Assembly (NCBI GenBank): GCA_949300485.1 | Contig: CASGEL010000003.1 | Coordinates: 124,001 to 188,000 of the forward strand | Reading direction: 5' to 3' | DNA: 64,000 nucleotides | DNA from: an uncultured bacterium | GTDB lineage: Bacteria; Cyanobacteriota; Vampirovibrionia; Gastranaerophilales; Gastranaerophilaceae | Part shown: positions 1 to 64,000 of the stretch, piece by piece | How positions within the stretch are numbered: position 1 is the first letter of the stretch | How the letters are laid out: the number at the start of each line of letters is the position of its first letter | Program-made: the position numbers and the translations under genes | The notes under the pieces: model-generated | The model's database searches: none | Seen by the model: only the letters and a program-made list of their open reading frames with translations | What the model was told of the DNA's origin: nothing

Positions 1-753
1 CATCTCATTTTTCATCTCAAACATAATTGAAATAAATTCAACACCGCTCTCATCAGATTCCCTGAAAATATAATCACCTTTACTGCCTGATTTTGCATCA
101 TTATCTTTTTCAAAATATGCTCGTTGAAATCCCGTTGCTCGCAACCTGTTAAATTCAATCTCACAGTGTTGTTCAAGACTTTCTCCGACCATTTTAGTGG
201 ATAATCTGGCCTTAAATTCTTTATAATGTGCAATTTCTTCGTCTTTAAACTTTAATTTTTCTTCATATTGTTCTTTTAAAGACTGCTCTTTTAATTGACT
301 TTCTTTTTCTCCTGTTTCGATTTGCCCGGTCAATTTGACAATCTGGTTTTCTTTTTCCGCAATCTCTTTATCTTTTTGGCTAAGCACCTTATTTACTGCA
401 AGTTCTTTATCTTTTTCGCAAGATTCAATTTTAGCCTTTAATTGTTCAATTTCTTTATCTTTTTGGCTGGCAACTTCATTGATTGCAAGTTGTTTAGCAC
501 TATTTTCAGCATCAATTTTTGATAATAATTCGGCAATTTGCAAATCTTTTTTATTTAATATGTCATTAAATTGCCCTTCCGTTTCAGCTTTTGCGAGTTT
601 TATTGCAGTATCTTTTTCACTTTCAAATTGATTTTCTCTTACTGTAATCTCTTTTTCAAATTCTTTATCACGTACCTGTTTTAAAATCGCAGCATAACCG
701 GATTCATCAACCTGAAATATTTCACCGCATTTCGGACATTTAATTTCCTGCAT
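1..753 (-). CDS. DUF2130 family coiled-coil protein, C-terminus cut by window edge
   Basis: An open frame runs from an ATG at 753 to base 1 without a stop, giving the first 251 residues. The N-terminus has a single zinc-ribbon half (KCPKCGE). Residues about 25-150 are a Lys/Glu/Gln-rich coiled coil with the repeated element SQKDKEI. From about residue 190 the sequence reads KMVGESLEQHCEIEFN, YFEKDNDAKSGSKGDY and SIMFEMKNEM, which is the conserved start of the DUF2130 domain. The family has no firmly assigned function. AGAAGG lies 9 bases before the ATG. Seen: frame and motifs. Known: family name only. The rest of the gene lies left of the window. Confidence 0.85.
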   Translation of the reverse strand, partial: MQEIKCPKCGEIFQVDESGYAAILKQVRDKEFEKEITVRENQFESEKDTAIKLAKAETEGQFNDILNKKDLQIAELLSKIDAENSAKQLAINEVASQKDKEIEQLKAKIESCEKDKELAVNKVLSQKDKEIAEKENQIVKLTGQIETGEKESQLKEQSLKEQYEEKLKFKDEEIAHYKEFKARLSTKMVGESLEQHCEIEFNRLRATGFQRAYFEKDNDAKSGSKGDYIFRESDESGVEFISIMFEMKNEM

Positions 754-784
754 AACATTAATCCTTCTATCTATAGAATATATT

Positions 785-1615
785 TTACATATCAAGAGCT
801 ATATCGAGTGTAGGAGCCTTTGCCACGATTGCGCTTGATGATATTATATCAACACCGCATTGTGCAATTTGTCTAACTGTTTCTAAATGAACATTTCCGC
901 TTGCTTCAACTATTGCTCTATGGTCAATAAGTTTAACCGCCTCTTTCATAGTTTCTAAATCCATATTATCAAGCATAATAATATCAACCCCAAGCGGTAA
1001 AGCTTCTTTAATCTGTTCAATAGTATCACATTCAAGTTCAATTTTATGAGCATGGGAAAGGTTTGCTTTAACCATTTTTATTGCATTAGTAACAGAACCA
1101 GCAACCTGAATATGGTTATCTTTAATCATTGCACAATCAGACAAATTAAATCTGTGCAAAGCGCCGCCTCCAACTTTTACAGCATACTTTTCAAAAGCTC
1201 TGAAATTTGGAGTAGTTTTTCTTGTATCCACAATTTTACATGGCAAATCACCGATAGCTTGTTGATATTTGTGAGTTTCTGTTGCAATACCGCTCATCCG
1301 CTGTATATAATTCAGTGCAACACGTTCACCTAACAGAATATATTTTCCGGGCCCTTTAATTGTTGCAAGGACATCTCCTTTTTTAATTTCATCGCCATCC
1401 TTAAATAAAAGTTTCACTTCAACTTTGCCGGATAAAATTTTAAATACAGTTCTAAAAACTTCCAGACCACAAATTATTCCTTCGCATCTGGAAACTAAAG
1501 AAGCTACAAAAATTTCATCTTCACAAACAATACTTTCTGTTGTAACATCTCCAAACCCTATATCTTCCATCAAAGCTGATTTAACATGATCCTCTACATA
1601 AAAATCAATTAACAA
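785..1615 (-). CDS. nadC: Nicotinate-nucleotide pyrophosphorylase (carboxylating)
   Basis: Quinolinate phosphoribosyltransferase converts quinolinate and PRPP to nicotinate mononucleotide, CO2 and PPi in de novo NAD synthesis in the cytoplasm. At 276 aa it has normal length. Family signatures are visible: EDIGFGDVTTESI near the N-terminus, ERVALNYIQRMSGIAT, the PRPP/quinolinate-binding stretch DTRKTTPNFR, KVGGGALHRFNLSDC and IKDNHI, and the C-terminal VEASGNVHLETV barrel strand. The start overlaps the end of nadB by 11 bases, so the two are co-transcribed and probably translationally coupled. No nadA is in the window, so quinolinate synthase must be encoded elsewhere. Confidence 0.97.
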   Translation of the reverse strand: MLIDFYVEDHVKSALMEDIGFGDVTTESIVCEDEIFVASLVSRCEGIICGLEVFRTVFKILSGKVEVKLLFKDGDEIKKGDVLATIKGPGKYILLGERVALNYIQRMSGIATETHKYQQAIGDLPCKIVDTRKTTPNFRAFEKYAVKVGGGALHRFNLSDCAMIKDNHIQVAGSVTNAIKMVKANLSHAHKIELECDTIEQIKEALPLGVDIIMLDNMDLETMKEAVKLIDHRAIVEASGNVHLETVRQIAQCGVDIISSSAIVAKAPTLDIALDM

Positions 1616-3224
1616 AATTTATTTCTCCTTTACTTTTAACAATCAAACTATGAAAACCCTTCTCATTTGTCTGTAAATAATCAGTACGATAATGGGCACC
1701 GCGTGACTCTTTTCTGTTTAACGCAGAATTGATAATTAATCTTGCTGTGACAAGCATATTTCTTAATTCATACTCTTCTTTTGAGAGGCATTTATATTTT
1801 CTGTTGAATTTTGAACAAATTTTATTCAAACCTTCTAATGCTTTATTTAAAGATTCTTCACTGCGATAAATCCCGACATTTTCCCACATAAGTGCTTTTA
1901 GTTCGGACTTTAATTGATTTACATCAACAGGAATTCCACACTCTTCATTTTCATATCTTGCAATAATATCTTCAAAATTATCATCATGCTTTATACTAAC
2001 TTCGTCAGAATTTATATTAATACCAACATTATACGCACAAACAACACATTCTAACAGTGAATTACTTGCAAGTCTGTTAGCACCATGTAAACCGGTTGAA
2101 GAAACTTCTCCTATCGCATAAAGATTTTTAATGGACGTTTCACCGTTGAGGTTTGTCTTAACCCCGCCCATAAAATAATGAGCAGCAGGCGCAACAGGAA
2201 TATAATCAGTTGTAATATCAATACCGTATTTTTTACAAACAAATGCTATTGTAGGAAATCTTTTTAACAATTTATCTTTTCCTATAACAGTTGCATTAAG
2301 ATAAACATTAGGAGCATTCAAATTTTTCATTTCCGAAAAAATTGAACGAGCAACAATATCACGAGGAGCCAGCTCTTTTCTGAAATCATATTTTGCCATA
2401 AATTCTTCACCGGTCTTATAGCACAGCTTTCCACCCTCGCCTCTGACAGCCTCACTAATTAAAAATCTGTTATGAGACTTTTCATTATCAATCGCCAAAG
2501 CAGTCGGATGAAACTGTACAAATTCCATATCCTGCAAAAGCGCACCCGCATTATAACAAATTGCTAAACCATCACCGGTTGCTCCGGCAGGATTTGTCGT
2601 ATATTTATATAACTGACCTACTCCGCCTGTCGCCATTATCACGTATTTTGAATATATAACTTCATACTCAGAAGTATCACTATGAAAAGCTACCAGTCCT
2701 GAACAGCTTTTAGACTCTTTATCAACCAATAAATCAACAGTTGATGTATTTTCATAAATAATAATATTCTTATTATTTTGAACGGCTTTACACAAGGCTA
2801 TTTCCATTTCCCGTCCCGTTGCATCTCCGCCTGAATGAAGAATTCTTCTGACACTATGTGCAGCTTCCCTTGTCAAAGTAAAATTACCATTTTCATCCCT
2901 GTCAAATTCAACTCCGAACTTTAGCAAATCTCTTACGACTCTATCGGAATTTTCACTGATAAATCTTACCGTATCAGCTTCACTGAGTCCAGCTCCGGCT
3001 TTTAAAGTATCATTAACATGGGAGTCTACCGAATCAATTTTATTATCTTTCAATACAGCAACCATCCCGCCTTGTGCATAATACGAATTACTTTCTTCTA
3101 ATTTTGATTTAGTAATAAGTAAAACTTTACCGGGCAAACCAATTTGCTGTTCAATTTTTAAAGCCGCATATAAACCTGAAATACCGCTGCCAACAATAAC
3201 CGCTGAAAATTCGGAGTGTTTCAT
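1605..3224 (-). CDS. nadB: L-aspartate oxidase
   Basis: FAD enzyme that oxidises L-aspartate to iminoaspartate, the first step of de novo NAD synthesis. It feeds quinolinate synthase and then the adjacent nadC. At 539 aa it matches the family. Visible are the N-terminal dinucleotide-binding GSGISGLYAAL, the YYAQGGMVAV segment, HSGGDATGREME, QFHPTAL, the active-site region EAVRGEGG, PAAHYFMGGVKTN and the second FAD contact GLHGANRLASNSLLE. The C-terminal helical domain (about 420-539) is present and ends with the family-like RGAHYRTDY. First gene of a nadB-nadC operon; GGGG precedes the ATG. Confidence 0.97.
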   Translation of the reverse strand: MKHSEFSAVIVGSGISGLYAALKIEQQIGLPGKVLLITKSKLEESNSYYAQGGMVAVLKDNKIDSVDSHVNDTLKAGAGLSEADTVRFISENSDRVVRDLLKFGVEFDRDENGNFTLTREAAHSVRRILHSGGDATGREMEIALCKAVQNNKNIIIYENTSTVDLLVDKESKSCSGLVAFHSDTSEYEVIYSKYVIMATGGVGQLYKYTTNPAGATGDGLAICYNAGALLQDMEFVQFHPTALAIDNEKSHNRFLISEAVRGEGGKLCYKTGEEFMAKYDFRKELAPRDIVARSIFSEMKNLNAPNVYLNATVIGKDKLLKRFPTIAFVCKKYGIDITTDYIPVAPAAHYFMGGVKTNLNGETSIKNLYAIGEVSSTGLHGANRLASNSLLECVVCAYNVGININSDEVSIKHDDNFEDIIARYENEECGIPVDVNQLKSELKALMWENVGIYRSEESLNKALEGLNKICSKFNRKYKCLSKEEYELRNMLVTARLIINSALNRKESRGAHYRTDYLQTNEKGFHSLIVKSKGEINFVN

Positions 3225-3391
3225 AAAATTATATCCCCGTATTCTGTATCCTCATCATACTATAACAAACAGACTTTTTTAGCTATATATCCTGCTGCAA
3301 AATTTTATAAAAAGAAATAAAATTCAAACTCAAATTTATACACAAAAACAGCACATTAAAATAATATCCCGAAAATTTAAACATAAAACAG

Positions 3392-3420
3392 TTACTTTAG
3401 GCTGATACACTCAATATAAT
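3392..3420 (+). promoter_or_regulatory. Candidate sigma-70 promoter for the response regulator
   Basis: A perfect TATAAT at 3415-3420 is preceded by TTACTT at 3392-3397 with a 17-base spacer. The ATG of the response regulator is 27 bases further on, with AAGGAG between. The -35 match is poor, so the call rests on the -10 and the spacing. Confidence 0.5.
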
Positions 3421-3446
3421 AAAAATAACCCATAAGGAGTACAAAC

Positions 3447-4115
3447 ATGATGAATTCCTCAATAAAATTACTTCTTGTAGAAGACCACAAACTAATGCGA
3501 GTCGGTCTAAAGTCACTTTTTGAAGAACAAGATGGATTAGAAGTAACGTCAGAAGCGAATAACGGCAGAGATGCTATTGAAAAATTCAAAACCACACATC
3601 CTGATGTAACATTGATGGATATCGGTTTGCCAGATATTTCAGGAATAGAGGCTACAAAAAAAATTCTTGAGTTAAATACAAATGCAAAAGTAATTATATT
3701 AACATCACATCTCAGCGAACAAGAAGTATTGGAATCACTTCAATCAGGAGCATGCGCTTATGTAATGAAAGATATAAATACAGACATTTTAAAAATGATA
3801 ATACAAACAATAAAAGACGGAGCAATGTGGATAGACCCGCTGGCTGTACCAATTTTACGTGATAAAAACTGTGGAATCGTTCCTCAGCGTCAAATGTCAC
3901 GCGCAATGTTCAGAGAACAACATTCAAATCTTACCCAGCGAGAATATGAAGTGCTTAAACTGGTTGTTGAAGGAAAATCCAATAATGAAATAGCAGAAGC
4001 GTTAACAATATCCTCACACACAGCAAAAGCTCACGTCTGTAATATTATTCAAAAACTGCTGGTTGATGACAGAACACAAGCTGCAGTAAAAGCATTGAAA
4101 GAAGGACTTGTCTAA
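3447..4115 (+). CDS. Two-component response regulator, NarL/FixJ type
   Basis: Receiver domain (residues about 6-122) with acidic pocket ED at 12-13, phosphoacceptor Asp58 in LMDIG, the conserved Thr/Ser in ILTS and Lys in MKD. A LuxR-type helix-turn-helix follows at about 160-215 (LTQREYEVLKLVVEGKSNNE, then SSHTAKAHVCNIIQKL). The wording of this DNA-binding domain resembles cyanobacterial response regulators, which supports a Cyanobacteriota/Melainabacteria host. No histidine kinase is nearby, so the partner and regulon are unknown. ATGATG start; AAGGAG lies 7 bases before the first ATG. It is a single gene between divergent and convergent neighbours. Confidence 0.93.
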   Translation: MMNSSIKLLLVEDHKLMRVGLKSLFEEQDGLEVTSEANNGRDAIEKFKTTHPDVTLMDIGLPDISGIEATKKILELNTNAKVIILTSHLSEQEVLESLQSGACAYVMKDINTDILKMIIQTIKDGAMWIDPLAVPILRDKNCGIVPQRQMSRAMFREQHSNLTQREYEVLKLVVEGKSNNEIAEALTISSHTAKAHVCNIIQKLLVDDRTQAAVKALKEGLV

Positions 4116-4130
4116 AATTATGCCACACTA

Positions 4131-4157
4131 AAGGGAACCGGAAAGACCGATTCCCTT
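4131..4157. terminator. Stem-loop between convergent genes
   Basis: AAGGGAA pairs with TTCCCTT, continued by CGG/CCG across a one-base mismatch, with loop AAAGA. It lies 15 bases past the response regulator stop and before the end of the convergent 4194-4499 gene. There is no uridine run on either strand, so it may be a weak or Rho-assisted terminator. Confidence 0.5.
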
Positions 4158-4193
4158 GATCTACTTGCGACCCAAAATCTCATACTTCCAAAA

Positions 4194-4499
4194 TTAAGCC
4201 GCATTTTCAGCACGTATAAATCTCAACACATTACATGCAACCGTTGATTGGACACTACTGTCTGAATCCTTTAAATACTCAAAGGCCATGAATAAAAATC
4301 TGTTTTTGTCATACCAACGGCGCATGTGATAACTTCTTATACGATCCAAATAAATTTGTTTGTTAGGTTCATAACCTGCCAACCTCAATTCCTTAAGCAT
4401 AACCTTGGCATAACGGGTTCTATCCTCTTCCTTGGCAAGTTCAATTTTACTGATAACAATGCAAACATCAGGAGATAATTCATACCAACGTTTTCCCAT
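4194..4499 (-). CDS. Conserved-looking hypothetical protein, 101 aa
   Basis: I do not recognise this protein. It is mostly helical, with many Arg/Tyr/Trp residues in the middle (RIRSYHMRRWYDKNRFLF) and a C-terminal half that reads like one or two ARM/TPR-like helices. There is no signal peptide, membrane segment or Cys pair. It stands alone between the convergent response regulator and the nusA terminator. GGAGGATAA lies just before the ATG at 4499, which supports the start. Confidence 0.7.
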   Translation of the reverse strand: MGKRWYELSPDVCIVISKIELAKEEDRTRYAKVMLKELRLAGYEPNKQIYLDRIRSYHMRRWYDKNRFLFMAFEYLKDSDSSVQSTVACNVLRFIRAENAA

Positions 4500-4603
4500 T
4501 TATCCTCCGCATATAGGGTATATCTCTCATATATATTATAAGATATCTTTTTAAAAATTTAAAGTCTAATACTTTAGAATTAATACATTACTTAATAAAA
4601 TAA

Positions 4604-4630
4604 CAGAAGCCCTTGTCAATAGAGCTTCTG
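4604..4630 (-). terminator. Rho-independent terminator after nusA
   Basis: CAGAAGC/GCTTCTG 7-bp stem with a 13-base loop. On the minus strand it is followed by the T-rich tail TTATTTTATT. It sits 27 bases after the nusA stop and would end the rimP-nusA transcript. Confidence 0.65.
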
Positions 4631-4656
4631 CCATATTTGTATAATTCTAACATTAA

Positions 4657-5913
4657 TTATTCTTCAGTTTCAGCTTCTTCAGAAACACTGCCGTCTTCTA
4701 TATCGCTTTCATCAATAGCCTGCTGATTCATTTCTTCTTCAATTTCTTCTTGCAATTCTTCTGAATCAACTACGCTATCAAGAGCGGCATCATCATCAGC
4801 TTCCTGTTCTTCTTCGTATTCATAGTTATTAACATTTTGACTTTCAGCTTGTTCCATTTGAGAAACGGATTTAATATCTATTTTCCAACCTGTCAATTTG
4901 TGAGCCAATCTTACATTTTGACCTTCACGTCCGATTGCCAGACTTAGTTGATCATCCGGAACAACCACTAATGCTTCATGAGCATACTCATCATCAGCCA
5001 TAATATCAACAGATACTACTCTTGCCGGAGACAAGGCATTTACTATATATTCAACAGGATCTTCCGAATATCTTACAATATCAATTTTTTCATTTTTCAA
5101 TTCGCCGACAATAGTTTGAATTCTGCTTCCTCTAGGTCCGATACAAGCGCCTACCGAATCAACTTCAGGATCGTTTGACCAAACCGCAATTTTTGTTCTG
5201 TAACCAGCTTCACGTGAAATTGATTTAATTTCTACAATACCGTCTTCAATTTCAGGAACTTCAAGTTCAAATAATTCTCTGACAATTTCAGCATGAGCGT
5301 GAGATACAATAACTTGCGGAAGTCTTGTCGTTTCTTTAACATTCAGCACAAATACTCTGATTCTGTTACCCGGTTTATAATATTCACCTGGAATTTGCTC
5401 TTTTCTCGGCATTATAGCATCAGTTTTTCCGATATTAACAATAACATTTCTTCTGTCATCAACTTTCTGGATAATACCTGTGATAAGAGTGCCTTTTTTA
5501 TCAAGAAATTCATTTAAAACAAGGTTTCTTTCAGCCTCTCTGATACGTTGGGTCAAAACCTGATTTGCAGCCTGAGCAGCAATTCTTCCGAATTGTTCAG
5601 GTGTAACTTCCAATTTAACTTCATCACCGATTTCAACATCTTCATCAATTTCTTTTGCTTCAGCTAAAGAAATTTCGTTATCAGGATCTTCTACACTATC
5701 AACAACTGTTTTACCTTTAAAGATACCTATTTCACCTGACTGTTCATCCAAAAATGCTTCAACATTTTCAACATCTTTAATTCTTAAATGTTTTTTATAA
5801 GCAGCAACCATAGCATCACACAAAGATGAAATAACTACTTCTTTTGAAATGCCCTTTTCTCTTTCTAATTCTTCGAAAACTTCATTTAAGTTTCCTGCTC
5901 CGATTTTAATCAT
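4657..5913 (-). CDS. nusA: Transcription termination/antitermination factor NusA
   Basis: Binds RNA polymerase and nascent RNA and controls pausing, termination and antitermination. At 418 aa it is a short NusA. It has the N-terminal RNAP-binding domain (1-135, ending RIREAERNLV), an S1 domain (about 136-205, KKGTLITGIIQKVD), KH1 (about 230-285, including DPEVDSVGACIGPRGSRIQ) and KH2 (about 300-345, ending VPDDQLSLAIGREGQNVRLA). The tail after about 365 is very acidic, with runs of Glu/Asp, and has no E. coli-type AR repeats. It follows rimP by 34 bases, the usual rimP-nusA order. infB is not seen: downstream the transcript ends at a terminator. Confidence 0.97.
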   Translation of the reverse strand: MIKIGAGNLNEVFEELEREKGISKEVVISSLCDAMVAAYKKHLRIKDVENVEAFLDEQSGEIGIFKGKTVVDSVEDPDNEISLAEAKEIDEDVEIGDEVKLEVTPEQFGRIAAQAANQVLTQRIREAERNLVLNEFLDKKGTLITGIIQKVDDRRNVIVNIGKTDAIMPRKEQIPGEYYKPGNRIRVFVLNVKETTRLPQVIVSHAHAEIVRELFELEVPEIEDGIVEIKSISREAGYRTKIAVWSNDPEVDSVGACIGPRGSRIQTIVGELKNEKIDIVRYSEDPVEYIVNALSPARVVSVDIMADDEYAHEALVVVPDDQLSLAIGREGQNVRLAHKLTGWKIDIKSVSQMEQAESQNVNNYEYEEEQEADDDAALDSVVDSEELQEEIEEEMNQQAIDESDIEDGSVSEEAETEE

Positions 5914-5947
5914 TTTGTTATCCTTTCATTTATAGTTAATTAAGTTT

Positions 5948-6430
5948 TTAATCAATGTATAATTTTGCAGATTGAATATTCTCTTTTGGAATTTGCAATT
6001 CACACCCGTCATCAAATCTGAAAAATGTTAAACCTTCATTATAATCATAATCAATAATTTCACCTTTAAATATTTTTTCGGTTTCGCCAATCAATGGCTC
6101 TTTGAGTTTCAAACTTATTCTTTTCCCCTTGAAAATTATAAATTCTTTTTCAGATTTAAATTTTCTTTCTAAACCGGGCGAAGACACCTCAAGGTAATAT
6201 TTAACAGGAATAAGCTCATCCAAAAACCCTTCTAGACTTCTAGTAACATTCTCGCAATCATCAAGCGTAATATTGCGTTCTTTGGAATATAAAAATATTC
6301 TCAAATACCAACGGTGGTTCTCTTTTGAAAAATCTATTTCAATAGGTATAAGGTTATAACGCATAGCGGTATTTTCGATTAACGGAGTAATCGCATTTAA
6401 CACTTCCAATCTGTTCACATCTTGTTTCAT
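5948..6430 (-). CDS. rimP: Ribosome maturation factor RimP
   Basis: Small-subunit assembly factor. The frame can be extended to 6574, but I place the start at the ATG at 6430 (160 aa). The protein then begins MKQDVNRLEVLN and has family length, AAAGG lies about 10 bases upstream, and the upstream part of the longer frame would have to contain the strong stem-loop at 6456-6486. RimP features seen are an N-terminal domain ending at LVTRSLEGFLDE-like helices, the signature YYLEVSSPGLERKF, and a C-terminal SH3-like barrel (KGEIIDYD, LQIPKENIQSAKL). Co-transcribed with nusA. Confidence 0.92.
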   Translation of the reverse strand: MKQDVNRLEVLNAITPLIENTAMRYNLIPIEIDFSKENHRWYLRIFLYSKERNITLDDCENVTRSLEGFLDELIPVKYYLEVSSPGLERKFKSEKEFIIFKGKRISLKLKEPLIGETEKIFKGEIIDYDYNEGLTFFRFDDGCELQIPKENIQSAKLYID

Positions 6431-6455
6431 CGGTCTAACCTTTCCCTCTTTCGTG

Positions 6456-6486
6456 AAAAAAAGAACGGGGTAACCGTTCTTTTTTT
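6456..6486 (-). terminator. Perfect 13-bp hairpin with U-tract in the rimP-nusA leader
   Basis: Seven A, then GAACGG, loop GGTAA, then CCGTTC and seven T. It is symmetrical, so it can terminate in either direction. It lies 26 bases before the rimP ATG and 75 bases after the end of the coiled-coil gene. It could terminate that gene, or act as an attenuator in the rimP-nusA leader, because a candidate promoter lies upstream of it. Confidence 0.8.
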
Positions 6487-6513
6487 CATCTGCAATACTG
6501 CTTTGTTGATAAT

Positions 6514-6542
6514 ATTTTAATATAGTTCTTATTAAATGTAAA
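6514..6542 (-). promoter_or_regulatory. Candidate rimP-nusA promoter
   Basis: On the minus strand TTTACA (6542-6537) and TAAAAT (6519-6514) are separated by 17 bases. A transcript would start near 6506 and pass through the 6456-6486 hairpin before rimP. Confidence 0.5.
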
Positions 6543-6560
6543 GTGTTTGTAAATATTTGG

Positions 6561-8309
6561 TTAAGAACCGACACCTTGCGCCTGTTTATATTCTTCCTCT
6601 GAAATTAGCTGGTTATCCCTATAATATACTTCATTACCAGCAGGTGTTGTTATGTGTCTGTATTTTTGACCACCCACAGTAAAGTCAACAGAACCTTTTT
6701 CTAATTGTTCTTTAATATATTGAGTTTCATTTACAGCTGAAGAATAGCTGTTACGTTTTTGAAGATTTTCTTGGACATCTTCATTTGTATTTCCAATTTT
6801 TTTAGATAAACGTCTTTCTCTAAATGTATTTACACCATCATCATAATTTATCTCATTATTTCTTGCTTCATTTTTATCTATACCTTTCTGAGCTTTTGCA
6901 TCATATTTCTCATATTTATCAATTTCCTTTTCTTCTAATTCAGTCAAGCGTTCTTGCTGCTTTTCAATAGCCTTTGTCAAGTCCTTAACCATTTCTGTAT
7001 GCTCTTTACATTTCTCGATTATACTGTCATTAGAGTCAAAAATTATTTGAGCCTGCTGATATGTTTCTTGAGCTGCATTGTAACTATCTTGAGCTTTTCC
7101 TAAATCTTCTTTAGCTTTATCAACTTGTTTCTGAGCAACTTTTAATTTGTCTTCTGCAGCATCAACAGCCTCTTTCTTATCACCAAGATTTTTATATGCA
7201 TCTTCTTTAGCTTTTAATGCTTTATCTTCAGCTTCAGCAGCCTGCTCCATCTTTTCTTTTGCCTGAGCTTCTGCCTGTTTAGCTTGTTCTAGTTGTGTTT
7301 CCGCATTTTCAACTGCAGCTTTTGCCTGTTCATGAGCCGGGTTTTTAACCTTAACACCATTTCCAGCATCAATATATTCTTGAGTTGCTTTTAATGTTGC
7401 TTTTGCTGAATCCAAGCTTGTTTGAGCCCGAGCCGTAGTACTTTGTGCGGTTTGATAATTTGCTTTAGCTGTAGTATGAGCATCATGAGCCTGAGTATAA
7501 GCACTAACAGCTTTACCATATTCTGCATCAGCTTTTGAAACAGCATTCAAACAATTATTTCTATTTCCTTCAGTCGCTTCAACTGTTCTATTTGCAGTAC
7601 CTAAAGCACTTTTTGTTGATGTAACATTATTTCCAGCTTCTCCTACTGCTTCTTTATATCCAGTAACTTTACTTTCTGCTTGAGATTGTAAGCTTGAATA
7701 TACGGAAGTCTGCGAATTAAGTGTTGCCAACTGACCATTAGCCTCACTAAGTGCTGACCTTAATGTTGTTGAATCTGTAGCTCCTTCCATATTGGAAATA
7801 TAACTTGCTACACCTGAAGAAGAACTTATTCCGGAACCAGTACCGGTTAATAAGGCAGCATCCAGCTTTTGAGAATTTGTCTGTACAGAATCTCCGCCTT
7901 TTAATTTATCAAATACACCAAATTCATTCAATAGTGAGAATGTACCATTTAATACTTGACCAATAATCTGTCCAGTAGCATAGGCATTACTACCGTTATT
8001 GATAGTAAATGTAGTTTTATCCGTAGTTACAGACGGTCCAACATATGTCCTTTGAGGAGTAAATGAGCCGTTTAAAGCTCTGCGTGCTCCGTTATAATTA
8101 ACTTGATTTAATCCTTTAGAAACATTTTGACCAGCAACCCACCCAACCTTGTTACTTTTCCTAAATGAGAAAGTTGACGTACTATTTGCAGCAGAAGCAT
8201 TAGCCAAATTTCTAGTGGCCTGAGAAGACACACCTGAAGTTTTACGGTTACTTCCAAAAGAACCGCTCACGCCAGGTCTATTTAAGCTTCTTTTTAACTC
8301 AATTGACAT
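6561..8309 (-). CDS. Long Ala/Lys/Glu-rich coiled-coil protein, 582 aa, unknown function
   Basis: The N-terminal 100 residues are Ser/Asn/Arg-rich and low in complexity. About 150-480 is a nearly continuous coiled coil, rich in Ala, Gln and Lys (for example AQAKEKMEQAAEAEDKALKA), and the last 30 residues form a small distinct end (YRHITTPAGNEVYYRD). There is no signal peptide or transmembrane segment. The style resembles large structural or surface-associated coiled-coil proteins of Melainabacteria, but I can name no family. A TATAAT on the minus strand at 8405-8400 may be its -10 box; no good -35 is visible. It is followed by the rimP leader hairpin. Confidence 0.8.
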   Translation of the reverse strand: MSIELKRSLNRPGVSGSFGSNRKTSGVSSQATRNLANASAANSTSTFSFRKSNKVGWVAGQNVSKGLNQVNYNGARRALNGSFTPQRTYVGPSVTTDKTTFTINNGSNAYATGQIIGQVLNGTFSLLNEFGVFDKLKGGDSVQTNSQKLDAALLTGTGSGISSSSGVASYISNMEGATDSTTLRSALSEANGQLATLNSQTSVYSSLQSQAESKVTGYKEAVGEAGNNVTSTKSALGTANRTVEATEGNRNNCLNAVSKADAEYGKAVSAYTQAHDAHTTAKANYQTAQSTTARAQTSLDSAKATLKATQEYIDAGNGVKVKNPAHEQAKAAVENAETQLEQAKQAEAQAKEKMEQAAEAEDKALKAKEDAYKNLGDKKEAVDAAEDKLKVAQKQVDKAKEDLGKAQDSYNAAQETYQQAQIIFDSNDSIIEKCKEHTEMVKDLTKAIEKQQERLTELEEKEIDKYEKYDAKAQKGIDKNEARNNEINYDDGVNTFRERRLSKKIGNTNEDVQENLQKRNSYSSAVNETQYIKEQLEKGSVDFTVGGQKYRHITTPAGNEVYYRDNQLISEEEYKQAQGVGS

Positions 8310-8489
8310 AATTGCTCTCTCATTTTTTATTCTTAAATATATAAAAACATGTAGAAATGCCCGATTTCACATGCTTTTGGCTTTGTTACATTTGTTTACA
8401 TTATATTTTTTGGGTAACTAATAAAATTCTTTCTTGAAATTCGCCACAACAAAATTGCACCTAAAAAACACAGCCTCAAAGATAGATAA

Positions 8490-8998
8490 AACCTTGTAAT
8501 AGACCTATTGTAGGGAAGTATGGTGAACCAAAAAGTACACAAGTTCATAATGGAATTGATATTGCTGTGCCCGTTGGAACTCCAATAAGGGTGACCGTAG
8601 ATTATTCGAAATGAAAAGGCTGACTGTTATGAAAATTTGGTTGTAATTGACCATGGTAACATAAACGGTGTCAAAATAACAAATGAGTATGGCCATTTGT
8701 CTTCTTTGAGTATTAAAACCAGACAAAAAGTTAAAAAGGAAAAAACTGCGACATCAAATCGAAATTTAATTGATGACGCAAATCTTGTTATCGAACTGTC
8801 AAAAGATGCATATTCATTGTTTTTAAGCCAAACACCCAAAGAAAAAGCGGAACTGATGAAATTATTAACAATCGAACTTTTATTCGACGGCGAAAAACTA
8901 ATAATAACACCGCATTCCGCATTTTCTGCTTTATTAAATTTAAGAAAATGTCATAAACTGGAGAGGGCGGACACGTGAGCAAGAGGCTCCATATAACT
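8490..8998 (+). pseudogene. Scar: decayed M23 peptidase joined to the end of a serine recombinase
   Basis: The first part (8490-8612) reads KYGEPKSTQVHNGIDIAVPV, with the M23 metal-binding HxGxD, then hits a stop. After a frame change, 8613-8710 reads LVVIDHGN and YGHLSSLSI, the next conserved M23 segments, but without the N-terminal half of a peptidase. From about 8711 the same frame changes character to NLVIELSKDAYSLFLSQTPK and ends LLNLRKCHK, which looks like the C-terminal region of a large serine recombinase. The frame shifts once more near 8970. An open frame of 113 codons (8637-8978) spans the junction but is chimeric and probably not a working gene. Confidence 0.65.
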
Positions 8999-9136
8999 TC
9001 CTTGTTTTTTGCTTATTTTCAGGGAAAATAAATAAAATAACAGAGAATTTAATATTTTTAATTTTCTCAACACTACATATTACAAGCTTTTATAAGCAAA
9101 TTCCCTGCAACATAAAACAGGGAATTAACAGGGAAT

Positions 9137-9616
9137 TTAAAAAACTTTTTTTGATAGTTGATGAATTCTAGAATGGTCCTCTGCTGTTAAATAAATCAAG
9201 TTTTCTGGTCTATTATCATAACCATCATTGTTAATATGATGAACTTGCCAACCATTACCATCCGGCCTTGTTAACCAAGCATCTGCTACTAATCTATAAA
9301 CATAGACAGTTGGATAATCTTTTAGTACAAGCCAACCAGAACTACTATCTATAATCTCCAAAATTTCACCATTCAGCTTTACACGTCCATAATTACTAAC
9401 TTCGTACTTATTACGAACTCTTGAAGGATCTGTTTTCCAATTTTCAATTCCATATTTTGTAATAATCCTAACAGGTAATTCATCATCTTTTTGTTCGATG
9501 ATATTAAAATCTAGTTCTTTTTCATTTTTTTGACAAATTCTTATAAGTTCTTTTAATGAATAATTTTTAGTCTCTAAACCCACTATTTTTTGTTGAACAT
9601 TATCAGATACTTTCAC
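9137..9616 (-). CDS. HNH endonuclease with NUMOD4 motif
   Basis: 159 aa. The N-terminal 50 residues are charged and look like a DNA-contact or regulatory arm. At about 60-85 there is a NUMOD4-like motif ([15 protein letters not shown]), then a C-terminal HNH_3-type nuclease core: [16 protein letters not shown] and a final His (EDHSRIHQ). These are free-standing, homing-type HNH nucleases common in phages and mobile DNA. Next to the recombinase scar, it fits a mobile block boundary. It may instead be a host-like regulatory HNH protein. The start at 9616 is supported by AAAGGAAAATTAAG. Confidence 0.82.
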
Positions 9617-9813
9617 TTAATTTTCCTTTATATTTAAAAATTGTTTCTTAATATTCTTTTTTTAATGATTTAGGAGCTATTATTTTACACAAATTTAAAC
9701 TTTCTGATATAATCACATAATCTCAACTTGCACAAAATGAAGCTACAACATTTCTATTTAATATACCATATGGATGAAGTACAATATTTTTCTTTTTATA
9801 AATTTTACAATTA

Positions 9814-9848
9814 AACACGACTACAACATAGCATGTTACAGTCGTGTT
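9814..9848 (-). terminator. Long terminator hairpin after the 9862-10896 gene
   Basis: AACACGACT/AGTCGTGTT outer stem and AACAT/ATGTT inner stem with loop AGC, separated by a small 2x2 internal loop. On the minus strand TTTAATT follows. It lies 14 bases past the stop of the nuclease-like gene. Confidence 0.7.
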
Positions 9849-9861
9849 GTTAAGTAATCAA

Positions 9862-10896
9862 CTATTTCTGAAATCTATCCCAGGTTTGATTTCTTATAGT
9901 ATTTACCAAATCATCAATATTTTTTATTTTAGAATCAAAATTAAAATACATTTTACTTCCAAACATTCCACCTGGAGTATCTTTTTGAAAATTAATATCT
10001 TCCCTAAAATTATCGAGCAAAAACATTTGCAACGATTCATCCCAACAATATTTACTTTTTTCCTCGGCCTCTCTGAGGATATCTGATTCATTATAATTAT
10101 CTTTGTCAAACCAAGAAACAGATATTTTATGCTTTTTAGTTTCTTCATTGTAATCAGCTGTGCACACAGCTTTTATTTCAGATATACAATTTACTTTTTT
10201 ATTTTCATATATTCCAAAATATTTTGATCTTGAGTGTTTATATGCCCCTTTTGCTTCAGGACAAATATAAATTTTGTGAGCAAGAACATCCTCTTTTGAT
10301 TTTGCACAATTAACTACATCTAGTCTATATTTCCACGTTGGTAATAAATCACTATCACTCAAAAACTGCTCATATTCTTTTATCATTGTTGATAAAATTT
10401 CAGAATTAATTTCCTTTGACACTTCATCTAAAGCAAATTTTAATTCTTCAAACTCAAGGTTTTTTATTATCAAATCCTTATCTTTATGACTTTCCACAAA
10501 ATCTGCAAACCATTTTTGTTCATCTTTTAATCCATCAAAATTAGCTAAAGCTAGAAAAATCTTTTGTCCCTGTAATTGCTTTAAATTACTTACGTGTCTT
10601 TCTAATTGCCCTTTATAAAACCAATCACTATTTTTAGTTTCAATAAATATAGTGAAAGGTAATTGACTTATAACCCCATCAATAATTGATTTCCCTTTAT
10701 CACACGAGTAACCTTCCTGCTGTGTAAAATTAACTCCTACATTAATAGTGTTAATATCACTAGAAAGTAAATTTTCTATAAATTCTTGAAACACACTAGG
10801 GTTTTCATTGTAGATTTGTTTAAACAGTAACAAGGTATAATTAGTTACTCTATTTTCTTTTTGCTCATATTTAGGGAAAAATCCTACTTCTGACAT
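9862..10896 (-). CDS. Putative PD-(D/E)XK nuclease-superfamily protein, 344 aa
   Basis: The clearest feature is residues 66-90: Asp73 in SIIDGVISQ, then a hydrophobic strand and Glu86-x-Lys88 in FIETKNS, the D...ExK arrangement of PD-(D/E)XK nucleases. After it comes a Gln/Leu-rich stretch (GQLERHVSNLKQLQ) typical of the helix following the core. The C-terminal half is unassigned. Similar proteins occur as single genes in defence islands, so a role in phage or plasmid restriction is plausible but inferred. TAAGGAG lies directly before the ATG. Catalysis is not proven: the core could be degenerate. Confidence 0.6.
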   Translation of the reverse strand: MSEVGFFPKYEQKENRVTNYTLLLFKQIYNENPSVFQEFIENLLSSDINTINVGVNFTQQEGYSCDKGKSIIDGVISQLPFTIFIETKNSDWFYKGQLERHVSNLKQLQGQKIFLALANFDGLKDEQKWFADFVESHKDKDLIIKNLEFEELKFALDEVSKEINSEILSTMIKEYEQFLSDSDLLPTWKYRLDVVNCAKSKEDVLAHKIYICPEAKGAYKHSRSKYFGIYENKKVNCISEIKAVCTADYNEETKKHKISVSWFDKDNYNESDILREAEEKSKYCWDESLQMFLLDNFREDINFQKDTPGGMFGSKMYFNFDSKIKNIDDLVNTIRNQTWDRFQK

Positions 10897-10914
10897 TATT
10901 TTACTCCTTATTTA

Positions 10915-11214
10915 TTACGCTATTCTTGTTCCTTTTGACCTGCCCTTTTCGTCATACATGTACAATGTACTTCCTCTTTTAATGTTAATTGTTACCGCAC
11001 AGCTATGAAATTCGCCAGAGCCTATTGAAATTGTACTAAGTGTACGTCCTTTTTCATCATACACATATAATGTTGAAGCTCGCTGGACACAAACAAAAGT
11101 AGATGAAAACCCGCATAATTTAGCACTCCCTAGAGAAAGAATACAACTTGTTTGTTTTTTTTCATTGTACACATATGCAGAACTTCCTTTTTGAACAACT
11201 GTCGATATACTCAT
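10915..11214 (-). CDS. Three-repeat beta-rich small protein, 99 aa
   Basis: The protein is three copies of a 35-39 residue unit: KGSSAYVYNEKKQT, RASTLYVYDEKGRT and RGSTLYMYDEKGRS, each followed by a short serine/glycine-rich strand such as ISIGSGE. The third copy is cut short after the first strand. The pattern predicts a small beta-sheet or blade-like fold. It is two or three residues off in register between copies, so it is an old duplication. I know of similar short proteins near phage genes but no function. AAGGAG lies upstream of the ATG, and it is 18 bases before the 10896 gene, so both may form one minus-strand operon. Confidence 0.7.
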   Translation of the reverse strand: MSISTVVQKGSSAYVYNEKKQTSCILSLGSAKLCGFSSTFVCVQRASTLYVYDEKGRTLSTISIGSGEFHSCAVTINIKRGSTLYMYDEKGRSKGTRIA

Positions 11215-11286
11215 AACTATCTCCTTTCTTTTTTACCAGCTTAGCAAATAACTATGATAAAAGCTGACGTAACAAAATTTTATTAC

Positions 11287-11301
11287 TAGACTATGAGTCT
11301 A
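11287..11301. promoter_or_regulatory. Inverted repeat between divergent genes
   Basis: TAGACT-ATG-AGTCTA, a perfect 6-bp inverted repeat, sits in the 121-base gap between the leftward three-repeat protein and the rightward XRE regulator. It is placed as an operator for that regulator would be. Short enough to occur by chance. Confidence 0.35.
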
Positions 11302-11335
11302 TATAGTATTGCTTTGATTATAGCACAATTAAGTA

Positions 11336-11548
11336 ATGAACAGTGATATTAGTAAAATGTTTGCAACAAAACTACAAGAACTCAGATTATCTAAAAATTT
11401 GAATAAAAGTAGGCTTTCAGAACTTGCAGGATTAGACCTTTCTTATATTGGTAAAATAGAAAGATGTGAAAAATCACCAAATTTACGAACCATTGCAAAA
11501 TTGGCAAAAGCATTAGATGTTCCTGTTAAAGATTTATTTGATTTTTAA
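11336..11548 (+). CDS. XRE-family helix-turn-helix regulator, 70 aa
   Basis: A single Cro/CI-type HTH fills the protein: KLQELRLSKNLNKSRLSELA, then the recognition region GLDLSYIGKIERCEKSP and the closing TIAKLAKALDVPVKDLF. No C-terminal dimerisation or peptidase domain. It is likely a DNA-binding repressor of the neighbouring remnant phage block or of its own promoter. The ATG at 11336 has no Shine-Dalgarno; the internal ATG at 11357 (MFATKLQ) is an alternative start that keeps the whole HTH. Confidence 0.88.
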   Translation: MNSDISKMFATKLQELRLSKNLNKSRLSELAGLDLSYIGKIERCEKSPNLRTIAKLAKALDVPVKDLFDF

Positions 11549-11554
11549 ATATAT

Positions 11555-11583
11555 AAAAGAAGCTCCAATATGGAGCTTCTTTT
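11555..11583. terminator. Bidirectional terminator between XRE gene and terL
   Basis: AAAAGAAGCTCCA pairs perfectly with TGGAGCTTCTTTT around a 3-base loop. It ends the rightward XRE transcript with a T-run and overlaps the stop of the leftward terminase. Confidence 0.8.
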
Positions 11584-13102
11584 ATAAGCGAGGAATTCTT
11601 CTACCTTGATATTTAAATTGGCGCATTGCAAACTGACAAAAATCACGTGCACTCATATTTCCAGGAACAGTATTTAACTCTTTTTCTTGATATTTTTTTA
11701 TTGCTTCAGATAGGGTTTCAAGTGTACACTCGTATTGATTAGACTTAATGCTGTCAATTAATTGTGTTAGTGCATCAACTTGATCATCGTGTTTTCCATT
11801 TGGGAAAGCATTTATTTCTGCTCTAAATTCATCAAGCCATCTTGCACCTTTTGCCAACAAAACATCTCCACTTTTTATATACAAGACAGCATTATTCGCT
11901 CTCGACGCTTTATTTCCTTTTGGTTTATACTGAATAAATGACATTTTTGAAACTTTTCTTAAATACTGAATCAAAGAAATTGAGATAGAACTCTCCTCGA
12001 TGATAAGATGATTACATTTCTCAGCTAAATAAAGTTCTTCAATCTTACCTGCTAGGGCCTGTAAATCCAGTTTAAATCGTTGAATATCTGTTATATATAT
12101 TTTGTTGCCATATATTTTAGCTGTAATACACACAGAGTAATCATTGTTTTTCCCATCTTTCAAGGCAATATCCCAACTCTGAATTGTTTGTGCCTCTATA
12201 GGTAACTCTAATTCAGTAAAATATGGAAACCATCCATAATTTACAATATTTCCTGCAAGTGGTATCGGATTTTGTTGATACTGAGCGGAGAAATTGTACT
12301 CATTCATTAATTTCCTTTGATTATTTAAAATATCAATAGATTCAAGAGATGAATTTAAAGCTTCTCCTGCTTTACGTCCAATAGTTCTACCGGTTGAAAT
12401 AGTAAATTTTTCATCATTCTCTGCAATAGCAGGAAGAGATAAGACTTCCCACCCATCTTGTTTCAGTAGATGTCCTGTTAAATCTTCAATATGAAGTCTT
12501 TGCATAATGACAATAATTACACCGTTCACTTTATCATTTAATCGTGAAACCAAAGTGCTATCATACCAGTTATTAACACGAGTTCTTACTGTATCAGATA
12601 ATGCATCATCAGCTTTAATTGGATCGTCAATGATGATGAAATTTCCACCAATACCCGTTAATGAACCGTCTATGGATGTCGCATACCTAAAACCATTTTG
12701 AGTCGTTTCAAAAAAGTTTTCAGTATTTTTATCTCCTAAGTGGGTTTTAGGAAAGGTCTTTTTATAAAAATCAGATTCCATAAGCTGTCTTGTTTTGCGT
12801 GAAAGACTATCTGCAAGTGTTTGTGCATAACTTACACATATTATTCTTGCTTTAGGATTATGCCCAAGAATGAATGCTGGCAAACAAATTGAAGCACAAT
12901 GAGACTTTAAATTCCGAGGTGGGATATTTATTATTAAACGTTTAATATTCCCGTATACACATTGTTGCAATGTGTCGCAAATTAGCTCAAGATGCCAATT
13001 CTTCATTAAAGGCTGTGAATTGTCAATTTCATAAAACGATTTTTGTATAAATGCATAAAAATCCTTTATACATATACTATTTAACACGGCGCGCTTCTTC
13101 AT
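11582..13102 (-). CDS. terL: Phage terminase large subunit (orphan, remnant block)
   Basis: DNA-packaging motor: ATPase pumping plus genome cutting. 506 aa, full length. ATPase domain: PPRNLKSHCAS (Walker A-like, about 60-70), Walker B FIIIDDP, and coupling motif VIIVIMQRLH. C-terminal RNase H-like nuclease: SWDIALKDG, LIIEESS and HDDQVDALTQ, which carry the three acidic metal ligands. It is not the prophage terminase at 51516, which belongs to another family. The start overlaps DUF5681 by 26 bases. No portal or capsid gene follows, so this is a packaging module cut from its phage or a satellite piece. Confidence 0.92.
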   Translation of the reverse strand: MKKRAVLNSICIKDFYAFIQKSFYEIDNSQPLMKNWHLELICDTLQQCVYGNIKRLIINIPPRNLKSHCASICLPAFILGHNPKARIICVSYAQTLADSLSRKTRQLMESDFYKKTFPKTHLGDKNTENFFETTQNGFRYATSIDGSLTGIGGNFIIIDDPIKADDALSDTVRTRVNNWYDSTLVSRLNDKVNGVIIVIMQRLHIEDLTGHLLKQDGWEVLSLPAIAENDEKFTISTGRTIGRKAGEALNSSLESIDILNNQRKLMNEYNFSAQYQQNPIPLAGNIVNYGWFPYFTELELPIEAQTIQSWDIALKDGKNNDYSVCITAKIYGNKIYITDIQRFKLDLQALAGKIEELYLAEKCNHLIIEESSISISLIQYLRKVSKMSFIQYKPKGNKASRANNAVLYIKSGDVLLAKGARWLDEFRAEINAFPNGKHDDQVDALTQLIDSIKSNQYECTLETLSEAIKKYQEKELNTVPGNMSARDFCQFAMRQFKYQGRRIPRL

Positions 13103-13493
13103 AATTTATACTCCTTTTTATATAATCTTCTAATATTGCTTGATCTTCTTGGCTCAAGTCTTCTTCAAAATCTTTCTCTTCAAAATCTTTGCTTAATAAA
13201 ACTGGGAACAATAATTTACTAGCTGAAGCTTTTCCACTCAGAGCATCTGTTATGAGCCTTTTTACCAAAGCTAATTGTTTAGTAATTTTTTTTATTTTTC
13301 CTTGTTCTTGAATCTGTATCAATTCATTCATCTCATCTTTGATGTCTTCAACAAAGCTCTTATTCTTTTTAGGCCGTCCTTTAGGATTCCCCGACTGCCC
13401 TGGTTTGAATTGATATTCTCGAGGCGGGCGTTTATAGCCCACCTCGTATTCTTTTTTATTCTCTCTATCAATAGTCATTGTTTGATTCTCCAT
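13077..13493 (-). CDS. DUF5681 protein, small-terminase-like partner
   Basis: 138 aa. The signature YQFKPGQSGNPKGRPKKN near residue 27 is the DUF5681 hallmark: a basic, flexible DNA-contact element. The rest is helical with an acidic C-terminus. DUF5681 genes commonly lie directly before large terminases, so a role as packaging initiator (small subunit) is likely but inferred from position. Overlaps terL by 26 bases and the methyltransferase by 26 bases, which means tight translational coupling across the block. Confidence 0.85.
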   Translation of the reverse strand: MENQTMTIDRENKKEYEVGYKRPPREYQFKPGQSGNPKGRPKKNKSFVEDIKDEMNELIQIQEQGKIKKITKQLALVKRLITDALSGKASASKLLFPVLLSKDFEEKDFEEDLSQEDQAILEDYIKRSINYEEARRVK

Positions 13494-14784
13494 TATTGAT
13501 TAAACTAGCGCTTTTACCTGTCAGATTTTCCCAGCGGAACAAAATGACATCACAATATTTAGGCTCCAATTCTATAACTCGAGCTCGACGTTTTGTTCGT
13601 TCCGCTGCTATCAAAGTTGAACCTGAACCTCCAAAGGAATCTAAAACAATTCCACCAATTGAAGAACAATCCAACAAAGCATCCATTATCATAGCCACGG
13701 GCTTAACTGTAGGATGAAGTTTAACTAGAACCTTCGCTTGTGGATTAGAAGCGTGCATGCCTTTGTACTTCCATACATTTGTTCTATATTTACCATGTAT
13801 GCCTAGCTCTATATTGTTAATATGTGGGTTTTCACCATTTTTAAAAACAAATATGAATTCATGTTGAGAACGATATAAAGATCCCATTCCAGCTGTCGTT
13901 TTATCCCAGACACAAATGTTTTTAAGAGATGAATAAACTTGTGAACCAGCATCAAGCATTTCTGAGACATGTCGCCAATCCATGCATTGGTAATGTATAG
14001 AACCATCAACCGAGAATTTACTTTGCAGATTCATTGCTTTTTGGAGAAAATTTACGAACTCACATTTAGACATTTCTCCTGAGGCAAATTCAAATTCCTC
14101 GTGTCGTTTTTGTTTTGTGACATTTCCTTTTACTTTGACATTATATGGTGGATCTGCAAACACTACCTGCGCAAGTTCATTTTGCATAAGAATTTTATAG
14201 CTCGTTTCTTCTAATGAATTTCCACAATATAGCAAATGCCCACCTAGTTGCCACAAGTCACCCTTCTTAACTCGTTTAGGTATATCAATAACACTTTCCA
14301 GAAACAGCGTATCCGAATCCTTACTATCAATCTTCTTGATAGCTTCTAAACCTTCTGGATTTATAATCAGGTCTAGTTGAGGAATATCAAATCCTGTAAT
14401 TGTTGCATCAAAACCAAGCTCTGGCTCTAAGTTCATGAGAAATTCTAACTCTATTTTTAAAATTTCCTTGTCCCAACCTGCTTCTTCAGCAAGCCTGTTG
14501 TCTGCGATTACATACGCACGAATTTGTTCTTTTGTCATATGATTCAAACATATTGTTGGAATCATAGACAGATCTAATTCGATCGCAGCCATGACCCTAC
14601 CGTGACCAGCTATAATTACATCATCTGTATCAATCAATACAGGATTGTTGAATCCTAGTTTCTCGATACTTTTTGCAATTTTTTGAATTTGTTTCTTGCT
14701 GTGAGTACGAGAATTTTGTGAATTCAACTTTAGTTCTTTTGGATTTTTGTAGAGAATCGCTAACTCATGTTTGAAACCTTTCAT
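13468..14784 (-). CDS. ParB-domain DNA methyltransferase (phage-type)
   Basis: The N-terminal ParB/Srx-like nuclease-fold domain (about 10-110, NSRTHSKKQIQKI and IIAGHGRVMAA) is followed by a methyltransferase with VFADPPYNVKV (motif IV) and, near the C-terminus, LDSFGGSGSTLIAAERT (SAM-binding motif I) after LHPTVKP. The order motif IV before motif I is that of beta-class DNA amino-methyltransferases. I moved the start from 14823 to the ATG at 14784 because AGGAG lies 7 bases before it and residues 1-13 of the longer frame look random. It likely protects the packaged DNA of the phage that owned this block. Confidence 0.9.
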   Translation of the reverse strand: MKGFKHELAILYKNPKELKLNSQNSRTHSKKQIQKIAKSIEKLGFNNPVLIDTDDVIIAGHGRVMAAIELDLSMIPTICLNHMTKEQIRAYVIADNRLAEEAGWDKEILKIELEFLMNLEPELGFDATITGFDIPQLDLIINPEGLEAIKKIDSKDSDTLFLESVIDIPKRVKKGDLWQLGGHLLYCGNSLEETSYKILMQNELAQVVFADPPYNVKVKGNVTKQKRHEEFEFASGEMSKCEFVNFLQKAMNLQSKFSVDGSIHYQCMDWRHVSEMLDAGSQVYSSLKNICVWDKTTAGMGSLYRSQHEFIFVFKNGENPHINNIELGIHGKYRTNVWKYKGMHASNPQAKVLVKLHPTVKPVAMIMDALLDCSSIGGIVLDSFGGSGSTLIAAERTKRRARVIELEPKYCDVILFRWENLTGKSASLINNGESNNDY

Positions 14785-14942
14785 TTGTTTTCTCCTAAAA
14801 TTTCTACGGTATACAAAATGCATCCATATAAAAATTCATGAGCTAACTAATTTTATTTCTATTCATCCCTACAGTTTAATAATAATGCGTCTTCCCACCG
14901 AATTTAAAAATTTTCAAAATCCACCATTTTTACGTTTTGGTG

Positions 14943-14948
14943 TATAAT
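14943..14948 (+). promoter_or_regulatory. TATAAT -10 box directly before a start codon
   Basis: A perfect TATAAT ends 6 bases before the ATG at 14955. A transcript starting at the usual distance would begin at the ATG itself and be leaderless. No convincing -35 is present. Confidence 0.45.
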
Positions 14949-14954
14949 TTATTT

Positions 14955-15320
14955 ATGATTACAAATTGTCCTAAATGTAAAAAGAAATTAGTCAAAAATG
15001 GCATAAGAAAAGGGAAACAAAGGTTTCGTTGTAGTAATCCAAAATGCAACTACAGTTTAACCGTCAATAAAAAAACTCCTCAAAAACAGAAAGATGCTTT
15101 TGAATATCTGTATAATATAATTAGCAAGATTCAACAAAGATCCTTGAAAACATATCAAGAATTACCCGACATATTTCATAAAATAAAACTTCAAAAACGT
15201 GATATAAAATTAACAATTAATGATACTTCTAAAATAAGTAAAATCGATAAACAAAGTTGTATTGTAATAGCAGAAGAAAATGCTATACATATAATACAAC
15301 TTTGTAAATATAAGAAATAA
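14955..15320 (+). CDS. Zinc-ribbon protein, 121 aa
   Basis: N-terminal zinc ribbon with Cys pairs CPKCKKKL and CSNPKCNYS, of the type seen at the start of IS1-like transposases and some DNA-binding proteins, followed by 80 residues that I cannot assign (Lys/Ile-rich). It is too short to be a transposase, and no inverted repeats flank it. The frame can be opened upstream to a TTG at 14937, but that codon lies inside the -10 region, so the ATG at 14955 is preferred. It may be a regulatory or cargo gene at the edge of the defence block. Confidence 0.6.
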   Translation: MITNCPKCKKKLVKNGIRKGKQRFRCSNPKCNYSLTVNKKTPQKQKDAFEYLYNIISKIQQRSLKTYQELPDIFHKIKLQKRDIKLTINDTSKISKIDKQSCIVIAEENAIHIIQLCKYKK

Positions 15321-15456
15321 AATAATAAAAACTTTAGTTAAGTAATGTTTTTAATATTTTAGTTGAATAATTATTTCTAGTGCACAAACTTTATTTATAC
15401 GAATTGAACATAAAAGTGTTAAAATAGATTCAAATGAAAATATGCAAGAGTGAATT

Positions 15457-15957
15457 ATGACAGAAATCGAAATTTTAAAAGGTGATATAACAAAATTAAA
15501 AGTTGATGCAATAGTAAATGCAGCAAATAGAACATTACTTGGTGGTGGAGGAGTAGATGGCGCTATTCATCGCGCTGCAGGGAAAGAGTTACTAGCAGAA
15601 TGCAGAACCCTAAACGGTTGCAAAACAGGGCAATCAAAAATTACAAAAGGATATAACTTGCCTGCCAAATATGTAATCCATACGGTAGGCCCTGTTTGGT
15701 ATGGTGGAAGCAAAAACGAACCAGAACTTTTGAAATCCTGCTATACGACAGCCCTAAATCTTGCAAAAGGAAATAACATCAAAACAATAGCATTTCCTGC
15801 AATATCCTGCGGAGTTTATCATTTCCCGATAGATAAAGCTTGCAAAATTGCCTATGATACAGTGAATGAATTTATAAACAAATACGATTGCCTTGAAAAA
15901 GTCATTTTCATCGACATCAATGACCAAATAATCGAAACATACAAAAATCTTTTCTAA
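15457..15957 (+). CDS. Macro-domain protein (ADP-ribose binding/deacetylase type)
   Basis: A stand-alone macro domain of 166 aa, of MacroD/YmdB type. Seen: [20 protein letters not shown] (ADP-ribose-binding loop 1), [16 protein letters not shown], and [12 protein letters not shown] (loop 2). Family members remove O-acetyl or ADP-ribose groups. Next to restriction genes it may serve to reverse ADP-ribosylation or process NAD-derived signals, but this is inference. 39 bases separate it from the following DUF262 gene, so the two may be co-transcribed. Confidence 0.93.
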
Positions 15958-15996
15958 GAACCTTTTTGTGATACGCTAAAGAAAAAGGAGTTAAGT

Positions 15997-17808
15997 ATGG
16001 TTAACAAATATTCCGTCGCACAATATTCAGTAGATAACATATTAGGTTTTATTAATAGTGGAGAAATTTCTATTCCTGAAATTCAAAGACCATTTGTTTG
16101 GAAACCTAAGAACGTAAGAGATTTAGTTGACTCTTTGTATAATGGTTATCCGACGGGATATTTAATCATATGGCAAAATCCAACTGTACGCTTAAAAGAT
16201 GGCAGAGAAGCTGGCGGAACAAAAATATTAATTGATGGACAGCAACGTGTTACTGCTTTAATGACTGCACTTGCCGGACAACAAATTTTAACAGAGGACT
16301 ACGAACAAAAAGCATATAAAATAGCGTTTAATCCTTTAGCTAAAGATGATGAAGAACGTTTTGCCGTTCAAACTCCTGCTCATGTAAAAAGTAAAAATTG
16401 GATTCCTGATATTTCAGTAGTTTTCAAACCTGATTTTAATGCTTTTAATTTTATAAATGAATATATTCAAAACAACCCAGAAATATCAAGTGATGTTATA
16501 AATAGAGCTATTCAAAAATTATTAGATATCAGGACTTGTCAAATGGGTACAATTATTTTAGTTCCTGACTTGGATATAAATGAAGTTACTGAAATATTTG
16601 TAAGAATCAACTCTCAAGGTAAACGCCTGAATGAAGCAGACTTTGCAATGTCAAAAATTGCTGCTGACTCAAAATATGGTGGTAATATCCTAAGAAAGGC
16701 TATTGATTATTTCTGTCACTTAGCTGTCGATCCTAATTTTTATGAAAAATTATCAGCAACAGATGATGAGTTTATGAAATCTGAATTCGCTGGATTACTA
16801 AAATGGTTAAAAGATGATAAAGAAGCAATATATGATCCTGAATATAATGATATGTTGAGAGTTTGCTTAATGCATAAATTTGGTAGAGGTAAATTGGGTG
16901 ATTTAGTAAGTTTGCTTTCAGGTAGAGATTTTGAAACAAGAACATACAAAGAAGAAATTGCTGATGAAAGTTTTGCCAAGTTAACAGCAGGCGTTAAAAA
17001 TTTCATGAATGAATATAATTTTAAAAATTTTGTTTTAGCTATAAAAGGTTGCGGATTTATAAGCGAAAAATTACTAAATTCTCAAATGACTTTAGATTTC
17101 GCATATACATTATATTTACTGCTAAGTAATTCAAAAGATATTGATAAAATAGAAGTAAAACGTCTTGTCCAAAAATGGTTTATTATGTCAACATTGACAA
17201 GTAGATACATAGGTTCGCCAGAATCTCAAATGGATAAAGATTTAAGAAGTATTGCAACCAAGGGTTTCAAAGAATATTTTAAAGAAGTAGAAGAAGCGGA
17301 ATTGTCTGAAACATTTTGGACAGTTGGTCTAGTACAGAATTTAGAAACCTCTTCTATTAATAGTCCATATTTTAATACTTATATTGCAGCGCAAGTATGG
17401 AGTGCTGAAGCATCGTTATTTTCAAACACAACAAAAGTTGCTGATTTAATTTCAGTTATGGGTGATGTACATCACATTTTTCCAAAAGAATATTTGAAAC
17501 AAAATGGATATGAAGATAAGGCAAAATATAATCAAGTTGCGAACTATACTTATCTTGATACAGGCGTAAATATTTCCATTGGAAAAAAAGCCCCAAATGA
17601 ATATTTTGCTCAAGCTAAGGAACAATGCATAAAAGGTCAATGTTGCATTGGTACAATTTTGAATGAAAAAGATTTAGTGAATAATCTAAAAATCAATTGT
17701 ATTCCAGAGAATATTTATACAATGCAAGCATGTGATTATGAAACATTCTTGCAAGAACGTCGCAAGATGATGGCAGAAAAAATTAAAAATTATTATTACT
17801 CAATATGA
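15997..17808 (+). CDS. GmrSD-like DUF262/DUF1524 restriction protein
   Basis: 603 aa. The N-terminal DUF262 domain (ParB-like fold, nucleotide-using) has IPEIQRPFVWKPKNV and LIDGQQRVTAL. The C-terminal DUF1524 domain has the HNH-like motif DVHHIFPKEYL followed by NQVANYTYLD and SIGKKAP. The two-domain architecture matches GmrSD, a type IV enzyme that cuts modified (glucosylated) phage DNA using NTP. The substrate here is unknown. It lies 16 bases before an HNH gene and after the macro protein, forming a rightward defence cluster. Start ATG with AAAGGAG upstream. Confidence 0.9.
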   Translation: MVNKYSVAQYSVDNILGFINSGEISIPEIQRPFVWKPKNVRDLVDSLYNGYPTGYLIIWQNPTVRLKDGREAGGTKILIDGQQRVTALMTALAGQQILTEDYEQKAYKIAFNPLAKDDEERFAVQTPAHVKSKNWIPDISVVFKPDFNAFNFINEYIQNNPEISSDVINRAIQKLLDIRTCQMGTIILVPDLDINEVTEIFVRINSQGKRLNEADFAMSKIAADSKYGGNILRKAIDYFCHLAVDPNFYEKLSATDDEFMKSEFAGLLKWLKDDKEAIYDPEYNDMLRVCLMHKFGRGKLGDLVSLLSGRDFETRTYKEEIADESFAKLTAGVKNFMNEYNFKNFVLAIKGCGFISEKLLNSQMTLDFAYTLYLLLSNSKDIDKIEVKRLVQKWFIMSTLTSRYIGSPESQMDKDLRSIATKGFKEYFKEVEEAELSETFWTVGLVQNLETSSINSPYFNTYIAAQVWSAEASLFSNTTKVADLISVMGDVHHIFPKEYLKQNGYEDKAKYNQVANYTYLDTGVNISIGKKAPNEYFAQAKEQCIKGQCCIGTILNEKDLVNNLKINCIPENIYTMQACDYETFLQERRKMMAEKIKNYYYSI

Positions 17809-17824
17809 TGTAGGAATGTTTTGA

Positions 17825-18937
17825 ATGAATAATATAAAATCAAGTTTTCAAGAATTTTTAATAAAACAAGGTTATAAAATAACAACTCCTTCAGGGAATC
17901 CAAGCACTGTATATGACTATAAAAAAAGAATAGATTTTGTTTGCGAGATTGAAAACATTACTTGGGAACAACTTGCCGAAAATATTGATTCAATAATAAA
18001 TTTATATGAACCTTCTGGGGCAAAATCCATGATTGGTGCTAAATCACATAATGTAGTTATTTCTGCATTAAAACAATTTAAAATTTTTGTAAATAGAAAG
18101 TATTTATTAAATAATGATAGTGCAACTATCTATAAAAATAAAATATCAAACGAGTTTTTAAAAAAGCAATTATCAAAAAACGATATTGAATATAAAAGTC
18201 TAAAAAATTCGTTTTATGAGATAAACCTTAGAGATAACAAATATTTATTAAAATGTAGGACTTATAATAAAAATTATACATTCGTAACCAAATCAGAAAT
18301 ACCTGAATTATCAGATAATATTTTAATTGCCCTTGTGGAATGGCAAAATGAACAACCTATAAGTTTATATTTAATCCCAACATCAGAATGGAATACAGGC
18401 AAATGGAATATTCTTAAAGACAGAGATTATGAAGGATTAAAATCAGAACCGGAATGGGGTATAGATATAAACCAAAGTAATAAATATGAATTAAATAATT
18501 TTAAATTTAGTCAATTTATTAATACTTTCAAGGAAAAAGAAAATAAAAAAATAATAGAAGAAATTGAACGTTCGGAAGAAAAAGAAACTGAAAAACAAGC
18601 CTTAATAAAAGTCCGTCTTGGTCACTCAAAACTAAGGGAGGATATTATTAAAAGAAAAGGCAAATGCGAAATTTGTGGAATAAGTCATAACAAATTATTG
18701 ATAACAAGTCATATTAAACCTTGGGCAAAATCTGACAATTTTGAGAAGTTAGATATTGCAAATATATTGTTACTTTGTTCAATGCATGATGCTTTGTTTG
18801 ATAAAGGTTTAATTTCATTTGATGATAATGGAAAAATTTTAATCTCAAAAGAATTAAATGAGAAGGAACAGGCTCTTGTAAATATAAATGAAGATAGTTG
18901 TATAAGCATTGTTTCTGATAAGCAAAAAAATATATAA
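17825..18937 (+). CDS. HNH restriction endonuclease, 370 aa
   Basis: The C-terminal 100 residues carry a clear HNH_2-type nuclease: KCEICGISHNKLLITSHIKPW and LLLCSMHDALFDKGLISFDD, with zinc-binding Cys/His pairs. The N-terminal 270 residues are Lys-rich and likely a target-recognition domain that I cannot match. HNH proteins of this type work as restriction enzymes without a cognate methylase in some cases. No methyltransferase is directly attached, so modification-dependent cutting or cooperation with the DUF262 gene 16 bases upstream is possible. Confidence 0.85.
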   Translation: MNNIKSSFQEFLIKQGYKITTPSGNPSTVYDYKKRIDFVCEIENITWEQLAENIDSIINLYEPSGAKSMIGAKSHNVVISALKQFKIFVNRKYLLNNDSATIYKNKISNEFLKKQLSKNDIEYKSLKNSFYEINLRDNKYLLKCRTYNKNYTFVTKSEIPELSDNILIALVEWQNEQPISLYLIPTSEWNTGKWNILKDRDYEGLKSEPEWGIDINQSNKYELNNFKFSQFINTFKEKENKKIIEEIERSEEKETEKQALIKVRLGHSKLREDIIKRKGKCEICGISHNKLLITSHIKPWAKSDNFEKLDIANILLLCSMHDALFDKGLISFDDNGKILISKELNEKEQALVNINEDSCISIVSDKQKNI

Positions 18938-18971
18938 AATACCATAGAGAAAATATTTTTATCAAGTAATA

Positions 18972-19205
18972 TCACATTTTCTCAATATACCAATTAGAAT
19001 TTCCAAAGTGATTAAAGTTCCATTGTAATTGGAAGTAGAAATTGTACTCCATTGAGTTATCATCTTTAAAGTTACAAGAATACTTATTTAGCTGTGTTTT
19101 ACAATAACTTTCAAAAGCTACTTTAATTTCTTTTGCAAACTTTTTTCTAAATTCTGGATATGTTACATTTAATGTTTCTTTTGTAAGTTTATTTTTTAGA
19201 ATCAT
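18972..19205 (-). CDS. Hypothetical protein, 77 aa
   Basis: I start it at the ATG at 19205 because GGAG lies 8 bases before it; the open frame extends to 19298, but those residues are unlikely. The protein has a charged first half (YPEFRKKFAKEIKVAFESY) and an aromatic C-terminus (FYFQLQWNFNHFG). No family recognised. It stands on the opposite strand to the defence genes, in front of the 74-aa gene. Confidence 0.5.
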   Translation of the reverse strand: MILKNKLTKETLNVTYPEFRKKFAKEIKVAFESYCKTQLNKYSCNFKDDNSMEYNFYFQLQWNFNHFGNSNWYIEKM

Positions 19206-19347
19206 TTTTATTCTCCAGTGATACAATAACTGCAAATTTATTTTTCGCATCTCATATTTTGTAGCAATATTCATCGCTCTAAACTTTTTAAATATCAAGC
19301 AAAACTATTCAAAAATTATCATTCAGACACGGTTGATAAAATTTATA

Positions 19348-19572
19348 TTATTTATCTAACGTATCAGAATAATTTATAAAAAACGCATATAATATATCAG
19401 CTTTGTGCCTAATCTCCTTAATAACAGGAGTAATATTTCTTAACTCCTCAATCTCATCTTGATTGTTACAAAAATAATCCACTACAACAATTGTGTTATA
19501 AATTTCTTCGACTAATTTTTCTACTTTTTCAAAATCTTCTTGCTTAATCTGATAAAATATCACTTTATCCAT
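19348..19572 (-). CDS. Hypothetical protein, 74 aa
   Basis: Starts with MDKVIFYQIKQEDFEKVEKL, an all-helical acidic small protein, ending YSDTLDK. AAAGGAGG lies 5 bases before the ATG, an ideal Shine-Dalgarno, so translation is likely. No family recognised. It is leftward and divergent from hsdR; the 121-base gap holds both promoters. Confidence 0.65.
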   Translation of the reverse strand: MDKVIFYQIKQEDFEKVEKLVEEIYNTIVVVDYFCNNQDEIEELRNITPVIKEIRHKADILYAFFINYSDTLDK

Positions 19573-19639
19573 ACAACCTCCTTTTTAGGTGTCGTATTCA
19601 TCACTCGAAAGATATTAACTATCAAGACAAATATAAAAC

Positions 19640-19669
19640 TTACACCATTATAAGATTTCATGATACAAT
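19640..19669 (+). promoter_or_regulatory. Candidate hsdR operon promoter
   Basis: TTACAC (19640-19645) and TACAAT (19664-19669) with an 18-base spacer, 24 bases before the hsdR ATG. GAGG precedes the ATG. Confidence 0.45.
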
Positions 19670-19693
19670 TATCACATAAGCTGCGAGGTCTTA

Positions 19694-22090
19694 ATGAATA
19701 AAAAAGAGTTATCAGAACGTGATATTTGTACAAAGTTTATAACACCTGCAATAATAAAATCAGGTTGGGATAAAGACTCGCAAATTAGAGAAGAAGTTTC
19801 TTTTACTGCAGGAAAAGTTATTGTTAGAGGTAAGCTTGTTTCACGTGGTAAAGGTAAAAGAGCCGATTATATTCTGTATTATAAAAACAACATTCCTTTA
19901 GCTGTTATTGAAGCAAAAGACAATAAACATAGTGTAGGAGCAGGTATTCAGCAAGCAATAGAATATGCTGAAACTCTTGATATTCCTTTTGTATTCTCTT
20001 CAAACGGAGATGCTTTTTTATTCCATGATAGAACGGTTGATTTAGGGAAAAAAGAAATTGAAATACCTTTGGATAAATTCCCAACACCTCAAGAATTATG
20101 GGAAAAATTTAAAAAATTCAAACAAATCGAAGATACAGAAACAGAAAAAGTTTACACCCAAAACTATCATAAAGATGTATCAGATAATAAAGAGCCAAGG
20201 TATTATCAAAGAATTGCAATTAATAGAGCTGTAGAAGCAATTGCAAAAGGACAAGACAGGGTTCTTTTAGTTATGGCAACTGGTACAGGTAAGACTTATA
20301 CTGCTTTTCAAATTATTTGGAGATTATGGAAAGCTAAGAAGAAAAAACGTATTTTATTCTTAGCTGATAGAAATATTTTAGTTGATCAGACCAAAAGTCA
20401 AGATTTCGCACCATTTGGCGATAAAATGACAAAGATTACAAAACGTCATATTGATAAATCTTATGAAATATATTTAGCCTTGTATCAGGGGATTACTGGG
20501 AATAATGAAGACAAAGACGCTTACAAAGAATTTTCAAAAGATTTCTTTGATTTAATTGTAATTGATGAATGCCATAGGGGAAGTGCTAAAGATGATTCCG
20601 CTTGGCGAGAGGTATTAGATTATTTTTCATCAGCTACCCAATTAGGTCTAACAGCTACACCAAAAGAAACAAAAGAAGTTTCCAATATCGAATATTTTGG
20701 CGAACCTATTTATACATATTCTCTAAAACAAGGTATTGAAGATGGTTTTCTTGCTCCATACAAAGTTATTAGACCGATAATTAATATTGATATGGATGGC
20801 TTAAAACTTCCAGAAGGTACAATTGATAAATATGGAAATGAAGTTCCTGATGAGGATTTTAATGTCAAAGATTTTGATAAGAAAATTGTTATTGATGAAC
20901 GAACAGAACTTGTCGCAAAGAGAATAACTCAATACTTAAAAAATAATAACAGATATGATAAAACAATTGTTTTCTGTACTGATATTGACCATGCAGCAAG
21001 AATGCGTCAAGCTTTGGTTAATGAAAATCCAGATATGGTAGCCGAAAATTCAAAGTATGTAATGCAAATTACAGGTGATAACGATGAAGGTAAAAAAGAA
21101 CTTGATAACTTTATTGATCCTGAAGTTACTTATCCTGTAATTGCGACGACTTCAAAATTAATGACAACAGGAGTTGACGCTAAGACCTGCAAACTTATAG
21201 CAATAGATAGCAATATTAATTCAATGACAGAATTTAAACAAATTATCGGTCGCGGAACCCGTTTAAGACCTGATTATGGCAAATGGTATTTTACTATTCT
21301 TGATTTTAGAGGTGTTACAAGACTTTTTGAGGATAAAGATTTTGATGGCGAACCTGTTCAGATAAAAGATGTAAAAGAAACTGAAGAAATGCCAAAAGAT
21401 GAGCAGACAAAAGAAGAAGTTGAAACTTTGCTTGATGAACTTCCTGAAGGAGAAACCGTTGTAGAAATTCCACCAAATATTGATATTACTGATGTTGAAA
21501 ACCCTACTAAAAAATTCTATGTAAATGGAATTGAAGTTGTACAAGTAGGTGAAAGAGTTCAGTATTATGGCAAAGACGGTAAATTAATAACTGAAAGTCT
21601 TGTGGATTATACCAAAAAGAATCTAAAAGCACAATTTGCGACAATGGATGATTTCATAAAAAAATGGTCAGAAGCTGATAAAAAATCTGCAATTATTGAA
21701 GAACTACTAGAACAAGGTGTAATGCTTGATGAATTAAGAGAAGAAGTTAAACAAAAAACAGGCAAAGACTTGAGTGTTTTTGATTTGATTTGCCATGTAA
21801 CTTTTGATGCCCCACCATTATCAAGAAAAGAAAGAGCAGAAAAAGTTAAGAAAAGAAATTACTTTGGTAAATATTCAGAAAAAGCAAGAAAAGTTCTTAA
21901 TGCCTTAATTGACAAATTTGCAGATGACGGTATTGAAGAGATTGAAAATAGAGAAATATTGAAATTTCAACCTTTTGATGAAATCGGGACGCCTATGGAA
22001 ATAATCAAAGAATTTGGCGGCAAAACCAAGTATGAAGAAGCAATAAAAGAACTTGAAAAAGAACTCTTTAATGATAACGAGGTAGCCTAG
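19694..22090 (+). CDS. hsdR: Type I restriction enzyme, R subunit
   Basis: Motor and nuclease subunit that translocates DNA and cuts unmodified DNA. 798 aa, in the size range of EcoEI-like R subunits. N-terminal nuclease core: Asp58 in RADYILYYK and Glu73-x-Lys75 in VIEAK. SF2 helicase: MATGTGKTYTAF (Walker A, about 193), IDECHRG (motif II, about 290), GLTATPKE (motif III), and IIGRGTRLRPD (motif VI). The end (after about 570) carries the coiled C-terminal domain that binds the methylase. It ends with TAG immediately followed by the ATG of the next gene. Confidence 0.97.
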   Translation: MNKKELSERDICTKFITPAIIKSGWDKDSQIREEVSFTAGKVIVRGKLVSRGKGKRADYILYYKNNIPLAVIEAKDNKHSVGAGIQQAIEYAETLDIPFVFSSNGDAFLFHDRTVDLGKKEIEIPLDKFPTPQELWEKFKKFKQIEDTETEKVYTQNYHKDVSDNKEPRYYQRIAINRAVEAIAKGQDRVLLVMATGTGKTYTAFQIIWRLWKAKKKKRILFLADRNILVDQTKSQDFAPFGDKMTKITKRHIDKSYEIYLALYQGITGNNEDKDAYKEFSKDFFDLIVIDECHRGSAKDDSAWREVLDYFSSATQLGLTATPKETKEVSNIEYFGEPIYTYSLKQGIEDGFLAPYKVIRPIINIDMDGLKLPEGTIDKYGNEVPDEDFNVKDFDKKIVIDERTELVAKRITQYLKNNNRYDKTIVFCTDIDHAARMRQALVNENPDMVAENSKYVMQITGDNDEGKKELDNFIDPEVTYPVIATTSKLMTTGVDAKTCKLIAIDSNINSMTEFKQIIGRGTRLRPDYGKWYFTILDFRGVTRLFEDKDFDGEPVQIKDVKETEEMPKDEQTKEEVETLLDELPEGETVVEIPPNIDITDVENPTKKFYVNGIEVVQVGERVQYYGKDGKLITESLVDYTKKNLKAQFATMDDFIKKWSEADKKSAIIEELLEQGVMLDELREEVKQKTGKDLSVFDLICHVTFDAPPLSRKERAEKVKKRNYFGKYSEKARKVLNALIDKFADDGIEEIENREILKFQPFDEIGTPMEIIKEFGGKTKYEEAIKELEKELFNDNEVA

Positions 22091-22624
22091 ATGGAAATTG
22101 CAAATTGGATAACAGCAATATCAACGTTAGTAATGGCACTTGCAACAATTGCCATGGCTGTATTTGCAGGTAGTGCTTTAAACTCTTGGAAAAAAGAAAT
22201 TAAATTAAAAAAGATTTATAGAATTAATAGAAATTATATAAAAACAATTGATGAGTTTTTAAAATTATTACATAATTATGAACTAATATCTAAAGAACAA
22301 GAAACTAGATATATATTAGAAAAATTATTAGAAGAAATAAATATAATATTATATGAATATAAGTTAGTTCAAAAAAATACTGAAACTGAATTTTTAAAGA
22401 ATCTAATATATTTTAAAGCGGTTATTAAAGAATACACAAAAATAAAATTTCAAAGCTTAAATTCAGGAGTAAAAGTTTATTATGAAAATTTTTGGGATGA
22501 CTATGCACCAATTCAAGAAAATGATGGTAATATTTCTTATACACAAGAATATGAAAAATTATTAAATAAATTAAATAATGCAAAAAAATTATGTGAGCAA
22601 AATATTTATAAATTTTACAACTAG
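22091..22624 (+). CDS. Membrane-anchored protein inserted between hsdR and hsdM
   Basis: 177 aa. One N-terminal hydrophobic helix (about 9-30, ITAISTLVMALATIAMAVFA) is followed by a Lys-rich, all-helical cytoplasmic part. No known domain. Its ATG follows the hsdR stop with no spacer, and it ends 11 bases before hsdM, so it is in the same transcript and probably coupled. It is not a known restriction subunit. Its form resembles the 260-aa protein between hsdM and hsdS and the 153-aa protein at 30705. Codon use is very A/T-rich, more so than hsdR. Confidence 0.8.
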   Translation: MEIANWITAISTLVMALATIAMAVFAGSALNSWKKEIKLKKIYRINRNYIKTIDEFLKLLHNYELISKEQETRYILEKLLEEINIILYEYKLVQKNTETEFLKNLIYFKAVIKEYTKIKFQSLNSGVKVYYENFWDDYAPIQENDGNISYTQEYEKLLNKLNNAKKLCEQNIYKFYN

Positions 22625-22635
22625 AGGATAACTAA

Positions 22636-24099
22636 ATGCCAAATATATCAAGTGTAATAAAATCAATACAAGACATAATGCGAAAAGATACAGGTGTTGA
22701 CGGTGACGCACAAAGACTGTCGCAAATCGTTTGGATGCTGTTTTTAAAAATCTTTGCTGATAAAGAAGACGAAGCAGAGATTATGAAAGATGATTATAAA
22801 TCTCCGCTTGATGAAAAATATCGTTGGCAAAATTGGGCTCAAGATGATGAAGGCTTAACTGGCGATGATTTAATCGATTTTATTAATAATGACTTGTTCC
22901 CGTACCTGCAAAACCTTGATAACGATTCAAATAAACAAGCTTTGATTATAAGTAACATTTTTCAAGATACTTATAACTATATGAAATCAGGCACACTGCT
23001 AAGACAAGTTATCAACAAAATCAATGAAATTGACTTTAATTCAAGTGAAGATAGACACCTTTTCAATGATATTTATGAGCAGCTTTTACAAAGCCTTCAA
23101 TCAGCAGGTAACGCTGGAGAATATTACACCCCAAGAGCCGTAACTCAATTTATTGTAGATATGGTTGACCCAAAACTTGGTGAAACTATCCTAGACCCTG
23201 CTTGCGGTACAGGTGGATTTCTTGCTTGTGCAATAGAACATTTGAAAAAACAAACTGATACAACAAAAGAAGGTGAAATCCTTAATAACTCTATATTCGG
23301 GATAGAGAAGAAACCTCTTCCTCATCAGTTGTGTACAACAAATATGATTTTGCACGGAATCGATACTCCAATAAATATCAAAAGAGATAATACCCTATCT
23401 AAACCGATTAATAATATTTCACCATCTGATAGAGTAAATTGTATTGTTACAAACCCTCCTTTTGGCGGAACAGAAGAAGACGGAATTGAAACAAACTTCC
23501 CATCAGCTTATAGAACAAAAGAAACCGCAGATTTATTTTTGCTCTACATTATTGCAAAACTAAAACCTCAAGGCAGAGTTGGAATAGTTCTTCCTGATGG
23601 AGCACTATTTGGCGAAGGTGTAAAAACAAGAATAAAAGAAAAACTTATGCAAGAATGTAATTTGCATACAATTATAAGACTTCCAAAGAGCGTTTTTGCA
23701 CCATACACATCAATTAACACAAACCTTTTATTCTTTACAAAAGGCGAACCAACTAAAGAAACTTGGTTTTATAGACTTGATATGCCAGAAGGGTATAAGA
23801 ACTTTTCTAAAACAAAACCAATGAAAAAAGAACACTTTAAAGAAGTTGTTGAATGGTGGAACGATAGAAAAGAAATCAATATTGACGGTTTTGATAAAGC
23901 TAAAAAATATTCAATTCAAGAAATCCAAGAAAGGAACTACAACCTTGATTTGTGCGGTTATCCTTATGAGGAAGAAGAAATCCTGCCACCTATGGAACTT
24001 CTGCAAAAATATCAAGAAAAACGTGCTGAGGTTGATAAAAATATTGATGATATCTTGAACCAAATTAAAATCATGATAGGGGGTATAAATGCCAATTAA
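22636..24099 (+). CDS. hsdM: Type I restriction enzyme, M subunit (adenine methylase)
   Basis: DNA N6-adenine methyltransferase and core of the M2S complex. 487 aa. The N-terminal helical domain is followed by EYYTPRAVTQFIVDMV (DNA-methylase entry), LDPACGTGGFLACAIE (SAM motif I, about 187-200) and TNPPFGGTEEDG (motif IV NPPF, about 272). The C-terminal region includes a hinge and NLDLCGYPYEEEE. It overlaps the next reading frame by 11 bases. Pairs with hsdR and hsdS. Confidence 0.97.
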   Translation: MPNISSVIKSIQDIMRKDTGVDGDAQRLSQIVWMLFLKIFADKEDEAEIMKDDYKSPLDEKYRWQNWAQDDEGLTGDDLIDFINNDLFPYLQNLDNDSNKQALIISNIFQDTYNYMKSGTLLRQVINKINEIDFNSSEDRHLFNDIYEQLLQSLQSAGNAGEYYTPRAVTQFIVDMVDPKLGETILDPACGTGGFLACAIEHLKKQTDTTKEGEILNNSIFGIEKKPLPHQLCTTNMILHGIDTPINIKRDNTLSKPINNISPSDRVNCIVTNPPFGGTEEDGIETNFPSAYRTKETADLFLLYIIAKLKPQGRVGIVLPDGALFGEGVKTRIKEKLMQECNLHTIIRLPKSVFAPYTSINTNLLFFTKGEPTKETWFYRLDMPEGYKNFSKTKPMKKEHFKEVVEWWNDRKEINIDGFDKAKKYSIQEIQERNYNLDLCGYPYEEEEILPPMELLQKYQEKRAEVDKNIDDILNQIKIMIGGINAN

Positions 24100-24871
24100 T
24101 TTAAATAATATTGATTGGCAAGATATAATTATACCTTTTGCTTCGGCTTTTGCAGGTGCATTTTTTGCATACAAATTTAATACTTGCAGCGAAAATAAAA
24201 AACTCGATGAAGAAAATTTTAAACAGTTTAATGTATTATTGAATCAAATCAATGTTGTATGGATGGCATTAATGAACTATAAAATAGTATATTTATCTGA
24301 AATTGAAAAATTATTAGATAAAGATCAGCAAAAAGCTGTAAGAAAAACAATACATCCTCCTAATATTATATTTAATGCAAATATAGAGGAAAATATTTTT
24401 TTAGCAAAATACAATTTTCAATTTTTATTGTTACTAAGTGAAATAGAAAAGCAGTCTTTACTAACTCAAGAAATGATACAATTTTGTCAACAACAATTCA
24501 ATGAAAATAATAATTGGGTTGCTTTACCGTTTGAGGAAGTGCAATCTAGTATCGAAACTTTTGAATCAACCAAAAACTTTGTAGATAAAGTTTTAGCTTA
24601 CTTATTACTATTAAGAGAAAAACTCTTAGAATGTAAAAACAGATATTTTAAATTTTTATATATGGACCATAGAGATATATGGATAAATCATAATTTTGAT
24701 TCTTTAATCCCAAATATAGGTCAATTTATAGAAATTACCAGTTTATCAGAAGCGATAGAACAGTCTTGGATGCAGCAGCTAAACTTATTAGATTATTTAA
24801 AACTCTATAAGGATAAGATAAGTTTTAAAATTAGTTCATTTTTAAAATTTATAGGAATAAACAATAAATGA
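24089..24871 (+). CDS. Membrane-anchored protein inserted between hsdM and hsdS
   Basis: 260 aa, overlapping hsdM by 11 bases and hsdS by 4 bases (ATGA). An N-terminal hydrophobic segment (about 12-27, IIIPFASAFAGAFFAY) is followed by a helical Gln/Leu-rich body with no domain I can name. Tight overlap on both sides indicates a fixed part of the operon, not a chance insertion. It could be a regulator or membrane anchor of the restriction complex, or a separate effector. A/T-rich codon use differs from hsdM. Confidence 0.8.
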   Translation: MPINLNNIDWQDIIIPFASAFAGAFFAYKFNTCSENKKLDEENFKQFNVLLNQINVVWMALMNYKIVYLSEIEKLLDKDQQKAVRKTIHPPNIIFNANIEENIFLAKYNFQFLLLLSEIEKQSLLTQEMIQFCQQQFNENNNWVALPFEEVQSSIETFESTKNFVDKVLAYLLLLREKLLECKNRYFKFLYMDHRDIWINHNFDSLIPNIGQFIEITSLSEAIEQSWMQQLNLLDYLKLYKDKISFKISSFLKFIGINNK

Positions 24872-26343
24872 AATCACAGGATTTAAAAAAATCAATATTA
24901 CAATATGCAATGCAGGGGAAATTGGTGCCTCAAGATCCAAATGATGAGCCAGCATCAGAACTTCTAAAACGAATAAAAGCTAAAAAAGAACAATTGATAA
25001 AAGATGGCAAAATCAAAAAAGAAAAACCTCTCCCACCAATCACCCAAGACGAGATCCCATACGACCTTCCACAAGGTTGGCAATGGGTAAGATTAGCCAA
25101 TATTATAAATTATAATATTGGAAGAACGCCACCAAGAAAAGAATCTGTATATTGGGATAATGATTATAATTGGGTATCAATTGCTGATATGATTGACGGT
25201 CAATATATTACAACAACAAAAGAAAAAGTAAGTCAGTATGCTTTTGATAAAAGTTTTAAAGGGCACATTGTCCCTAAAGAAACTTTAATAATGAGTTTTA
25301 AATTAACTGTAGGAAAAGTTTCTATTTTGGGTATTAATTCGTTTCATAACGAAGCTATAATTTCTATTTATCCTATTATAGATAATAATAACTCAATGAG
25401 AGATTATCTTTTCAAGTTTTTGCCATTAATATCACAAAATGGAAATACCAAAACAGCAATAAAAGGCAATACGTTAAATACAGAAAGTATAAATAATTTA
25501 TTAATTCCTCTCCCCCCACTGGCTGAACAAAAGAGGATTGCAGAGAGGTTAGAAGAGATTTTACCTTTGGTTGATGAATATGGCAAGAATGAAGAAATTT
25601 TATCAGAAATGAATCAAAAATTACCAAAACAAATCCGTCAATCAATTTTGCAATACGCAGTTCAAGGGAAACTTGTTGCACAAAATCCTCAAGATGAACC
25701 TGCATCAGAACTTTTAAAACGCATAAAAGCTGAAAAAGACCAACTGATAAAAGACGGCAAAATCAAAAAAGAAAAACCACTCCCACCAACCACCCAAGAC
25801 GAAATCCCATACGACCTACCACAAGGTTGGGAATGGGTAAAGCTTGGAGATTTATGTCAAATAAACCCAAGAAACTTTATTCCCGATACCACAGAATCTG
25901 GATTTATTCCAATGACACTTATAAAAGATGGTTTTAATAATTCGCATTCATTTGAAATAAGAAAGTGGTCTGAGATTAAAAAGGGATTTACACATTTTCA
26001 AAATAACGATATTGTAATTGCTAAAATTACACCTTGTTTTCAAAATCGTAAATCAGCTATTATTCAAAATTTGCCGAATGGTATTGGAGCAGGAACAACA
26101 GAATTACACGTTATTAGAGATAATACCAATATAATAAATATGAAATATTTATTATTGAATTTTAAAACAGAATATTTTATACAAAATGGTATTAAAATTT
26201 TTACAGGAACTGCTGGACAACAAAGAATCGGCAAAGAATACATTGCAAATTATTTAATACCACTTCCTCCACTAGCAGAACAAAAGCGAATTGTCGCCAA
26301 AGTCGAAGAACTCCTAAACCTCGTAAATAAATTGGAAGTATAA
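24868..26343 (+). CDS. hsdS: Type I restriction enzyme, specificity subunit
   Basis: Target-recognition subunit, 491 aa, with two TRDs. Each half begins with the same conserved block (SILQYAMQGKLVPQDP and SILQYAVQGKLVAQNP, running to DLPQGWQWV and DLPQGWEWV) followed by a TRD. Each TRD ends with the conserved helix IPLPPLAEQKRI. The near-identical blocks (24892-25090 and 25642-25840) would let TRDs exchange by recombination. Starts inside the previous gene (ATGA overlap). Confidence 0.95.
   Translation: MKSQDLKKSILQYAMQGKLVPQDPNDEPASELLKRIKAKKEQLIKDGKIKKEKPLPPITQDEIPYDLPQGWQWVRLANIINYNIGRTPPRKESVYWDNDYNWVSIADMIDGQYITTTKEKVSQYAFDKSFKGHIVPKETLIMSFKLTVGKVSILGINSFHNEAIISIYPIIDNNNSMRDYLFKFLPLISQNGNTKTAIKGNTLNTESINNLLIPLPPLAEQKRIAERLEEILPLVDEYGKNEEILSEMNQKLPKQIRQSILQYAVQGKLVAQNPQDEPASELLKRIKAEKDQLIKDGKIKKEKPLPPTTQDEIPYDLPQGWEWVKLGDLCQINPRNFIPDTTESGFIPMTLIKDGFNNSHSFEIRKWSEIKKGFTHFQNNDIVIAKITPCFQNRKSAIIQNLPNGIGAGTTELHVIRDNTNIINMKYLLLNFKTEYFIQNGIKIFTGTAGQQRIGKEYIANYLIPLPPLAEQKRIVAKVEELLNLVNKLEV
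24892..25090 (+). repeat. hsdS direct repeat, copy 1
   Basis: 199-base block encoding the first conserved region of HsdS. Aligned to copy 2 without gaps at a constant offset of 750 bases. Differences are mostly silent third-position changes. Confidence 0.9.
25642..25840 (+). repeat. hsdS direct repeat, copy 2
   Basis: Second conserved block, before TRD2. The run GGCAAAATCAAAAAAGAAAA is identical in both copies, long enough to seed homologous exchange. Confidence 0.9.
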
Positions 26344-26409
26344 ATTTGTTTTCTTTTTCTATGTTACTAGAATAGAGTTATAGAAACATAAAAAAACTGG
26401 AGATATTCA

Positions 26410-27165
26410 ATGAAAAAAAATAAAATCCTAAATCACATAAATAAATTAATAGAAGAAGGTAAAATTATACTAACAACCAAGTATTATTCAAATGGTGTTA
26501 TGGGTAATTTATGCTTTGTTAATGAAGAAAATTTTACAAGCTGGAAATGTCAAATAGAAATATTTCTTAATTCAAATCCTGCATTTGAAAATGTTTATAA
26601 CAATTTTACAAAAAAATATAGAATGTACACCAATTACAATTTCACAAACAGGTATATAAGTCTTTTACAGGGGTTAAAAACTTCTATTGAAGATGAAATT
26701 GTTATAGTCGATGATGATATAAAAAAAGAAACAAGTTTAAGTGAAGGCGCAAATGCTATTTTTATAGCTCATGGACACAGTAATTTGTGGAATGAGGTTT
26801 TAAGATTTTTAAGAGACGATTTAAATTTAACAGATGTTAACTATTTTGAAAAAGAATCGCAAACAGGACGTTCAATAGCGGATGCTTTGAGAGATTTTCA
26901 TAAAGAAACAGGATTTGCTATAGTTGTTATGACAGCAGAAGACGAAACAAGTACAAATACTAAACGTACTCGTCAAAATGTTATTCATGAAATTGGTTTT
27001 TTCCAAGGAAAACTTGGTTTTGAAAAGGTTGCAATACTTAAACAAGATAATGTTGAGTCATTTTCAAATATTGATGGAATACAATATATCCCTTTTTCAG
27101 GAGATAATATTAGTCAAACTTTTTATGAACTTCAAAGAGTATTAAAAAGAGAACATATTATTTAA
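26410..27165 (+). CDS. TIR-like nucleotide-binding protein (PF10137 type)
   Basis: 251 aa. The C-terminal half is the TIR-like fold annotated as predicted nucleotide-binding: AIFIAHGHSNLWNEV, then FEKESQTGRSIADAL, IVVMTAEDE, RQNVIHEIGFFQGKLG and the final LQRVLK. The N-terminal 110 residues are a helical domain that often accompanies it. Proteins of this family occur in anti-phage systems (CBASS-like and others), where TIR domains degrade NAD. Here no cyclase is adjacent, so the trigger is unknown. TGGAG precedes the ATG. Confidence 0.85.
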   Translation: MKKNKILNHINKLIEEGKIILTTKYYSNGVMGNLCFVNEENFTSWKCQIEIFLNSNPAFENVYNNFTKKYRMYTNYNFTNRYISLLQGLKTSIEDEIVIVDDDIKKETSLSEGANAIFIAHGHSNLWNEVLRFLRDDLNLTDVNYFEKESQTGRSIADALRDFHKETGFAIVVMTAEDETSTNTKRTRQNVIHEIGFFQGKLGFEKVAILKQDNVESFSNIDGIQYIPFSGDNISQTFYELQRVLKREHII

Positions 27166-27172
27166 TAGTAAA

Positions 27173-27196
27173 ATTATAATTGGTAGCAATTATAAT
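27173..27196 (+). other. Perfect stem-loop between the TIR-like and HEPN genes
   Basis: ATTATAATTG, loop GTAG, CAATTATAAT. The 10-bp stem is AT-rich and has no T-run, so it may be an attenuator, a processing site or a weak terminator between two genes that otherwise share spacing and the Shine-Dalgarno CTGGAGATAT. Confidence 0.5.
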
Positions 27197-27210
27197 CTGG
27201 AGATATAAAA

Positions 27211-27711
27211 ATGCCTCAGAATTATTATAGATTTTATTCATTAGATATGGACAAATGGATTACTTATCTTGATATAGAAAATAAATATCGAAACGAAGCA
27301 ACAAAGAAAAAATGTTTGTTGTTTATATTTTTGTGGCAAAGATACAATGAATTCTACAATTCTAAAATTTTAGATAATATAGGAGATAAAGCAAAAGCTA
27401 TTAAACTTGCTGATGATGAAACATGCCAACAAAAATATAATGAATTAAAAGAGAACTTTCTTAAAAAATTTAAACAAATCGAAGGTGCTGATACTCCTAG
27501 AACTTGGATTAAAAATATTAAGAACAATGAAAAAATTTATTATAATAATACACAAAATTCATTAAAAGATTTTTTGACTATTATATATACAATACGTTGC
27601 AATATTTTTCATGGAGACAAGCCTCCAAACGATACTAATACAACACTTATTGCTTGGGCATATGATTGCTTTGATGAGCTACTAAATGCTTGTGATTATT
27701 GGAATTCTTAA
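27211..27711 (+). CDS. HEPN-family protein, putative RNase effector
   Basis: 166 aa, all-helical. Near the C-terminus TIRCNIFHGDKP gives Arg129-x4-His134, the Rx4-6H metal-independent RNase motif of HEPN domains. HEPN nucleases act as toxins in abortive infection, TA modules and some CRISPR effectors. It lies 45 bases after the TIR-like gene, with the same sequence before the ATG (CTGGAGATAT), so it is probably co-expressed. No antitoxin-type partner (MNT nucleotidyltransferase) is adjacent. Function is inferred from fold and motif. Confidence 0.72.
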   Translation: MPQNYYRFYSLDMDKWITYLDIENKYRNEATKKKCLLFIFLWQRYNEFYNSKILDNIGDKAKAIKLADDETCQQKYNELKENFLKKFKQIEGADTPRTWIKNIKNNEKIYYNNTQNSLKDFLTIIYTIRCNIFHGDKPPNDTNTTLIAWAYDCFDELLNACDYWNS

Positions 27712-27733
27712 AATCTACATTTTCAAATACACA

Positions 27734-28387
27734 TTAATCTTTATCTTTTATCATATTTAAATAACTAGTTACAATTCTTCTTATATGTACCTTTTGAAAA
27801 TACTCCGCCATTTGTAAAAAAAAGAAACATAAACCAAGACTCACTATAATATAAACAACATAGCAACAAGGATTTTGGCAAATACCAGTACTTATAAGCC
27901 TATAAGTAGTTATTGGAATAAACAAGAGTATTAATGCTAAAAGAGATAAAGCAAAATAGTGATATATATTCGCATATTCTGCAAAATTATTCCAAGAATA
28001 CTTATTAGCTATACTATAGCGCATTTCATAATACAGTAATTTTGAATATTTTTCATCATCATTACCCTCATATCCACATTTATTCTTGGCAATTTCTTGA
28101 CACTCATCAAAATTACCGCTAATGCAGGTTTTACATTTATTTAACAGGGTTGTAATATAATTTTTATGTGAAAAATATTTATAAATCTTTATCCCAACGT
28201 AATTTAACATAAAACCTAAACAATAACTCATTGCAAAGAAAGTAATTCCAAATGCAAATGAGTTTATACTAACAAAAGTTTCAACTTGGAATAATATGTT
28301 TAAATATAATAAGCCAATGCTTCCTACTGCAACATATACCAATAATTCAAAAACACTTATAGCACTTACAAAATTAATTTCTTTCAT
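27734..28387 (-). CDS. Multi-pass membrane protein, unknown function
   Basis: 217 aa with about four hydrophobic segments: two in the first 70 residues (LLVYVAVGSIGLLYL, SFAFGITFFAMSYCLGFML) and two between 145 and 200 (FALSLLALILLFIPI, CCYVVYIIVSLGLCFFFL). The cytoplasmic loop between them has several Cys (KCKTCISGNFDECQEIAKNK). It faces the HEPN gene tail to tail. No family recognised. Possibly the membrane arm of the defence cluster. GGGGGAG before the ATG. Confidence 0.75.
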   Translation of the reverse strand: MKEINFVSAISVFELLVYVAVGSIGLLYLNILFQVETFVSINSFAFGITFFAMSYCLGFMLNYVGIKIYKYFSHKNYITTLLNKCKTCISGNFDECQEIAKNKCGYEGNDDEKYSKLLYYEMRYSIANKYSWNNFAEYANIYHYFALSLLALILLFIPITTYRLISTGICQNPCCYVVYIIVSLGLCFFFLQMAEYFQKVHIRRIVTSYLNMIKDKD

Positions 28388-28747
28388 ACTCCCCCTTAAA
28401 TACTTGTGCTAAAACAATTTGAACAGGAATTTCAAATTTATTATCTGCTATCAAAATACTTAAGTCAAGTCTTTAAAACTAACAAACATTTTCACAGTGA
28501 ATCTTGTATTTTAATAAGATTTAGTTATTATAACTACATTCCAAAAATATAATAACACTAATTTAATACAGAATTTACATTATTTCGCTATTTATATTTA
28601 AGATAAATATTTATCTGTAAAAAGCAAAGATTATAAAAAAGAATATTTTATTAAATTAAAATATTTGATACGAATTGTGTCTTTGGGGTTGATATTTTAG
28701 GCAAGTAGAGGGATAGATGTTTATACAAGTATTAATGAGGTATTTGT
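28388..28747. other. AT-rich intergenic region before the recombinase operon with two palindromes
   Basis: No gene seen. It contains a perfect 16-bp palindrome at 28601-28616 (AGATAAATATTTATCT) and an inverted repeat AATATTTTA/TAAAATATT at 28642-28665. Both lie upstream of the DUF2924-recombinase operon, where promoters, operators or an attachment site would be expected. Confidence 0.5.
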
Positions 28748-29065
28748 ATGACATTGAATATTTTTGAAAAACGTATCAAGGCTTGGAATGAAAAATATCC
28801 GCCACTATCCCCTGAAATTCTACGTAAAATTAACAAACTTGTTGAACAGTATGACAAAACTCAACAAGTAGAAAAAGATTCTAAAGTTCTATCAATAACT
28901 GACGGGACAAAATTAGTCCGAGAATTTAAAGGTCGAAGATATACCGTACTTGTTTTACAAGATGGTTACGAGTTCAACGGTTCCAAGTATAAAAGTCTTT
29001 CTGCTGTTGCTAATAAAATTACAGGAACTCGTTGGAATGGTAAGAAATTTTTTGGAGTGGCATAA
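28748..29065 (+). CDS. DUF2924 protein
   Basis: 105 aa. Conserved features include RKINKLVEQYD near residue 27 and the C-terminal LVREFKGRRYTVLVLQDGYEFNG and GTRWNGKKFFGV, the DUF2924 core. This family is regularly found directly before large serine recombinases of mobile elements, as here, where the stop and the recombinase start overlap (TAATG). A role as recombination helper (for example a directionality or DNA-binding factor) is inferred only from this pairing. Confidence 0.88.
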   Translation: MTLNIFEKRIKAWNEKYPPLSPEILRKINKLVEQYDKTQQVEKDSKVLSITDGTKLVREFKGRRYTVLVLQDGYEFNGSKYKSLSAVANKITGTRWNGKKFFGVA

Positions 29066-30645
29066 TGGTAAAGAAAATCAGATGTGCAATTTATACTAGA
29101 AAATCCACAGAAGAAGGACTTGAACAAGATTTTAATTCTCTCGATGCACAAAGAGAAGCTTGTGAATCTTACATAAAATCTCAAAAACACGAAGGCTGGA
29201 GTCTTTTAACTAAAAAATACGATGATGGCGGATACTCAGGCGGTACAATGGATCGTCCGGCATTCAAACAACTTTTGCATGACATTGAAAATGATAAAAT
29301 TGATATTGTTGTAGTTTATAAAGTTGATAGGCTTACTCGTTCTTTGATGGATTTTTCAAAAATTATTGAGATTTTAGACAAGCACAACGCTTCATTTGTT
29401 TCCATAACCCAGCATTTCAATACAACAACTTCTATGGGACGATTAACACTCAATATTTTGCTATCCTTTGCGCAATTTGAAAGAGAAGTTACAGGAGAGC
29501 GAATCCGAGATAAGTTTGAAGCTTCAAGAAAAAAAGGGCTTTGGGTTAATGGTGCGACACCTTATGGCTACACGAAAGATGAACACCATATTCTACAACC
29601 TCAACAACCTTTCGCAGATAACGTTAAATTTATTTTTGAAGAATATCTCAAGGTTAAAAATGTTATTAAACTAAAAGAAAGCCTTAATCAAAAAGGGATT
29701 CTTTCAAGAACAGGAAAACCATTCCCAAAATCAAATTTGTATCGGATGCTCGCTAACAAAGTTTATTTAGGTAAAATCCCTCACAAAAACAAGGTCTATG
29801 ATGCTCAACATTCTCCGATTGTTTCAGAAGAATTGTTTAATGCAGTTCAAAATCTGCTACTTTTAAATGCAACAGAGCACAAACATACGACAAATGCAAA
29901 GATTGGCACTCTGTTATCAGGATTGCTTTATGATGATAAGGGTAACCTTATGTCTCCGACTTACAGCAAAAGTGGGAACAAGTTATACAGATACTATATT
30001 AGCCAAGCACTAAAAGATCCAAGCAGATGCGAGCGAGGTGATATTACCAAAATTTCAGCAGGTGAAATTGAAAAGTATGTAAAAGATGATTTGACAAAAC
30101 TTTTGCAAGATACATTATTTATCCAAAAATATTTAGAGAATTATTCAATCGAACAACAAACCAATATTTTAAATACAATGCACGAATTCAGCCCTGATAA
30201 AATATTTATCAGAACCGTTATAAAGCGTGTTGATTTGAAGTTAAATTTAATCAAAATCAGCTACGACATAAATTATATAATCCAATATTTTGCAACGCTG
30301 GCATTTAATGCAAAATTTACATATACCCCAGAAGATGAACAGATTTACACAAGAGAACAAAATGTCAGAATATCGTTAACTCCACAAAAGCAAAATAAAA
30401 TTATTATCCATGGAAAAGCTAATTATGATATGAAACTTATTCAAGCAATAGTAAAAAGCTTTTGGTACAACAAACTTGGAGCCGAAAGACGACTACCCCC
30501 AGAAGCCAGAAATGGAAACAATAAAAGATTGCGCAAACTAAGATTTTTGCCTCCAGAAATTATAGAAAGCATAATGAATGGAACCCAAGACCCTGAGTTG
30601 AATGTGAAAAAGCTTATTGCAATGGCTGATAAGTGTTGTAAATAA
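29065..30645 (+). CDS. Large serine recombinase (integrase)
   Basis: 526 aa. N-terminal resolvase domain with catalytic Ser14 (YTRKSTEEG), SLDAQREACESY, KVDRLTRSLMDF and TERIRDKFEASRKKG; then a recombinase domain (ATPYGYTKD, KLKESLNQKGILSRTGKPF). The following block KIGTLLSGLLYDDKGN and SKSGNKLYRYYIS is the zinc-ribbon-type region of this family, though I see no clear Cys pairs in it. The C-terminus ends near VKKLIAMADKCCK. It is intact, so it can account for integration of the element it belongs to, either the defence island or the prophage. Confidence 0.93.
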   Translation: MVKKIRCAIYTRKSTEEGLEQDFNSLDAQREACESYIKSQKHEGWSLLTKKYDDGGYSGGTMDRPAFKQLLHDIENDKIDIVVVYKVDRLTRSLMDFSKIIEILDKHNASFVSITQHFNTTTSMGRLTLNILLSFAQFEREVTGERIRDKFEASRKKGLWVNGATPYGYTKDEHHILQPQQPFADNVKFIFEEYLKVKNVIKLKESLNQKGILSRTGKPFPKSNLYRMLANKVYLGKIPHKNKVYDAQHSPIVSEELFNAVQNLLLLNATEHKHTTNAKIGTLLSGLLYDDKGNLMSPTYSKSGNKLYRYYISQALKDPSRCERGDITKISAGEIEKYVKDDLTKLLQDTLFIQKYLENYSIEQQTNILNTMHEFSPDKIFIRTVIKRVDLKLNLIKISYDINYIIQYFATLAFNAKFTYTPEDEQIYTREQNVRISLTPQKQNKIIIHGKANYDMKLIQAIVKSFWYNKLGAERRLPPEARNGNNKRLRKLRFLPPEIIESIMNGTQDPELNVKKLIAMADKCCK

Positions 30646-30704
30646 AAAATTTTTAATCTAGTATAGATAATTTTCAATCTTACATATTATTTATAATTTA
30701 TATG

Positions 30705-31166
30705 TCAGATTGAATTTTTATTTTTTTTCATTTTTTCTATCTCATCTTTATCATTTGCAAATCCATAATTTGCATTTCCAAGTACAGAATCTAGTTCTCC
30801 AAGAATAATATTTAATTCTTTTATCGCAGTTTCCATTTTTAATGGGCAATTTTCAGCATTGCTATTTTTGTAGTTCATTAAAAATAAAAATAATTTTTTA
30901 TAATACAATCTATCTTTTTGATTTAATAAGAAAATAAAATTGCTAGCATTTGCGGTTAACCATTGCAAAATTTCAATTGTTTCACTGCGTTCTCCTAAAA
31001 ATTTTGAACATGTTTTGTCTAGCTCATTAGCTAATTCTAATCTTTTAAGCCTTAAACTTTGAATATTTTGTTGATGAGTTAGCCAACATTGAATTGCTGT
31101 AAAAAAAGTTATTGCAACTGCACACATCCATTCTGCATTATTTTGTAAAAATTTTAATATAACCAT
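30705..31166 (-). CDS. Small membrane-anchored helical protein, third gene of a coupled operon
   Basis: 153 aa. A hydrophobic segment near the N-terminus (about 13-28, WMCAVAITFFTAIQCW) precedes a long helical body. Start overlaps the previous stop (TAATG). Its form is the same as that of the 177-aa protein between hsdR and hsdM. No family recognised. Confidence 0.75.
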   Translation of the reverse strand: MVILKFLQNNAEWMCAVAITFFTAIQCWLTHQQNIQSLRLKRLELANELDKTCSKFLGERSETIEILQWLTANASNFIFLLNQKDRLYYKKLFLFLMNYKNSNAENCPLKMETAIKELNIILGELDSVLGNANYGFANDKDEIEKMKKNKNSI

Positions 31167-31414
31167 TATTTCACCTTAAAACCTGCCTTTTTAAACATTT
31201 TTATCATTTCGTTTTGAACATCCTTTCGAATAGCCTCATGTGCTTTGTGAATACAGGTTCTTTTTATGGAAGAAAAATCATTCAATTGACCACAATTTGC
31301 ACATCTTATTAAATCCCCAGAGACAGGTTGATAACCTTCATAAGGCAATTCAAAATAAGAAGTTTTACAAAATACGCATTTTAAATGTATTTTATAATTT
31401 ATATCGTCTAACAT
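31166..31414 (-). CDS. Zinc-ribbon protein, second gene of the coupled operon
   Basis: 82 aa with two Cys pairs, CVFCKTS and CANCGQL, separated by about 25 residues, which predicts one zinc ribbon, followed by a basic helical tail (HEAIRKDVQNEMIKMFKK). Could bind nucleic acid or act as an adaptor. Coupled on both sides by TAATG overlaps. Confidence 0.8.
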   Translation of the reverse strand: MLDDINYKIHLKCVFCKTSYFELPYEGYQPVSGDLIRCANCGQLNDFSSIKRTCIHKAHEAIRKDVQNEMIKMFKKAGFKVK

Positions 31415-32037
31415 TATATACCCATTTTTGTTAAGAATTTCATAAGTTCAACTGCACTGCCAGATATAATTCCACTAATAATAGGGTTGTTTATAAAATC
31501 TTTTAGCATTGTTAGTGCGGTTTTCTTTTCTTCCTCTGTTGTATTAGATCTTTTAATTTCATCAATTAGTTGATAAAAAGTATTGCTTATATTTTGAGTA
31601 TTGTTATTACCAGCTTGTAAATTTGTAGCATTTACTGGGCCATTAAATGTTATTTGTGTAGAATCTCCAACTGCGGGTTTATATGTAGCTCGTTCAACAG
31701 ACATTGCTCTATCAATGCCGTCTTCTGTAATGTACAGAGTTTTGTATCCTCGATATAAATTTGCAATAAATTTATGTGTAATTGCAAAATTTAATACTAT
31801 ATTAAATTCTTCATCTGAAATTTGGTGTTTTGATAAAAAATCAATTCTATCTTCTCCTGCAGGAATTTCTTTGTCATCAGCATTAAAATATTTTTCCAAT
31901 TTGGCAGATTCAAAGTTAAAGGTTAAATGCTTAGGATTTGATATACCTTTGGCTTCTAAGTCATTTTTCATATATACTAAAAGTTGATTTAAATATTCGT
32001 CTTTTTGTTTTGGTGATAATGTTATAGTTTGCTCCAT
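31414..32037 (-). CDS. Unknown protein with GNNNTQ-type motif, first gene of the coupled operon
   Basis: 207 aa. The N-terminal 100 residues are helical with a short, winged-helix-like region (LSKHQISDEEFNIVL). The centre (about 127-152) is a beta-prone, Asn/Gln-rich linker: ITFNGPVNATNLQAGNNNTQ, and the C-terminus is a helical tail. The segment NLQAGNNNTQ resembles short amyloid-signalling motifs, but I have no proof. AAGGAAG precedes the ATG. The operon is translationally coupled to the next two genes by TAATG overlaps, and is a lysogenic-conversion candidate. Confidence 0.7.
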   Translation of the reverse strand: MEQTITLSPKQKDEYLNQLLVYMKNDLEAKGISNPKHLTFNFESAKLEKYFNADDKEIPAGEDRIDFLSKHQISDEEFNIVLNFAITHKFIANLYRGYKTLYITEDGIDRAMSVERATYKPAVGDSTQITFNGPVNATNLQAGNNNTQNISNTFYQLIDEIKRSNTTEEEKKTALTMLKDFINNPIISGIISGSAVELMKFLTKMGI

Positions 32038-32444
32038 CTTACTTCCTTATTTTCAATTTAAAGTTTAAAGTTTCATACTATAATTATTTACTATAAACAA
32101 ATCATGCCAATTTAAATTAACATTTTATTAATAATTTGAAAATGATTTAACTGTCGTATGGTTATATAAAAAGGACCTTTTTTATTTGCAGAAAGAGAAT
32201 TTGAGCTTAAAAAAGTGAAATTCTCTTAAAATCAAATATCGAAAATTCTCTAAAAATCCTGAAAGCCTGCACTGTGTGGGAATTTTTGCACTAAAAAAGA
32301 GGCTTCTTATGCCCCCTATTTATAAATACTGGACATGATGTCCGACAAATCGAACTTGTATTTTTATATACAACAATTTATTGAATCAATGTCCGATGTT
32401 GTATTTATAGCACAAATTAAAAAATATAAAAAATGCGCATAAAA
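32038..32444. other. Gene-free region between the coupled operon and the lysis genes
   Basis: No open frame worth calling. Contains AAGAGAATTT/AAATTCTCTT (32193-32202 with 32218-32227), a stem with a 15-base loop. Further on there is a GGACAT-G-ATGTCC palindrome near 32331 and TTGTAT...ATACAA near 32355-32372. The region probably holds the left prophage boundary or its promoter. Confidence 0.5.
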
Positions 32445-32470
32445 AAAGCCCGTTAATTGTAACGGGCTTT
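32445..32470 (-). terminator. Terminator at the left end of the prophage late operon
   Basis: AAAGCCCGTT/AACGGGCTTT 10-bp stem, 6-base loop, followed on the minus strand by TTTTATG. Lies 13 bases past the lysozyme stop and ends the long leftward late transcript. Confidence 0.85.
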
Positions 32471-32482
32471 GAAAAACAAGCA

Positions 32483-32941
32483 TTATATCGTTTTGATAAA
32501 ATCTTGAAGCGCAAAAACTCTATTTAACCAACCATGTAAAAATCCGCGTTGACTTGGAGTTCTTGCAAATTCGTTGTATTTTCGGATTCTCTCAAGTAAG
32601 AAGACATCGGGGTCGGAATATTGACATGCCTGCAAAAAAGGCTTTACCCTGCTAACCCCCATATTGACCGCCGTATCAAAACAAATAACCGCAAAAACAG
32701 GGGACATTTTTTCACACCCTGCGCCTAACCAGTAGCGTGAATAATAAATGTCTTCAACTTCTTTATTTGTTATATTTTTGACGTCCTTTGATGCCAGTCC
32801 TTTTGATTTCAAATAAGAATTATATGTATTTTGTGTAATACCTTTATTTGTCGCACCGCCTTTGTCGTTCGGGTTATTAACATACCCGCCCTCACGGTTA
32901 AGTACAAAATTTAAAGCCTTTTTGAATAAATCTGATGTCAT
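32483..32941 (-). CDS. Endolysin, glycoside hydrolase 108 type
   Basis: 152 aa. N-terminal catalytic block LNREGGYVNNPNDKGGATNKG contains the catalytic Glu in REGGY and is the signature of family GH108 lysozymes (phage muramidases). The middle YSRYWLGAGCEKMSP and CFDTAVNMGVSRVKPFLQACQ match the rest of the fold. It has no signal peptide, so release needs a holin. It is followed upstream by a TM protein (32943), a likely lysis partner. Confidence 0.9.
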   Translation of the reverse strand: MTSDLFKKALNFVLNREGGYVNNPNDKGGATNKGITQNTYNSYLKSKGLASKDVKNITNKEVEDIYYSRYWLGAGCEKMSPVFAVICFDTAVNMGVSRVKPFLQACQYSDPDVFLLERIRKYNEFARTPSQRGFLHGWLNRVFALQDFIKTI

Positions 32942-32942
32942 T

Positions 32943-33167
32943 TTATCCCTTCTCTAAATCATCAATGCGGTGATTTTCGACTTTTATTTGTTCTTTCATT
33001 ACTGAAATATCGCGTTCATTTTTGTATGTACGTTCAATGACGTTGTTATGTTTATCTTGCTTCGCTTCCAATGCTGTTAATTTTTCGTCAAATTTTCCCA
33101 TTTTATAAGCAATACACAACCCTTGAATAACAACGGTTAATAAAATACCTAATAATTGATAATCCAC
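32943..33167 (-). CDS. Small holin-like/lysis protein with one TM helix
   Basis: 74 aa. One N-terminal hydrophobic helix (LLGILLTVVIQGLCIAYKM) and a coiled-coil tail (DEKLTALEAKQDKHNNVI). Its form resembles XhlA-like lysis accessory proteins. It starts at a GTG (33167) with AAGGAG upstream. The stop lies one base before the endolysin start. Likely assists the endolysin. It is not proven to be the pore. Confidence 0.65.
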   Translation of the reverse strand: MDYQLLGILLTVVIQGLCIAYKMGKFDEKLTALEAKQDKHNNVIERTYKNERDISVMKEQIKVENHRIDDLEKG

Positions 33168-33177
33168 GCCACACTCC

Positions 33178-33693
33178 TTATATATCCCATTCTTTGCGAT
33201 TGAATGTTGCTTGAAATGCTTGAACGCACCCCGACATAATATTTGATTTTATTGTTTTTGTTCCGTTATCTTTTAATGATTGCCGAAATATTAAAGATGT
33301 TAGGCGTCTAAAATCCTTTATGCTTATTGATTCTCTTAATACGTTAGTATATATATATTCTTTGTATTCAAGCATAAAATCATGAATCATTGACGGGATT
33401 TTAAATTCGGGACTATCCTTTGAGCCTACGAAAACCCAAAGTAAGGACGGAATATCCGCCCCGTTCCAAACATAACCCGCGGGGATAGTAAAAGAAAAAT
33501 CTCTTAAAGTCGTCGATATTTTCCATGTTACTTCGTTTTTGACTTCGTACGGATATAATTTTTTATGTTCCGCAAGCGTGATTCTGTTCCCTTTTTTGTC
33601 AAGCACGACGACTTTGTCGTCGTTTTCTTCGGGTTTTCTATCAATATATATCGGATATTCAGTATAATTTATTGATAATACTTGTTCTTTCAT
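33178..33693 (-). CDS. DUF1353 protein
   Basis: 171 aa. Core DUF1353 sequence: FTIPAGYVWNGADIPSLLWV followed by PEFKIPSMIHDFM. The N-terminal third is not conserved. DUF1353 proteins are phage tail/lysis-region proteins of unknown biochemical activity, probably peptidoglycan- or tail-associated. Start supported by AAGGGTG. Lies between the signal-peptide protein and the holin-like gene. Confidence 0.85.
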   Translation of the reverse strand: MKEQVLSINYTEYPIYIDRKPEENDDKVVVLDKKGNRITLAEHKKLYPYEVKNEVTWKISTTLRDFSFTIPAGYVWNGADIPSLLWVFVGSKDSPEFKIPSMIHDFMLEYKEYIYTNVLRESISIKDFRRLTSLIFRQSLKDNGTKTIKSNIMSGCVQAFQATFNRKEWDI

Positions 33694-33713
33694 AATTTCA
33701 CCCTTATATAAAA

Positions 33714-33741
33714 GATAATGCCGTTATTTTTCGGCATTATC
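33714..33741 (-). terminator. Perfect hairpin across the stop of the signal-peptide gene
   Basis: GATAATGCCG, loop of 8 bases, CGGCATTATC. On the minus strand it is followed by TTTTATATAA. It lies at the 3' end of the 33724 gene and may attenuate transcription into the DUF1353/lysis genes. Confidence 0.55.
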
Positions 33742-33966
33742 AGTATTTTTAATCTTTCCGTTAACTTGAATAATGATACAAAACCAGTTATTTTTTACCG
33801 CCTGTTTTTGCACTGATTCCGCGTTTGTCGGCTGTTTTTGAACAGTTACAACCGCCTTGTTATCTTCAATATTAATGTCTTGATTTGCTTGAATCTGATT
33901 GTCATTAGCAAATACACTTTGAGCGCAAAAGAAAATAATTCCTAATGCAATAATTAATTTTTTCAT
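33724..33966 (-). CDS. Small secreted protein, 80 aa
   Basis: N-terminal signal peptide (KKLIIALGIIFFCAQSVFA, cleavage after AQSVFA) followed by an Asn/Gln-rich region. Mature part about 60 aa; unknown function. Preceded by AAGGAG-TACAGGC-ATG, one of the start-associated copies. In a lysis region it could be a spanin-like or periplasmic factor, but no lipobox is visible. Confidence 0.75.
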   Translation of the reverse strand: MKKLIIALGIIFFCAQSVFANDNQIQANQDINIEDNKAVVTVQKQPTNAESVQKQAVKNNWFCIIIQVNGKIKNTDNAEK

Positions 33967-34018
33967 GCCTGTACTCCTTTATTTATAATTTTGCTTTTAA
34001 AAAGCCCTGCCCGAACTC

Positions 34019-34045
34019 CGACGCACAAATGCGCGCCGTGCGTCG
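34019..34045 (-). other. GC-rich stem-loop after the reverse-transcriptase gene
   Basis: CGACGCAC/GTGCGTCG with an 11-base loop containing GCGCGC. It lies 27 bases past the end of the RT fusion gene, has no T-run, and may stabilise the 3' end of the retroelement transcript. Confidence 0.45.
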
Positions 34046-34071
34046 AATACCCAACCAACCCAACCAAAAAA

Positions 34072-34599
34072 TTATATTTCGCCGTATTTTGCTTTGAACG
34101 CGTTTTCGACCATTTCCGCCGTTATTGTCACGTCTTCAAAAGTTATCGGCATTAAACTTTTTGCAACTCCGCAATATACATCACTGCAATATGTTAATTG
34201 TATTTTTACTTCTAAATTCGCCTCAAGATAAGCGTTTATTTGTTCTAAAGTTAACCCGAAGCCCTGCAATACTCCGATAAAATCAAGCGGGGTCATAGTT
34301 AGTTTATTGATTCGGATTTCTTCTTCTAATGCTTCCGCCTGCGCAATGGTTATCAATTGATAACCGTCGGGTATTTCGCCGTAATTCTCAATGTCGCAAA
34401 TTTCGCCGTCTTTAATCATTTTATGGGTAAATCTATAATCGTTAAAAATTTCCCATTCCTGCGAATCGCTGTCAAAAACTGCGACTTCATTTTCTTCAAC
34501 TTCTGGCGGTGCAATAGTTGTCAACCCCTCTTTAACTTCGGTTTCAAAAGGTAACGTCATGGAATATTCGCCATTTTCAAGATTGTAAGCATAAAGCAT
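34072..34599 (-). CDS. Internal in-frame gene: tail-associated protein, 175 aa
   Basis: An ATG at 34599 lies in the RT frame, preceded by AAAAGGAG 7 bases upstream, an almost ideal Shine-Dalgarno, better than that of the RT itself. The protein begins MLYAYNLENGEYS, like many tail-fibre-adjacent proteins. It contains an acidic central region and a C-terminal unit (MTPLDFIGVLQGFGLTLEQ to TAEMVENAFKAKYGE). The same residues also form the C-terminus of the RT. So a free 175-aa protein is probably made, with a minor RT-fusion form. Confidence 0.75.
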   Translation of the reverse strand: MLYAYNLENGEYSMTLPFETEVKEGLTTIAPPEVEENEVAVFDSDSQEWEIFNDYRFTHKMIKDGEICDIENYGEIPDGYQLITIAQAEALEEEIRINKLTMTPLDFIGVLQGFGLTLEQINAYLEANLEVKIQLTYCSDVYCGVAKSLMPITFEDVTITAEMVENAFKAKYGEI

Positions 34600-35652
34600 G
34601 TTTAACTCCTTTTCAATTTTATAAACTGATTTTCGCGCGTTTCTATGAAGCATTGACCCGCGCCACGAATCAAATGCCCTTTTTATTTCTTCGGCTGTCA
34701 TTTTGCCGTTATTATATAGCCGAATCATGCGTCGAAATCTGCGGCGCGCCCGTGTTATACTTTCACGGCTCGGTTTCTTGATTATTTTATTGCCTACGAT
34801 TTTATATCGAGTTTTTAAAAATTTAAAATGTTGAGTTAATGGAATAATTTTTGTCTTTTTTAAATTGATTACAATTCCTAAATCTGAATACATTTTAAAT
34901 AAAATCTTGGAAAAATTTTTCAATTTTTCTTTGTCTTCACTGATAATATAGGAGTCGTCCATATATCGACCGTAGTATTTAAAATTATGTTTTATAAAAT
35001 GGTCGATTTTATTTATGTATAAAATCGCGTTAAATTGACTTGTTTCACTCCCTAACCCTAACCCCTTTTTATAGGCTGTTATAAAGCGAATAACTAATTT
35101 TTTAACTTTTTCGTCTGTTAAATTTTTATTATAAAAATCAATTAACGGTTGATGTTTTATATTTTCAAAATATTTTGAAAAATCAATTGTTAAAATATAA
35201 CCGTTTTTATGTTTGCGCAAAAATTCCCGCAAATGTTTTTCTAATGTTCTGCTTGCAAATAATGTTCCTTTTCCGACTTGACTTGCTGAATTTTCTTTAA
35301 TGAACGAGCCTGCGAAACGGGGATTTAATATTTTAGAACATACCAATTTTTGAATAACACGCTCGGAAAACTTTAAACTTTGAATTTCGCGTCGTTTTCC
35401 TCTTTCACATATATAAAAATGTGTGAATCCTTTTCGGATGTCTTTTCCTTTTAATAAATCTGTTTTTAGCGCATAAATTTTAAATAAAATATTGATATTA
35501 AATCTTTGAACGCTTTGTTTCCATGATACAAGACGCGTGGATTGTTTAACCGCCTTGTATAATTCTTCAAGATTTGCAATTTGTTTAATATTTTCGGGCG
35601 GTTTTTGTCTTTTTAATGCCCGACGTTCACGCCTTTTGCTTCTTCTGCTCAT
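34072..35652 (-). CDS. Diversity-generating retroelement reverse transcriptase, fused in frame to a tail-type protein
   Basis: Reverse transcriptase that copies the template repeat and introduces adenine-specific mutations. Residues 1-345 are the RT: DFSKYF (157-162, motif A Asp), LGSETSQ (200-206, the SQ typical of DGR RTs), YMDD (230-233, catalytic Asp pair) and a basic C-terminal helix (RRFRRMIRLYNNGK). DGR RTs normally end here. Instead the frame continues without a stop into residues 352-526, which read like a separate phage tail protein and have their own start at 34599. The full product would be 526 aa. The start at 35652 has no clear Shine-Dalgarno, so expression may be low, as is common for DGR RTs. 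Confidence 0.93.
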   Translation of the reverse strand: MSRRSKRRERRALKRQKPPENIKQIANLEELYKAVKQSTRLVSWKQSVQRFNINILFKIYALKTDLLKGKDIRKGFTHFYICERGKRREIQSLKFSERVIQKLVCSKILNPRFAGSFIKENSASQVGKGTLFASRTLEKHLREFLRKHKNGYILTIDFSKYFENIKHQPLIDFYNKNLTDEKVKKLVIRFITAYKKGLGLGSETSQFNAILYINKIDHFIKHNFKYYGRYMDDSYIISEDKEKLKNFSKILFKMYSDLGIVINLKKTKIIPLTQHFKFLKTRYKIVGNKIIKKPSRESITRARRRFRRMIRLYNNGKMTAEEIKRAFDSWRGSMLHRNARKSVYKIEKELNMLYAYNLENGEYSMTLPFETEVKEGLTTIAPPEVEENEVAVFDSDSQEWEIFNDYRFTHKMIKDGEICDIENYGEIPDGYQLITIAQAEALEEEIRINKLTMTPLDFIGVLQGFGLTLEQINAYLEANLEVKIQLTYCSDVYCGVAKSLMPITFEDVTITAEMVENAFKAKYGEI

Positions 35653-35908
35653 AATATGTTATGTGTAGATAATACAAGACAATTGCGTCTTGACCTTTTT
35701 ATTATTTTTCCTACTAAACCGCCAAATATAAAACAAATATCAATCGGCTAAATTCTTTGCTATGCACGAATTAACGGCGAACATTTGTCGATTACATAAC
35801 ACCAATTTATGAACGATAATCGTTCAAAGGTCTTTCGTTCCTTTCGTATATTGGCGTTGATTTCGCTTTAAATTATTTTAAAGTTACTACGTCCAGCCTT
35901 ATAGAAAT
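35653..35908 (-). other. Leader between the template repeat and the RT gene
   Basis: No open frame. Contains two hairpins: TGAACGA/TCGTTCA near 35812-35828 and CAAGAC/GTCTTG at 35675-35692. In known DGRs a structured RNA next to TR is needed for cDNA priming, so these stems are candidates. Function inferred from position. Confidence 0.5.
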
Positions 35909-36008
35909 CCGAAGCACGCCGAAATGTTAGTATTCGTAGCATTGTTCTGGTTGACATTACCGTTCGCGTTGACATTGCACACATTCGTAGACGTATTACC
36001 AGACGGGT
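35909..36008 (-). repeat. DGR template repeat (TR)
   Basis: Aligned to VR (offset 608) with no gap. All 11 differences are T in the plus strand here, A on the coding strand. On the coding strand it is rich in AAT/AAC codons at the sites that vary. At its low-coordinate end the homology stops after CTTCGG (35908/36516 differ), the expected IMH-type boundary. It ends just before the Avd gene stop and lies upstream of the RT. Confidence 0.92.
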
Positions 36009-36023
36009 GTTATAACGAAAAAC

Positions 36024-36443
36024 CTATTTTGTTGTATATTTTCTTGTTGAATCCGACTTTTTCCATGCTTTTAATAAATTTAACTCAACGCATAATAAAT
36101 CAATAATTTTATCAAGACTTGAAATTGTAACCGAATCAACCGTCTTTTCTAATTTAACAATATAATTTTGAAGTTGAAAACAATTCGCAATCGCTTTGAC
36201 TTGATATTCTTTTCTTTGTTCGATTTCTGTTGTATTTGTCGGAAATATCGAATTTGCAAATGTTATATTGTCGACTAATTCATCAACTTTATTGATTATC
36301 GGAACGCCTATCAATAACCGATATTTTTTCGGGATAAATTTTTCTTTTGTGCAATATTTCGTCAATTCCGATTGTAATTCAAGCGCGTTTATTATAAATT
36401 GCGTTTCTGTTTCGCCTCTGAATCTTTTATAAACATTTGACAT
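36024..36443 (-). CDS. Avd-like DGR accessory protein
   Basis: 139 aa, all-helical. KYRLLIGVPIINKVDELVDN and NCFQLQNYIVKLEKTVDSV match the style of accessory variability determinant (Avd) four-helix bundles, which bind the RT and the RNA and are needed for mutagenic priming. It lies between the tail-fibre gene and TR, the usual place. Its stop is 16 bases before TR. Alternative: a related four-helix bundle protein of similar role. AAAGAG precedes the ATG. Confidence 0.8.
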   Translation of the reverse strand: MSNVYKRFRGETETQFIINALELQSELTKYCTKEKFIPKKYRLLIGVPIINKVDELVDNITFANSIFPTNTTEIEQRKEYQVKAIANCFQLQNYIVKLEKTVDSVTISSLDKIIDLLCVELNLLKAWKKSDSTRKYTTK

Positions 36444-36500
36444 TTTTATTTCTCTTTAATGTTCCGACCGCACGAGGCGGTCGGATTAATGATTGTTTGA

Positions 36501-37613
36501 TTAGCCAATACGAAAGCCGAAGCACGCCGAAATGTTAGGATTCGTAGCATAGCGCTGGGTGACACAACCGTTCGCGTTGACATAGCACACAATCGTAGAC
36601 GTATCACCAGACGGGCAACATAGCCAATAATTTGAGCGCGCGCCCGTATTTGCCCCGACTTTTGCCCTTGAATTATACATAAACAAAGGATATTGACGCG
36701 TCATATTTCGGGTTAAATTGTCAATATTCGCGCTTGCGTCGTTTGACCTGTTGTATGAATTTGGCTGATATCCGCAAACTTCCACTTCATGCGGTAGCCA
36801 TAATTTACCCATGTCAACCCAGTCATAACCAGACGGATAATTAACTTGTTTTGAAGCGTTATATTGTTTTTCCATCCAGTTACGTTTCTGAATCAATACA
36901 TTTTGACATTCAGTCGGTAACATTTGTAAAATACCGCCTGATGAACAATTTAAACCATGTTGTAAATTGCCTTGTGCTGATGTCGAATAATTATTAACCC
37001 CGTTTAATATTGCATAAAGTCTTGATGATTTATACGGGTTTTGTTCTGCTGACGTTCCGTTATTTGTATTTCCGCCGTTCCATGTAAAACAGGTTTCGAC
37101 GGTTTTTTCTGATATAAAATCTATATGGTGCGGGATTGGAGTATCACCCCAATTATAATATGTATCAATCCCCGCAACTTGCATTTTATGCTGTTGATTT
37201 GCGCTTATTTGATATTCACCGCCGATTGTTCCGCCTGTAAGAGTAACAGGGATATAGTCGCCGATATGTATTCCCGAAAAATTAGCGGATTGGATTCGTG
37301 CTTTTATCCATGCCCATACATTCCCGCTATAAGAAGAATTGATTTCGCTTGCATGTTTAACCGATAAATCAACGGGGGTATATAATCCGTCTGTTACTGA
37401 ACGAATTAAATTCATTGCAGAATCTGACAAATTGTCAAAATCTTTTGTTGCGCTTTCCCCGCTTAATGTTGATACTGATTCGTCCAATTCTCCAACTTTT
37501 TCGTCTATTTTATCCCAATTGTCGTTTAAATCACGGTCGAATGAAAAAGTATCGTTGCTATCCGTTGCCATATTGGTTTTATACAAATTCAAATTTTCGG
37601 TATAAGTCCCCAT
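36501..37613 (-). CDS. Tail fibre/receptor-binding protein with DGR-diversified C-terminus
   Basis: 370 aa. N-terminal 70 residues attach to the baseplate (NLYKTNMATDSNDTFSFDRD, a phage fibre start). The middle has Gly/Asn/Ser-rich strands. The C-terminal domain (about 270-370) resembles a C-type-lectin/DUF6273-like receptor domain, with LWLPHEVEVCG, YWLCCPSG and ending ISACFGFRIG. The last 33 residues lie in VR. Variable positions (Asn in TR) fall in this region: TR asparagines are Asp, Ile, Tyr, Cys, Thr, Arg and Tyr here. The gene lies after the DUF2313 baseplate gene. Confidence 0.92.
   Translation of the reverse strand: MGTYTENLNLYKTNMATDSNDTFSFDRDLNDNWDKIDEKVGELDESVSTLSGESATKDFDNLSDSAMNLIRSVTDGLYTPVDLSVKHASEINSSYSGNVWAWIKARIQSANFSGIHIGDYIPVTLTGGTIGGEYQISANQQHKMQVAGIDTYYNWGDTPIPHHIDFISEKTVETCFTWNGGNTNNGTSAEQNPYKSSRLYAILNGVNNYSTSAQGNLQHGLNCSSGGILQMLPTECQNVLIQKRNWMEKQYNASKQVNYPSGYDWVDMGKLWLPHEVEVCGYQPNSYNRSNDASANIDNLTRNMTRQYPLFMYNSRAKVGANTGARSNYWLCCPSGDTSTIVCYVNANGCVTQRYATNPNISACFGFRIG
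36517..36616 (-). repeat. DGR variable repeat (VR)
   Basis: 3' end of the tail-fibre gene. 89 of 100 positions equal TR. Differences are at 36539, 36551, 36553, 36554, 36559, 36565, 36566, 36584, 36592, 36605 and 36616, and each corresponds to a template A. The final codons (ending ISACFGFRIG) carry the invariant IMH-like end. Confidence 0.93.
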
Positions 37614-37626
37614 TGTTTTATTCTCC

Positions 37627-38247
37627 TTATTCTACATAACAAAATAAATTTTTCTTGGTTGATTCCATTTCGGCTTTTGTCATAACGCCGTTTATATCTT
37701 TTTTAAGCAAAAAGTTATATATCCACGAAACGATTAAATAAGCGGGTTTAAAATCATCAACCATTGATTTTAAATTATCCAAATCGGGCGGGATTCCGTA
37801 TTCGCTTATAAATTCAATTCTTATTATTCCGTCATTGACAAAACGTTCTTTTTTATATGTTTCCATTTCGCCTTTTGTTAAAATATTATTGATTTCGCCT
37901 TTACGAATAGCCCTGTAAAAATCAACCTTAACTTGACCGTTTCGCCATGCGTCGCAAATATCTTGAATTAATTTAACGTCGTTATGTCTGCTTGCATTCC
38001 ATTTTGCTTGAATTTTTGAACGTCTGTAAATCAAATCGTTATCGGTCGGAGTTATTTTTAAATGATTTTCCCACCACTTTGCGCCGTTTTCGTCTAAACT
38101 ATCAAAAAAAATATTGTTCTTGATAGAATCGCAAATCATACTTATATTATTAAATACTTTTGAAACGGCTTCGGTAAAATCGTTTATAAACGGGTCTTTT
38201 CGATAAACTGCATTTATAAGCGCAATAATTTCGTCTTTTATTGCCAT
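37627..38247 (-). CDS. Baseplate/tail protein, DUF2313 (YmfQ/XkdU type)
   Basis: 206 aa. DUF2313 features: a helical N-terminal part with NDLIYRRSKIQAKWNASRHNDVK and the later EYGIPPDLDNLKSMVDDFKPAY. In Mu (gp48) and PBSX (XkdU) this protein finishes the baseplate wedge and precedes the fibre gene, as here. Start has GAGGAATAACAGGC-ATG. Stop is at the fibre's Shine-Dalgarno. Confidence 0.85.
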   Translation of the reverse strand: MAIKDEIIALINAVYRKDPFINDFTEAVSKVFNNISMICDSIKNNIFFDSLDENGAKWWENHLKITPTDNDLIYRRSKIQAKWNASRHNDVKLIQDICDAWRNGQVKVDFYRAIRKGEINNILTKGEMETYKKERFVNDGIIRIEFISEYGIPPDLDNLKSMVDDFKPAYLIVSWIYNFLLKKDINGVMTKAEMESTKKNLFCYVE

Positions 38248-38252
38248 GCCTG

Positions 38253-39509
38253 TTATTCCTCGATTTCTGTTACTGATAATTCACTTAAAACAGCGATTTC
38301 AACTAATAAATCAGTATCGGACAATTGAATATTTGCCGTTCCGCCGTTTATAGTTAAATTCTTATAGTCTGCCACACCCTCTGAATCAATGACGCATGAC
38401 CCGATTTTTGCATAACTGATATATGTATCAGTAAAAACGGTTGATTTTAAATATTCATTTATTTTGTTTTGAATATTTGTTGTAACGGTTTCTTTATCGT
38501 AACCGCTTTTAATATCAACCGCCACCGCAATTGCAAGATTTTTTGCTGTTGCGCTTTCTACTGTTGTATATGCACCGACGGACGCTTGTCCGTTACCATA
38601 TCCCCAACCGTATTTTATAGCAGAAGTATAGGAAAATTCGTCCGCTTCGGCTGTTTTTATAACTGTTTGCAAATCGTAGTTAGAATATACTTTTTCGCCT
38701 GCTTGGACGCCGTTTTCGTTATAATTCTGAACATATCCCGTTATTGTTCCGTTTGATACTTTATACCCGTACGGGTCAATGTATTTTTGAACATCATTAA
38801 CAAGCGTATTGTCTGCAATTTCTTTATTTGCATTAATTATAACAATCTTGACGGTATTATTGCCGTTCCATGTCGGTTTAATTTTCGCGTCACCAACGCC
38901 CGTGACTTCTTTTGCCCATTTTTTATAATGATTAATATTATTTGATGTTATCGGCTGTTGTATATCTTCTAAATATCTTTCAATAATGGATTCTTTTGTT
39001 TCTTTGTCATAACCGCCAGACATCGCATTCGGATTTGTAACTGTTGCTATTCCTGCGATACTCACGGGAATAACCGCAATCGAATTAGACGGAACATTGC
39101 CGACCGTTCCCGCCGTTACGCATTCAACGGTAATCGTCCCCGAATTAACAATCGTTTTTGTTTCGATTGCTTGAAATTGCAATCCCGATTCGGTTTGAAA
39201 CAAGTCCCCGATTTTAATTGTTCCGTTACCTGTCACGGTTAGTGTTCCCGTTGCTTTTTGCGCTTCATGTGCAATAATTCCGCGTCTTTGCTTAACAAAT
39301 TTAACAAGGTCGTCATATTCAAAATTATTAATATCGCCTAATGAACAAACATATTTTAATTTTTCGTAAATTTTTTCTAACGCGCCGATTGCGATTGCAC
39401 GTGCATAATCCCATGCAATAAAACCTACGCTTTTTTGATAGTCTGACGGCAATTCTTGTAAAATATCCGCCGTTATTTCTTCATTTGTTTTATTAACAGT
39501 TATAAACAT
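38253..39509 (-). CDS. Baseplate J-like protein
   Basis: 418 aa, XkdT/Mu gp47-type baseplate wedge. Strands rich in Val/Ile/Thr (TVECVTAGTVGNVPSNSIAVI) and the conserved GGYDKETKESIIERYLEDIQQP followed by KWAKEVTGVGDAKIKP. Lies directly between DUF2634 (5 bases) and DUF2313 (5 bases). Needed for contractile tail assembly. Confidence 0.93.
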   Translation of the reverse strand: MFITVNKTNEEITADILQELPSDYQKSVGFIAWDYARAIAIGALEKIYEKLKYVCSLGDINNFEYDDLVKFVKQRRGIIAHEAQKATGTLTVTGNGTIKIGDLFQTESGLQFQAIETKTIVNSGTITVECVTAGTVGNVPSNSIAVIPVSIAGIATVTNPNAMSGGYDKETKESIIERYLEDIQQPITSNNINHYKKWAKEVTGVGDAKIKPTWNGNNTVKIVIINANKEIADNTLVNDVQKYIDPYGYKVSNGTITGYVQNYNENGVQAGEKVYSNYDLQTVIKTAEADEFSYTSAIKYGWGYGNGQASVGAYTTVESATAKNLAIAVAVDIKSGYDKETVTTNIQNKINEYLKSTVFTDTYISYAKIGSCVIDSEGVADYKNLTINGGTANIQLSDTDLLVEIAVLSELSVTEIEE

Positions 39510-39514
39510 TAAAT

Positions 39515-39982
39515 CTACCTCACCAGATATGAAACATCTATTGTTTCATTAACTAAATCGCCGTTAAATAATTCTACTTCAACGTATATTTTGACAATTC
39601 GTCCGACTTTTTCCATGTTAAAATTTGTCACCCTGCTGATAGCGGGACATAACGGCAAGCCCTCACGGATTTCTCTTTCGACTTCGGCTTCTTCATAACC
39701 ATTATTTAATGTTTTTTTACCGAATAATTTTCGGATTGATGTTCCGAAATCTGTTCCGTCATAAATTTTGTATGTATTTTTCGGAGTAGTTACAAATAAA
39801 ACAATCCATTGTCTGACCGCTTCAACATTTGATATTAACTTCGGGCTTCCATTTTCAAGAATAATTTGTTTATTCTGATAATCAAAAAATGGAGTATTGC
39901 CCAATTCCGTACTTGTTGAAATTATTTTTTCGCGTATCGGTTGATTATTATTTGAATTGTCTTCAATAATTGTCGGAAACAT
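39515..39982 (-). CDS. Baseplate protein, DUF2634 (XkdS type)
   Basis: 155 aa. PKNTYKIYDGTDFGTSIRKL in the middle and the ending LFNGDLVNETIDVSYLV are typical of the DUF2634 gp25-like baseplate family. It shares the TAATG stop-start overlap with the neighbouring DUF2577 gene. Confidence 0.85.
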   Translation of the reverse strand: MFPTIIEDNSNNNQPIREKIISTSTELGNTPFFDYQNKQIILENGSPKLISNVEAVRQWIVLFVTTPKNTYKIYDGTDFGTSIRKLFGKKTLNNGYEEAEVEREIREGLPLCPAISRVTNFNMEKVGRIVKIYVEVELFNGDLVNETIDVSYLVR

Positions 39983-40455
39983 TATTCTTGTACCTCATTT
40001 AATACTTTATCAACCAACAAATAACGGTCTTTTTGTTCCAAACTAACAATAATCACGTGGTCGCCGACCTGTAAATTACATTTCAAATTTAACAATTCGG
40101 TTTTAATCCCTAATATAGCATTGACAAGATGTTCAACTGCTGTCGGCATTTGACAACTTGCACCACCGTATGAATGAACTTCTTGAATTGATTTTGCGGA
40201 ATCCGTTTCGCTCGGAACTGTTGAAGACAACATGCCAGTTTTATCTATATTGCAACGTAAGCGGAAAAATTCCGAAATATAAAGTTCGTCGTTTTCTGTC
40301 AACATGATTTTACCGTCCGCAAAACTGACAATAACAAGCGGGGTTATTTGCTCAACCTTTGCCAGAATTGCGCTTTTTAAATCTGTCGGATTATTTCTTT
40401 TCTTAAATTCATCCGCAACCAGATTAAAAAAGTCTTTTTGTTCATCACCGCCCAT
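39982..40455 (-). CDS. Tail/baseplate protein, DUF2577 (XkdR type)
   Basis: 157 aa. NLVADEFKKRNNPTDLKSAI and ILAKVEQITPLVIVSFADGK near the N-terminus and LQVGDHVIIVSLEQKDRYLLVDK at the end fit DUF2577, a small beta-barrel baseplate component. It follows the XkdQ-like gene by one base. Confidence 0.82.
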   Translation of the reverse strand: MGGDEQKDFFNLVADEFKKRNNPTDLKSAILAKVEQITPLVIVSFADGKIMLTENDELYISEFFRLRCNIDKTGMLSSTVPSETDSAKSIQEVHSYGGASCQMPTAVEHLVNAILGIKTELLNLKCNLQVGDHVIIVSLEQKDRYLLVDKVLNEVQE

Positions 40456-40456
40456 G

Positions 40457-41398
40457 TCAATCCCTCATTTCAAGAGTTACGGAAACATTTTCAACCTCGC
40501 CGTCAATTGCATGTTTTGATTGAGTTATTAAAAAATCACCCTGCACGCCGTATAATTCGCAATCTATCGGCATTATTACCCCTTTGCGCATGCGATAATC
40601 ACCCAACATTGACATATTTATTGTTTTTGACAATTTATTCAATGTTTTAAGTTTGTCAGACGCAATTTTTGATATATTGTTTGTTTTTGATGTGTCTATT
40701 GTTTCAACTTCTTGCAATAATCCGTATTTATTGATTGAAGTTGAATCGGATATCGTAACGCGCGTGCGGTTTTTGTCTGAATTATCCGCAATAATAACGC
40801 GATTTCTTAAATCCTGCATTGATACTTTAATCGACGGCGAATTGATTGTTTTTTGCGATTGTGTAGAAAAAACGCTCATGTCACCCGTCAAATCTGATAT
40901 ATTTTGATATGGCAAAATCTCAAATCGACCTTGTGCGCACGTTGAATATACGTCTTTTATACAACCTTTTGTTTTTGCGTATTCAATCAATTGATTAAAT
41001 ACATCCGACAATTTTTTATCCTTAAAAATTTCGGTTACTGTTGCAGACATTTCGGGAATATTCCCGAACGGAATTGAATAATTTTGACAAAGTTTCTTTA
41101 TTGCGTCCGAAATAGGGATTTTTTTAAACTGTTCAATGATTTCATTTTGATTGATATAAAAACCGCAATCAAAACCAGAAAAACGAAATACATTCGTTTC
41201 GCTCTGCTCAAAATCCGTTATTATTCCCTTTAAAACGGTTTCGCCTGTTTCGGTTAATATCTGATACATTGACCCGACTTCATAAGTCGAATAAGTGGAA
41301 AATGAAAAAGTATTTGCAAAATTGTTTAAATCGTCCGACCATTCGGGTGTAACTATGTTTTCGACTTCTTCGCCGTTTATCAAGTATCTATATTTCAT
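40457..41398 (-). CDS. Baseplate hub protein, XkdQ/gpD-like
   Basis: 313 aa. Late-control type hub: FSFSTYSTYEVGSMYQILTE, FRFSGFDCGFYINQNE and ALKTLNKLSKTINMSMLGDY-like segments. Equivalent to XkdQ of PBSX and gpD/gp44 hub proteins at the tail tip. Ordered between the XkdP-like gene and DUF2577, as in PBSX. Confidence 0.85.
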   Translation of the reverse strand: MKYRYLINGEEVENIVTPEWSDDLNNFANTFSFSTYSTYEVGSMYQILTETGETVLKGIITDFEQSETNVFRFSGFDCGFYINQNEIIEQFKKIPISDAIKKLCQNYSIPFGNIPEMSATVTEIFKDKKLSDVFNQLIEYAKTKGCIKDVYSTCAQGRFEILPYQNISDLTGDMSVFSTQSQKTINSPSIKVSMQDLRNRVIIADNSDKNRTRVTISDSTSINKYGLLQEVETIDTSKTNNISKIASDKLKTLNKLSKTINMSMLGDYRMRKGVIMPIDCELYGVQGDFLITQSKHAIDGEVENVSVTLEMRD

Positions 41399-41914
41399 TT
41401 ATATTAAACCTACTTTTGCAAGTGCTTTTTTGGCTACGCTTTGAATCGCGAACGTCTGTAAATATTGCCTTAATGACGCCGACCCGTTGACATAATCCCA
41501 TGCTTTTTCTGGAAATTCTGTCAATGATAAAGAATATCTAATATCACCCGCCGTATCTATTGACCATGAAAAACCGTCGTCAATAGTTGCTAACATATTA
41601 CAAATCGGACGTTTACTTAATGTTGTTATTATTATTCTAATCGGGACTTTTGCTTCGATTGCGTCTTCTAAAAAGTTTATATAATCATACCCATTAACAC
41701 GCGACCCGACGGCAACAAATCCGTAGTTTTTATAAACTGGAAAAAAAGACGACCACGAAACGGTTTTCAAGGTTTTTTCGCCAACAAGTCTAATATTCCC
41801 CTTGACCGTTTGCAATGTTTCGTTTTCCCCGCCGTTTTTAAAATCTAAATCGGGCGGAACAACGGGGACAACAAAAAGATTTGTCCCCGATATATCGCTT
41901 AATGTTATAAACAT
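41399..41914 (-). CDS. Tail tip protein, XkdP N-domain type, no LysM
   Basis: 171 aa. The opening VPVVPPDLDFKNGGENETLQ and SSFFPVYKN are the N-terminal domain of XkdP-like baseplate hub proteins. Full XkdP proteins carry a C-terminal LysM domain. This one stops after a helical tail, so peptidoglycan binding is not expected here. Adjacent to the hub and tape measure. Confidence 0.8.
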   Translation of the reverse strand: MFITLSDISGTNLFVVPVVPPDLDFKNGGENETLQTVKGNIRLVGEKTLKTVSWSSFFPVYKNYGFVAVGSRVNGYDYINFLEDAIEAKVPIRIIITTLSKRPICNMLATIDDGFSWSIDTAGDIRYSLSLTEFPEKAWDYVNGSASLRQYLQTFAIQSVAKKALAKVGLI

Positions 41915-41935
41915 TTTGTCATCCTCTATAAATTA

Positions 41936-43528
41936 CTATCTTGTTGCCATAGCAATTTGGAGTTTTTGCGCAAATACGTTTGCCATTTGGTTTAAAAATT
42001 CTTGATTACCGACCATATTTCCTAATACGGTAACTTGAATATTTATTCCGCTGTTATTGTTTTTTACAATTTCTTTTGAAATATCATGCGGAATTATCCT
42101 TGACCCCGTCGGCAAATCGACAATTTCGCCACCGAACTCGTTTATTTTAGTTTTTCCGCCAGAATAAAAAGAAGTCCCGACGGCATTTTTTTTGACAACT
42201 GCCCCGTCTTCGGTTTTAACTTCGGTTTTTCCTTTTATCCCGACAAACTTTTTAACCGCGTCAATGGCTTTTTTGATTGATTCAGTTACTTTGTCCCAAT
42301 TCTCGACAAGAAGTTTAATTCCGTTAATAAACATTCCTATCGGAGTAAACGAAAAAGCAATCGCAATCCATTTTCCTATTACTGCAAGCGCGGGTTGTAT
42401 TTTTTCATAAAAAGACATAAAGGCTTTTTTAACCGCGTCCCAATGAGTAACAAGCGCAATTATGCCAGTTATCAACAACCCGATACCGACGGCAATCATT
42501 CCGATAGGGTTTGCAATCATTAACGCATTCCAAACCCCTTGTGCAACACTAACCGCCTTAATTACTGTTTGTAATGTTTTTATAGTTGCAATTACTCCGT
42601 TTATGGCTTTATATGCAATAAATGTCGTTAAACAAATTGTTGCAATCCATTTTAAGGTGTTAAAATTTTCAATCAAAAATTTTACTGAATTAGTCAAAGA
42701 ATCAAAAACGGGGGTCAATGCTTCGCGAATTTTCGGCAATTCGTTAATTAAAGCACCTGTTAATTGATTGATTATCGGCAATAACTGACCGCCAATCATC
42801 GCACCATATCCCGCGCCGATACTTTTTAATTTTTCCATTGAATCGCCGAATTGATTTCCCGCGTCGATTACATCGTCCGAAATGGCAATCCCTAGTTTTT
42901 TATATTCTTCGCGTTGTTTTTGGAAAATTTCAATATTTTGATTGAATAATGGCATTAGTTCAGAGCCAGAACGACCCAATAAGTCATTTGCTAACTTTGC
43001 CTTTTTCGCGCCCTCTGGCATTCTTTGAAGTGCGGAAACAACTTCATTGAAAACCTGTTCTTGATTCTTTAAACGCCCCGAAGAATCTTTGACAGAAATC
43101 CCCAACGCTTTAAAAGTTGCAACTGATTTTTTGTTACCCTGCGTTACTCCGTTAATCTGATTAACAAGGGTTTTAAATCCCATTTGTAACGATTCAATAC
43201 TGGCACCGTTTTGCCCTAATAGATAATCCCATTCTTGAAAACCCGCACGAGAAATACCGATTTTATTTGATAAATCGTCTATTCTGTCACATGTTTGACT
43301 GGATTTAACCGCCAATGCTGACAACGCGCCGATTGACCCAACAACGCCCGCACTAACTACGGTACAAGCCTTTTTTAAATTCCCGCCTAACTCTTTTGAT
43401 AATTTTCCGATTTGATTGTGAAGTTTTTTTGCTTCTTTTTCGGTTATCCCGATTTTATCAGCAAGTTTTTTTATGCTCGGTGAACATTTGTCTTGAAGCG
43501 CGAAAATTAAACCGATAGTGCGTCCCAT
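41936..43528 (-). CDS. Tail tape measure protein
   Basis: 530 aa, short for a tape measure, so the tail is short. Coiled N-terminus, then a TP901-type region (AVKSSQTCDRIDDLSNKIG, GFQEWDYLLGQNGASIES, KLANDLLGRSGSELMPLF), several hydrophobic segments in the middle (TICLTTFIAYKAINGVIATI, GLLITGIIALVTHW) and a C-terminal conserved SGGKTKINEFGGEIVDLPTG. Start at 43528 overlaps the T-frame of the chaperone by 22 bases. Confidence 0.93.
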   Translation of the reverse strand: MGRTIGLIFALQDKCSPSIKKLADKIGITEKEAKKLHNQIGKLSKELGGNLKKACTVVSAGVVGSIGALSALAVKSSQTCDRIDDLSNKIGISRAGFQEWDYLLGQNGASIESLQMGFKTLVNQINGVTQGNKKSVATFKALGISVKDSSGRLKNQEQVFNEVVSALQRMPEGAKKAKLANDLLGRSGSELMPLFNQNIEIFQKQREEYKKLGIAISDDVIDAGNQFGDSMEKLKSIGAGYGAMIGGQLLPIINQLTGALINELPKIREALTPVFDSLTNSVKFLIENFNTLKWIATICLTTFIAYKAINGVIATIKTLQTVIKAVSVAQGVWNALMIANPIGMIAVGIGLLITGIIALVTHWDAVKKAFMSFYEKIQPALAVIGKWIAIAFSFTPIGMFINGIKLLVENWDKVTESIKKAIDAVKKFVGIKGKTEVKTEDGAVVKKNAVGTSFYSGGKTKINEFGGEIVDLPTGSRIIPHDISKEIVKNNNSGINIQVTVLGNMVGNQEFLNQMANVFAQKLQIAMATR

Positions 43529-43671
43529 ATTTTCCCCTTTTCCTCAAAATCTAACATCATAGACGCAATCATTAAATTTTTATCATATATTGATATATTG
43601 TTTAAATATTCAAGTGTAAAACCGCGTTGTATATAATGATGTAAAAATATTAAATCAACGTCTTCATTTAT
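43507..43671 (-). CDS. Tail assembly chaperone T-extension, made by -1 frameshift
   Basis: A second frame starts exactly at the A9 run (43671-43679) at the end of the chaperone gene and runs 54 codons to a stop at 43507. It has no start codon and no Shine-Dalgarno at the front. It reads INEDVDLIFLHHYIQRGF and LNNISIYDKNLMIASMMLDF, typical of the T part of G-T chaperones. The heptamer A-AAA-AAA is in the right frame for -1 slippage at the stop of the G part. Product G-T would be 183 residues from the chosen G start. Confidence 0.8.
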   Translation of the reverse strand: MNEDVDLIFLHHYIQRGFTLEYLNNISIYDKNLMIASMMLDFEEKGKIWDALSV

Positions 43672-44057
43672 TTTTTTTTAATATTCTGCAACGATTCTAT
43701 GTCATTTCCGTATGCTTGAAGAATGGCATTTCCTAACTGCATAAACTCCACGATATTTGCCCCGTATATTTTTTTGGGTAATAAATACGGGTCGTCGATT
43801 TCGTATTCTTCTAATAACTTTTTATCCCTAAACTGCGGGCAATTTTCATATATTAAACGCGAATATGCGTATGTTTCATCGTCTGCACCTTTTGCCATTA
43901 CTGTCAAAAGTTCCATAAACTCGCGCGGGTGTGTGTTTTCAATAGTTAGATTTCCGCCGAACAGATTTGAATAAAACGGCGCGGGGCTTTTTTCAATTAA
44001 CCCCTTTTTCTTTAAAATCATTTCGGTTGTTACCGTTTTTATTTTCTTTTCTTCCAT
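43668..44057 (-). CDS. Tail assembly chaperone, G part (XkdN-like)
   Basis: 129 aa from the ATG at 44057. The frame opens to 44075, but the shorter start has GAAAGGAAAAACAGGC-ATG. It is placed between tail tube and tape measure, as G chaperones always are. It contains VAKGADDETYAYSRL-like helices and PREFMELLTVM. Ends in a poly-A run and stop, where -1 slippage would make the longer G-T form. Confidence 0.85.
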   Translation of the reverse strand: MEEKKIKTVTTEMILKKKGLIEKSPAPFYSNLFGGNLTIENTHPREFMELLTVMAKGADDETYAYSRLIYENCPQFRDKKLLEEYEIDDPYLLPKKIYGANIVEFMQLGNAILQAYGNDIESLQNIKKK

Positions 44058-44142
44058 GCCTGTTTTTCCTTTCATTTTATTTATTGTTTACAAACAAGAA
44101 TCACGGACAGGTGTTTAACCCTGTCCGCTATTCTTTAAACAA

Positions 44143-44565
44143 TTATGTTAAATCTTGGTATTTGTAGTCTTCGGCTTCAAACGGGATTTCTTCACGTGCA
44201 AGGACTTTTTGTTCAAAATTTATTAAGTCCATTTCGCCGAAAGTTACCCCTTTGATTGTTGCACGTTGCATCATGCCAGTTTTTGGGTTTTCCAATAAAG
44301 CGATTAACTTTATTTCTGGTGTGTCCCCGTCTTTGTAATCTTGCATTAAACCAACCATTGTATTATCGGTCTTATATTTTGTTATAGTTCCCGTTAATTC
44401 AATACCTACGACACGGCGGGATTTTGTTTTCTGTCCTGCTTTGTTAACGTCTTCATATACGTTTGTTTGATGTAACACAAACGATTGAATTGTCGCGCAT
44501 GGTGTGTCGTTAATCCACAAGCGACCGTCTGTCCCGTTAATTGTTGAATTTGTGTCAAAACTCAT
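44143..44565 (-). CDS. Tail tube protein (XkdM type)
   Basis: 140 aa. TNSTINGTDGRLWINDTPCA and later KTKSRRVVGIELTGTITKYK belong to the XkdM-like inner tube of contractile tails. It follows the sheath gene by 47 bases with AAGGAG upstream, the sheath-tube order of myophages. Confidence 0.9.
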   Translation of the reverse strand: MSFDTNSTINGTDGRLWINDTPCATIQSFVLHQTNVYEDVNKAGQKTKSRRVVGIELTGTITKYKTDNTMVGLMQDYKDGDTPEIKLIALLENPKTGMMQRATIKGVTFGEMDLINFEQKVLAREEIPFEAEDYKYQDLT

Positions 44566-44612
44566 GTTTATTTACTCCTTTTTATTCACGCGCGCGATTC
44601 TCGTTTGCGTTA

Positions 44613-45857
44613 TTAATACATTTCAACTTCCATGCTCATTCCCTCGATTGCGTCAAGGAATTTTGCATTTACAAGCGGATATATCATATTTTTAAATGTC
44701 AATTTTTTAATATCCATATCCGACATTTTGTTTATTTCGTCTGCGTCTTTACCGACGGCAATCCACATTTGACGCTGTTTTGCGACGTTCACATCAACGT
44801 AATTGTCATAATCTGGGTCAAGAACGCCCAAATCTTCCAATTGTTCAAGATAGTAGTTACAAGCGGAAAAGAACAAACATTGATTATCATATTTGTTTTT
44901 ATATTTACCTTTGTAACCTGTACGGAACGCGTAAATAATATCTTCTTTAAGGCGCACCATGCCCTCGACAATAGTAATTGATTTCATGTCTTCGGTTACG
45001 TTTTCGCCTAATGTCAACAACGTATTGACAGGATTTGCAACGCGGACGCCTTCTTCTTCGTTATACAAAGTACATTGACCGAAGCGAATTTCGGTCGGTA
45101 ATTCAACCGATTTTAATTCGGTAAATACTTTGTACGAAATTGATTTGTCATAAGGACAACCCGCAATCACGCCGACAAGTATCGGTAATATTTCAACTGT
45201 ATTTATAACCGTTTCGGCTTCATCTGCCATTACTGCGGACGGGTTATCGCAAGATACAACATACATTGAATCCGCCTGTAAATTATACACAAGTCCGAAT
45301 TTCTGTTTTTCTTTACAATAAGAAGCGATTGTCGTTTGTTCTTCCGTGTCTGTTGTAAATATCCAATTCCAATTTATTAAATTGATTTGCTCAACCATAG
45401 CCGACAAATCTTTTGAATATTCAAGGACTGTTACTTCAACCGCACCCCCGTTAAATATTTGTTTGATTTGCTTTTCCAATGTTTCTTCATTGTCAAGGCT
45501 AAATACTGCCGACCCGAAAACCCTTTTTCGGAAGCCATGTTCTTCGATTTCGTTTTCGCTTGTGATTGTATATGTTGTCGAACTGATTTTGAATGAAGTT
45601 CCGTTTTCGTATTCTTCAATTTCTCCGACTTCTGTTTTGCAATTCTTATCAGAATAAACAATCACGCCGACCGCTAACGGGGATTTTGAATAATATGTGT
45701 TTGAATCTGCAACATGTTTATATACATTTGCAACATTCAAATTTTTAAGGCAAAATAAAACCCGTCCTTTTGTACCTACTGTAATTAAATTTGCGACACG
45801 TTGTTTAAAAATGACCTCAATTGTCGCTTTGATGTCATCGATTGTTAAATTTGCCAT
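44613..45857 (-). CDS. Tail sheath protein
   Basis: 414 aa, XkdK-like contractile sheath. The middle contains beta strands (SKSPLAVGVIVYSDKNCK) and the C-terminus contains the conserved LKEDIIYAFRTGYKGKYKN and LFFSACNYYLEQLE. The presence of sheath, tube and baseplate J identifies a contractile-tailed (myovirus-like) phage. GAGGAGTAGGCGC-ATG start, a near relative of the ACAGGC start. Confidence 0.92.
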   Translation of the reverse strand: MANLTIDDIKATIEVIFKQRVANLITVGTKGRVLFCLKNLNVANVYKHVADSNTYYSKSPLAVGVIVYSDKNCKTEVGEIEEYENGTSFKISSTTYTITSENEIEEHGFRKRVFGSAVFSLDNEETLEKQIKQIFNGGAVEVTVLEYSKDLSAMVEQINLINWNWIFTTDTEEQTTIASYCKEKQKFGLVYNLQADSMYVVSCDNPSAVMADEAETVINTVEILPILVGVIAGCPYDKSISYKVFTELKSVELPTEIRFGQCTLYNEEEGVRVANPVNTLLTLGENVTEDMKSITIVEGMVRLKEDIIYAFRTGYKGKYKNKYDNQCLFFSACNYYLEQLEDLGVLDPDYDNYVDVNVAKQRQMWIAVGKDADEINKMSDMDIKKLTFKNMIYPLVNAKFLDAIEGMSMEVEMY

Positions 45858-45876
45858 GCGCCTACTCCTCTATGAT

Positions 45877-46401
45877 TTATAGTTCTATATCTGACATTAA
45901 ATCGTCGTTATTCCCTGTTGATTCTGATTTGTCTGTCCATTCTGTTATTTTGTCTTTGTCCTCATTTTCGACGGTCAATTCTATGTTTTCGATGTCTTCG
46001 CCCGTTTCTTCGATAATTTCTTCTTGCGAAAGAACAAAATCAACAACAAAATTTAAGTAATAATCGTCTTCGTTCAAATTGCTTTGTATTGAATTTTTTT
46101 CAACCTTGATGATGTATTTATCGTCTGGTATGCTTAAAGGGGCGTTAAATGCCTTTATAAACGTTTCTTCAATTTCTAATAATTCTAATAATTCATCTTT
46201 TTTAGAAAAATATATAATATTAAATGAAATTCTATCTTCATATAAATTTTGCGCTAATGTTGAAACGTTTTTTCCCACATATTGAATATAAAAAGACGGT
46301 CGTTCTATATTCTTAATATCTTTTTGCTGAACTTTAACATTCGGGAACAACGATTCTAAATGTTTGCGAATCGCTTTGTATAATTCTATTGTTGAAATCA
46401 T
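45877..46401 (-). CDS. Tail terminator/minor tail protein
   Basis: 174 aa. TIELYKAIRKHLESLFPNVK at the N-terminus and VDFVLSQEEI in the middle, then a strongly acidic tail. Position between the gp10-like connector and the sheath is that of the tail terminator or neck completion protein. Family not certain. Confidence 0.7.
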   Translation of the reverse strand: MISTIELYKAIRKHLESLFPNVKVQQKDIKNIERPSFYIQYVGKNVSTLAQNLYEDRISFNIIYFSKKDELLELLEIEETFIKAFNAPLSIPDDKYIIKVEKNSIQSNLNEDDYYLNFVVDFVLSQEEIIEETGEDIENIELTVENEDKDKITEWTDKSESTGNNDDLMSDIEL

Positions 46402-46407
46402 TTCTTT

Positions 46408-46911
46408 TTACCCTAAAATCATTTTGTTAAAAAAATCATCAACAAAATTTTCTGCGTTTTTTTCAAATTGCGGAGCGTATTCTAATTCAGCTTTTTTAAA
46501 AATGAATTTACCAGGTACAAAACCGTTACCTTGTCCGCCTTTTCCACTTCTACGCTTCTTTTTGTCATGATTTTTCTTCCCCTCACCACGCGGCACATTA
46601 ATATGCCCGTTTTCAATTATTTTTGCATGCCGTGCGTTATTAAATGCTTTACATCCGTATTCGCCAGTAGAAAACTTAAAAACACTACTGCTATCAAATC
46701 GCTTATGATAACTTTTTGTATCAACCCAATCCTTTTTTTTGCCCTTTGTTGTTCCTACATCGCGTTTTGCAATTTTTTTTGCAACTCTTGAACATTTGCG
46801 GGCTTCTTGTTTTATAAATTTTTCAATTGCTTTCGGGTAATCAGTTTTAATATCATGCAATAAATTTTGTCTAAAATCGGATAAATCGCTAAAAATAAAA
46901 CCCTCTTTCAT
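46408..46911 (-). CDS. HK97 gp10-like neck protein (XkdI-like)
   Basis: 167 aa. FSDLSDFRQNLLHDIKTDYPKA-type helix, then KCSRVAKKIAKRDVGTTKGK and ARHAKIIENGHINVPRGEG, the pattern of HK97 gp10/XkdI neck proteins that join head to tail. Lys-rich with a low-complexity HDKKKRRSGKGGQG stretch. The gene runs up to the hicA promoter. Confidence 0.8.
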   Translation of the reverse strand: MKEGFIFSDLSDFRQNLLHDIKTDYPKAIEKFIKQEARKCSRVAKKIAKRDVGTTKGKKKDWVDTKSYHKRFDSSSVFKFSTGEYGCKAFNNARHAKIIENGHINVPRGEGKKNHDKKKRRSGKGGQGNGFVPGKFIFKKAELEYAPQFEKNAENFVDDFFNKMILG

Positions 46912-46930
46912 TACATTAACCTTTCTTAAT

Positions 46931-46956
46931 AAATGTCAAGTTATATCTTGACATTT
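46931..46956 (+). promoter_or_regulatory. 10-bp inverted repeat over the -35 box of hicA
   Basis: AAATGTCAAG and CTTGACATTT are perfect inverted copies, 6 bases apart, and the second includes the -35 TTGACA. Ideal place for HicB or HicAB autoregulation. Confidence 0.75.
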
Positions 46957-46976
46957 ATTTTGTCATGATATATAAT
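46948..46976 (+). promoter_or_regulatory. Consensus sigma-70 promoter of hicAB
   Basis: TTGACA (46948-46953), 17 bases, TATAAT (46971-46976). Matches consensus at all 12 positions. The expected transcription start is near 46983, where hicA begins, so the message would be leaderless or nearly so. Confidence 0.92.
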
Positions 46977-46982
46977 AACAAT

Positions 46983-47213
46983 ATGAGTAAAGTTGATAAA
47001 ATAATTCAAAAGTTCAAACAATCAAATGCGGGTCAAAGATTTGAAGACTGCGAAAAAGTATTATTTGAGCTAGGTTTTGAATTAAAACGCGTCAAAGGCT
47101 CTCATCATCAATACAGAAAAGACAATTTTACTTTAACTATTGCAAATCATAAGCCCGTTGCAAAAGACGCCGTAAACGATATATTAAAATTATGGGAGAA
47201 ATACCATGAATAA
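46983..47213 (+). CDS. hicA: HicA family mRNA interferase toxin
   Basis: 76 aa from the ATG at 46983. The frame extends to 46965, but that would place the start inside the promoter. Conserved HicA sequence: LGFELKRVKGSHHQYRKDNF (catalytic His in GSHH), TIANHKPVAK and the final DILKLW. It is a toxin that cleaves mRNA. It overlaps hicB by 8 bases. The gene faces the phage operon on the opposite strand. Confidence 0.93.
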   Translation: MSKVDKIIQKFKQSNAGQRFEDCEKVLFELGFELKRVKGSHHQYRKDNFTLTIANHKPVAKDAVNDILKLWEKYHE

Positions 47214-47562
47214 AAAATTAAAAACTTTAGAAGATTATTTAAAATTACCTTGGCAATTTGAATTTGATTATTGCCCAGATGAAAACTCTTATACTGCAAG
47301 GGTAAAAGGTTTAATGTGCTATTCTAACGGAAAAACCTTAGAAGAAGCAACAAAAAATATTCAAGAAGCCTTGCAGTTTCATATAGAGGGTTGTTTAGAA
47401 GATAATATACCGATTGAGATTATTGACGAAGAACGTGCTACTGGTCGAATTGCAATTAGAACATCAAAGGCAACCCATTTAAAATTATTACACATTGCAG
47501 AAGAACAAGATGTTTCTATTTCTCACTTAATAAATGACGCAATTATTAAACAATACGGTTAA
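47206..47562 (+). CDS. hicB: HicB family antitoxin
   Basis: 118 aa. The N-terminal partial RNase H-like domain (FEFDYCPDENSYTARVKGLM) is followed by a C-terminal ribbon-helix-helix (TSKATHLKLLHIAEEQDVSI) that binds DNA. It neutralises HicA and likely represses the hicAB promoter. Its stop overlaps the stop of the facing head-tail adaptor by 2 bases. Confidence 0.93.
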   Translation: MNKKLKTLEDYLKLPWQFEFDYCPDENSYTARVKGLMCYSNGKTLEEATKNIQEALQFHIEGCLEDNIPIEIIDEERATGRIAIRTSKATHLKLLHIAEEQDVSISHLINDAIIKQYG

Positions 47563-47900
47563 ACTTTTTCAGTAACAAAAACTTGTAATTCTTCGTGCTT
47601 GAATCCGTCATCTAAAGAATAATTGACGTCGAAAGTATGATTTTGATATTTAATAATATGTTTATCTGGTAAAATTTCGGGGAAATTATTATAATCCCAT
47701 GATATTTTATGCGTAACTGTTGTCATGACAGTATCAGCGGGACGACCTGTTAATAACCCGCCGACACGCGTTTCAACACAAGCAAAAAGACTTTTAACCT
47801 TGACTTCTGTTTCTATTTTTTCGCCTAAACGGTTTTCTTCTGTGCCTGTTTTTATTTCGTATATTTCAATATAATGTTTATATTTACCCCTGTTTGTCAT
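47559..47900 (-). CDS. Head-tail adaptor (head closure) protein
   Basis: 113 aa. GKYKHYIEIYEIKTGTEE, then TVTHKISWDYNNFPEILPDK and IIKYQNHTFDV: the fold of SPP1 gp16/XkdH-like head closure proteins. It lies between the connector (48196) and the HicAB insertion. Confidence 0.85.
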   Translation of the reverse strand: MTNRGKYKHYIEIYEIKTGTEENRLGEKIETEVKVKSLFACVETRVGGLLTGRPADTVMTTVTHKISWDYNNFPEILPDKHIIKYQNHTFDVNYSLDDGFKHEELQVFVTEKV

Positions 47901-48196
47901 TATTTCGCGCCCCCGTTTTCGTACGCACCGCGAATTTTAATATGTTTAATAATGGCGTCAAGAGTAAACGGCACGATGTTGACAGTTTTTTCGGTTACTG
48001 CTGAACGGTTGTCGTATAAATGCGCAACATGAAATAAAATTCCCTGCTCATATACTTTGTCACCGTCGATATATTCAACCCCCGTTTGCTCTTTAATGAA
48101 CGCCTTTGATGTTTCGACAAGGTCGGTCAAAAAAGCGTCGTCAATATCATGCGTTATTCTTAAATATGATTTTATTTTCGATAATTCAACCGACAT
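47900..48196 (-). CDS. Head-tail connector protein (gp6-like)
   Basis: 98 aa from the ATG at 48196 (AAAGGATTTATACAA upstream). The frame opens to 48223 through a TTG. IKSYLRITHDIDDAFLTDLV is the usual start of gp6-like connectors and LLFHVAHLYDNRSAV-like the end of the helical core. Stop overlaps the adaptor start. Confidence 0.85.
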   Translation of the reverse strand: MSVELSKIKSYLRITHDIDDAFLTDLVETSKAFIKEQTGVEYIDGDKVYEQGILFHVAHLYDNRSAVTEKTVNIVPFTLDAIIKHIKIRGAYENGGAK

Positions 48197-48251
48197 TTGT
48201 ATAAATCCTTTTACATAAAGCAAGGGCGGGACGCACCCGCCCTGTCTTTAT

Positions 48252-48524
48252 TTATTCCGTTGCTGTTTCTGCCAATATTAAAGCGATTAATGCTTCTTTG
48301 TTTGTATATGTATATGTCATTTCCAAAACATCAGCATACACTTTTAACTGCTCAACATTCATCGCTTTTAACTGCGTTTCGGTCGGAGTAACCGCCGCAA
48401 TTTTTTCGGTTAATGTCGTTGTTGTGTCCGCGCTGTCCCCGTCCGCTTCATAAGTAACCGATAACTTATCCGCGACCGCCTGCAATTGTTCAAGCGTTGG
48501 CGTTAAATCGTCGGGGACTATACT
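48252..48524 (-). CDS. Capsid extension made by -1 frameshift; LEM/HeH-like domains
   Basis: A 90-codon frame with no ATG or GTG and no Shine-Dalgarno begins at the A7 run that ends the capsid gene. Slippage on TCA-AAA-AAA (48524-48532) continues the capsid into SIVPDDLTPTLEQLQ, then a first LEM/HeH-like helix pair (LEQLQAVADKLS) and a second (NVEQLKVYADVLEMT to NKEALIALILAE). A TTG at 48485 is a weak alternative start. Frameshifting would give a minority form of 461 residues. Domain assignment is by pattern. Confidence 0.7.
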   Translation of the reverse strand, partial: SIVPDDLTPTLEQLQAVADKLSVTYEADGDSADTTTTLTEKIAAVTPTETQLKAMNVEQLKVYADVLEMTYTYTNKEALIALILAETATE

Positions 48525-49636
48525 TTTTTTGACATGACCGCGATTGCACCCAAATCTGCAAGCCCGCCGTCTGCAAGTGCAAGTATTCTATATACTACGT
48601 CGCCAGAAGCAAACGCGGTTTCTTCTGATTTTGAAATAGTCGCGTCTTTTGACCAGTTGAACATATATTCTGACAAATCTCCGAATATAATTGTTCCGTC
48701 TGGCACGTCGTCGCATTCAACAACTTCACGACCCAATACCTTATTTGATTCAAGGTCAAAAATAGGTCTGTTGTTATCATCAACAATTGCTTTAATTTCG
48801 TTATAAAGCGTATTTGTTGACATAACAAAATATGCGTTTCTACGCGCACGCGCGCTAATTTTAGATACAAGGTTTAAAAGGTCTTTGACAGTCCATGCGG
48901 TTGTTCCTGCGGTTTCGCTTGCTGTTAATGATTTTAAAATACCTTTTGCCCCGTTTGTACCTGCCCCGTTGATTATATCAGCGTCAAATGCTAATAATAA
49001 TTTTTTAGACAATTTTGTTACAATATAATCTTCTAAGGCGTCAATAGCGGTGTTTTCAAGTTCACAAGTTAAACGGACAAGTTTAATATACTTCTTCGCA
49101 CCTAATTTCAATTCGCCTAAAGTATCATCTTTAAGTGTACCGTCCGCGCCCTCTGCTTTTCTTTCAACGTCGTTCGTTGTTCCCTCAATAGGAATTGACA
49201 AGTTCCCGCTCAAATGTGAAACGGTTACTTTTCCATAAATAACCGAATCATTTTGTATTTTTCCATAAATTTTATTTAATGTTTGAGTAGGAACGGCAAC
49301 GCCTGCAGAACTGGTATTTGTAGTCATGGCGCGTTTTTCAACGTCATTTAATTCTACACCTGCAAGAGTTTTGAAGAATGCGGAACGATATTCTTTTGAA
49401 TCAACGCCGTAACTTCTTGCTTCTTCTTGTGGTTTTTGAAATTCGTTCCCGATTTCGCCTTTTCCGATTAAAGACATAATATTTGCACGTTTTTCAATAA
49501 TTCTTTCATCTGCTTCAAGCCCGCGCAATTCTTCTTCAAGTTTTGTCAAATCTTCTTCGGTCAAACTTTCGGATTCTTTTTCCATTTTTGAACGAATTTC
49601 TAATTTTCTTTTTTGAATTTCTGCTTTTGTTTTCAT
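48518..49636 (-). CDS. Major capsid protein, HK97 type
   Basis: 372 aa. N-terminal coiled-coil scaffold-like delta domain (Lys/Glu-rich, to about 100, cut off during maturation), then the HK97 fold beginning near MTTNTSSAGVAVPTQTLNKI with VSHLSGNLSIPIEGT, ALEDYIVTKLSKKLL and ADGGLADLGAIAVM at the end. The prohead protease precedes it. The stop is reached after the slippery A7, where a -1 shift adds a 90-residue extension (48252-48524). Confidence 0.95.
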   Translation of the reverse strand: MKTKAEIQKRKLEIRSKMEKESESLTEEDLTKLEEELRGLEADERIIEKRANIMSLIGKGEIGNEFQKPQEEARSYGVDSKEYRSAFFKTLAGVELNDVEKRAMTTNTSSAGVAVPTQTLNKIYGKIQNDSVIYGKVTVSHLSGNLSIPIEGTTNDVERKAEGADGTLKDDTLGELKLGAKKYIKLVRLTCELENTAIDALEDYIVTKLSKKLLLAFDADIINGAGTNGAKGILKSLTASETAGTTAWTVKDLLNLVSKISARARRNAYFVMSTNTLYNEIKAIVDDNNRPIFDLESNKVLGREVVECDDVPDGTIIFGDLSEYMFNWSKDATISKSEETAFASGDVVYRILALADGGLADLGAIAVMSKKV

Positions 49637-49665
49637 TGTTTTTTACTCCTTTTTAATAAAATAAA

Positions 49666-50289
49666 TTACAAATATGTTCTACAAATTAAACGTTTAACCC
49701 GTCTTGCTCTCTCCGAAGCAATTTCATTATTTGCAAATCCGTCAAAATAACTGCGGGCTTCCACATTCGTATCATCATAAGCGGGAATATCCACCACGCT
49801 TATTTCATATACTCGTTTAATTTTTGTTATTGTCCTTGTATGGGTTTCTTGATTGTATAAATCTTCATCTATGCGAAAAGCAAAGGAACATTTATCAAGT
49901 AAACCGTTTTTGACGTTTATATATACATCGTTTGCGTCGGTTGTATCTAACAACGTGGCGCGGAATTTTAATCCGAAATCATCAACTTTTAATTGAAGAC
50001 TGCCGTTGCGCGTCCTTGCAAGAATACCTTTTGAATCGCCGTGATTGTATTTTAAACAAACGTCTTTTAAATCTGCGTTATCAAATGCGCTTTTTTGTAT
50101 AATCTCTTTATATTCGACCCCGCAATATTCGTATAATACGGTTGGTTTATCAAAAACAACCGCGTAACCCTCTAATATTTTGCGGTTTTCGCTATCCTCT
50201 GTAAACTGCGCGTCGCGAAGTTCAAGCGTCCTTTTTATCTTCTGAATATTTTTCGGTTGTTCCGTTTTCTGATTCGTTTGTTGCGTCAT
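49666..50289 (-). CDS. Prohead protease, HK97 family (S78)
   Basis: Serine protease that removes the capsid delta domain and scaffold. I start it at the ATG at 50289 (AGGGAG upstream; 207 aa), overlapping the portal end by 68 bases. The frame opens to 50370. The first part is Lys/Gln-rich, then FTEDSENRKILEGYAVVFDK, His in LKYNHGDSKG and Ser in DKCSFAFRI, the S78 catalytic pair, followed by VDIPAYDDTNVEAR. Confidence 0.9.
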   Translation of the reverse strand: MTQQTNQKTEQPKNIQKIKRTLELRDAQFTEDSENRKILEGYAVVFDKPTVLYEYCGVEYKEIIQKSAFDNADLKDVCLKYNHGDSKGILARTRNGSLQLKVDDFGLKFRATLLDTTDANDVYINVKNGLLDKCSFAFRIDEDLYNQETHTRTITKIKRVYEISVVDIPAYDDTNVEARSYFDGFANNEIASERARRVKRLICRTYL

Positions 50290-51523
50290 TTTCTTTTTTA
50301 CTCCCTTGCTTTTCGCTTTCTTTCGCATTATCAACCTTTTGATATTTATCTGCCTTTGATATATCAACATAGTTTAATGACATTAGATGTTTGTCTGCAA
50401 AATCTTCTTTGATTTTTGGCATTTCCATAATTTCGCATGCCTGATTTATGCTATAAATACCTAATGGCATTAGTTTTGATATGACATCGGCTTTTGTTGC
50501 ATTACTAGCAAAAGTCATTCGTTCCGCTGAAAATACAATTTCGTTTCCATGCCCGATTTCTTTATCAGTAAAAGTTTTATAGGTAAATTCAAGCGATAAT
50601 TGAATCGCTATCGGTTCAATAACAGAAGAATAAAACGCGTTGTATTCTTCTTCGTTATAGGTCGAACGGACAATGTTTTCAGACACATTAAAGAATCTGT
50701 ATATGTTTTCACGTGCAATAGTTGTTTGTTTGTCGTCCGCCGTCTGGGGTTCAACTTTAAGTTCTTTAAATTCTGCCGACGGGTCAAGTGTTGCGATTCC
50801 GTCCGCATTGTTAATATTCAAATAGGAACTAACAAATTCTTCTTTTACTCTTTTTTGTTTATCGGCGGGCGTTACTGTTGCAAATTGCAATAAACCGCGA
50901 AGCCCTGCGGATAATTTTATCGAATTGATTATCCCTTGATTTATCGCTGTTAAAACGTTTAAGGGTGCTTGCAATGCTTCGCGCTGTGCTGACCCGAAAA
51001 TATCATTTTCGTTAAAATGACGTCTTATATGTATTAAATCTTCATAGGGTAAAACAACTTTTTTGCTATTCAAGAATAAAAATTCGACATACAATTCGCC
51101 TTGATATTCTAACAACCGCAAATTTGAAAAGTTAATCGGATAATATCCGACTATCTGTCCGAATCCGTCACGATGAATATATACAAATGAATTATTGCAA
51201 CATAATAATTGCGTTACGATTTTATATACAAAATCATAAGCATTCATATATTGATTCGGTCTTAACGTCAATAAACGGTTTAAATTATCATTTATTACGG
51301 TTCTTTCTTTTCGGTGTTGCGGTTTTAATTTTGCGCAATTAGAAGCAATAGCATGAATACAACTTCTTATTGTCGAATCGTTGTATATATCGCCGTTAAA
51401 ATTCGTTATATGCGCGAACATCTGATTTATTAACTGAAAATTTGTCGCGCCTGCGATTTCACTTTTTGCGTTTTTCCCGAAAAAGGATTGATATAAATTT
51501 CTTAATTCAAAATTTTTAAACAT
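50222..51523 (-). CDS. Portal protein, HK97 family
   Basis: 433 aa. Forms the dodecameric ring through which DNA is packaged. Family landmarks: DFVYKIVTQLLCCNNSFVYI, YYPINFSNLRLLEYQG, and the central LKLSAGLRGLLQF-type region with QKRVKEEFVSSYLNI. The acidic C-terminus (ENGTTEKYSEDKK) overlaps the protease start. Its own start overlaps the terL stop by 8 bases. Confidence 0.93.
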   Translation of the reverse strand: MFKNFELRNLYQSFFGKNAKSEIAGATNFQLINQMFAHITNFNGDIYNDSTIRSCIHAIASNCAKLKPQHRKERTVINDNLNRLLTLRPNQYMNAYDFVYKIVTQLLCCNNSFVYIHRDGFGQIVGYYPINFSNLRLLEYQGELYVEFLFLNSKKVVLPYEDLIHIRRHFNENDIFGSAQREALQAPLNVLTAINQGIINSIKLSAGLRGLLQFATVTPADKQKRVKEEFVSSYLNINNADGIATLDPSAEFKELKVEPQTADDKQTTIARENIYRFFNVSENIVRSTYNEEEYNAFYSSVIEPIAIQLSLEFTYKTFTDKEIGHGNEIVFSAERMTFASNATKADVISKLMPLGIYSINQACEIMEMPKIKEDFADKHLMSLNYVDISKADKYQKVDNAKESEKQGSKKENDATNESENGTTEKYSEDKKDA

Positions 51524-53237
51524 CTTTAATTAACGCCTTATATTCTGATTCAAAATCTTTAAATGCAACGTATGAATCAAGCAACGACGCCCCGCCGTCA
51601 ATTCTCATTCTTGGATTTGAAGTTTTACAAGGTTGTATATTGTCGTTTTTATCTACATCAACCGCCATATTTGATAAACACCACTTTGTTATAGGGTTAT
51701 CATCATATACAATATTTTTTGTAGTTAATTCGACACCTAACATGCGCATTGGATTTGACAACGTTTGTTTTCCCTGCGCTACTGGGTACATAACCGCACC
51801 GAACGCTTTTTCCATTTCCTTAACCCAATATGTTGCCGAATATCTGTCATAACCGATTTTATACGGATATAATTCATATTCATTCATTAACTCAACAAAC
51901 CATGCGGTTATATCTGACGGGTCAATTAAATTCCCACTGCATAAGCGAATTAACCCCATTGAATACCATTTGTCATAAGGGATTTTGTCTTCGCGCACGC
52001 GTAAGTCTAACAAGTCTTCTGGTATCCAGTACATGTGCTTGCAATATAATTTCGGCGAATCTGGCAAGCCAAACAAAATATTTGCAGATGTCAAGTCTGT
52101 TGTTCTTGACAAATCCGCCCCGCCAAAATAATATTGCGGTTTTAAATCTTCAATATTAAAACGTTCTTGATTTAATATTGCTTCATACGTCAACCATGCT
52201 TTTTGCGAAGTTTCGCGGATATTAAATTCTTTTGTTAATAAGTTTGTAACTTTTAACGGGTCAAGTTTAGCGTTGTTTACTGCCCTTTCTAAATATGCAA
52301 CTGATTTGCTTACATTTAAGTTCGGGTTTGCTTTTACCCACGCCGTTTTGTCCGTCCATTCCGAACGGTCGTCAAGTTCGTATATTACGGGGAAAAAGTT
52401 TTCGTCGAAAAAGTCTTCTGACCCGTCTTCAAGTGATTTTAATAATGCTTCTGCGTCTGCATATTTCCCGTCGTATAAATCTTCACGGACTGTCCCCGCT
52501 GTTGATATTGCAAGGATAATCGGTTCTTGACGGGCTGATGTTCCGTCCCTTATGACATCATACAAACGATAGCCGTCTTTCCATGCATGGATTTCATCCA
52601 ATGACGCAAAATGCGGATTTAAACCGTCAAGTGTGTTATCATCTGAACATAACGGCTTAAATTCTGATTCAGTTGTCGCAAATGATATATTATTTGTAGT
52701 AATTTTAGTAACGCTTTTCAATGCGGGGGATTTGCGAATCATTTTTGCAGATTCACCCCAAACAATTTTTGCTTGGTCACGTTTTGTCGCTACTGCGTAG
52801 CATTCCGCACCTTGTTCGCCGTCGGCAATTAACATATAATTCCCGATTGCCGAAGAAATAACGGATTTTCCGTTTTTTCTTCCAATTACTAAAAAGGCTT
52901 CTTTAAATCGTCTTTCGCCTGTTTTTTTATAAACAACACCGAATAAAGCGCAAACAAAGGCTTTTTGCCATAATTCTAATTTAATGGGCTGTCCGCCCCA
53001 TTTCCCTTTTGAATGTTTACAAAATTTTTCGATAAAATCAACGGCGCGTTGCGCTCGTTCTTGACTATATGTAAACCTATCACCCTTTTTTAAACATTCG
53101 ACAATATGTTTATATATTCTTTTTACTTTAAGCGACGTTTTGATTTCGCCACTTTCTATTTTCTCGTAATATTCAAAAATCGGGCTACTTTCGACTACGC
53201 GCGAAGTACGTTTTAAGTTCTTCAACCTCGTTGCCAT
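51516..53237 (-). CDS. terL: Terminase large subunit (prophage)
   Basis: 573 aa. ATPase with Walker A VIGRKNGKSVISSA, Walker B HFASLDEIHAW and AISTAGTV; nuclease with FGGADLSRTTDLTSA, KIGYDRYSATYWV and DGGASLLDSYV, which carry the acidic residues. HK97-type packaging motor, unrelated in family to the orphan terL at 11582. Its start overlaps terS by 53 bases. Confidence 0.95.
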   Translation of the reverse strand: MATRLKNLKRTSRVVESSPIFEYYEKIESGEIKTSLKVKRIYKHIVECLKKGDRFTYSQERAQRAVDFIEKFCKHSKGKWGGQPIKLELWQKAFVCALFGVVYKKTGERRFKEAFLVIGRKNGKSVISSAIGNYMLIADGEQGAECYAVATKRDQAKIVWGESAKMIRKSPALKSVTKITTNNISFATTESEFKPLCSDDNTLDGLNPHFASLDEIHAWKDGYRLYDVIRDGTSARQEPIILAISTAGTVREDLYDGKYADAEALLKSLEDGSEDFFDENFFPVIYELDDRSEWTDKTAWVKANPNLNVSKSVAYLERAVNNAKLDPLKVTNLLTKEFNIRETSQKAWLTYEAILNQERFNIEDLKPQYYFGGADLSRTTDLTSANILFGLPDSPKLYCKHMYWIPEDLLDLRVREDKIPYDKWYSMGLIRLCSGNLIDPSDITAWFVELMNEYELYPYKIGYDRYSATYWVKEMEKAFGAVMYPVAQGKQTLSNPMRMLGVELTTKNIVYDDNPITKWCLSNMAVDVDKNDNIQPCKTSNPRMRIDGGASLLDSYVAFKDFESEYKALIKDV

Positions 53238-53649
53238 TCGATGATTCGTCCTTTGTTAGCAAGTCAATTAAAATCTTCATTGACGATTGATAACTTTTCA
53301 TATATTTGTTATACGATTGAGATTCGACGCTCTCTTTAAACCCGAATTGATTATTTCCGTTTTTATAAATTTCTTTTACTCCCTGCGCTTTAATGGTTTT
53401 TATCAAATCATCAAGTAAAACCGACATAAAAGCGATGTTATCGAGTAAAGAATCGCAAATTTTGATTAAATTATCATCAATTTTTGATAAAATTTTAAGT
53501 AATTTTTTCTTTTCTTCTTTAACCTTTTTGTCATTTTTTTTATATCTGACTTTTGAATCATCTTCGGGTAAAGATTCCGAAAAAGTATTATCTTTTTCGA
53601 TATCTTCGGAAAATTCGTTATTCTGTTTTTTATTCTCTGATTTCTTCAT
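53185..53649 (-). CDS. Terminase small subunit, P27-like
   Basis: 154 aa. Lys/Glu/Ser-rich N-terminus, then helices ending YKNGNNQFGFKESVES and SYQSSMKILIDLL, which match the P27-type small terminases of cos phages. DNA-recognition function is inferred from order: HNH gene, terS, terL. Confidence 0.8.
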   Translation of the reverse strand: MKKSENKKQNNEFSEDIEKDNTFSESLPEDDSKVRYKKNDKKVKEEKKKLLKILSKIDDNLIKICDSLLDNIAFMSVLLDDLIKTIKAQGVKEIYKNGNNQFGFKESVESQSYNKYMKSYQSSMKILIDLLTKDESSNGNEVEELKTYFARSRK

Positions 53650-53785
53650 AAATTTATAAAAATTTCCTTATACCACACCCCCCATGCAACTCAACTTTTA
53701 TTATTCGTGACTGGGGGTGCGGTCTTTTGTATTTTGTATCTGCGCGATATAGGCGGGGGGGTTGAAAAATTTTTCTTCAAAATAA
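53650..53785 (-). other. Region before terS, candidate packaging site
   Basis: 136 bases without a gene. It contains a seven-G run (53754-53760) and a palindromic GAAAAATTTTTC (53764-53775). In cos phages the packaging site lies near the HNH and terS genes. No sequence feature proves it. Confidence 0.35.
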
Positions 53786-54109
53786 TTAAATGCCTTGTGT
53801 TGATTGTCTTTCGGGCTTTTTAACTAAGTCCCCAAACTCATTAAAGCAAACATCATCACGACAAAAACCATGCTTCCTATTATGATGTTTAGCGTGGCAT
53901 GTCTGACATAATAGTTCAAGGTTATCAAAGTTTAATGTTATTGAAGCGTCGTTGATATTATGTTCATTCAACATTATTTTGTGATGAACTTCTGTTCCCT
54001 CTGGACTTCCGCAACGCTCACATATTCCCAACCTATAAGCCTTGTAAGCCTTTTGACAGTTTTTCCATGCTTTGGAATTATAAAAAGGTTTTGCAAACTT
54101 TCGCGCCAT
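53786..54109 (-). CDS. HNH endonuclease (phage packaging type)
   Basis: 107 aa. Core: KNCQKAYKAYRLGICERCGS, then VHHKIMLNEHNINDA and LELLCQTCHAKHHNRK, a complete HNH with two Cys pairs. HNH proteins beside terminases (HK97 gp74 type) stimulate cos cutting. Position supports that role. Confidence 0.9.
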   Translation of the reverse strand: MARKFAKPFYNSKAWKNCQKAYKAYRLGICERCGSPEGTEVHHKIMLNEHNINDASITLNFDNLELLCQTCHAKHHNRKHGFCRDDVCFNEFGDLVKKPERQSTQGI

Positions 54110-54123
54110 AACTTAATTTAAAA

Positions 54124-54154
54124 CAAGCAAGGGTTAATGTATAACCCCTGCTTG
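54124..54154 (-). terminator. Terminator between the early and late gene blocks
   Basis: CAAGCAGGGGTTATACATTAACCCTTGCTTG-type stem (AAGCA/TGCTT and GGGTTA/TAACCC with one mismatch) followed on the minus strand by TTTTAAATT. It would end early transcription before HNH-terS-terL. Confidence 0.75.
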
Positions 54155-54247
54155 TGGTTTTCTGAACAAAGAAAACACTTTAAAAGACGCGCCGTAACGC
54201 GTCAATACCCGTTCGCACGCTTGGTGCGTCGGTTTCCCTTTATCCCC
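54155..54247. other. Gene-free spacer with GC hairpins
   Basis: Contains GACGCG/CGCGTC (near 54185-54202) and CGCAC/GTGCG (near 54213-54227). No gene. It may hold the late promoter or structured RNA. The bases resemble the hairpin after the RT gene (GACGCAC/GTGCGTC). Confidence 0.4.
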
Positions 54248-54973
54248 TCATTGATAATATTTTTTAAAAAGATAATAAGCATATATACAAAAGTCATCAA
54301 TCGACAAGCCGTTCAATACCGACTTAATATCTTTTATTAAATATGATTCGCCGTGCGTTATAACATAATCGTGGCATTTTGCGCATAATGGCAAAGAATT
54401 AAAATCGCGTTTCATTGGTCTTTGTAAATAATAAACCATTCCGCCCCGCGCCCCGCAACGAACGCACGTCAATCGGCTTTGATGTAATAAATAGTATGAA
54501 TCAAAGTTCGGGAATTTATATCCCTTAATTGTTTTTAATTTTTCATCATCAACATTATGCGTCCAACAATAGCGTAATTCTGGCGGTAAAACAAAATCGG
54601 AAAAGATTTCGGACGAATCAATAAAAATAATAACTTTTTCGATAAATTCCGACGCTTCTTGCTTTGTCATATCGGACAAAGTCTTATTGCTCTGGAATGT
54701 TTGACCGTTCGGTAAAGTTTCCGTTTCGTAAACTCCACATTCTTGATATAACCATTCTTTAAGAACATAAATCGGATAATTATATCCGATATTATCAAAA
54801 TATTTATTTATGGCTTTAATCAAGCCCCCAAAAATAAAGCCTAATTGTTTAAGCGTCTTTGTTTGTTTTATGACATCATAAGAAATATTGACCGTTGACC
54901 CTTTTTTATACGAATTTAAACAGGTTTTTAAAATGTTGCGCAAATATTGTTCATTACTGCAACTAAAATTCAC
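54248..54973 (-). CDS. NinB-like / zinc-binding phage recombination protein
   Basis: 241 aa. The N-terminal half (KQTKTLKQLGFIFGGLIKAI, YPIYVLKEWLYQECG) resembles NinB-type single-strand DNA-binding recombination proteins. The C-terminal part has two Cys pairs (CVRCGARGG and CAKCHDYV) that look like a degenerate HNH-type zinc finger. Probably acts in phage recombination or replication; assignment is by resemblance. Overlaps the next gene by 4 bases. Confidence 0.6.
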   Translation of the reverse strand: MNFSCSNEQYLRNILKTCLNSYKKGSTVNISYDVIKQTKTLKQLGFIFGGLIKAINKYFDNIGYNYPIYVLKEWLYQECGVYETETLPNGQTFQSNKTLSDMTKQEASEFIEKVIIFIDSSEIFSDFVLPPELRYCWTHNVDDEKLKTIKGYKFPNFDSYYLLHQSRLTCVRCGARGGMVYYLQRPMKRDFNSLPLCAKCHDYVITHGESYLIKDIKSVLNGLSIDDFCIYAYYLFKKYYQ

Positions 54974-55374
54974 GCGATTTTTTCATCCTTTATTGTTTCA
55001 TTTTGACCGTACCAGTCGCAACGCTTAACACGGATTCGGACAACTTCGCCTTTATTATTTTTAATTTCTCGGTTATCGCCATAACATAAACCTAACGGCG
55101 CGCCGTTACCCTGTTTTATTTTTAACTCGGATTCTGAATATACGACATCTTTTTTATAAATTGCGTCATCAATCAATTTTGTTGCTTTCGCGCCAACCTC
55201 TTTTTGAACAAAAATTCGACCGTCTGATTTTCTTTCTTCAACAAGTGCAACAATATCTTTTCTACAAACGGGGCATTTTCCCAACAATAAACGACGGTTT
55301 TTATCGGTTGCATTATCGTATAAAAACCATACATCATAAGAATTAAAATCAATATTACAATGATTTATTTTCAC
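54970..55374 (-). CDS. Phage protein with single Cys-x2-Cys, unknown function
   Basis: 134 aa. One CPVC (residues about 34-37) and a further Cys, basic; no domain recognised. It has the ATGA overlap with the following gene and a 178-base AT-rich gap before it. Confidence 0.7.
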   Translation of the reverse strand: MKINHCNIDFNSYDVWFLYDNATDKNRRLLLGKCPVCRKDIVALVEERKSDGRIFVQKEVGAKATKLIDDAIYKKDVVYSESELKIKQGNGAPLGLCYGDNREIKNNKGEVVRIRVKRCDWYGQNETIKDEKIA

Positions 55375-55552
55375 AAAAACCCCCGTAATTTATCGCCTGT
55401 CAACTGATTTTCGCGCGTCCCCGCTTTTAAAATGCTACTTCTCATGTCCATGCAAATTACATTTTAATTATTCAATACTTTTCAAAATTTTAAAATAATA
55501 AAAACCTCTATTTTTTTTGATTAGATATTTTTAATTAAATATTTTTATCTAA
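55375..55552. other. AT-rich gap with TTAGATA/TATCTAA inverted repeat
   Basis: Gene-free. The repeat arms flank a 20-base AT-rich loop near 55521-55554. Probably a promoter or regulatory region for 54970-55374. Nothing else seen. Confidence 0.4.
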
Positions 55553-55894
55553 TTATTTTTTATTATTTTTTAAATAAAAATTTTTATTAAAAATCAAGTC
55601 AAATTTATTGATTCCCCATTTTTCAAAAAATAAATTTTCAGACATGCCAGACGATAAATCGTAATTCATTTCAGCAGGAACGAATATTAATTTTTGTAAA
55701 TGCTCATATTTTGAATATTCGGCGGGATTGTTCTTTCTGATTGTTTTTTCAACAAAATGATGTCGTTGATAATTCCGAAATATAATCGGGTTTCGTTCGG
55801 ACATCATTTCTTCGGGTAAAATTGACCGCGTCAATTCGTCAAAGAAGTAACGCGGATATTTTTTTAAATCATCTTGCATTGAATAATTTGGCAT
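55553..55894 (-). CDS. Hypothetical phage protein, 113 aa
   Basis: Begins MPNYSMQDDLKKYPRYFFD. Aromatic and basic in the middle (NPIIFRNYQRHHFVEKTI). No family. Start has AGAGGTAGAACAGGC-ATG, the start-associated sequence. Confidence 0.65.
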   Translation of the reverse strand: MPNYSMQDDLKKYPRYFFDELTRSILPEEMMSERNPIIFRNYQRHHFVEKTIRKNNPAEYSKYEHLQKLIFVPAEMNYDLSSGMSENLFFEKWGINKFDLIFNKNFYLKNNKK

Positions 55895-55901
55895 GCCTGT
55901 T

Positions 55902-56021
55902 CTACCTCTTTTTTATATTACTTGCAATACTAACAAGCACGACAAGCGTTAATATAGCACCTGTTCCTATCCCTGCAATAAATATATTTCCAATCTCTGC
56001 AAAACTAATTGTTGTTATCAT
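55902..56021 (-). CDS. Tiny membrane protein, 39 aa
   Basis: Too short for most gene finders. The sequence is one membrane helix (FIAGIGTGAILTLVVLVSIA) with a short acidic front and basic end (NIKKR). AGGTG lies 8 bases before the ATG. Its start lies inside the MazG-like gene end and its stop is 7 bases before the next ATG, so it fits snugly between the genes. Function unknown; could be a small holin or inhibitor. Confidence 0.6.
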   Translation of the reverse strand: MITTISFAEIGNIFIAGIGTGAILTLVVLVSIASNIKKR

Positions 56022-56304
56022 TTGTCACCTGCTTTCTGCTGTTTATCAATCGTTTTTCAAGTCTTTTAATTTTGTCCCGTTTAAAGCCTGCAACAAGCGT
56101 TTGTATAGCAAAATTTTGTTTTACCTGTTCAAGCATAATTTCAACGTCTGCAACTTCTTCGGCAATTTTTAACCCGTTCGACTCACCGCGAATCGCCTTT
56201 GACAATTCTTTTGTCAATTCTGCGCATTCTTCCATTGTTACAACACATTGACTAACCGCGCCGAATTTTTGCCATGCGTATGTGTATAATTTTTCTTTTT
56301 CCAT
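56005..56304 (-). CDS. MazG-like nucleotide pyrophosphohydrolase
   Basis: 99 aa. VTMEECAELTKELSKAIRGE and KIAEEVADVEIMLEQVKQNF carry the EExxE and ExxD metal-binding pattern of MazG/DUF550-like enzymes. Such phage proteins remove alarmone or nucleotide signals. Followed by the tiny TM gene. Confidence 0.8.
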   Translation of the reverse strand: MEKEKLYTYAWQKFGAVSQCVVTMEECAELTKELSKAIRGESNGLKIAEEVADVEIMLEQVKQNFAIQTLVAGFKRDKIKRLEKRLINSRKQVTNDNNN

Positions 56305-56306
56305 AA

Positions 56307-56531
56307 TTACCCGACTTTCTTAATTTCAATTTCGTATATACTACCCCCGACCATTAAAGAAGTTTTATCGCTTTTTATTTTATTTGCTTTAACATCGGGT
56401 ATATTTCCGAATTTTGCGCACACCAACGCCATTAAATCATTTGCGCAAATATCGTCGTCATTTATCCATTTTTCGATTTTGTCCCACCCTTTGTTGTTAT
56501 GACCTTTTTCAAATATTTTTGATGTTTTCAT
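56307..56531 (-). CDS. Hypothetical phage protein, 74 aa
   Basis: MKTSKIFEKGHNNKGWDKIE, then a WIND...CAKFGNIPDVKANK segment. No known family. Adjacent to MazG-like. Confidence 0.6.
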   Translation of the reverse strand: MKTSKIFEKGHNNKGWDKIEKWINDDDICANDLMALVCAKFGNIPDVKANKIKSDKTSLMVGGSIYEIEIKKVG

Positions 56532-56892
56532 TTTTGTTTATAACCTCTTTTCTTTCTTTAATCTTTTTTGACATTTCTTTTATTTTTTGCAACTGTACTT
56601 TTGCGCTAATTTCGGCAATTTTTCGCCGAAGTTTGGCGTTCATAAAAGGGTAGACAATCGCGTCGGAATCATCTTCGGACTTTTCCGCATTTGCTTTTAT
56701 AAATTGATTTACCCACCTGCGCAACTGCCGTGCCTGTTTTTCGCTTAAATATTTGTATATTTCGGAATTGATAACATCATCGGCGGATGATTTTTTCAAT
56801 TCCGTTTTTAATTTTTGCGCATTCTGGCGCATGTATTCTCTGTCATTTTCTGATTCTGCTTTGATTACTTTTAAATCTTTTTTTTCTTGCAT
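56509..56892 (-). CDS. Hypothetical phage coiled-coil protein, 127 aa
   Basis: Lys/Glu-rich, helical; a basic middle (SEKQARQLRRWVNQFIKAN-like). Unknown. Overlaps the preceding gene by 23 bases. Confidence 0.6.
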   Translation of the reverse strand: MQEKKDLKVIKAESENDREYMRQNAQKLKTELKKSSADDVINSEIYKYLSEKQARQLRRWVNQFIKANAEKSEDDSDAIVYPFMNAKLRRKIAEISAKVQLQKIKEMSKKIKERKEVINKNENIKNI

Positions 56893-56897
56893 TTTAA

Positions 56898-57203
56898 CTA
56901 CCTTTCTTTTGTAACGTCTAAAATCATTTTTAAGGCTTTGAATCCCTCTTGCTTGATACTTTTATTATCTCGTTTGAAATAAGTCTTATAATCGACCATA
57001 TTTAAAGTGTTTTCAGCAATCGTTTTTATCTTTTCGATTTTATTATCTCGTTGCGACAACAATTCCATTTGATATTTGATAACAGACATCAATAATTCAG
57101 TACCTGCGCATTTTTCTTTTTCTAAAATTCCCATATTTTCAAGGGCGCGAATATAATCATCTGGGCTTTGTATAGGGTTTGAAAATTGTTTAAAATATTC
57201 CAT
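56898..57203 (-). CDS. Hypothetical phage protein, 101 aa
   Basis: MEYFKQFSNPIQSPDDYIRA at the front and a coiled, charged remainder. The start has CAGGCATG. No family recognised. Confidence 0.6.
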   Translation of the reverse strand: MEYFKQFSNPIQSPDDYIRALENMGILEKEKCAGTELLMSVIKYQMELLSQRDNKIEKIKTIAENTLNMVDYKTYFKRDNKSIKQEGFKALKMILDVTKER

Positions 57204-57209
57204 GCCTGC

Positions 57210-57524
57210 TTAACTCGCTTTCTTTTTTCTGTTCAACCACGTATCATTCCGAATTGATGTATTATATCCGTTTTCGATTGAATCATATTCAATAATCAAT
57301 CGGCGTTCTAATTTTGCAAGATTTTTAAAATTGTTGCTTCGCGCTATTTCCTCAAAAACAAAATTTTCTTTTCCGTACTCTCTTATTGCTGAATGAAATT
57401 TATCTTTTGCACCTCTTGCAAATGCTTCGCTAAAATGTTGATTTTTACGACGTGTCAACGTCTGGCGCGTTTCTCCGATATAAACTTTGCCGTTCTTCAA
57501 GTTTGTTGCTTTGTATATAAGCAT
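57210..57524 (-). CDS. GIY-YIG nuclease domain protein
   Basis: 104 aa. LIYKATNLKNGKVYIGETRQ is the GIY-YIG signature (IYK...VYIG), with Arg in RRKNQH and Glu in the later helix. Phage/homing type nuclease. Its Shine-Dalgarno is the G9 run, GGAGTAA before ATG. Confidence 0.88.
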   Translation of the reverse strand: MLIYKATNLKNGKVYIGETRQTLTRRKNQHFSEAFARGAKDKFHSAIREYGKENFVFEEIARSNNFKNLAKLERRLIIEYDSIENGYNTSIRNDTWLNRKKKAS

Positions 57525-57648
57525 TTACTCCCCCCCCCGATGATTCACGCGCTTTTCGTTTATTCATTTCGTTGATTATCAAATCAAATAATTTGTACAA
57601 AATTTCATCTTCACAAGTTTTAATATAATCGCTTATAGTCTTTTTCAA
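57445..57648 (-). CDS. Hypothetical protein with G9 tract, 67 aa
   Basis: The first 35 residues look real (ISDYIKTCEDEILYKLFDLI), but after the G9 run (57530-57538) the sequence reads as a shadow of the GIY-YIG gene. One G fewer would give a stop (TAA) just before the GIY-YIG ATG. The real protein probably ends SSGGE at about 41 aa. Confidence 0.6.
   Translation of the reverse strand: MKKTISDYIKTCEDEILYKLFDLIINEMNKRKARESSGGGVNAYIQSNKLEERQSLYRRNAPDVDTS
57530..57538 (-). repeat. Homopolymer G9 (C9 on plus strand)
   Basis: Mononucleotide tract, the longest G/C run I saw. It lies at a gene boundary and doubles as a Shine-Dalgarno. Confidence 0.9.
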
Positions 57649-57661
57649 TGTTGCACCCTCT

Positions 57662-58315
57662 TTAATCTCTTAATTGTATTGGCATTATCAAAGTTTTTGA
57701 TTTAACTTCTTCATCTTCGTTTTGTGTTTCTGCAACAATGCATGACAAAGGGTTATTATTTTTAAATGAAAGTTTTAAAATGTTATGTCTTGAATTAACA
57801 GACATTCTTTTTAATTCTTCCAAAAAGCGAATATTAACCCCTAATGTTGTATAATCTTTGTCATCTTTGTTTATTTTCGGAAACAGTTTTCTATATTCGG
57901 GATATTTTGAATCTACCGTCCCGATTTTTGGAATACAATAAGTAATCCTGTTTGCAACATCTTTAATTGTTAATTGGTCGGGCGTCATTTCAAACTCTAA
58001 TAAGTCGACAAAACTTCCGCCGATTAACATATCTTTTATAAAAGTTATTTTTTCTAAGATATCACCGTTAAAAATTGCTTCACATTCACCCTCACCGTCA
58101 TTTACAAGTATTTCATTGACAAGAAGTCTGTTTCCGTCTGTTGAAACAAGCGTCAATTTGTCGTTTGAATATTCAAATTTAATCCCGTTTAATATGTGAT
58201 ATTCTGCTTTTAAACGCGTCGCGCAATTCTGTTTGATAATCTTCTTAAAGACTGATTTTAAAATTCTAAAATTTGCGCTGCTTTCTTTTTTTGATTTTTT
58301 GTTTGGATTTTTCAT
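57662..58315 (-). CDS. Short sliding-clamp (DNA polymerase III beta-like) protein
   Basis: 217 aa against about 370 for bacterial DnaN. HILNGIKFEYSNDKLTLVST and DGNRLLVNEILVN match clamp domains; SKYPEYRKLFPKI and VNIRFLEELKRMSVNSRHN match domain 3; ends TLIMPIQLRD, like the clamp C-terminus. A phage clamp of reduced size, perhaps two domains, that may tether a polymerase. No phage polymerase gene is visible in the window, so it would have to work with the host enzyme or with one outside. Confidence 0.85.
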   Translation of the reverse strand: MKNPNKKSKKESSANFRILKSVFKKIIKQNCATRLKAEYHILNGIKFEYSNDKLTLVSTDGNRLLVNEILVNDGEGECEAIFNGDILEKITFIKDMLIGGSFVDLLEFEMTPDQLTIKDVANRITYCIPKIGTVDSKYPEYRKLFPKINKDDKDYTTLGVNIRFLEELKRMSVNSRHNILKLSFKNNNPLSCIVAETQNEDEEVKSKTLIMPIQLRD

Positions 58316-58330
58316 CTTCTTTATTCTCCT

Positions 58331-58897
58331 TTAATTGTCAAAACCGAATACGATTCGTATATTTTCGTAATTATCAATATTGTTTTTTAAAGCAATTGCT
58401 TTTAAGTTTTCAATTCCTCTAAACAAAGGGAAATTTTTTTGTTCTTCTTTTGATGATTGCCATTTGATTATTACTTCTGGACAATACGCCAAACTTAAAG
58501 CGTCAATAATTGAACTGACTTTGAAATTTTCTTCGATTTCCATTCCAACAGGTAACACGCCGCCTAATTCTTTGAATTTATCCCAAAAAGCACGGACAAT
58601 ACGGCATTTTTGCGAACAATAATCGCTTTTGTTTGCTTCTTCAAGTTCTTTTAAAGTTAAAAAAGATTTTGAATGCAAATCACTGTCCCACTCTTGTTCT
58701 AGTGCGCGGGCTTTTTCCGACATATCTTCGGGAAATCCCTTTGCTTCAAACCCTTTTGTGTTGAATGAATTTCTAACCCCTGCAAGAAATGCAAACAACG
58801 AATAATTACGTTCGCAAAATTCCGACGGGCATTCTTCAAGCCCTACCCATGTATTACCTTTTTTAATCTCTACGATTGTATGAATATCGCAACCCAT
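58331..58897 (-). CDS. Conserved phage protein of unknown function (MGCDIH family)
   Basis: 188 aa. Starts MGCDIHTIVEIKKGNTWVG, a front seen in many phage proteins. Contains FLAGVRNSFNTKGFEAKGFPE. Function unknown. Confidence 0.8.
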   Translation of the reverse strand: MGCDIHTIVEIKKGNTWVGLEECPSEFCERNYSLFAFLAGVRNSFNTKGFEAKGFPEDMSEKARALEQEWDSDLHSKSFLTLKELEEANKSDYCSQKCRIVRAFWDKFKELGGVLPVGMEIEENFKVSSIIDALSLAYCPEVIIKWQSSKEEQKNFPLFRGIENLKAIALKNNIDNYENIRIVFGFDN

Positions 58898-58918
58898 TTT
58901 TAAATCCTTTCTTTTAAA

Positions 58919-59131
58919 CTACCAACTGATTTTTGTTCCGCTCATTTGTTGCGCTACTTTGTAGCCTGCATTTTTTAAAGTTTCTTCGACTGTTTCGGTC
59001 ACGCACGTCATTGTTATTATGTAGTCGCGCCCTTTTTCAATCGCCTTTTTAATTTGTTTTTCTATTTCTGCAATAGCACAAGCGGTTTTGTTTGCGTCCG
59101 CTAATTCGCGGGCTTTTTTTGCGTTTAACAT
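58919..59131 (-). CDS. Hypothetical phage protein, 70 aa
   Basis: MLNAKKARELADANKTACAI is a helical front; the middle AIEKGRDYIITMTCVTETV is beta-prone. Overlaps the 59125 gene by 7 bases. Confidence 0.6.
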   Translation of the reverse strand: MLNAKKARELADANKTACAIAEIEKQIKKAIEKGRDYIITMTCVTETVEETLKNAGYKVAQQMSGTKISW

Positions 59132-59361
59132 GCTATTTTTACCCCCTGTTTAATTTGGTTGTATGTTATTTCGAGCAACCCGCGCGATTCTAATTCATTA
59201 ACCCTTTTTTCTGCATTCATAAAATAAGGCAATGCAATTTTTCCGTAGTCGCGGGCTTCATAAAATCGGCAATAATACGCATACAACCATTTTTTGATAA
59301 ATTGTTGTCTTTGTTGTTTTCTTTTTTCGATTTTGTTTTTAAATAATTGAATAACTTTCAT
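59125..59361 (-). CDS. Hypothetical phage protein, 78 aa
   Basis: Strongly basic at the front (KNKIEKRKQQRQQFIKKWLYAYY), helical. Start has GAAAGGAAAAACAGGC-ATG, identical to the chaperone start. Unknown. Confidence 0.6.
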   Translation of the reverse strand: MKVIQLFKNKIEKRKQQRQQFIKKWLYAYYCRFYEARDYGKIALPYFMNAEKRVNELESRGLLEITYNQIKQGVKIAC

Positions 59362-59379
59362 GCCTGTTTTTCCTTTCTT

Positions 59380-59826
59380 TTATTTGTGTACCTGCATTGT
59401 TAAAATCTTATTTTTGACAAACATTTCGCAATTTTTCGCGTCGTCGTCAATTGCGCAAATGATGTCATAATCTGAACTTATATCGTTCAAAATATCTTGT
59501 TTTACTTCTTCTGAACTGCGATAATCTGTTACCCCGCGCATTGCTAATTCATAAGGGAATATAAAATCGGAATATTGACCGATAATTAAATCAATTTTTG
59601 CGCGGGTATGCTTCCATATTTCGACACTTCTTGCCGTTACAAATATGATTTTATATCCTACATTTGCAAATGCGCTTAAAATAGCCACGACACGTCCGTC
59701 TGCTTCGACTTCTAAACCGTTTGCATGCCTGTTAAAATATTCCCACTTTGAACTGCCTGTTAATCCTAATTCGTCAATCTTTTTGAAAATATGTTCCGTA
59801 TCTAATAACACCCCGTCGATGCCAAT
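59380..59826 (-). CDS. HAD-superfamily-like phosphatase domain protein, start uncertain
   Basis: About 143-148 aa. KIIFVTARSVEIWKHTRAKI and ICAIDDDAKNCEMFVKNKI are HAD motifs II and III/IV. Reading upstream of the GTG at 59811 gives IGIDGVLLDTE, but a normal motif I would be D-x-D and this has only one Asp. ATT at 59826 is the furthest possible start, since a TAG precedes it. No ATG is in frame. A frameshift or a lost N-terminus is possible. Confidence 0.65.
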   Translation of the reverse strand: MGIDGVLLDTEHIFKKIDELGLTGSSKWEYFNRHANGLEVEADGRVVAILSAFANVGYKIIFVTARSVEIWKHTRAKIDLIIGQYSDFIFPYELAMRGVTDYRSSEEVKQDILNDISSDYDIICAIDDDAKNCEMFVKNKILTMQVHK

Positions 59827-59837
59827 TGTCTAACCAT

Positions 59838-60524
59838 TTAAAAAACCCTCATTTGTTCGTAACTTGTTTCATCTGCTTCAATAAATTTCATTTGCAAGCG
59901 GGCATTTTCTAACCGCTCAACACTTCTTTTGTAATAATCGGGGTCTTTTTCAAAACAAATAAAATTCCGCCCCGTATTATGACACGCAACTGCTGTCGTT
60001 CCGCTTCCAGAATAGCAATCAAGAATCAAATCATTTTTATTTGTCCTTAATTTCAAAATCCATTCAAAAAGTGCAAGCGGTTTTTGCGTCGGATGTATTT
60101 TTCTGTCTTTTAATGCCTGCGCGCGTGAATAATCAAAAATCCTTAACGCTTTATCGAATGAAGTCCACGCAAGTTCGCCGTCTGCAAGCGAAAAATCACG
60201 CTGACATTTGTCCCATACAAACCACCCTTGACTTGCAGGCAATAAATCAGCAAAGTAATTTCCGCCCCATATAATTTGATTTTTAGAAACACGTATCATT
60301 TCTTGAAAATCCGCGCTTGTCGGACGTTCTTTGTCCCATTCTTTTAACTCACACGATTTATAACCATGTTTGTGATACGGGTCTTTTTTAACAAACTGCC
60401 TTGTAATATCTATTGCATACGGCGGGTCGGTTAATAACAAATCGAATGAATTGTCGGGAAATTCGCCGATATAGTCATGAAAATCCGCGTTTATTATTTG
60501 ATTTTTTAAATCTTCAATTCTCAT
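59838..60524 (-). CDS. Phage DNA N6-adenine/N4-cytosine methyltransferase
   Basis: 228 aa. LLTDPPYAIDITRQFVKK (motif IV DPPY, residues 33-36) and later LILDCYSGSGTTAVACHNTG (SAM motif I) in beta-class order, with KIHPTQKPLALFEWIL between. Modifies phage DNA, probably against host restriction such as the nearby type I system. Start has ACAGGC-ATG. It overlaps 60521 by 4 bases. Confidence 0.9.
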   Translation of the reverse strand: MRIEDLKNQIINADFHDYIGEFPDNSFDLLLTDPPYAIDITRQFVKKDPYHKHGYKSCELKEWDKERPTSADFQEMIRVSKNQIIWGGNYFADLLPASQGWFVWDKCQRDFSLADGELAWTSFDKALRIFDYSRAQALKDRKIHPTQKPLALFEWILKLRTNKNDLILDCYSGSGTTAVACHNTGRNFICFEKDPDYYKRSVERLENARLQMKFIEADETSYEQMRVF

Positions 60525-60754
60525 GCCTGTTTAACCTCAACGATTCGATATTCAAGACAATAGACGGGCGCATTTTTCTTGACGCGCTGTTTAAATTCGT
60601 ACCCCTCTAAACCTTTTTCACGGGCGCGTCTAAATGCTCTATCTGCTGAACTGGATTTCAATTTTTGTTGCATTTGATAATTTGAAAACCAACCGCGTTT
60701 TAATAACGAAACGACTTTTTCTTCTTGCGTCTGCTTTTTATCTGCATTTTGCAT
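60521..60754 (-). CDS. Small winged-helix-like phage protein, 77 aa
   Basis: LLKRGWFSNYQMQQKLKSSS and RAFRRAREKGLEGYEF resemble a winged helix-turn-helix. Probable DNA binding. ATGA overlap with the methyltransferase. Confidence 0.6.
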   Translation of the reverse strand: MQNADKKQTQEEKVVSLLKRGWFSNYQMQQKLKSSSADRAFRRAREKGLEGYEFKQRVKKNAPVYCLEYRIVEVKQA

Positions 60755-61031
60755 TTTTAAAGCCCCCCATTTTTGTGATTTCTTTTCTGAATATGTGATA
60801 AAAAAGACATAGCGTTATTTTTGGATTTGCATTTGCAGGAATCGCAATTTTTAAAAAAACATTATTGATATGCACGCGCGCTGTATTTTCCGAAACGTTT
60901 AAAATTTCGGCAATTTCTTTGACGGAAAAACCAGAAGCGTATAAACTTAAAACTTCGACTTCGCGACGCGTCAAATCCTTTGATAATAATTCTTTTAAAT
61001 TTTTGCCCTCTAAAAACTTCCTAATGTCCAT
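60738..61031 (-). CDS. LuxR-type HTH protein without receiver domain
   Basis: 97 aa. The core LTRREVEVLSLYASGFSVKE, then LNVSENTARVHINNVFLKIA is a LuxR/NarL DNA-binding domain alone. Likely controls phage genes. It resembles the domain of the host response regulator but is a phage form. It sits one base after the SSB gene. Confidence 0.88.
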   Translation of the reverse strand: MDIRKFLEGKNLKELLSKDLTRREVEVLSLYASGFSVKEIAEILNVSENTARVHINNVFLKIAIPANANPKITLCLFYHIFRKEITKMGGFKNAKCR

Positions 61032-61364
61032 TTATTCACCCTGTTTTTTAGATTGCGTCTTTATTTGTTCAATAAGGACGTATGTATTACTTTTTTGAAT
61101 GCCGTTTGAATCCTGCCATATTTCTTTTTGCAGACTGCCAGAAATAAAAACGAAATCCCCTTTTTTGATATATTCGCCGACATACTCGGCAAGACTTCCC
61201 CATGCGACGCATGGAATCCATGAAACAATTTCTTTTTCCGCTTTTTTGTTCCACCTGTTTACGCCGATAGAAAACTTGGCATTCTTTGAACCTGTTTCAA
61301 AGTATTTAAGTTCGGGGGCTTGCCCCAATCTTCCAGTTAAAAATATTTGATTTATATCTGACAT
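61032..61364 (-). CDS. ssb: Single-stranded DNA-binding protein
   Basis: 110 aa, one OB fold: NQIFLTGRLGQAPELKYF, KNAKFSIGVNRWNKKAEKEI and FVFISGSLQKEIWQDSNGIQ. It has no acidic C-terminal tip (ends KTQSKKQGE), so it lacks the partner-binding tail of bacterial SSB. Start overlaps the 61364 gene stop. Confidence 0.9.
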   Translation of the reverse strand: MSDINQIFLTGRLGQAPELKYFETGSKNAKFSIGVNRWNKKAEKEIVSWIPCVAWGSLAEYVGEYIKKGDFVFISGSLQKEIWQDSNGIQKSNTYVLIEQIKTQSKKQGE

Positions 61365-61627
61365 TATTTGCCCCCTTTAAATTCTTTTTTGAAAACCATT
61401 TGCGAATATTCCGACAAAACTTTAACAAGACATTTGCGAATATTTTTAAACTCGTCTTTGTCCTTGCAATCCTCGTCAAAATATCGGCTGATTAAATATT
61501 TTGATGTTAGCAACGCATAAAAGCCGATATATAAGTCGCTTTTACCTGCAAACGCAAAAGACAAAACTTTATTCATTCTGCGGATAGTATTTTTTATTTT
61601 TTGTTCTTCTAAATCGTTTATTTGCAT
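61364..61627 (-). CDS. Hypothetical protein, 87 aa
   Basis: I start it at the ATG at 61627 (GGGTG upstream) rather than 61681. Helical and basic: NTIRRMNKVLSFAFAGKSD, and YLISRYFDEDCKDKDE. Overlaps the DnaC-like gene by 10 bases. Unknown, but inside the replication block. Confidence 0.65.
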   Translation of the reverse strand: MQINDLEEQKIKNTIRRMNKVLSFAFAGKSDLYIGFYALLTSKYLISRYFDEDCKDKDEFKNIRKCLVKVLSEYSQMVFKKEFKGGK

Positions 61628-62490
61628 TTTGCACCCGCTTTCTTTCTGTAGTCTTCGCCTTGCATTACTGACAAAAAGCAAGATTCGGTTAATCTGCTAA
61701 TCATCGAAACGCCTTTATTGACTATTTTGTCGTTGATTTCAACTTTGTAATTATTTTCAAGGTCGGATAAACTGCCCTCTGTTGTAATAATTGTCGGCAA
61801 TTCATTTTCGTAGCGGGCGTTTATAATTCCGTAAATTTCGGAACATAACCAAACCGTGCCGTTTTCTTTTCCTAAATCATCAATCAATAGAACTTTAACC
61901 GTTTTTAATTCTTTTTTGACGGCGGGTGTAAATTCCTTTAATTCATCGACAAGCGAAACAATGTTAATGACCTTAACAGGGATTCCGCGTTCAAGAATAT
62001 AATTTGCAATTGCACATGCAAGATGTGTTTTACCTGTTCCGACGCTTCCTTTACCTATAAAAATAATATTTGTTCCGTTTTTGATATATTTATCAATGTT
62101 ATTTGCATATTCAAACGCTTTATTATATGCGTTTTTTTGCATTTCAGTTTCAATATTAAAGGTTTCAAAAGTTCTTTTTGAAAAACGTTTGCTTAAATTA
62201 GCCTGTTTTTTGTATTTTTGTGCTTGCTTTTCGTTATATTTTTTTCTCAAATAATCATCAACGGCTTGTAAATTGTTTGTTTCATCGAATATTTTTTGTG
62301 CTTCCATAACTTCGGCGGAATGTTCTTCAAAAAAAGTTATAGATTCCAAATAAAATAAATCAACTGACGATTTAATATTTTCGGGTTTCATATTAAAACG
62401 CGTTTTTATTAAATTTAAAGAATTACAAGAACAAATTTCCGTTGATTTTTCTGTTGAAACAACTTCGTATTCTGCGTCAATGATGTTCAT
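61618..62490 (-). CDS. DnaC-like helicase loader (AAA+ ATPase)
   Basis: 290 aa from the ATG at 62490, overlapping the previous stop (TAATG). Walker A GKGSVGTGKTHLACAIA, Walker B VLLIDDLGKEN, sensor region ITTEGSLSDLENNY and arginine-finger-type ISRLTES. Loads replicative helicase at the phage origin. It follows the replisome organiser. Confidence 0.92.
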   Translation of the reverse strand: MNIIDAEYEVVSTEKSTEICSCNSLNLIKTRFNMKPENIKSSVDLFYLESITFFEEHSAEVMEAQKIFDETNNLQAVDDYLRKKYNEKQAQKYKKQANLSKRFSKRTFETFNIETEMQKNAYNKAFEYANNIDKYIKNGTNIIFIGKGSVGTGKTHLACAIANYILERGIPVKVINIVSLVDELKEFTPAVKKELKTVKVLLIDDLGKENGTVWLCSEIYGIINARYENELPTIITTEGSLSDLENNYKVEINDKIVNKGVSMISRLTESCFLSVMQGEDYRKKAGAKCK

Positions 62491-63362
62491 TACATGCACC
62501 TGCTTTCCCAATCGTCCGATTGATTCTGATTTTGCGTATTTTTAAAGGCTTTTTTCTGTTCTACTGACAAGTCATATATACCCTGCCAACCTCGCGCGAT
62601 TGTGTTATCAACGAGCGCACGCGCGTATTTTTCATCACCCCCCGACAACCTAATAAAATCAAGAAAAGCGTTACGGACTGATTTTTCAGTCTTAAACTGT
62701 TTTTTGATTGCCGTTTTATATTCTAAAAATTCAATAAATAAATCTTTTAAAGAAGAATATTCTTTTAAATCTTCATCTTCTGCGATAAGTTTTTGAAAAA
62801 AACTTTTCGCAACAAAATTTTTCTTTTTTTCTTCTTTATTTATTTCTTTATCTAATTCTTTTTCTATATCTATATCTATATCTATATCTTTATCTATTTC
62901 TAGTGGCGTGACTGTCACGTGACAGTCACGTAACGTCACGTCATTATTTATTTTTTGTGCTTCCAACAACAACATCTTTTCTTTTGAGCGTTGTTTTCTT
63001 TTGCGCATTTTCGCCAATTCACGGACACGTTCCATTCCGCCTAAATTTTGATATTTATCCCAATTAGAAATAAAAATCCCGTATGTATCAGTTATTTGAA
63101 TCATTCCAAAACTGACAAAAGTTTTTAAAGCCAGACGGATTAAATTTAACGGACGGTCAAAAACTGTCGCTAACATTTCATCGGTGTATGGAATTTCTTT
63201 TCTGAAATAAATATAACCTTTGTCGTTGACTTTGCCTGCGGAAATCAAAAGTTTTAACCAAATAATAATTATTGAGTCACCCTCTGGCATTTTTTCAATA
63301 ATTTTTATCGCTTCATCGTTGAAAAAATCACAACTTATTTTTATCCATTTTATATCTGCCAT
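62490..63362 (-). CDS. Phage replisome organiser / replication initiator
   Basis: 290 aa from the ATG at 63362 (AAAGG upstream). N-terminal winged-helix domain: IKWIKISCDFFNDEAIKIIE, then EKMPEGDSIIIIWLKLLISA, typical of replisome organisers (Rep_Org_N). A linker with repeating Asp-Ile (DIDIDIDIEKE) lies at about 158-170 and a C-terminal DnaD-like part follows (SLKDLFIEFLEYKTAI). The linker codons contain the TATATC repeats and the 24-bp palindrome, a candidate origin. Confidence 0.88.
   Translation of the reverse strand: MADIKWIKISCDFFNDEAIKIIEKMPEGDSIIIIWLKLLISAGKVNDKGYIYFRKEIPYTDEMLATVFDRPLNLIRLALKTFVSFGMIQITDTYGIFISNWDKYQNLGGMERVRELAKMRKRKQRSKEKMLLLEAQKINNDVTLRDCHVTVTPLEIDKDIDIDIDIEKELDKEINKEEKKKNFVAKSFFQKLIAEDEDLKEYSSLKDLFIEFLEYKTAIKKQFKTEKSVRNAFLDFIRLSGGDEKYARALVDNTIARGWQGIYDLSVEQKKAFKNTQNQNQSDDWESRCM
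62864..62889. repeat. TATATC hexanucleotide tandem repeat
   Basis: Four tandem CTATAT-type units, AT-rich, which encode the Asp-Ile linker. They are placed next to the palindrome and could be an unwinding element. Confidence 0.8.
62907..62930. repeat. 24-bp perfect palindrome, candidate origin element
   Basis: Perfect palindrome centred at 62918/62919 with core GTCACGTGAC. A further GTCACG lies at 62935-62940, and CGTGAC/GTCACG units recur through 62907-62940. It lies inside the replisome organiser gene beside AT-rich repeats. Confidence 0.75.
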
Positions 63363-63385
63363 AATAGCCGACCTTTTATTCTCTC

Positions 63386-63562
63386 TTAAACTGCCTTTTC
63401 TAATTCCGCACGCTTCCATTCAAAAAGTTTTGCGATGTATTTTGCGCGCATATAGTCGCATTCTTTATCTGAACATTGTTCGGGCGGGATTCGGATAATC
63501 AATCCGTATTCTTTAACCCTTGACCCGCTGTAAACAGGTTTTTTGATGATGTATTCTTCCAT
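63386..63562 (-). CDS. Small early protein, 58 aa, with two Cys
   Basis: Too short for the usual threshold. MEEYIIKKPVYSGSRVKEYG, RIPPEQCSDKECDYMRAKYI and a basic end. The ATG at 63562 has AACAGGC directly before it, the start-associated sequence. Function unknown. Confidence 0.65.
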   Translation of the reverse strand: MEEYIIKKPVYSGSRVKEYGLIIRIPPEQCSDKECDYMRAKYIAKLFEWKRAELEKAV

Positions 63563-63572
63563 GCCTGTTTGC

Positions 63573-63743
63573 CTATTCTTTTAAATCTTCTACGTCGTTA
63601 TGTTCGATAAAATATTCAATTATTTTCCGTCCTACATCTGCCCTTTTTAAATTCAAGATTTTTGAAAATTCATCAAGTTGTTGCATTGTTGTAATTCTTA
63701 ACGAAGTTGAAAACCCTGTCTTGAACTCTTTTTCCTCTGCCAT
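63573..63743 (-). CDS. Ribbon-helix-helix protein, 56 aa
   Basis: STSLRITTMQQLDEFSKILN and LKRADVGRKIIEYFIEHN form an Arc/CopG-like ribbon-helix-helix. Likely a regulator at the head of the leftward early operon, next to the regulatory region. AGAGGA lies before the ATG. Confidence 0.75.
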   Translation of the reverse strand: MAEEKEFKTGFSTSLRITTMQQLDEFSKILNLKRADVGRKIIEYFIEHNDVEDLKE

Positions 63744-63949
63744 GTGTTCCTCTTTCTCTCTATTTTTTGCACCACAAAATACGCATACATGTTGCGTTTT
63801 TTGTTTTTGTGTTATTATCTAATTAACTAATTTATTTAATTAGTTATTTATTTAATAATTTAATGATTTAATAATAATCCAAATGTTATGAATTTGTCAA
63901 CAAGATAATAACAAATATGCAACATTTGGATTAGATAGGCGGTTAAAAT
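63744..63949. promoter_or_regulatory. Prophage switch region with 13-bp inverted repeats
   Basis: TAATCCAAATGTT (63875-63887) and AACATTTGGATTA (63921-63933) are perfect inverted copies with 33 bases between. They lie between the leftward early operon and a rightward gene, as an operator pair would. Very AT-rich; contains the promoters of both directions. Confidence 0.65.
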
Positions 63950-64000
63950 ATGGATATTAACGAAGCACAAGCAACTTTACAAAAGTTAAAAAATTGCAAA
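63950..64000 (+). CDS. Rightward gene cut by window end, probable regulator
   Basis: ATG at 63950, then MDINEAQATLQKLKNCK to the end, 17 codons. Nothing conserved is visible yet. Being divergent from the early operon and beyond the operator-like repeats, it is placed like a phage repressor. Identity not shown. Confidence 0.5.
   Translation, partial: MDINEAQATLQKLKNCK

Follow-up and report, generated by a model that had tools for sequence, protein, structure and literature searches.

An RT frame that reads into a tail-fibre-assembly gene in a Gastranaerophilales prophage, probably through a one-base spacer difference

Why does the reverse transcriptase (RT) frame of a DGR read without a stop into a tail protein that keeps its own start? 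We met this arrangement in a window of 64,000 nt (the whole stretch of DNA analysed here) from an uncultured bacterium of Gastranaerophilales, and asked if the locus encodes a purposeful fusion or two genes that share a frame by chance. We consider it probable that two ordinary neighbouring genes are accidentally in frame here, that they would give a free tail-fibre-assembly-type protein (TFA) and a passenger-tagged RT, and that the fusion has no selected function. Since the two genes are kept apart in every relative that we found, the join is best read as a lineage-specific one-base quirk and not as a designed fusion.

The open frame and its internal start

The fused ORF lies on the minus strand (the initial annotation gave no strand) at positions 35652..34072. 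It is a single ORF that starts with ATG, has 526 codons and no internal stops, and encodes 526 aa, of which residues 1-351 (34600..35652) are a DGR RT and residues 352-526 (34072..34599) are the TFA. DGR RTs carry the motif xGxxxSQ together with a YMDD active site, and the RT part has LGSETSQ and YMDD, which makes it a DGR-type RT. In addition, residues 85-279 match RVT_1 (1.6e-18), and residues 8-353 match PHROG 1423 'Reverse transcriptase' (1.6e-67). The best match among solved structures was bRT (8ub7, 2.6e-19), which was also the best fold match. Its alignment pairs query residues 24-333 with residues 11-306 of the 328-aa chain and is confined to the RT part, so that without the tail the RT is already complete. 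It had been noted before that the frame stays open past the usual end of DGR RTs, at about residue 345. This is correct, as the RT part is 351 aa long and ends approximately where bRT ends.

The TFA has 175 aa and is a separate gene in all relatives. Its sequence matches PHROG 105 'tail fiber assembly' (5.6e-7), and PHROG 105 was also matched by all seven of the TFA homologues tested. However, the Pfam tail-fibre-assembly model gave no match in any of the seven family members; thus, the assignment of the TFA rests on PHROG and on gene position. The TFA resembles the phage tail-fibre assembly proteins of PHROG 105 in sequence and in the post-fibre position that it has in non-DGR relatives, and differs from them in the missing Pfam match and in being reached through an in-frame RT. 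We also observed that the last ~80 residues of the TFA (34072-34330) are ~61-65% identical to the ends of otherwise unlike proteins in the TFA position of other genomes of the family (L172, L173, and L175), which suggests module exchange among tail-assembly genes.

An AlphaFold model of the 526-aa protein, built on an input alignment of 20 rows, had a mean pLDDT of 81.5 and a pTM of 0.59. In this model, the RT closes with a helix (340-351), and a low-confidence stretch (352-373, mostly pLDDT < 50) leads to a separate C-terminal domain. The modelled RT part reached a TM of 0.80 against bRT (by target length). The model fits two independent proteins that are joined end to end with a disordered linker between them.

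The junction (34597..34615, minus strand) consists of the Shine-Dalgarno sequence (SD) AAAAGGAG, a 6-nt spacer (TTAAAC), and the TFA ATG at 34599, and the SD sits within the last RT codons. Meanwhile, no SD precedes the RT start (...CACATAACATATTATG), and the same absence was seen at the RT start of the closest relative, L121. The claim that the tail-type protein has its own ATG and a better SD than the RT start is thus borne out. The initial annotation also proposed two products from one locus. For the free tail protein, the sequence agrees, because relatives share the start and the SD at loci where a fusion is impossible; the fused product is a prediction from the open frame. A concealed TFA start was considered and rejected, since RNA folding around 34570-34650 was ordinary (z 1.17).

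The DGR cassette and its prophage

The minus-strand order of genes is Mu Gp48-like tail protein (37627..38247; PF10076, 1.1e-14), DGR target (36501..37613), Avd, TR, RT, TFA, a small protein, a DUF1353 protein, an XhlA-like protein, and a GH108 endolysin. The target is a putative tail fibre of 370 aa that sits after the Mu Gp48-like gene and has the variable repeat (VR, 36512..36630) at its 3′ end; a check for a C-type-lectin-like domain in it gave one sub-threshold match to DUF6273 (0.0019). The Avd-like accessory protein (139 aa, 36024..36443) matches PHROG 3206 'Avd protein of DGR' (4.6e-5), and the template repeat (TR) occupies 35904..36022. A comparison of TR with VR across 119 nt shows 18 mismatches, of which 14 fall at TR adenines; the 104-nt core, taken from ACCCGTCTGG or CCCGTCTGG onward, has 11, every one of them at a TR adenine. 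With a DGR-type RT, an adenine-specific TR/VR pair, and an Avd-type accessory protein, the cassette is, judged from its sequence, a complete and standard DGR of target, Avd, TR, and RT. In Bordetella phage BPP-1, a structured DGR RNA spacer occupies the position between TR and RT (PMC12875486), and by analogy the TR-RT spacer of the window (35653..35903) may be its counterpart.

The DGR of BPP-1 (mtd-avd-TR-brt; bRT structures 8ub7-8ubf) has the target-Avd-TR-RT order, the adenine-specific TR/VR differences, and the fold and length of the RT in common with the one described here. However, its bRT is a separate protein of 328 aa, whereas the RT frame of the prophage continues into the next gene. 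The DGR of Roseburia phage Shimadzu (LR596903) shares the order tail protein-fibre-Avd-RT, and its RT is 47% identical, but this RT and a short hypothetical gene overlap by 4 nt as two separate genes. RTs of 45-48% identity were also seen in MAG contigs from deer rumen/reticulum (L126, L128, L130, and L135), labelled Selenomonadaceae, Alphaproteobacteria (two contigs of one MAG), and Bacteroidales. Either horizontal spread or mis-binning could have placed them there.

Upstream ORFs (tail, capsid, portal, and terminase-like) and a downstream serine recombinase-like ORF appear intact (their roles were read from translations), and the host element looks like an intact Gastranaerophilales prophage. 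The closest named relatives among genome contigs include Gastranaerophilales/Melainabacteria MAGs, some of whose contigs are the same as those of genomes of the window's own family. Taken by itself, the DGR is a phage cassette of an ordinary kind in this uncultured gut lineage. If the DGR were decaying, the join might reflect an RT released from selection, and the presence of the join in this lineage alone would agree with this. However, the catalytic motifs of the RT are intact, Avd and the target are open, the TR/VR core mismatches are confined to adenines, and the prophage looks otherwise intact. Thus, we regard decay as quite improbable, and the RT probably still serves the DGR.

The junction in related loci

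The order RT then TFA was also found in L121, L042, L215, L003 (G087), L002, L043, and L208 (G280). These seven loci represent six distinct ones, as L042 and L215 are apparently near-identical copies. None of the seven has a fused RT-TFA, and the TFA is either out of the RT frame or located after the RT stop. For instance, 7 nt separate GGAG from the TFA start in L121, L003, and L002, where the TFA is in the +1 frame relative to the RT; in L042/L215, the distance is 8 nt and the frame is +2. L043 has a TFA in the +2 frame that overlaps the RT stop, and in L208 the TFA begins downstream of the RT stop. Where the TFA SD lies in the last RT codons, the SD-to-start spacers, with that of the window included, are 6, 7, 7, 7, or 8 nt. 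The 6-nt spacer of the window places the TFA in the RT frame and leaves the RT without a stop, so the RT reads through into the TFA. The fusion is therefore not conserved in related prophages, as one would expect it to be in a functional RT-fusion protein such as RT-Cas1, and its absence from homologues is what the initial annotation had itself named as speaking against it. Programmed frameshifting was considered as a conserved route to a fusion and rejected: the TFA is in +1 in L121, L003, and L002 but in +2 in L042 and L043, and one and the same shift could not yield the fusion in all of them.

The closest relative, L121 (IMG/VR 3300026522_001170), shows identities of 77% (RT) and 67% (TFA), and it has the same order of gp48, target, Avd, TR, RT, and TFA and the same TFA SD. 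Its junction reads GGAGTTAAAACATG, compared with GGAGTTAAACATG in the window, which has one A fewer. With the extra A in the spacer, the RT of L121 stops just inside the TFA gene, and the TFA is in the +1 frame. Over 1,581 aligned bases of RT and TFA, we found one 3-nt indel and one 1-nt indel, and the latter falls exactly in the SD-ATG spacer. The earlier idea of a recent stop-codon loss came close to this, but the stop codon itself was not mutated; the cause is a 1-nt difference in the spacer. When viral contigs were scanned for the exact pattern, with 0-2 bases at the spacer left variable, only the unfused L121 was retrieved, and scans with RT and TFA profiles found no fusion besides that of the window.

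A single A in a short A-run, carried in the fused form by one assembly only, could also be an assembly or sequencing error; the true junction would then have four As (GTTAAAACATG, not GTTAAACATG), and the genes would be separate. However, runs of 3-4 As are not error-prone for short reads. In the stretches compared between this genome and a same-genus genome, none of 33 orthologue pairs (12,772 aa) included a frame-split gene. Furthermore, gp48, target, and Avd align to L121 without frame-changing indels, and the spacer varies from 6 to 8 nt among relatives. For these reasons, an error at this position is unlikely.

Gene order and RT C-termini

In loci with no RT between the two genes (L035, L036, L045, L171-L173, L175, L176, L178, L180, and L184), the TFA lies directly 3′ of a tail-fibre-like gene, the fibre role being read from translations. 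Thus, gene order explains why the TFA is next to the RT: the Avd-TR-RT block of the window separates the diversified fibre from the TFA, which makes the RT the gene that happens to precede the TFA. L045 shows that a TFA need not follow the RT, with a TFA-like gene (642-1217) behind a fibre-like gene, ~3 kb before the RT.

Our reading of how two ordinary genes share one frame is as follows. The DGR cassette (Avd, TR, and RT) sits between a diversified tail fibre and the assembly gene of that fibre, the ribosome-binding site of the TFA is contained in the last RT codons, and relatives show that the two genes overlap. How far the TFA start lies from this site drifts within a range of 6-8 nt. At 7 or 8 nt, as in relatives, the TFA is out of frame and the RT stops a few codons on; at the 6 nt of this genome, the RT frame is stopless and continues into the TFA. 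We infer that the strong internal start would then supply free 175-aa TFA for its usual job as a tail-fibre chaperone, and that the weak RT start would give a low amount of a 526-aa RT to which the TFA is attached as a flexible C-terminal passenger. The RT would keep its DGR role, because in relatives the RT C-terminus is extended by arbitrary tails, one of them as long as 83 aa, and so this end of the RT looks tolerant. Two long RT extensions were set aside, that of L026 (110 aa) for belonging to a distant RT (22% identity) and that of L051 (83 aa) for having no TFA match.

The comparison was extended to 116 distinct related RT C-termini, with the downstream gene defined mechanically. Overlap with the downstream ORF out of frame was found in 66 of them (48 in +1 and 18 in +2), a separate ORF lay downstream in 29, and an in-frame join occurred only in the window. 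The in-frame share of overlapping pairs is therefore 1 in 67, compared with a nominal 1 in 3. If one-third were the true rate, a count of 1 or fewer in 67 would have a nominal binomial P of 5e-11, a value that is uncorrected for relatedness and depends on the mechanical definition of the downstream gene, and we take it as a sign, not a precise test, that in-frame joins are usually removed. With in-frame joins below a share of one in three among relatives, neutral drift of the frame alone does not account for this one. The join may carry a cost, or a rare survivor may have a use.

Such a use had been suggested, with the fusion as a tie between the mutator and the tail. No stop interrupts the frame at the join, both domains are intact, and the DGR target is the adjacent fibre, all of which would suit an RT-TFA fusion selected for tethering the DGR enzyme to the machinery of tail-fibre assembly. 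However, the fusion is missing from the seven same-order loci and from the other 115 distinct RT C-termini, and we found it on no other DGR RT. In addition, in none of 50,697 phage records was 80% of the fused protein covered at a single place. DGR mutagenesis acts on DNA through RNA/cDNA, so no use is known for linking it to a tail chaperone. We therefore consider selected tethering very improbable, and we give little credence to an RT that has the TFA as its C-terminal domain, is made alongside free TFA, and links mutagenesis to the assembly of the diversified fibre. The fusion partners named in passages of a survey of bacterial RTs include Cas1, HEPN, nitrilase, maturase, and primase domains, and a tail-fibre assembly partner is not named in those passages (PMC8934634).

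As a by-product, these comparisons revealed that overlap between related DGR RT genes and the genes that follow them is very common and almost never in frame. Because overlaps are common and in-frame joins are rare, the prophage offers a natural test of how well a DGR RT tolerates a C-terminal passenger. We also observed that overlaps in the +1 frame exceed those in the +2 frame among the related RT genes.

Follow-up and report, generated by a model that had tools for sequence, protein, structure and literature searches.

The window, as the whole 64,000-nucleotide stretch of DNA analysed here is called, almost certainly contains a complete phage diversity-generating retroelement (DGR) with the layout of that in BPP-1, in which adenine mutagenesis templated by the template repeat (TR) is directed at the tip of a tail fibre. 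A complete DGR targeting a phage tail fibre had been proposed in a preliminary description of the sequence, and this proposal is supported by the presence of TR and the variable repeat (VR), a reverse transcriptase (RT), the accessory variability determinant (Avd), an IMH boundary, a hairpin, and a structured spacer RNA (Table 1). The order on the coding strand is baseplate J, Gp48-like, fibre with VR, hairpin, avd, TR, spacer RNA, and RT, and this block is embedded among genes of a contractile-tailed prophage (sheath, capsid, portal, and terminase). The element is conserved in this anatomy and in its A-only substitution, and sister elements vary at A sites. The DGR itself is ordinary for specialists; the additions are the fusion of RT to an assembly protein, the assignment of the spacer to the Rfam family RT-2, and a hairpin loop other than GRNA.

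Table 1. Features of the element and adjoining tail genes (positions in the window).
Feature	Position	Strand	Description
Tail-fibre-assembly protein, 175 aa	34072..34599	(-)	In-frame with RT; PHROG 105 'tail fiber assembly'
DGR-type RT, residues 1-351 of a 526-aa ORF	34600..35652	(-)	LGLGSETSQ, YMDD
Structured spacer RNA	35665..35901	(-)	Rfam RF03077 RT-2; between TR and RT
TR (template repeat)	35909..36008	(-)	Between avd and RT
avd, accessory variability determinant, 139 aa	36024..36443	(-)	PHROG 3206 and predicted fold
Hairpin/cruciform candidate	36463..36485	(-)	9-bp stem, loop CTCGT, just past the fibre stop codon
Target gene, tail-fibre protein, 370 aa	36501..37613	(-)	ORF; VR at 3′ end
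VR (variable repeat)	36517..36616	(-)	11 differences from TR, every one at a TR adenine
IMH-like invariant 3′ end of VR	36517..36538	(-)	CTAACATTTCGGCGTGCTTCGG; TR and VR identical there
Gp48-like tail protein gene	37627-38247		Just ahead of the fibre gene on the coding strand
Baseplate J gene	38253-39509		Ahead of the Gp48-like gene on the coding strand

Template and variable repeats

Base-by-base comparison aligns TR and VR without gaps at an offset of 608, with 11 differences in 100 positions; at every one, the + strand of TR reads T, which corresponds to A on the coding (-) strand. The coordinates, offset, count, and A-specificity reported earlier for the pair were reproduced exactly. TR has A at 29 of its 100 positions, and the probability that 11 of 11 random differences would land on A is 2.4e-7. 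Excluding the terminal position (36008, the extreme edge of the repeat) leaves 10 differences in 99, with P = 8e-7 for all of them being on A.

Within codons, 16 of these adenines occupy position 1, 13 position 2, and none position 3. A stop codon cannot be reached by A mutation from any TR codon, and free mutation at all 29 adenines was computed to yield about 10^16.5 protein variants with zero stops. The mutable template adenines fall mostly in Asn codons. Comparison of VR with TR confirmed the earlier list of codon changes, in which Asn is converted to Asp, Ile, Tyr, Cys, Thr, Arg, and Tyr, and added a Thr to Pro change that was missing from it. A search of the whole 2.05-Mb genome recovered TR and a single VR, with no second VR or further copy.

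Related DGRs were detected in three IMG/VR phages (L030, L003, and L028), a Gastranaerophilales MAG (L006), five related genomes (L008, L009, L010, L109, and L110), Roseburia phage Shimadzu (L027), and two human-gut phage scaffolds (L118 and L123). Over 13 TR/VR pairs, in which only runs of identity were used to delimit the repeats, TR adenines coincide with 169 of 171 differences, although they account for only 395 of 1450 TR positions. Differences at non-A template sites, named in the preliminary description as an observation that would speak against a DGR, do not occur inside the window repeat. The comparison of VRs among relatives that it recommended is provided by L109 and L110, which differ at 108 of 3245 aligned columns, none of them in TR; their VRs differ at 16 positions within 70 bases, and all 16 correspond to adenines of the identical TRs. 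This pattern supports probable retrohoming activity among the relatives. No near-identical phage was found in IMG/VR with which VR polymorphism or the fusion junction described below could be checked. In addition, two tail genes of L006 are each preceded by a near-identical repeat about 110 bases long (773-918 and 1882-2027), which is not a TR/VR pair.

Proteins, spacer RNA, and hairpin of the cassette

The RT is matched by Pfam RVT_1 (1.6e-18) and PHROG 1423 (E 1.6e-67). The best solved relative of its profile is the BPP-1 DGR RT (8ub7, E 7.6e-25), followed by a group II intron maturase (7e-13). The motifs LGLGSExSQ and YMDD are invariant in nine aligned RT sequences, so that the SQ-type RT with YMDD read from the sequence earlier is borne out, and the loss of catalytic motifs in related copies, which had been raised as a possible objection, was seen in none of the nine.

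Avd is matched by PHROG 3206 ('Avd protein of DGR', E 4.6e-5), as are eight of nine Avd homologues. Since a comparison with PDB sequences did not match BPP-1 Avd, the fold was compared instead. The model obtained from eight homologues (pLDDT 80) is a four-helix bundle that superposes on BPP-1 Avd (4dwl) at 1.7 A over 107 residues (Z 14.1). However, 2gsc and the S23-family protein 2rld score slightly above 4dwl and unrelated helical bundles nearly as high, and the predicted fold match is therefore regarded as supporting evidence only. Profile and model agree with the Avd-like helical protein that had been noted beside TR.

With regard to the target, the location of VR at the 3′ end of a gene adjoining Baseplate_J and Gp48-like genes in a contractile-tailed prophage makes a receptor-binding fibre the natural reading. 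The relatives of this protein are 61-79% identical and all have VR at the 3′ end. A C-type-lectin fold is usual in DGR targets; the fibre structure model (pLDDT 41) is unusable, and matches to DUF6273 are below cut-off (six of nine homologues, best E 4.6e-5).

A large serine recombinase with Resolvase and Recombinase domains (window 29065-30645), likely the integrase, lies at the prophage edge. A second, unrelated terminase large subunit and a ParB/DNA methyltransferase gene (11582-14823), apart from the terminase at 51516-53237, are probably the remnant of another prophage. The stretch between host genes and the prophage (15457-27165) was judged by eye to be a possible defence island, with a type I restriction-modification-like system (19694-26343), a macrodomain-like protein, and a TIR-like nucleotide-binding protein (26410-27165).

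The spacer matches the RT-2 covariance model over its full length with 48.8 bits (gathering score 40). This match is the evidence of structure; the folding energy of the spacer by itself is not significant (z -1.4). RT-2 was also detected at 60-170 bits in L008, L009, L010, L027, L028, L030, L109, L110, and L118, just short of the gathering score in L006 (35 bits) and L123 (39.5 bits), and weakly in L003 (24.5 bits). In the window and its relatives, the RNA always begins 6-15 nt past the TR core, ahead of RT. Sub-cut-off RT-2 matches in L116 and L117, where no DGR TR/VR or RT adjoins, were taken as chance. Two other Rfam signals were recorded in the relatives, an abiF RNA just after the assembly gene in L028 (9609-9645) and, below threshold, a match to the twister-P1 ribozyme in Roseburia phage Shimadzu (9257-9308).

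The families RT-2 and RT-14 were named solely after their RT neighbour. The equivalent place in BPP-1 is occupied by Rfam Phage_DGR (RF03022), and that in Bacillus phage BalMu-1 by RT-14 (RF02921); RT-2, RT-14, and Phage_DGR share the position between TR and RT (window 35665-35901; L118 1195-1420; L120 1310-1453; L124 2750-2882). According to a 2026 paper (PMC12875486), in which the BPP-1 DGR was reconstituted in laboratory E. coli, the spacer of BPP-1 is folded and brings in the RT-Avd complex. Because RT-2 lies where Phage_DGR lies in BPP-1 and the BPP-1 spacer recruits RT-Avd, RT-2 is best read, by analogy, as the spacer within DGR template RNAs of the present subgroup, and RT-14 appears, from one example, to be a DGR spacer RNA likewise. 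The literature searched contained no prior account of RT-2 as an RNA of DGRs, and priority is not claimed.

At the 3′ end of the repeats, the identical 22 bases are followed by diverging flanks, which read ATTTCTATAAGG beside TR and CTTTCGTATTGG in the fibre gene (past 35909 and 36517, respectively). In the window as in the relatives, the first base past the identical end is a C on the VR side and an A on the TR side. From 35908 and 36516 downward, A and non-A positions are both hit; this flank divergence is the expected IMH*/IMH boundary, as in BPP-1, and does not contradict A-specificity. A 14-bp GC-only run like that of BPP-1 is absent at the window IMH.

The hairpin was equalled in none of 300 shuffles of its region, with the same result for each of nine relatives, and an inverted repeat is present between the fibre-gene end and avd in all ten loci (8-13 bp stem, 5-7-nt loop). 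Stem sequences vary while pairing is kept, as in CCGACCGC, CCGCCCAC, and CCGGCTAC, each with a CTCGT loop. In BPP-1, such a hairpin is required for efficient retrohoming, and phage DGR hairpins have been described with 7-10-bp stems and 4-nt GRNA loops (Guo et al. 2011, PMC3240598). The GRNA loop is the consensus of that study for phage DGRs and is not essential to the definition of the DGR family. It is replaced by the 5-nt CTCGT in the window hairpin, and because eight of the ten loci have 5-nt loops (CTCGT, CTTGT, TTCTT, TCTAT, and TTTAT), the present subgroup departs from the consensus.

Fusion of RT to an assembly protein and rival readings

The stretch 34072-35652, which had been read as an RT and would be annotated automatically as a single long RT, is one ORF of 526 aa. 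Residues 1-351 are indeed RT, while residues 352-526 represent a predicted phage tail-fibre-assembly protein; searched alone, this part matches PHROG 105 (E 5.6e-7) and adjoins the DGR cassette of the fibre gene. Separate homologues in L030, L028, L006, and L003 also match PHROG 105. The two genes are separate in all four of these close phages, overlapping by 17 bases in different frames in L030, L003, and L006 and by 4 bases in L028. Nor was the fusion found in any other genome among the 98 searched with RT or the 241 searched with the assembly part. Relative to L030, a one-base difference in an A-run between the Shine-Dalgarno sequence and the ATG of the assembly gene joins the frames. The assembly gene retains its own Shine-Dalgarno sequence and internal ATG (34599), and the added domain begins after the RT end of relatives, with no RT residues removed. 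In L004 and L005 (near 5806-6290), a homologous assembly gene directly follows a fibre-like gene where no DGR is present, which suggests that an avd-TR-RT cassette was inserted between the fibre gene and its assembly gene.

Because a ribosome-binding site and start codon of its own are still present in the assembly gene, the likeliest origin of the fusion is a single-base change that is recent and nearly neutral, or else an error of sequence assembly. The latter, under which the true genome would have separate RT and assembly genes and the DGR would be wholly ordinary, is a serious possibility, somewhat short of an even chance, as the frames are joined, relative to L030, by one base more or less in a short run of A, and a second copy supporting the fusion was not found; on the other hand, the run consists of only 3-4 A, where short-read assemblies are seldom wrong, and the cassette has no other signs of error. 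It is rather unlikely that the element is a once-active DGR now in decay, with the RT or the assembly protein damaged by the fusion and VR frozen as a past product. The fusion is unique to the present genome and all four close relatives retain separate genes, as such decay might suggest, but no other damage is seen in RT, Avd, TR, spacer RNA, or hairpin, the added domain lies beyond the RT end of relatives at no cost in RT residues, and the start signals of the assembly gene are preserved. Very improbable is a real and useful fusion, in which tethering of the RT would couple mutagenesis of the fibre gene to fibre folding or assembly. If true, a hypermutation enzyme would be physically joined to its own product, an arrangement of which no earlier description was found.

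It could also be supposed that the repeats arose by simple duplication and drifted apart by chance beside another kind of RT, such as that of a group II intron, a retron, or a defence system. Duplication can produce a repeat pair of 100 bp, and the RT has weak matches to group II and defence RT models. However, such an origin is practically out of the question given A-only differences, codons lacking A at position 3, adjoining Avd and spacer RNA, an RT profile nearest to DGR RT, and the same pattern in 12 other loci; A-specificity in 13 loci rules out both chance and plain duplication. A complete phage DGR remains the preferred reading of the window element.

Comparison with known elements

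Briefly, by analogy with BPP-1, the avd-TR-spacer-RT region would be transcribed and the spacer RNA would recruit the RT-Avd complex. RT would then copy TR RNA into cDNA with misincorporation opposite adenines. The IMH (the 3′ end common to both repeats) and the hairpin just beyond it would direct the mutated cDNA to the tail-fibre gene, where it would replace the 3′-terminal VR. As TR would be unchanged, the process could be repeated, and the outcome would be a fibre tip variable at up to 29 template adenines. RNA priming, retrohoming, and an effect on receptor tropism may be expected of the window DGR from the same analogy, and we infer that it is currently active and changes host range or tropism.

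These observations add a well-supported DGR for phages of non-photosynthetic gut relatives of cyanobacteria and outline a subgroup, with RT-2 spacer RNA and a 5-nt hairpin loop, that reaches phages of Bacillota. RT-2 and, by one example, RT-14 could be used for finding DGRs, and the 5-nt loops probe the reach of the GRNA loop rule derived from BPP-1.

The closest relative found, IMG/VR phage 3300026522_001170 (L030; RT 77%, Avd 80%, and fibre 73% identical), matches the window in the gene order of the entire cassette and its flanking tail genes and in the CTCGT hairpin loop; it differs from the window in its unfused RT and tail-fibre-assembly genes. Roseburia phage Shimadzu (LR596903) is more divergent (RT 48%, Avd 45%, and fibre about 36% identical). 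It shares the fibre-Avd-TR-RT order, CTCGT loop, A-specific TR/VR, and RT-2 RNA (144.9 bits), whereas a short hypothetical protein follows its RT and the assembly protein is unmatched.

The BPP-1 DGR (mtd-avd-TR-brt, NC_005357) resembles the window in its annotated gene order, with TR between avd and RT, and in having a single VR located 3′-terminally in a tail gene, an IMH boundary, a post-VR hairpin, a structured spacer RNA, and A-specificity. On the other hand, its RT and Avd are only distant relatives of those in the window, the spacer RNA belongs to RT-2 in the window and to Phage_DGR in BPP-1, the hairpin loop is 5-nt CTCGT rather than 4-nt GRNA, and the window element, unlike BPP-1, is without the GC-only 14-bp element and has its RT fused to a tail-fibre-assembly protein.

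Follow-up and report, generated by a model that had tools for sequence, protein, structure and literature searches.

A small number of cultured phages are known to extend their capsid proteins by frameshifting, and the domains added are mostly Ig-like. A preliminary description of the DNA analyzed here had given T7 (10B) and PSA as the few phages concerned; extension by frameshifting holds for these, but the group is larger, with PMC5009743 listing frameshift-extended capsids in T7, T3, A2, A118, and A500 (-1) and in PSA (+1). The A2 frameshift is reported to be required for an essential head component (PMC5009743), and a T7-like phage has been described in which proteins are displayed on the particle by way of the minority frameshifted capsid form (PMC13370021).

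The stretch of 64,000 nucleotides that we analyzed (hereafter, the window) comes from an uncultured bacterium of the Gastranaerophilales and contains a prophage whose capsid gene resembles that of Lactobacillus phage A2 (AJ251789) in several respects: both encode an HK97-type capsid, both place a heptamer just before the stop codon (CCA AAA GCG TAA in A2), and both have a -1 extension of similar length. The A2 junction PKSVTPDG also resembles KKSIVPDD in the window and KKAVTPAD in a related locus (L182). Unlike the window, A2 has an Ig-like extension and the heptamer C_CCA_AAA; its capsid gives no blastp match to that of the window, and its best match is to another relative (L021; E 0.007). 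From the sequence comparisons below, we consider it very probable that programmed -1 ribosomal frameshifting at the 3' end of the window's capsid gene yields, as a minority product, a ~461-residue capsid protein that ends in a tandem LEM/SAP/HeH-like domain; this form would be built into the head, with the domain probably displayed at its surface. In this one capsid family, 24 of 182 clusters have a LEM/SAP-like domain in the -1 frame, behind three types of motif.

The capsid gene, its 3' end, and the -1 frame

The major capsid gene (48518 to 49636, minus strand) encodes a zero-frame product of 372 aa with the HK97 fold (Pfam Phage_capsid, PF05065, 1.3e-41), and the predicted model aligns to HK97 and GTA capsids with Z scores of 17 to 20. 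The gene order of the prophage, all on the minus strand, is TerL, portal, S78 protease, capsid, connector, head completion protein, tail terminator, sheath-like protein, tail tube, and tape measure. Between two of the head-tail structural genes lies a HicA/HicB toxin-antitoxin pair (Pfam) on the opposite strand (46965 to 47213 and 47206 to 47562, plus strand). A small gene before the tape measure (43668 to 44075, minus strand), without a Pfam match, ends ATT AAA AAA AAA TAA; a -1 frame of 56 codons, headed by no start codon, runs on from this A9 (43507 to 43677, minus strand), and the site is probably that of a tail assembly chaperone frameshift, which would make it a second A-run -1 site in the prophage.

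The capsid gene ends ATG TCA AAA AAA GTA TAG, as the preliminary description had read it without mention of the minus strand, and the seven A's (48524 to 48530, minus strand) lie in the exact slippery phase, A_AAA_AAA in the zero frame, as they do in relatives. The zero-frame stop TAG (48518 to 48520, minus strand) follows one codon past the heptamer. The next gene encodes a head-tail connector (Pfam Phage_connect_1; 47900 to 48196, minus strand) whose ATG is preceded by AAAGGA, although the open reading frame can also be listed from an upstream TTG at 48223. A terminator-like GC hairpin (48223 to 48243, minus strand) is found between the extension and the connector gene and not between the capsid stop and the extension; it is likewise 3' of the extension in L006, L007, L021, L022, and L182 and directly 3' of the capsid stop in the extension-less L002, L004, and L005. 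Because the window's hairpin sits past the extension, the extension is part of the capsid gene's unit.

The -1 frame opens 67 nt upstream of the capsid stop and stays open through 48252. Counted from the heptamer to the stop TAA (48254 to 48252), the extension (48252 to 48530, minus strand) has 92 residues, beginning KKSIVPDDLTPTLEQLQ and ending LIALILAETATE; the open frame first reported is thus there, with its length of 90 codons corrected. That description had also found no start codon or Shine-Dalgarno sequence. The latter was absent before every candidate start in the window's -1 frame, and no start occurs early in it, but candidates do exist farther along: TTG at codon 16, ATG at 57, GTG at 64, TTG at 69, ATG at 71, and TTG at 86. 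Comparisons of homologous extensions indicate that this frame is under purifying selection as a protein. Over 88 codons, the window and L022 extensions are 77% identical in amino acids and differ at 17 first, 15 second, and 56 third codon positions; between L015 and L185, dN is 0.07 and dS 1.09. No constraint was visible between L006 and L021 (dN 0.085, dS 0.052), whose DNA is almost identical over the extension.

AlphaFold predicts five helices in the extension with confidence (mean pLDDT 86.7), and the model supports a LEM/SAP-like assignment, clearly for the second of two predicted helical units and more weakly for the first. Of the "two LEM/HeH-like helical units" of the preliminary description, the second thus matches SAP/HeH-type structures and the first is only weakly LEM-like. 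The second unit (residues 53 to 90; 48261 to 48374, minus strand) is HeH/SAP/Rho_N-like. It scores 19.1 bits against Pfam Rho_N (PF07498), under the cut-off of 24.9, and we therefore call the window extension LEM/SAP-like rather than a member of that Pfam family; homologous extensions reach the cut-off (L240, 36.5 bits; L022, 25.0 bits). The first unit (about residues 11 to 47; 48390 to 48500, minus strand) is pseudo-SAP/LEM-like in the model. In VIA-align comparisons the extension matched DEK (Z 6.0, rmsd 3.3, 80 residues, covering extension residues 5 to 92), YqbF (2hjq; Z 4.5, rmsd 2.9, 53 residues), and FAN1 (Z 3.5, rmsd 1.8, 44 residues), the last two being structural matches of the second unit; every Z is below 8, and even the best may mean no more than a shared arrangement. 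The matched regions of DEK and FAN1 are presumably SAP-type domains. A profile of the extension found FluMu gp35 (PDB 2out) among PDB sequences at 4.3e-4, whereas Foldseek with the model returned nothing from PDB and BFVD at E <= 0.001. The window extension had no Pfam match to the Ig-like CBM_X2 at E <= 1, unlike sister loci.

Conservation of the site and its association with an open -1 frame

The first scan with the capsid protein matched 10 viral contigs. Three of these (L006 to L008), with capsids 68% identical to that of the window, have TTA AAA AAA TAG and a homologous -1 extension; in the remaining seven (L002 to L005 and L009 to L011), A7 and extension are both absent, and the connector is the next gene after the capsid. 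Wider searches with capsid and extension added L015, L021, L022, L182 to L185, L240, L244, and L250, with the same phase in all and A_AAA_AAG as the heptamer of L182. L182, L183, and L184 were found by the extension profile itself, the other LEM loci by capsid searches, and L292 by a search with the L240 capsid. A search of genomes with the extension matched 5 of 384, its own included. At E <= 0.01, the order-wide search with the extension profile, run over 383 genomes, matched 22. The known cases account for five of these, and at the loci of the other 17 weak matches (L268 to L284) there was no capsid match. Among INPHARED phages, tblastn with the window extension gave nothing up to E 1.

The heptamer and a homologous -1 extension are kept in relatives whose zero-frame tails differ: the codons after the heptamer may be GTA TAG, TAG, GCG TAG, TCA TAA, TTA TAA, CAG TAA, or GCA CAG TCG TAA. 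The capsid of L021 is 43% identical to that of the window, but its extension is nearly identical to that of L008; extension and heptamer therefore appear to move together between capsid genes.

We counted the association over 258 capsid loci whose 3' end was complete. The motif was an in-phase A_AAA_AA[A/G] among the final 24 nt, and the extension a -1 frame open for at least 180 nt past the stop. The loci form 163 clusters by single linkage at 90% identity, which are not independent by descent. The motif is present in 25 clusters and the open -1 frame in all 25; among the 138 clusters lacking the motif, 18 have an open frame and 120 have none (Fisher p 3.3e-18, kinship ignored). The 18 are mostly the next gene with its own start, but one is L220, with A_AAC_CCT, and one is L248, with a LEM domain behind G_GGG_GAA. 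The shorter LEM extensions of L197 and L256 (152 nt) were missed because of the 180-nt threshold. Within capsid gene bodies (66,296 codons), A7 occurs 27, 12, and 16 times in the three phases, 16 being the count for the slippery phase. Taken together, these sequence counts indicate that the pairing of heptamer and open -1 frame is not chance.

In three clusters with an A-run near the capsid end in another phase (L195, L214, and L228), the extension is absent, and in all 25 motif-bearing clusters the zero-frame stop lies 0 to 3 codons past the heptamer. The run is exactly seven A's in 22 of the 25, so that conservation of the A7, for which the preliminary description had suggested looking, was found; the others have six (L182), nine (L240), and ten (L072). 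With L072 omitted, the two lysine codons are preceded in 24 of 24 clusters by a codon with A in third position, be it for Leu, Ser, Val, Thr, or Ile, against an average expectation of 0.15 for NNA AAA AAA from the genes' own codon usage, a comparison that is conditional since the clusters were selected by the motif and L182 has AAA AAG. On a fasttree tree of 146 capsids, presence of the extension needs 10 changes, of which the starred branches force 8, and the LEM label needs 7. The L072 capsid gene (3802) is AT-rich, with an A10 run before its stop and a charged, low-complexity -1 frame of 125 residues; although included in the 25, it probably differs in kind from the other clusters.

LEM and Ig modules at the capsid end

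A wider recount with a broader LEM profile and no length threshold covered 308 loci in 182 capsid clusters. A LEM/HeH-like domain was found at or downstream of the capsid stop in 25 clusters; it lies in the -1 frame at the junction in 24 of them and in none is it in the +1 frame or fused in frame. The 25th, L188, has a weak frame-0 match 201 to 300 nt downstream. All 24 clusters with the domain in the -1 frame have an in-phase slippery-type motif: A_AAA_AAA in 11, A_AAA_AAG in 1, A_AAA_AAC in 4, G_GGG_GAA in 7, and G_GGG_GAG in 1. The last is phage phiEG37K of Enterococcus gallinarum (LC625742), in which the extension is unannotated; gene callers end the capsid at its stop and can overlook an extension. 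The phages with -1 LEM extensions have Gastranaerophilales as hosts and, judging by relatedness, Firmicutes.

The junction type with G_GGG_GAA/G before the stop and the LEM domain in the -1 frame (L248, L381, L386, L394, L398, L413, L197, and L292) falls short of the complete X_XXY_YYZ pattern and is of uncertain slipperiness; in E. coli, tetramers of this kind were barely or not shift-prone, according to PMC4066793. Either slippage or coupled initiation could give its product. The preliminary description had held that a start codon with a Shine-Dalgarno sequence in homologues would count against frameshifting. The A_AAA_AA[A/G] LEM clusters have none, but an ATG overlaps the capsid stop (ATGA) in 5 of the 24 LEM clusters (L392, L410, L411, L394, and L413), all outside the A_AAA_AAA class, and in L248 an ATG lies 11 nt past the stop, so separate initiation is possible in these six. 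The junction of L392, L410, and L411, TTA AAA AAC TCA TGA, combines an in-phase A_AAA_AAC with the ATGA, and their LEM product could arise by either frameshifting or coupled initiation. In L220 and L389, GTA AAC CCT (A_AAC_CCT) before the capsid stop heads a third kind of -1 extension.

In twelve A_AAA_AAA clusters, Ig/X2-like domains replace LEM in the same phase and place. The label comes from Pfam CBM_X2 for L189, L209, and L216 and from sequence similarity for the rest; the sister capsid genes concerned include L189, L209, L210, L216, and L221. The LEM-bearing L240 is nearest in the tree to L217 and L209, which have Ig modules. In L244 and L246 (4176 to 4697), a Baseplate_J-like insert (Pfam 1.6e-16 in L244) splits two LEM-like halves, and the L244 extension also has a sub-threshold match to Pfam HeH (PF12949).

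Mechanism, competing explanations, and comparison with known systems

The site, its phase, the open frame, their conservation, protein-level selection, and domain swapping at the site are observed, and from them we infer ribosomal slipping, at some rate, as follows. Most ribosomes would terminate at TAG, producing the normal capsid protein of 372 residues, while a minority would slip back one base on A_AAA_AAA, the two lysyl-tRNAs re-pairing from AAA to AAA, and would read 90 further codons to give ~461 residues with a tandem LEM/SAP/HeH-like helical end. Copies of the long form would be incorporated into the head, and the extension domain would then probably sit at the capsid surface in low numbers, decorating it or acting as a weak adhesin. 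Residue 372 of the predicted capsid model aligns with HK97 residue 383, so that the model ends where HK97 gp5 ends and the extension would run on past the HK97 C terminus. A surface position is suggested because the last capsid residue is at that terminus and the extensions of other phages lie outside; with the display use in a T7-like phage and the X2/Ig-like nature of the sister extensions added, we put surface display with a weak adhesive or decorating role, the least certain step, at about an even chance.

Stimulatory elements were sought in 25 clusters. A downstream RNA stem or pseudoknot, put forward in the preliminary description as a check, did not appear as a conserved structure: the 60 nt after the site have a mean folding z of -1.00 +/- 0.31, compared with -0.50 +/- 0.15 in capsid gene bodies, and the window site alone has -2.17. 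No upstream Shine-Dalgarno-like stimulator stood out by eye in the same clusters. In PMC4066793, about 61% of heptamers are reported as significantly shift-prone in E. coli without a stimulator, and stimulatory elements are said not always to be found in bacterial -1 cases. The tRNA-Lys set of the host comprises UUU and CUU; tRNA-Lys(CUU) was rejected as the reason for A7 over A6G, as the genome of L182, with A_AAA_AAG, has it too.

Runs of A, reaching A9 in L240 and A10 in L072, also favor transcriptional slippage, in which RNA polymerase adds or drops an A and a fraction of the mRNAs encode the fusion in frame. We regard this as improbable: codon phase does not matter to a slipping polymerase, but here it is fixed and no extension follows the three out-of-phase runs, and the runs are mostly seven A's, with six in L182, where a longer homopolymer is the usual expectation. 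Related sites, moreover, are A_AAA_AAC, G_GGG_GAR, and, in A2 and iA2, C_CCA_AAA. The conserved phase, the near-constant run length, and the replacement of A7 by A_AAA_AAG or A_AAA_AAC favor ribosomal over transcriptional slippage. The LEM domain might instead be a separate small protein made by rare or coupled initiation inside the -1 frame, as is suggested by Streptococcus phages CHPC1151 and DCC1738, in which a separate Rho_N-type gene with its own start comes directly behind the capsid gene, and by the ATG codons at or near the stop in the six clusters above. For the window this is less probable still, since it and the other A_AAA_AA[A/G] LEM clusters have neither a start at a conserved place nor a Shine-Dalgarno sequence, the L240 extension has no start codon at all and that of L244 none before codon 99, and conservation of the A-run and its phase would go unexplained.

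Two further readings carry very little weight. Homopolymers are error-prone in some sequencing technologies, and a true run of A8 would make an ordinary in-frame fusion, but an assembly or sequencing error is scarcely credible when exactly A7 recurs in 22 of 25 clusters from different assemblies, is shared unchanged by L006, L007, and L008, which come from three metagenomes, and has nonhomopolymer versions elsewhere. It is just as hard to believe that the extension is the decayed remnant of an old neighboring gene that has lost its start and gives no product; near relatives (L002 to L005 and L009 to L011) do lack any extension, but the third-position bias is strong, the frame has stayed open across long divergence, and the extension occurs together with the heptamer again and again. 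Programmed -1 frameshifting, as the preliminary description proposed, is supported by conservation of the A7, its phase, and the -1 frame in independent relatives together with purifying selection.

Several known systems share parts of this arrangement. Phages iA2 and PLE2, with 41% capsid identity to L240, keep the site (C_CCA_AAA in iA2) but have only a short extension. T7 (10A/10B), T3, A118/A500, and PSA resemble the window in having a second capsid form with a frameshifted C-terminal extension but differ in slippery site and domain (Ig-like in T3, not in T7), and none is described as LEM-type in the part of PMC5009743 available to us. The sister Ig/X2 capsid genes share family, phase, and place with the window but have a beta-type module rather than a helical LEM/SAP one. 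The Rho_N/HeH genes of CHPC1151 and DCC1738 belong to the same domain class and adjoin capsid genes, of unrelated families; unlike the window extension, they are separately started. FluMu gp35 and Bacillus subtilis YqbF are also of this class but are separate proteins, not capsid fusions; we take their genes to adjoin capsid genes. Directly behind capsid genes in L298 (1804 to 1989) and L299 (1786 to 1968) are small proteins of the same domain class named "transcriptional terminator" or "Rho termination factor"; they are probably not termination factors.

We lean slightly toward a broader reading in which capsid genes of this family end in a conserved frameshift socket that phages of unrelated gut bacteria have filled, time and again, with exchangeable modules for display (LEM/SAP-like, Ig/X2-like, or Baseplate_J-insert hybrids), always in the -1 frame and on a minority of subunits; the Rho_N genes behind other capsids would then encode capsid-associated virion proteins rather than termination factors. 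The -1 LEM extension links to the capsid itself a small gene that commonly follows phage capsid genes, lacks an explanation, and mostly takes its name from Rho, and it points to a natural low-copy display site. The preliminary description had regarded the LEM-type extension as undescribed, and in the open-licence literature we likewise found neither a LEM/HeH/SAP-type frameshift extension of a capsid nor its exchange with Ig modules at one site. The mechanism is thus already known from other phages, whereas the LEM-type module and the exchange of LEM and Ig modules at one conserved site appear to be new.
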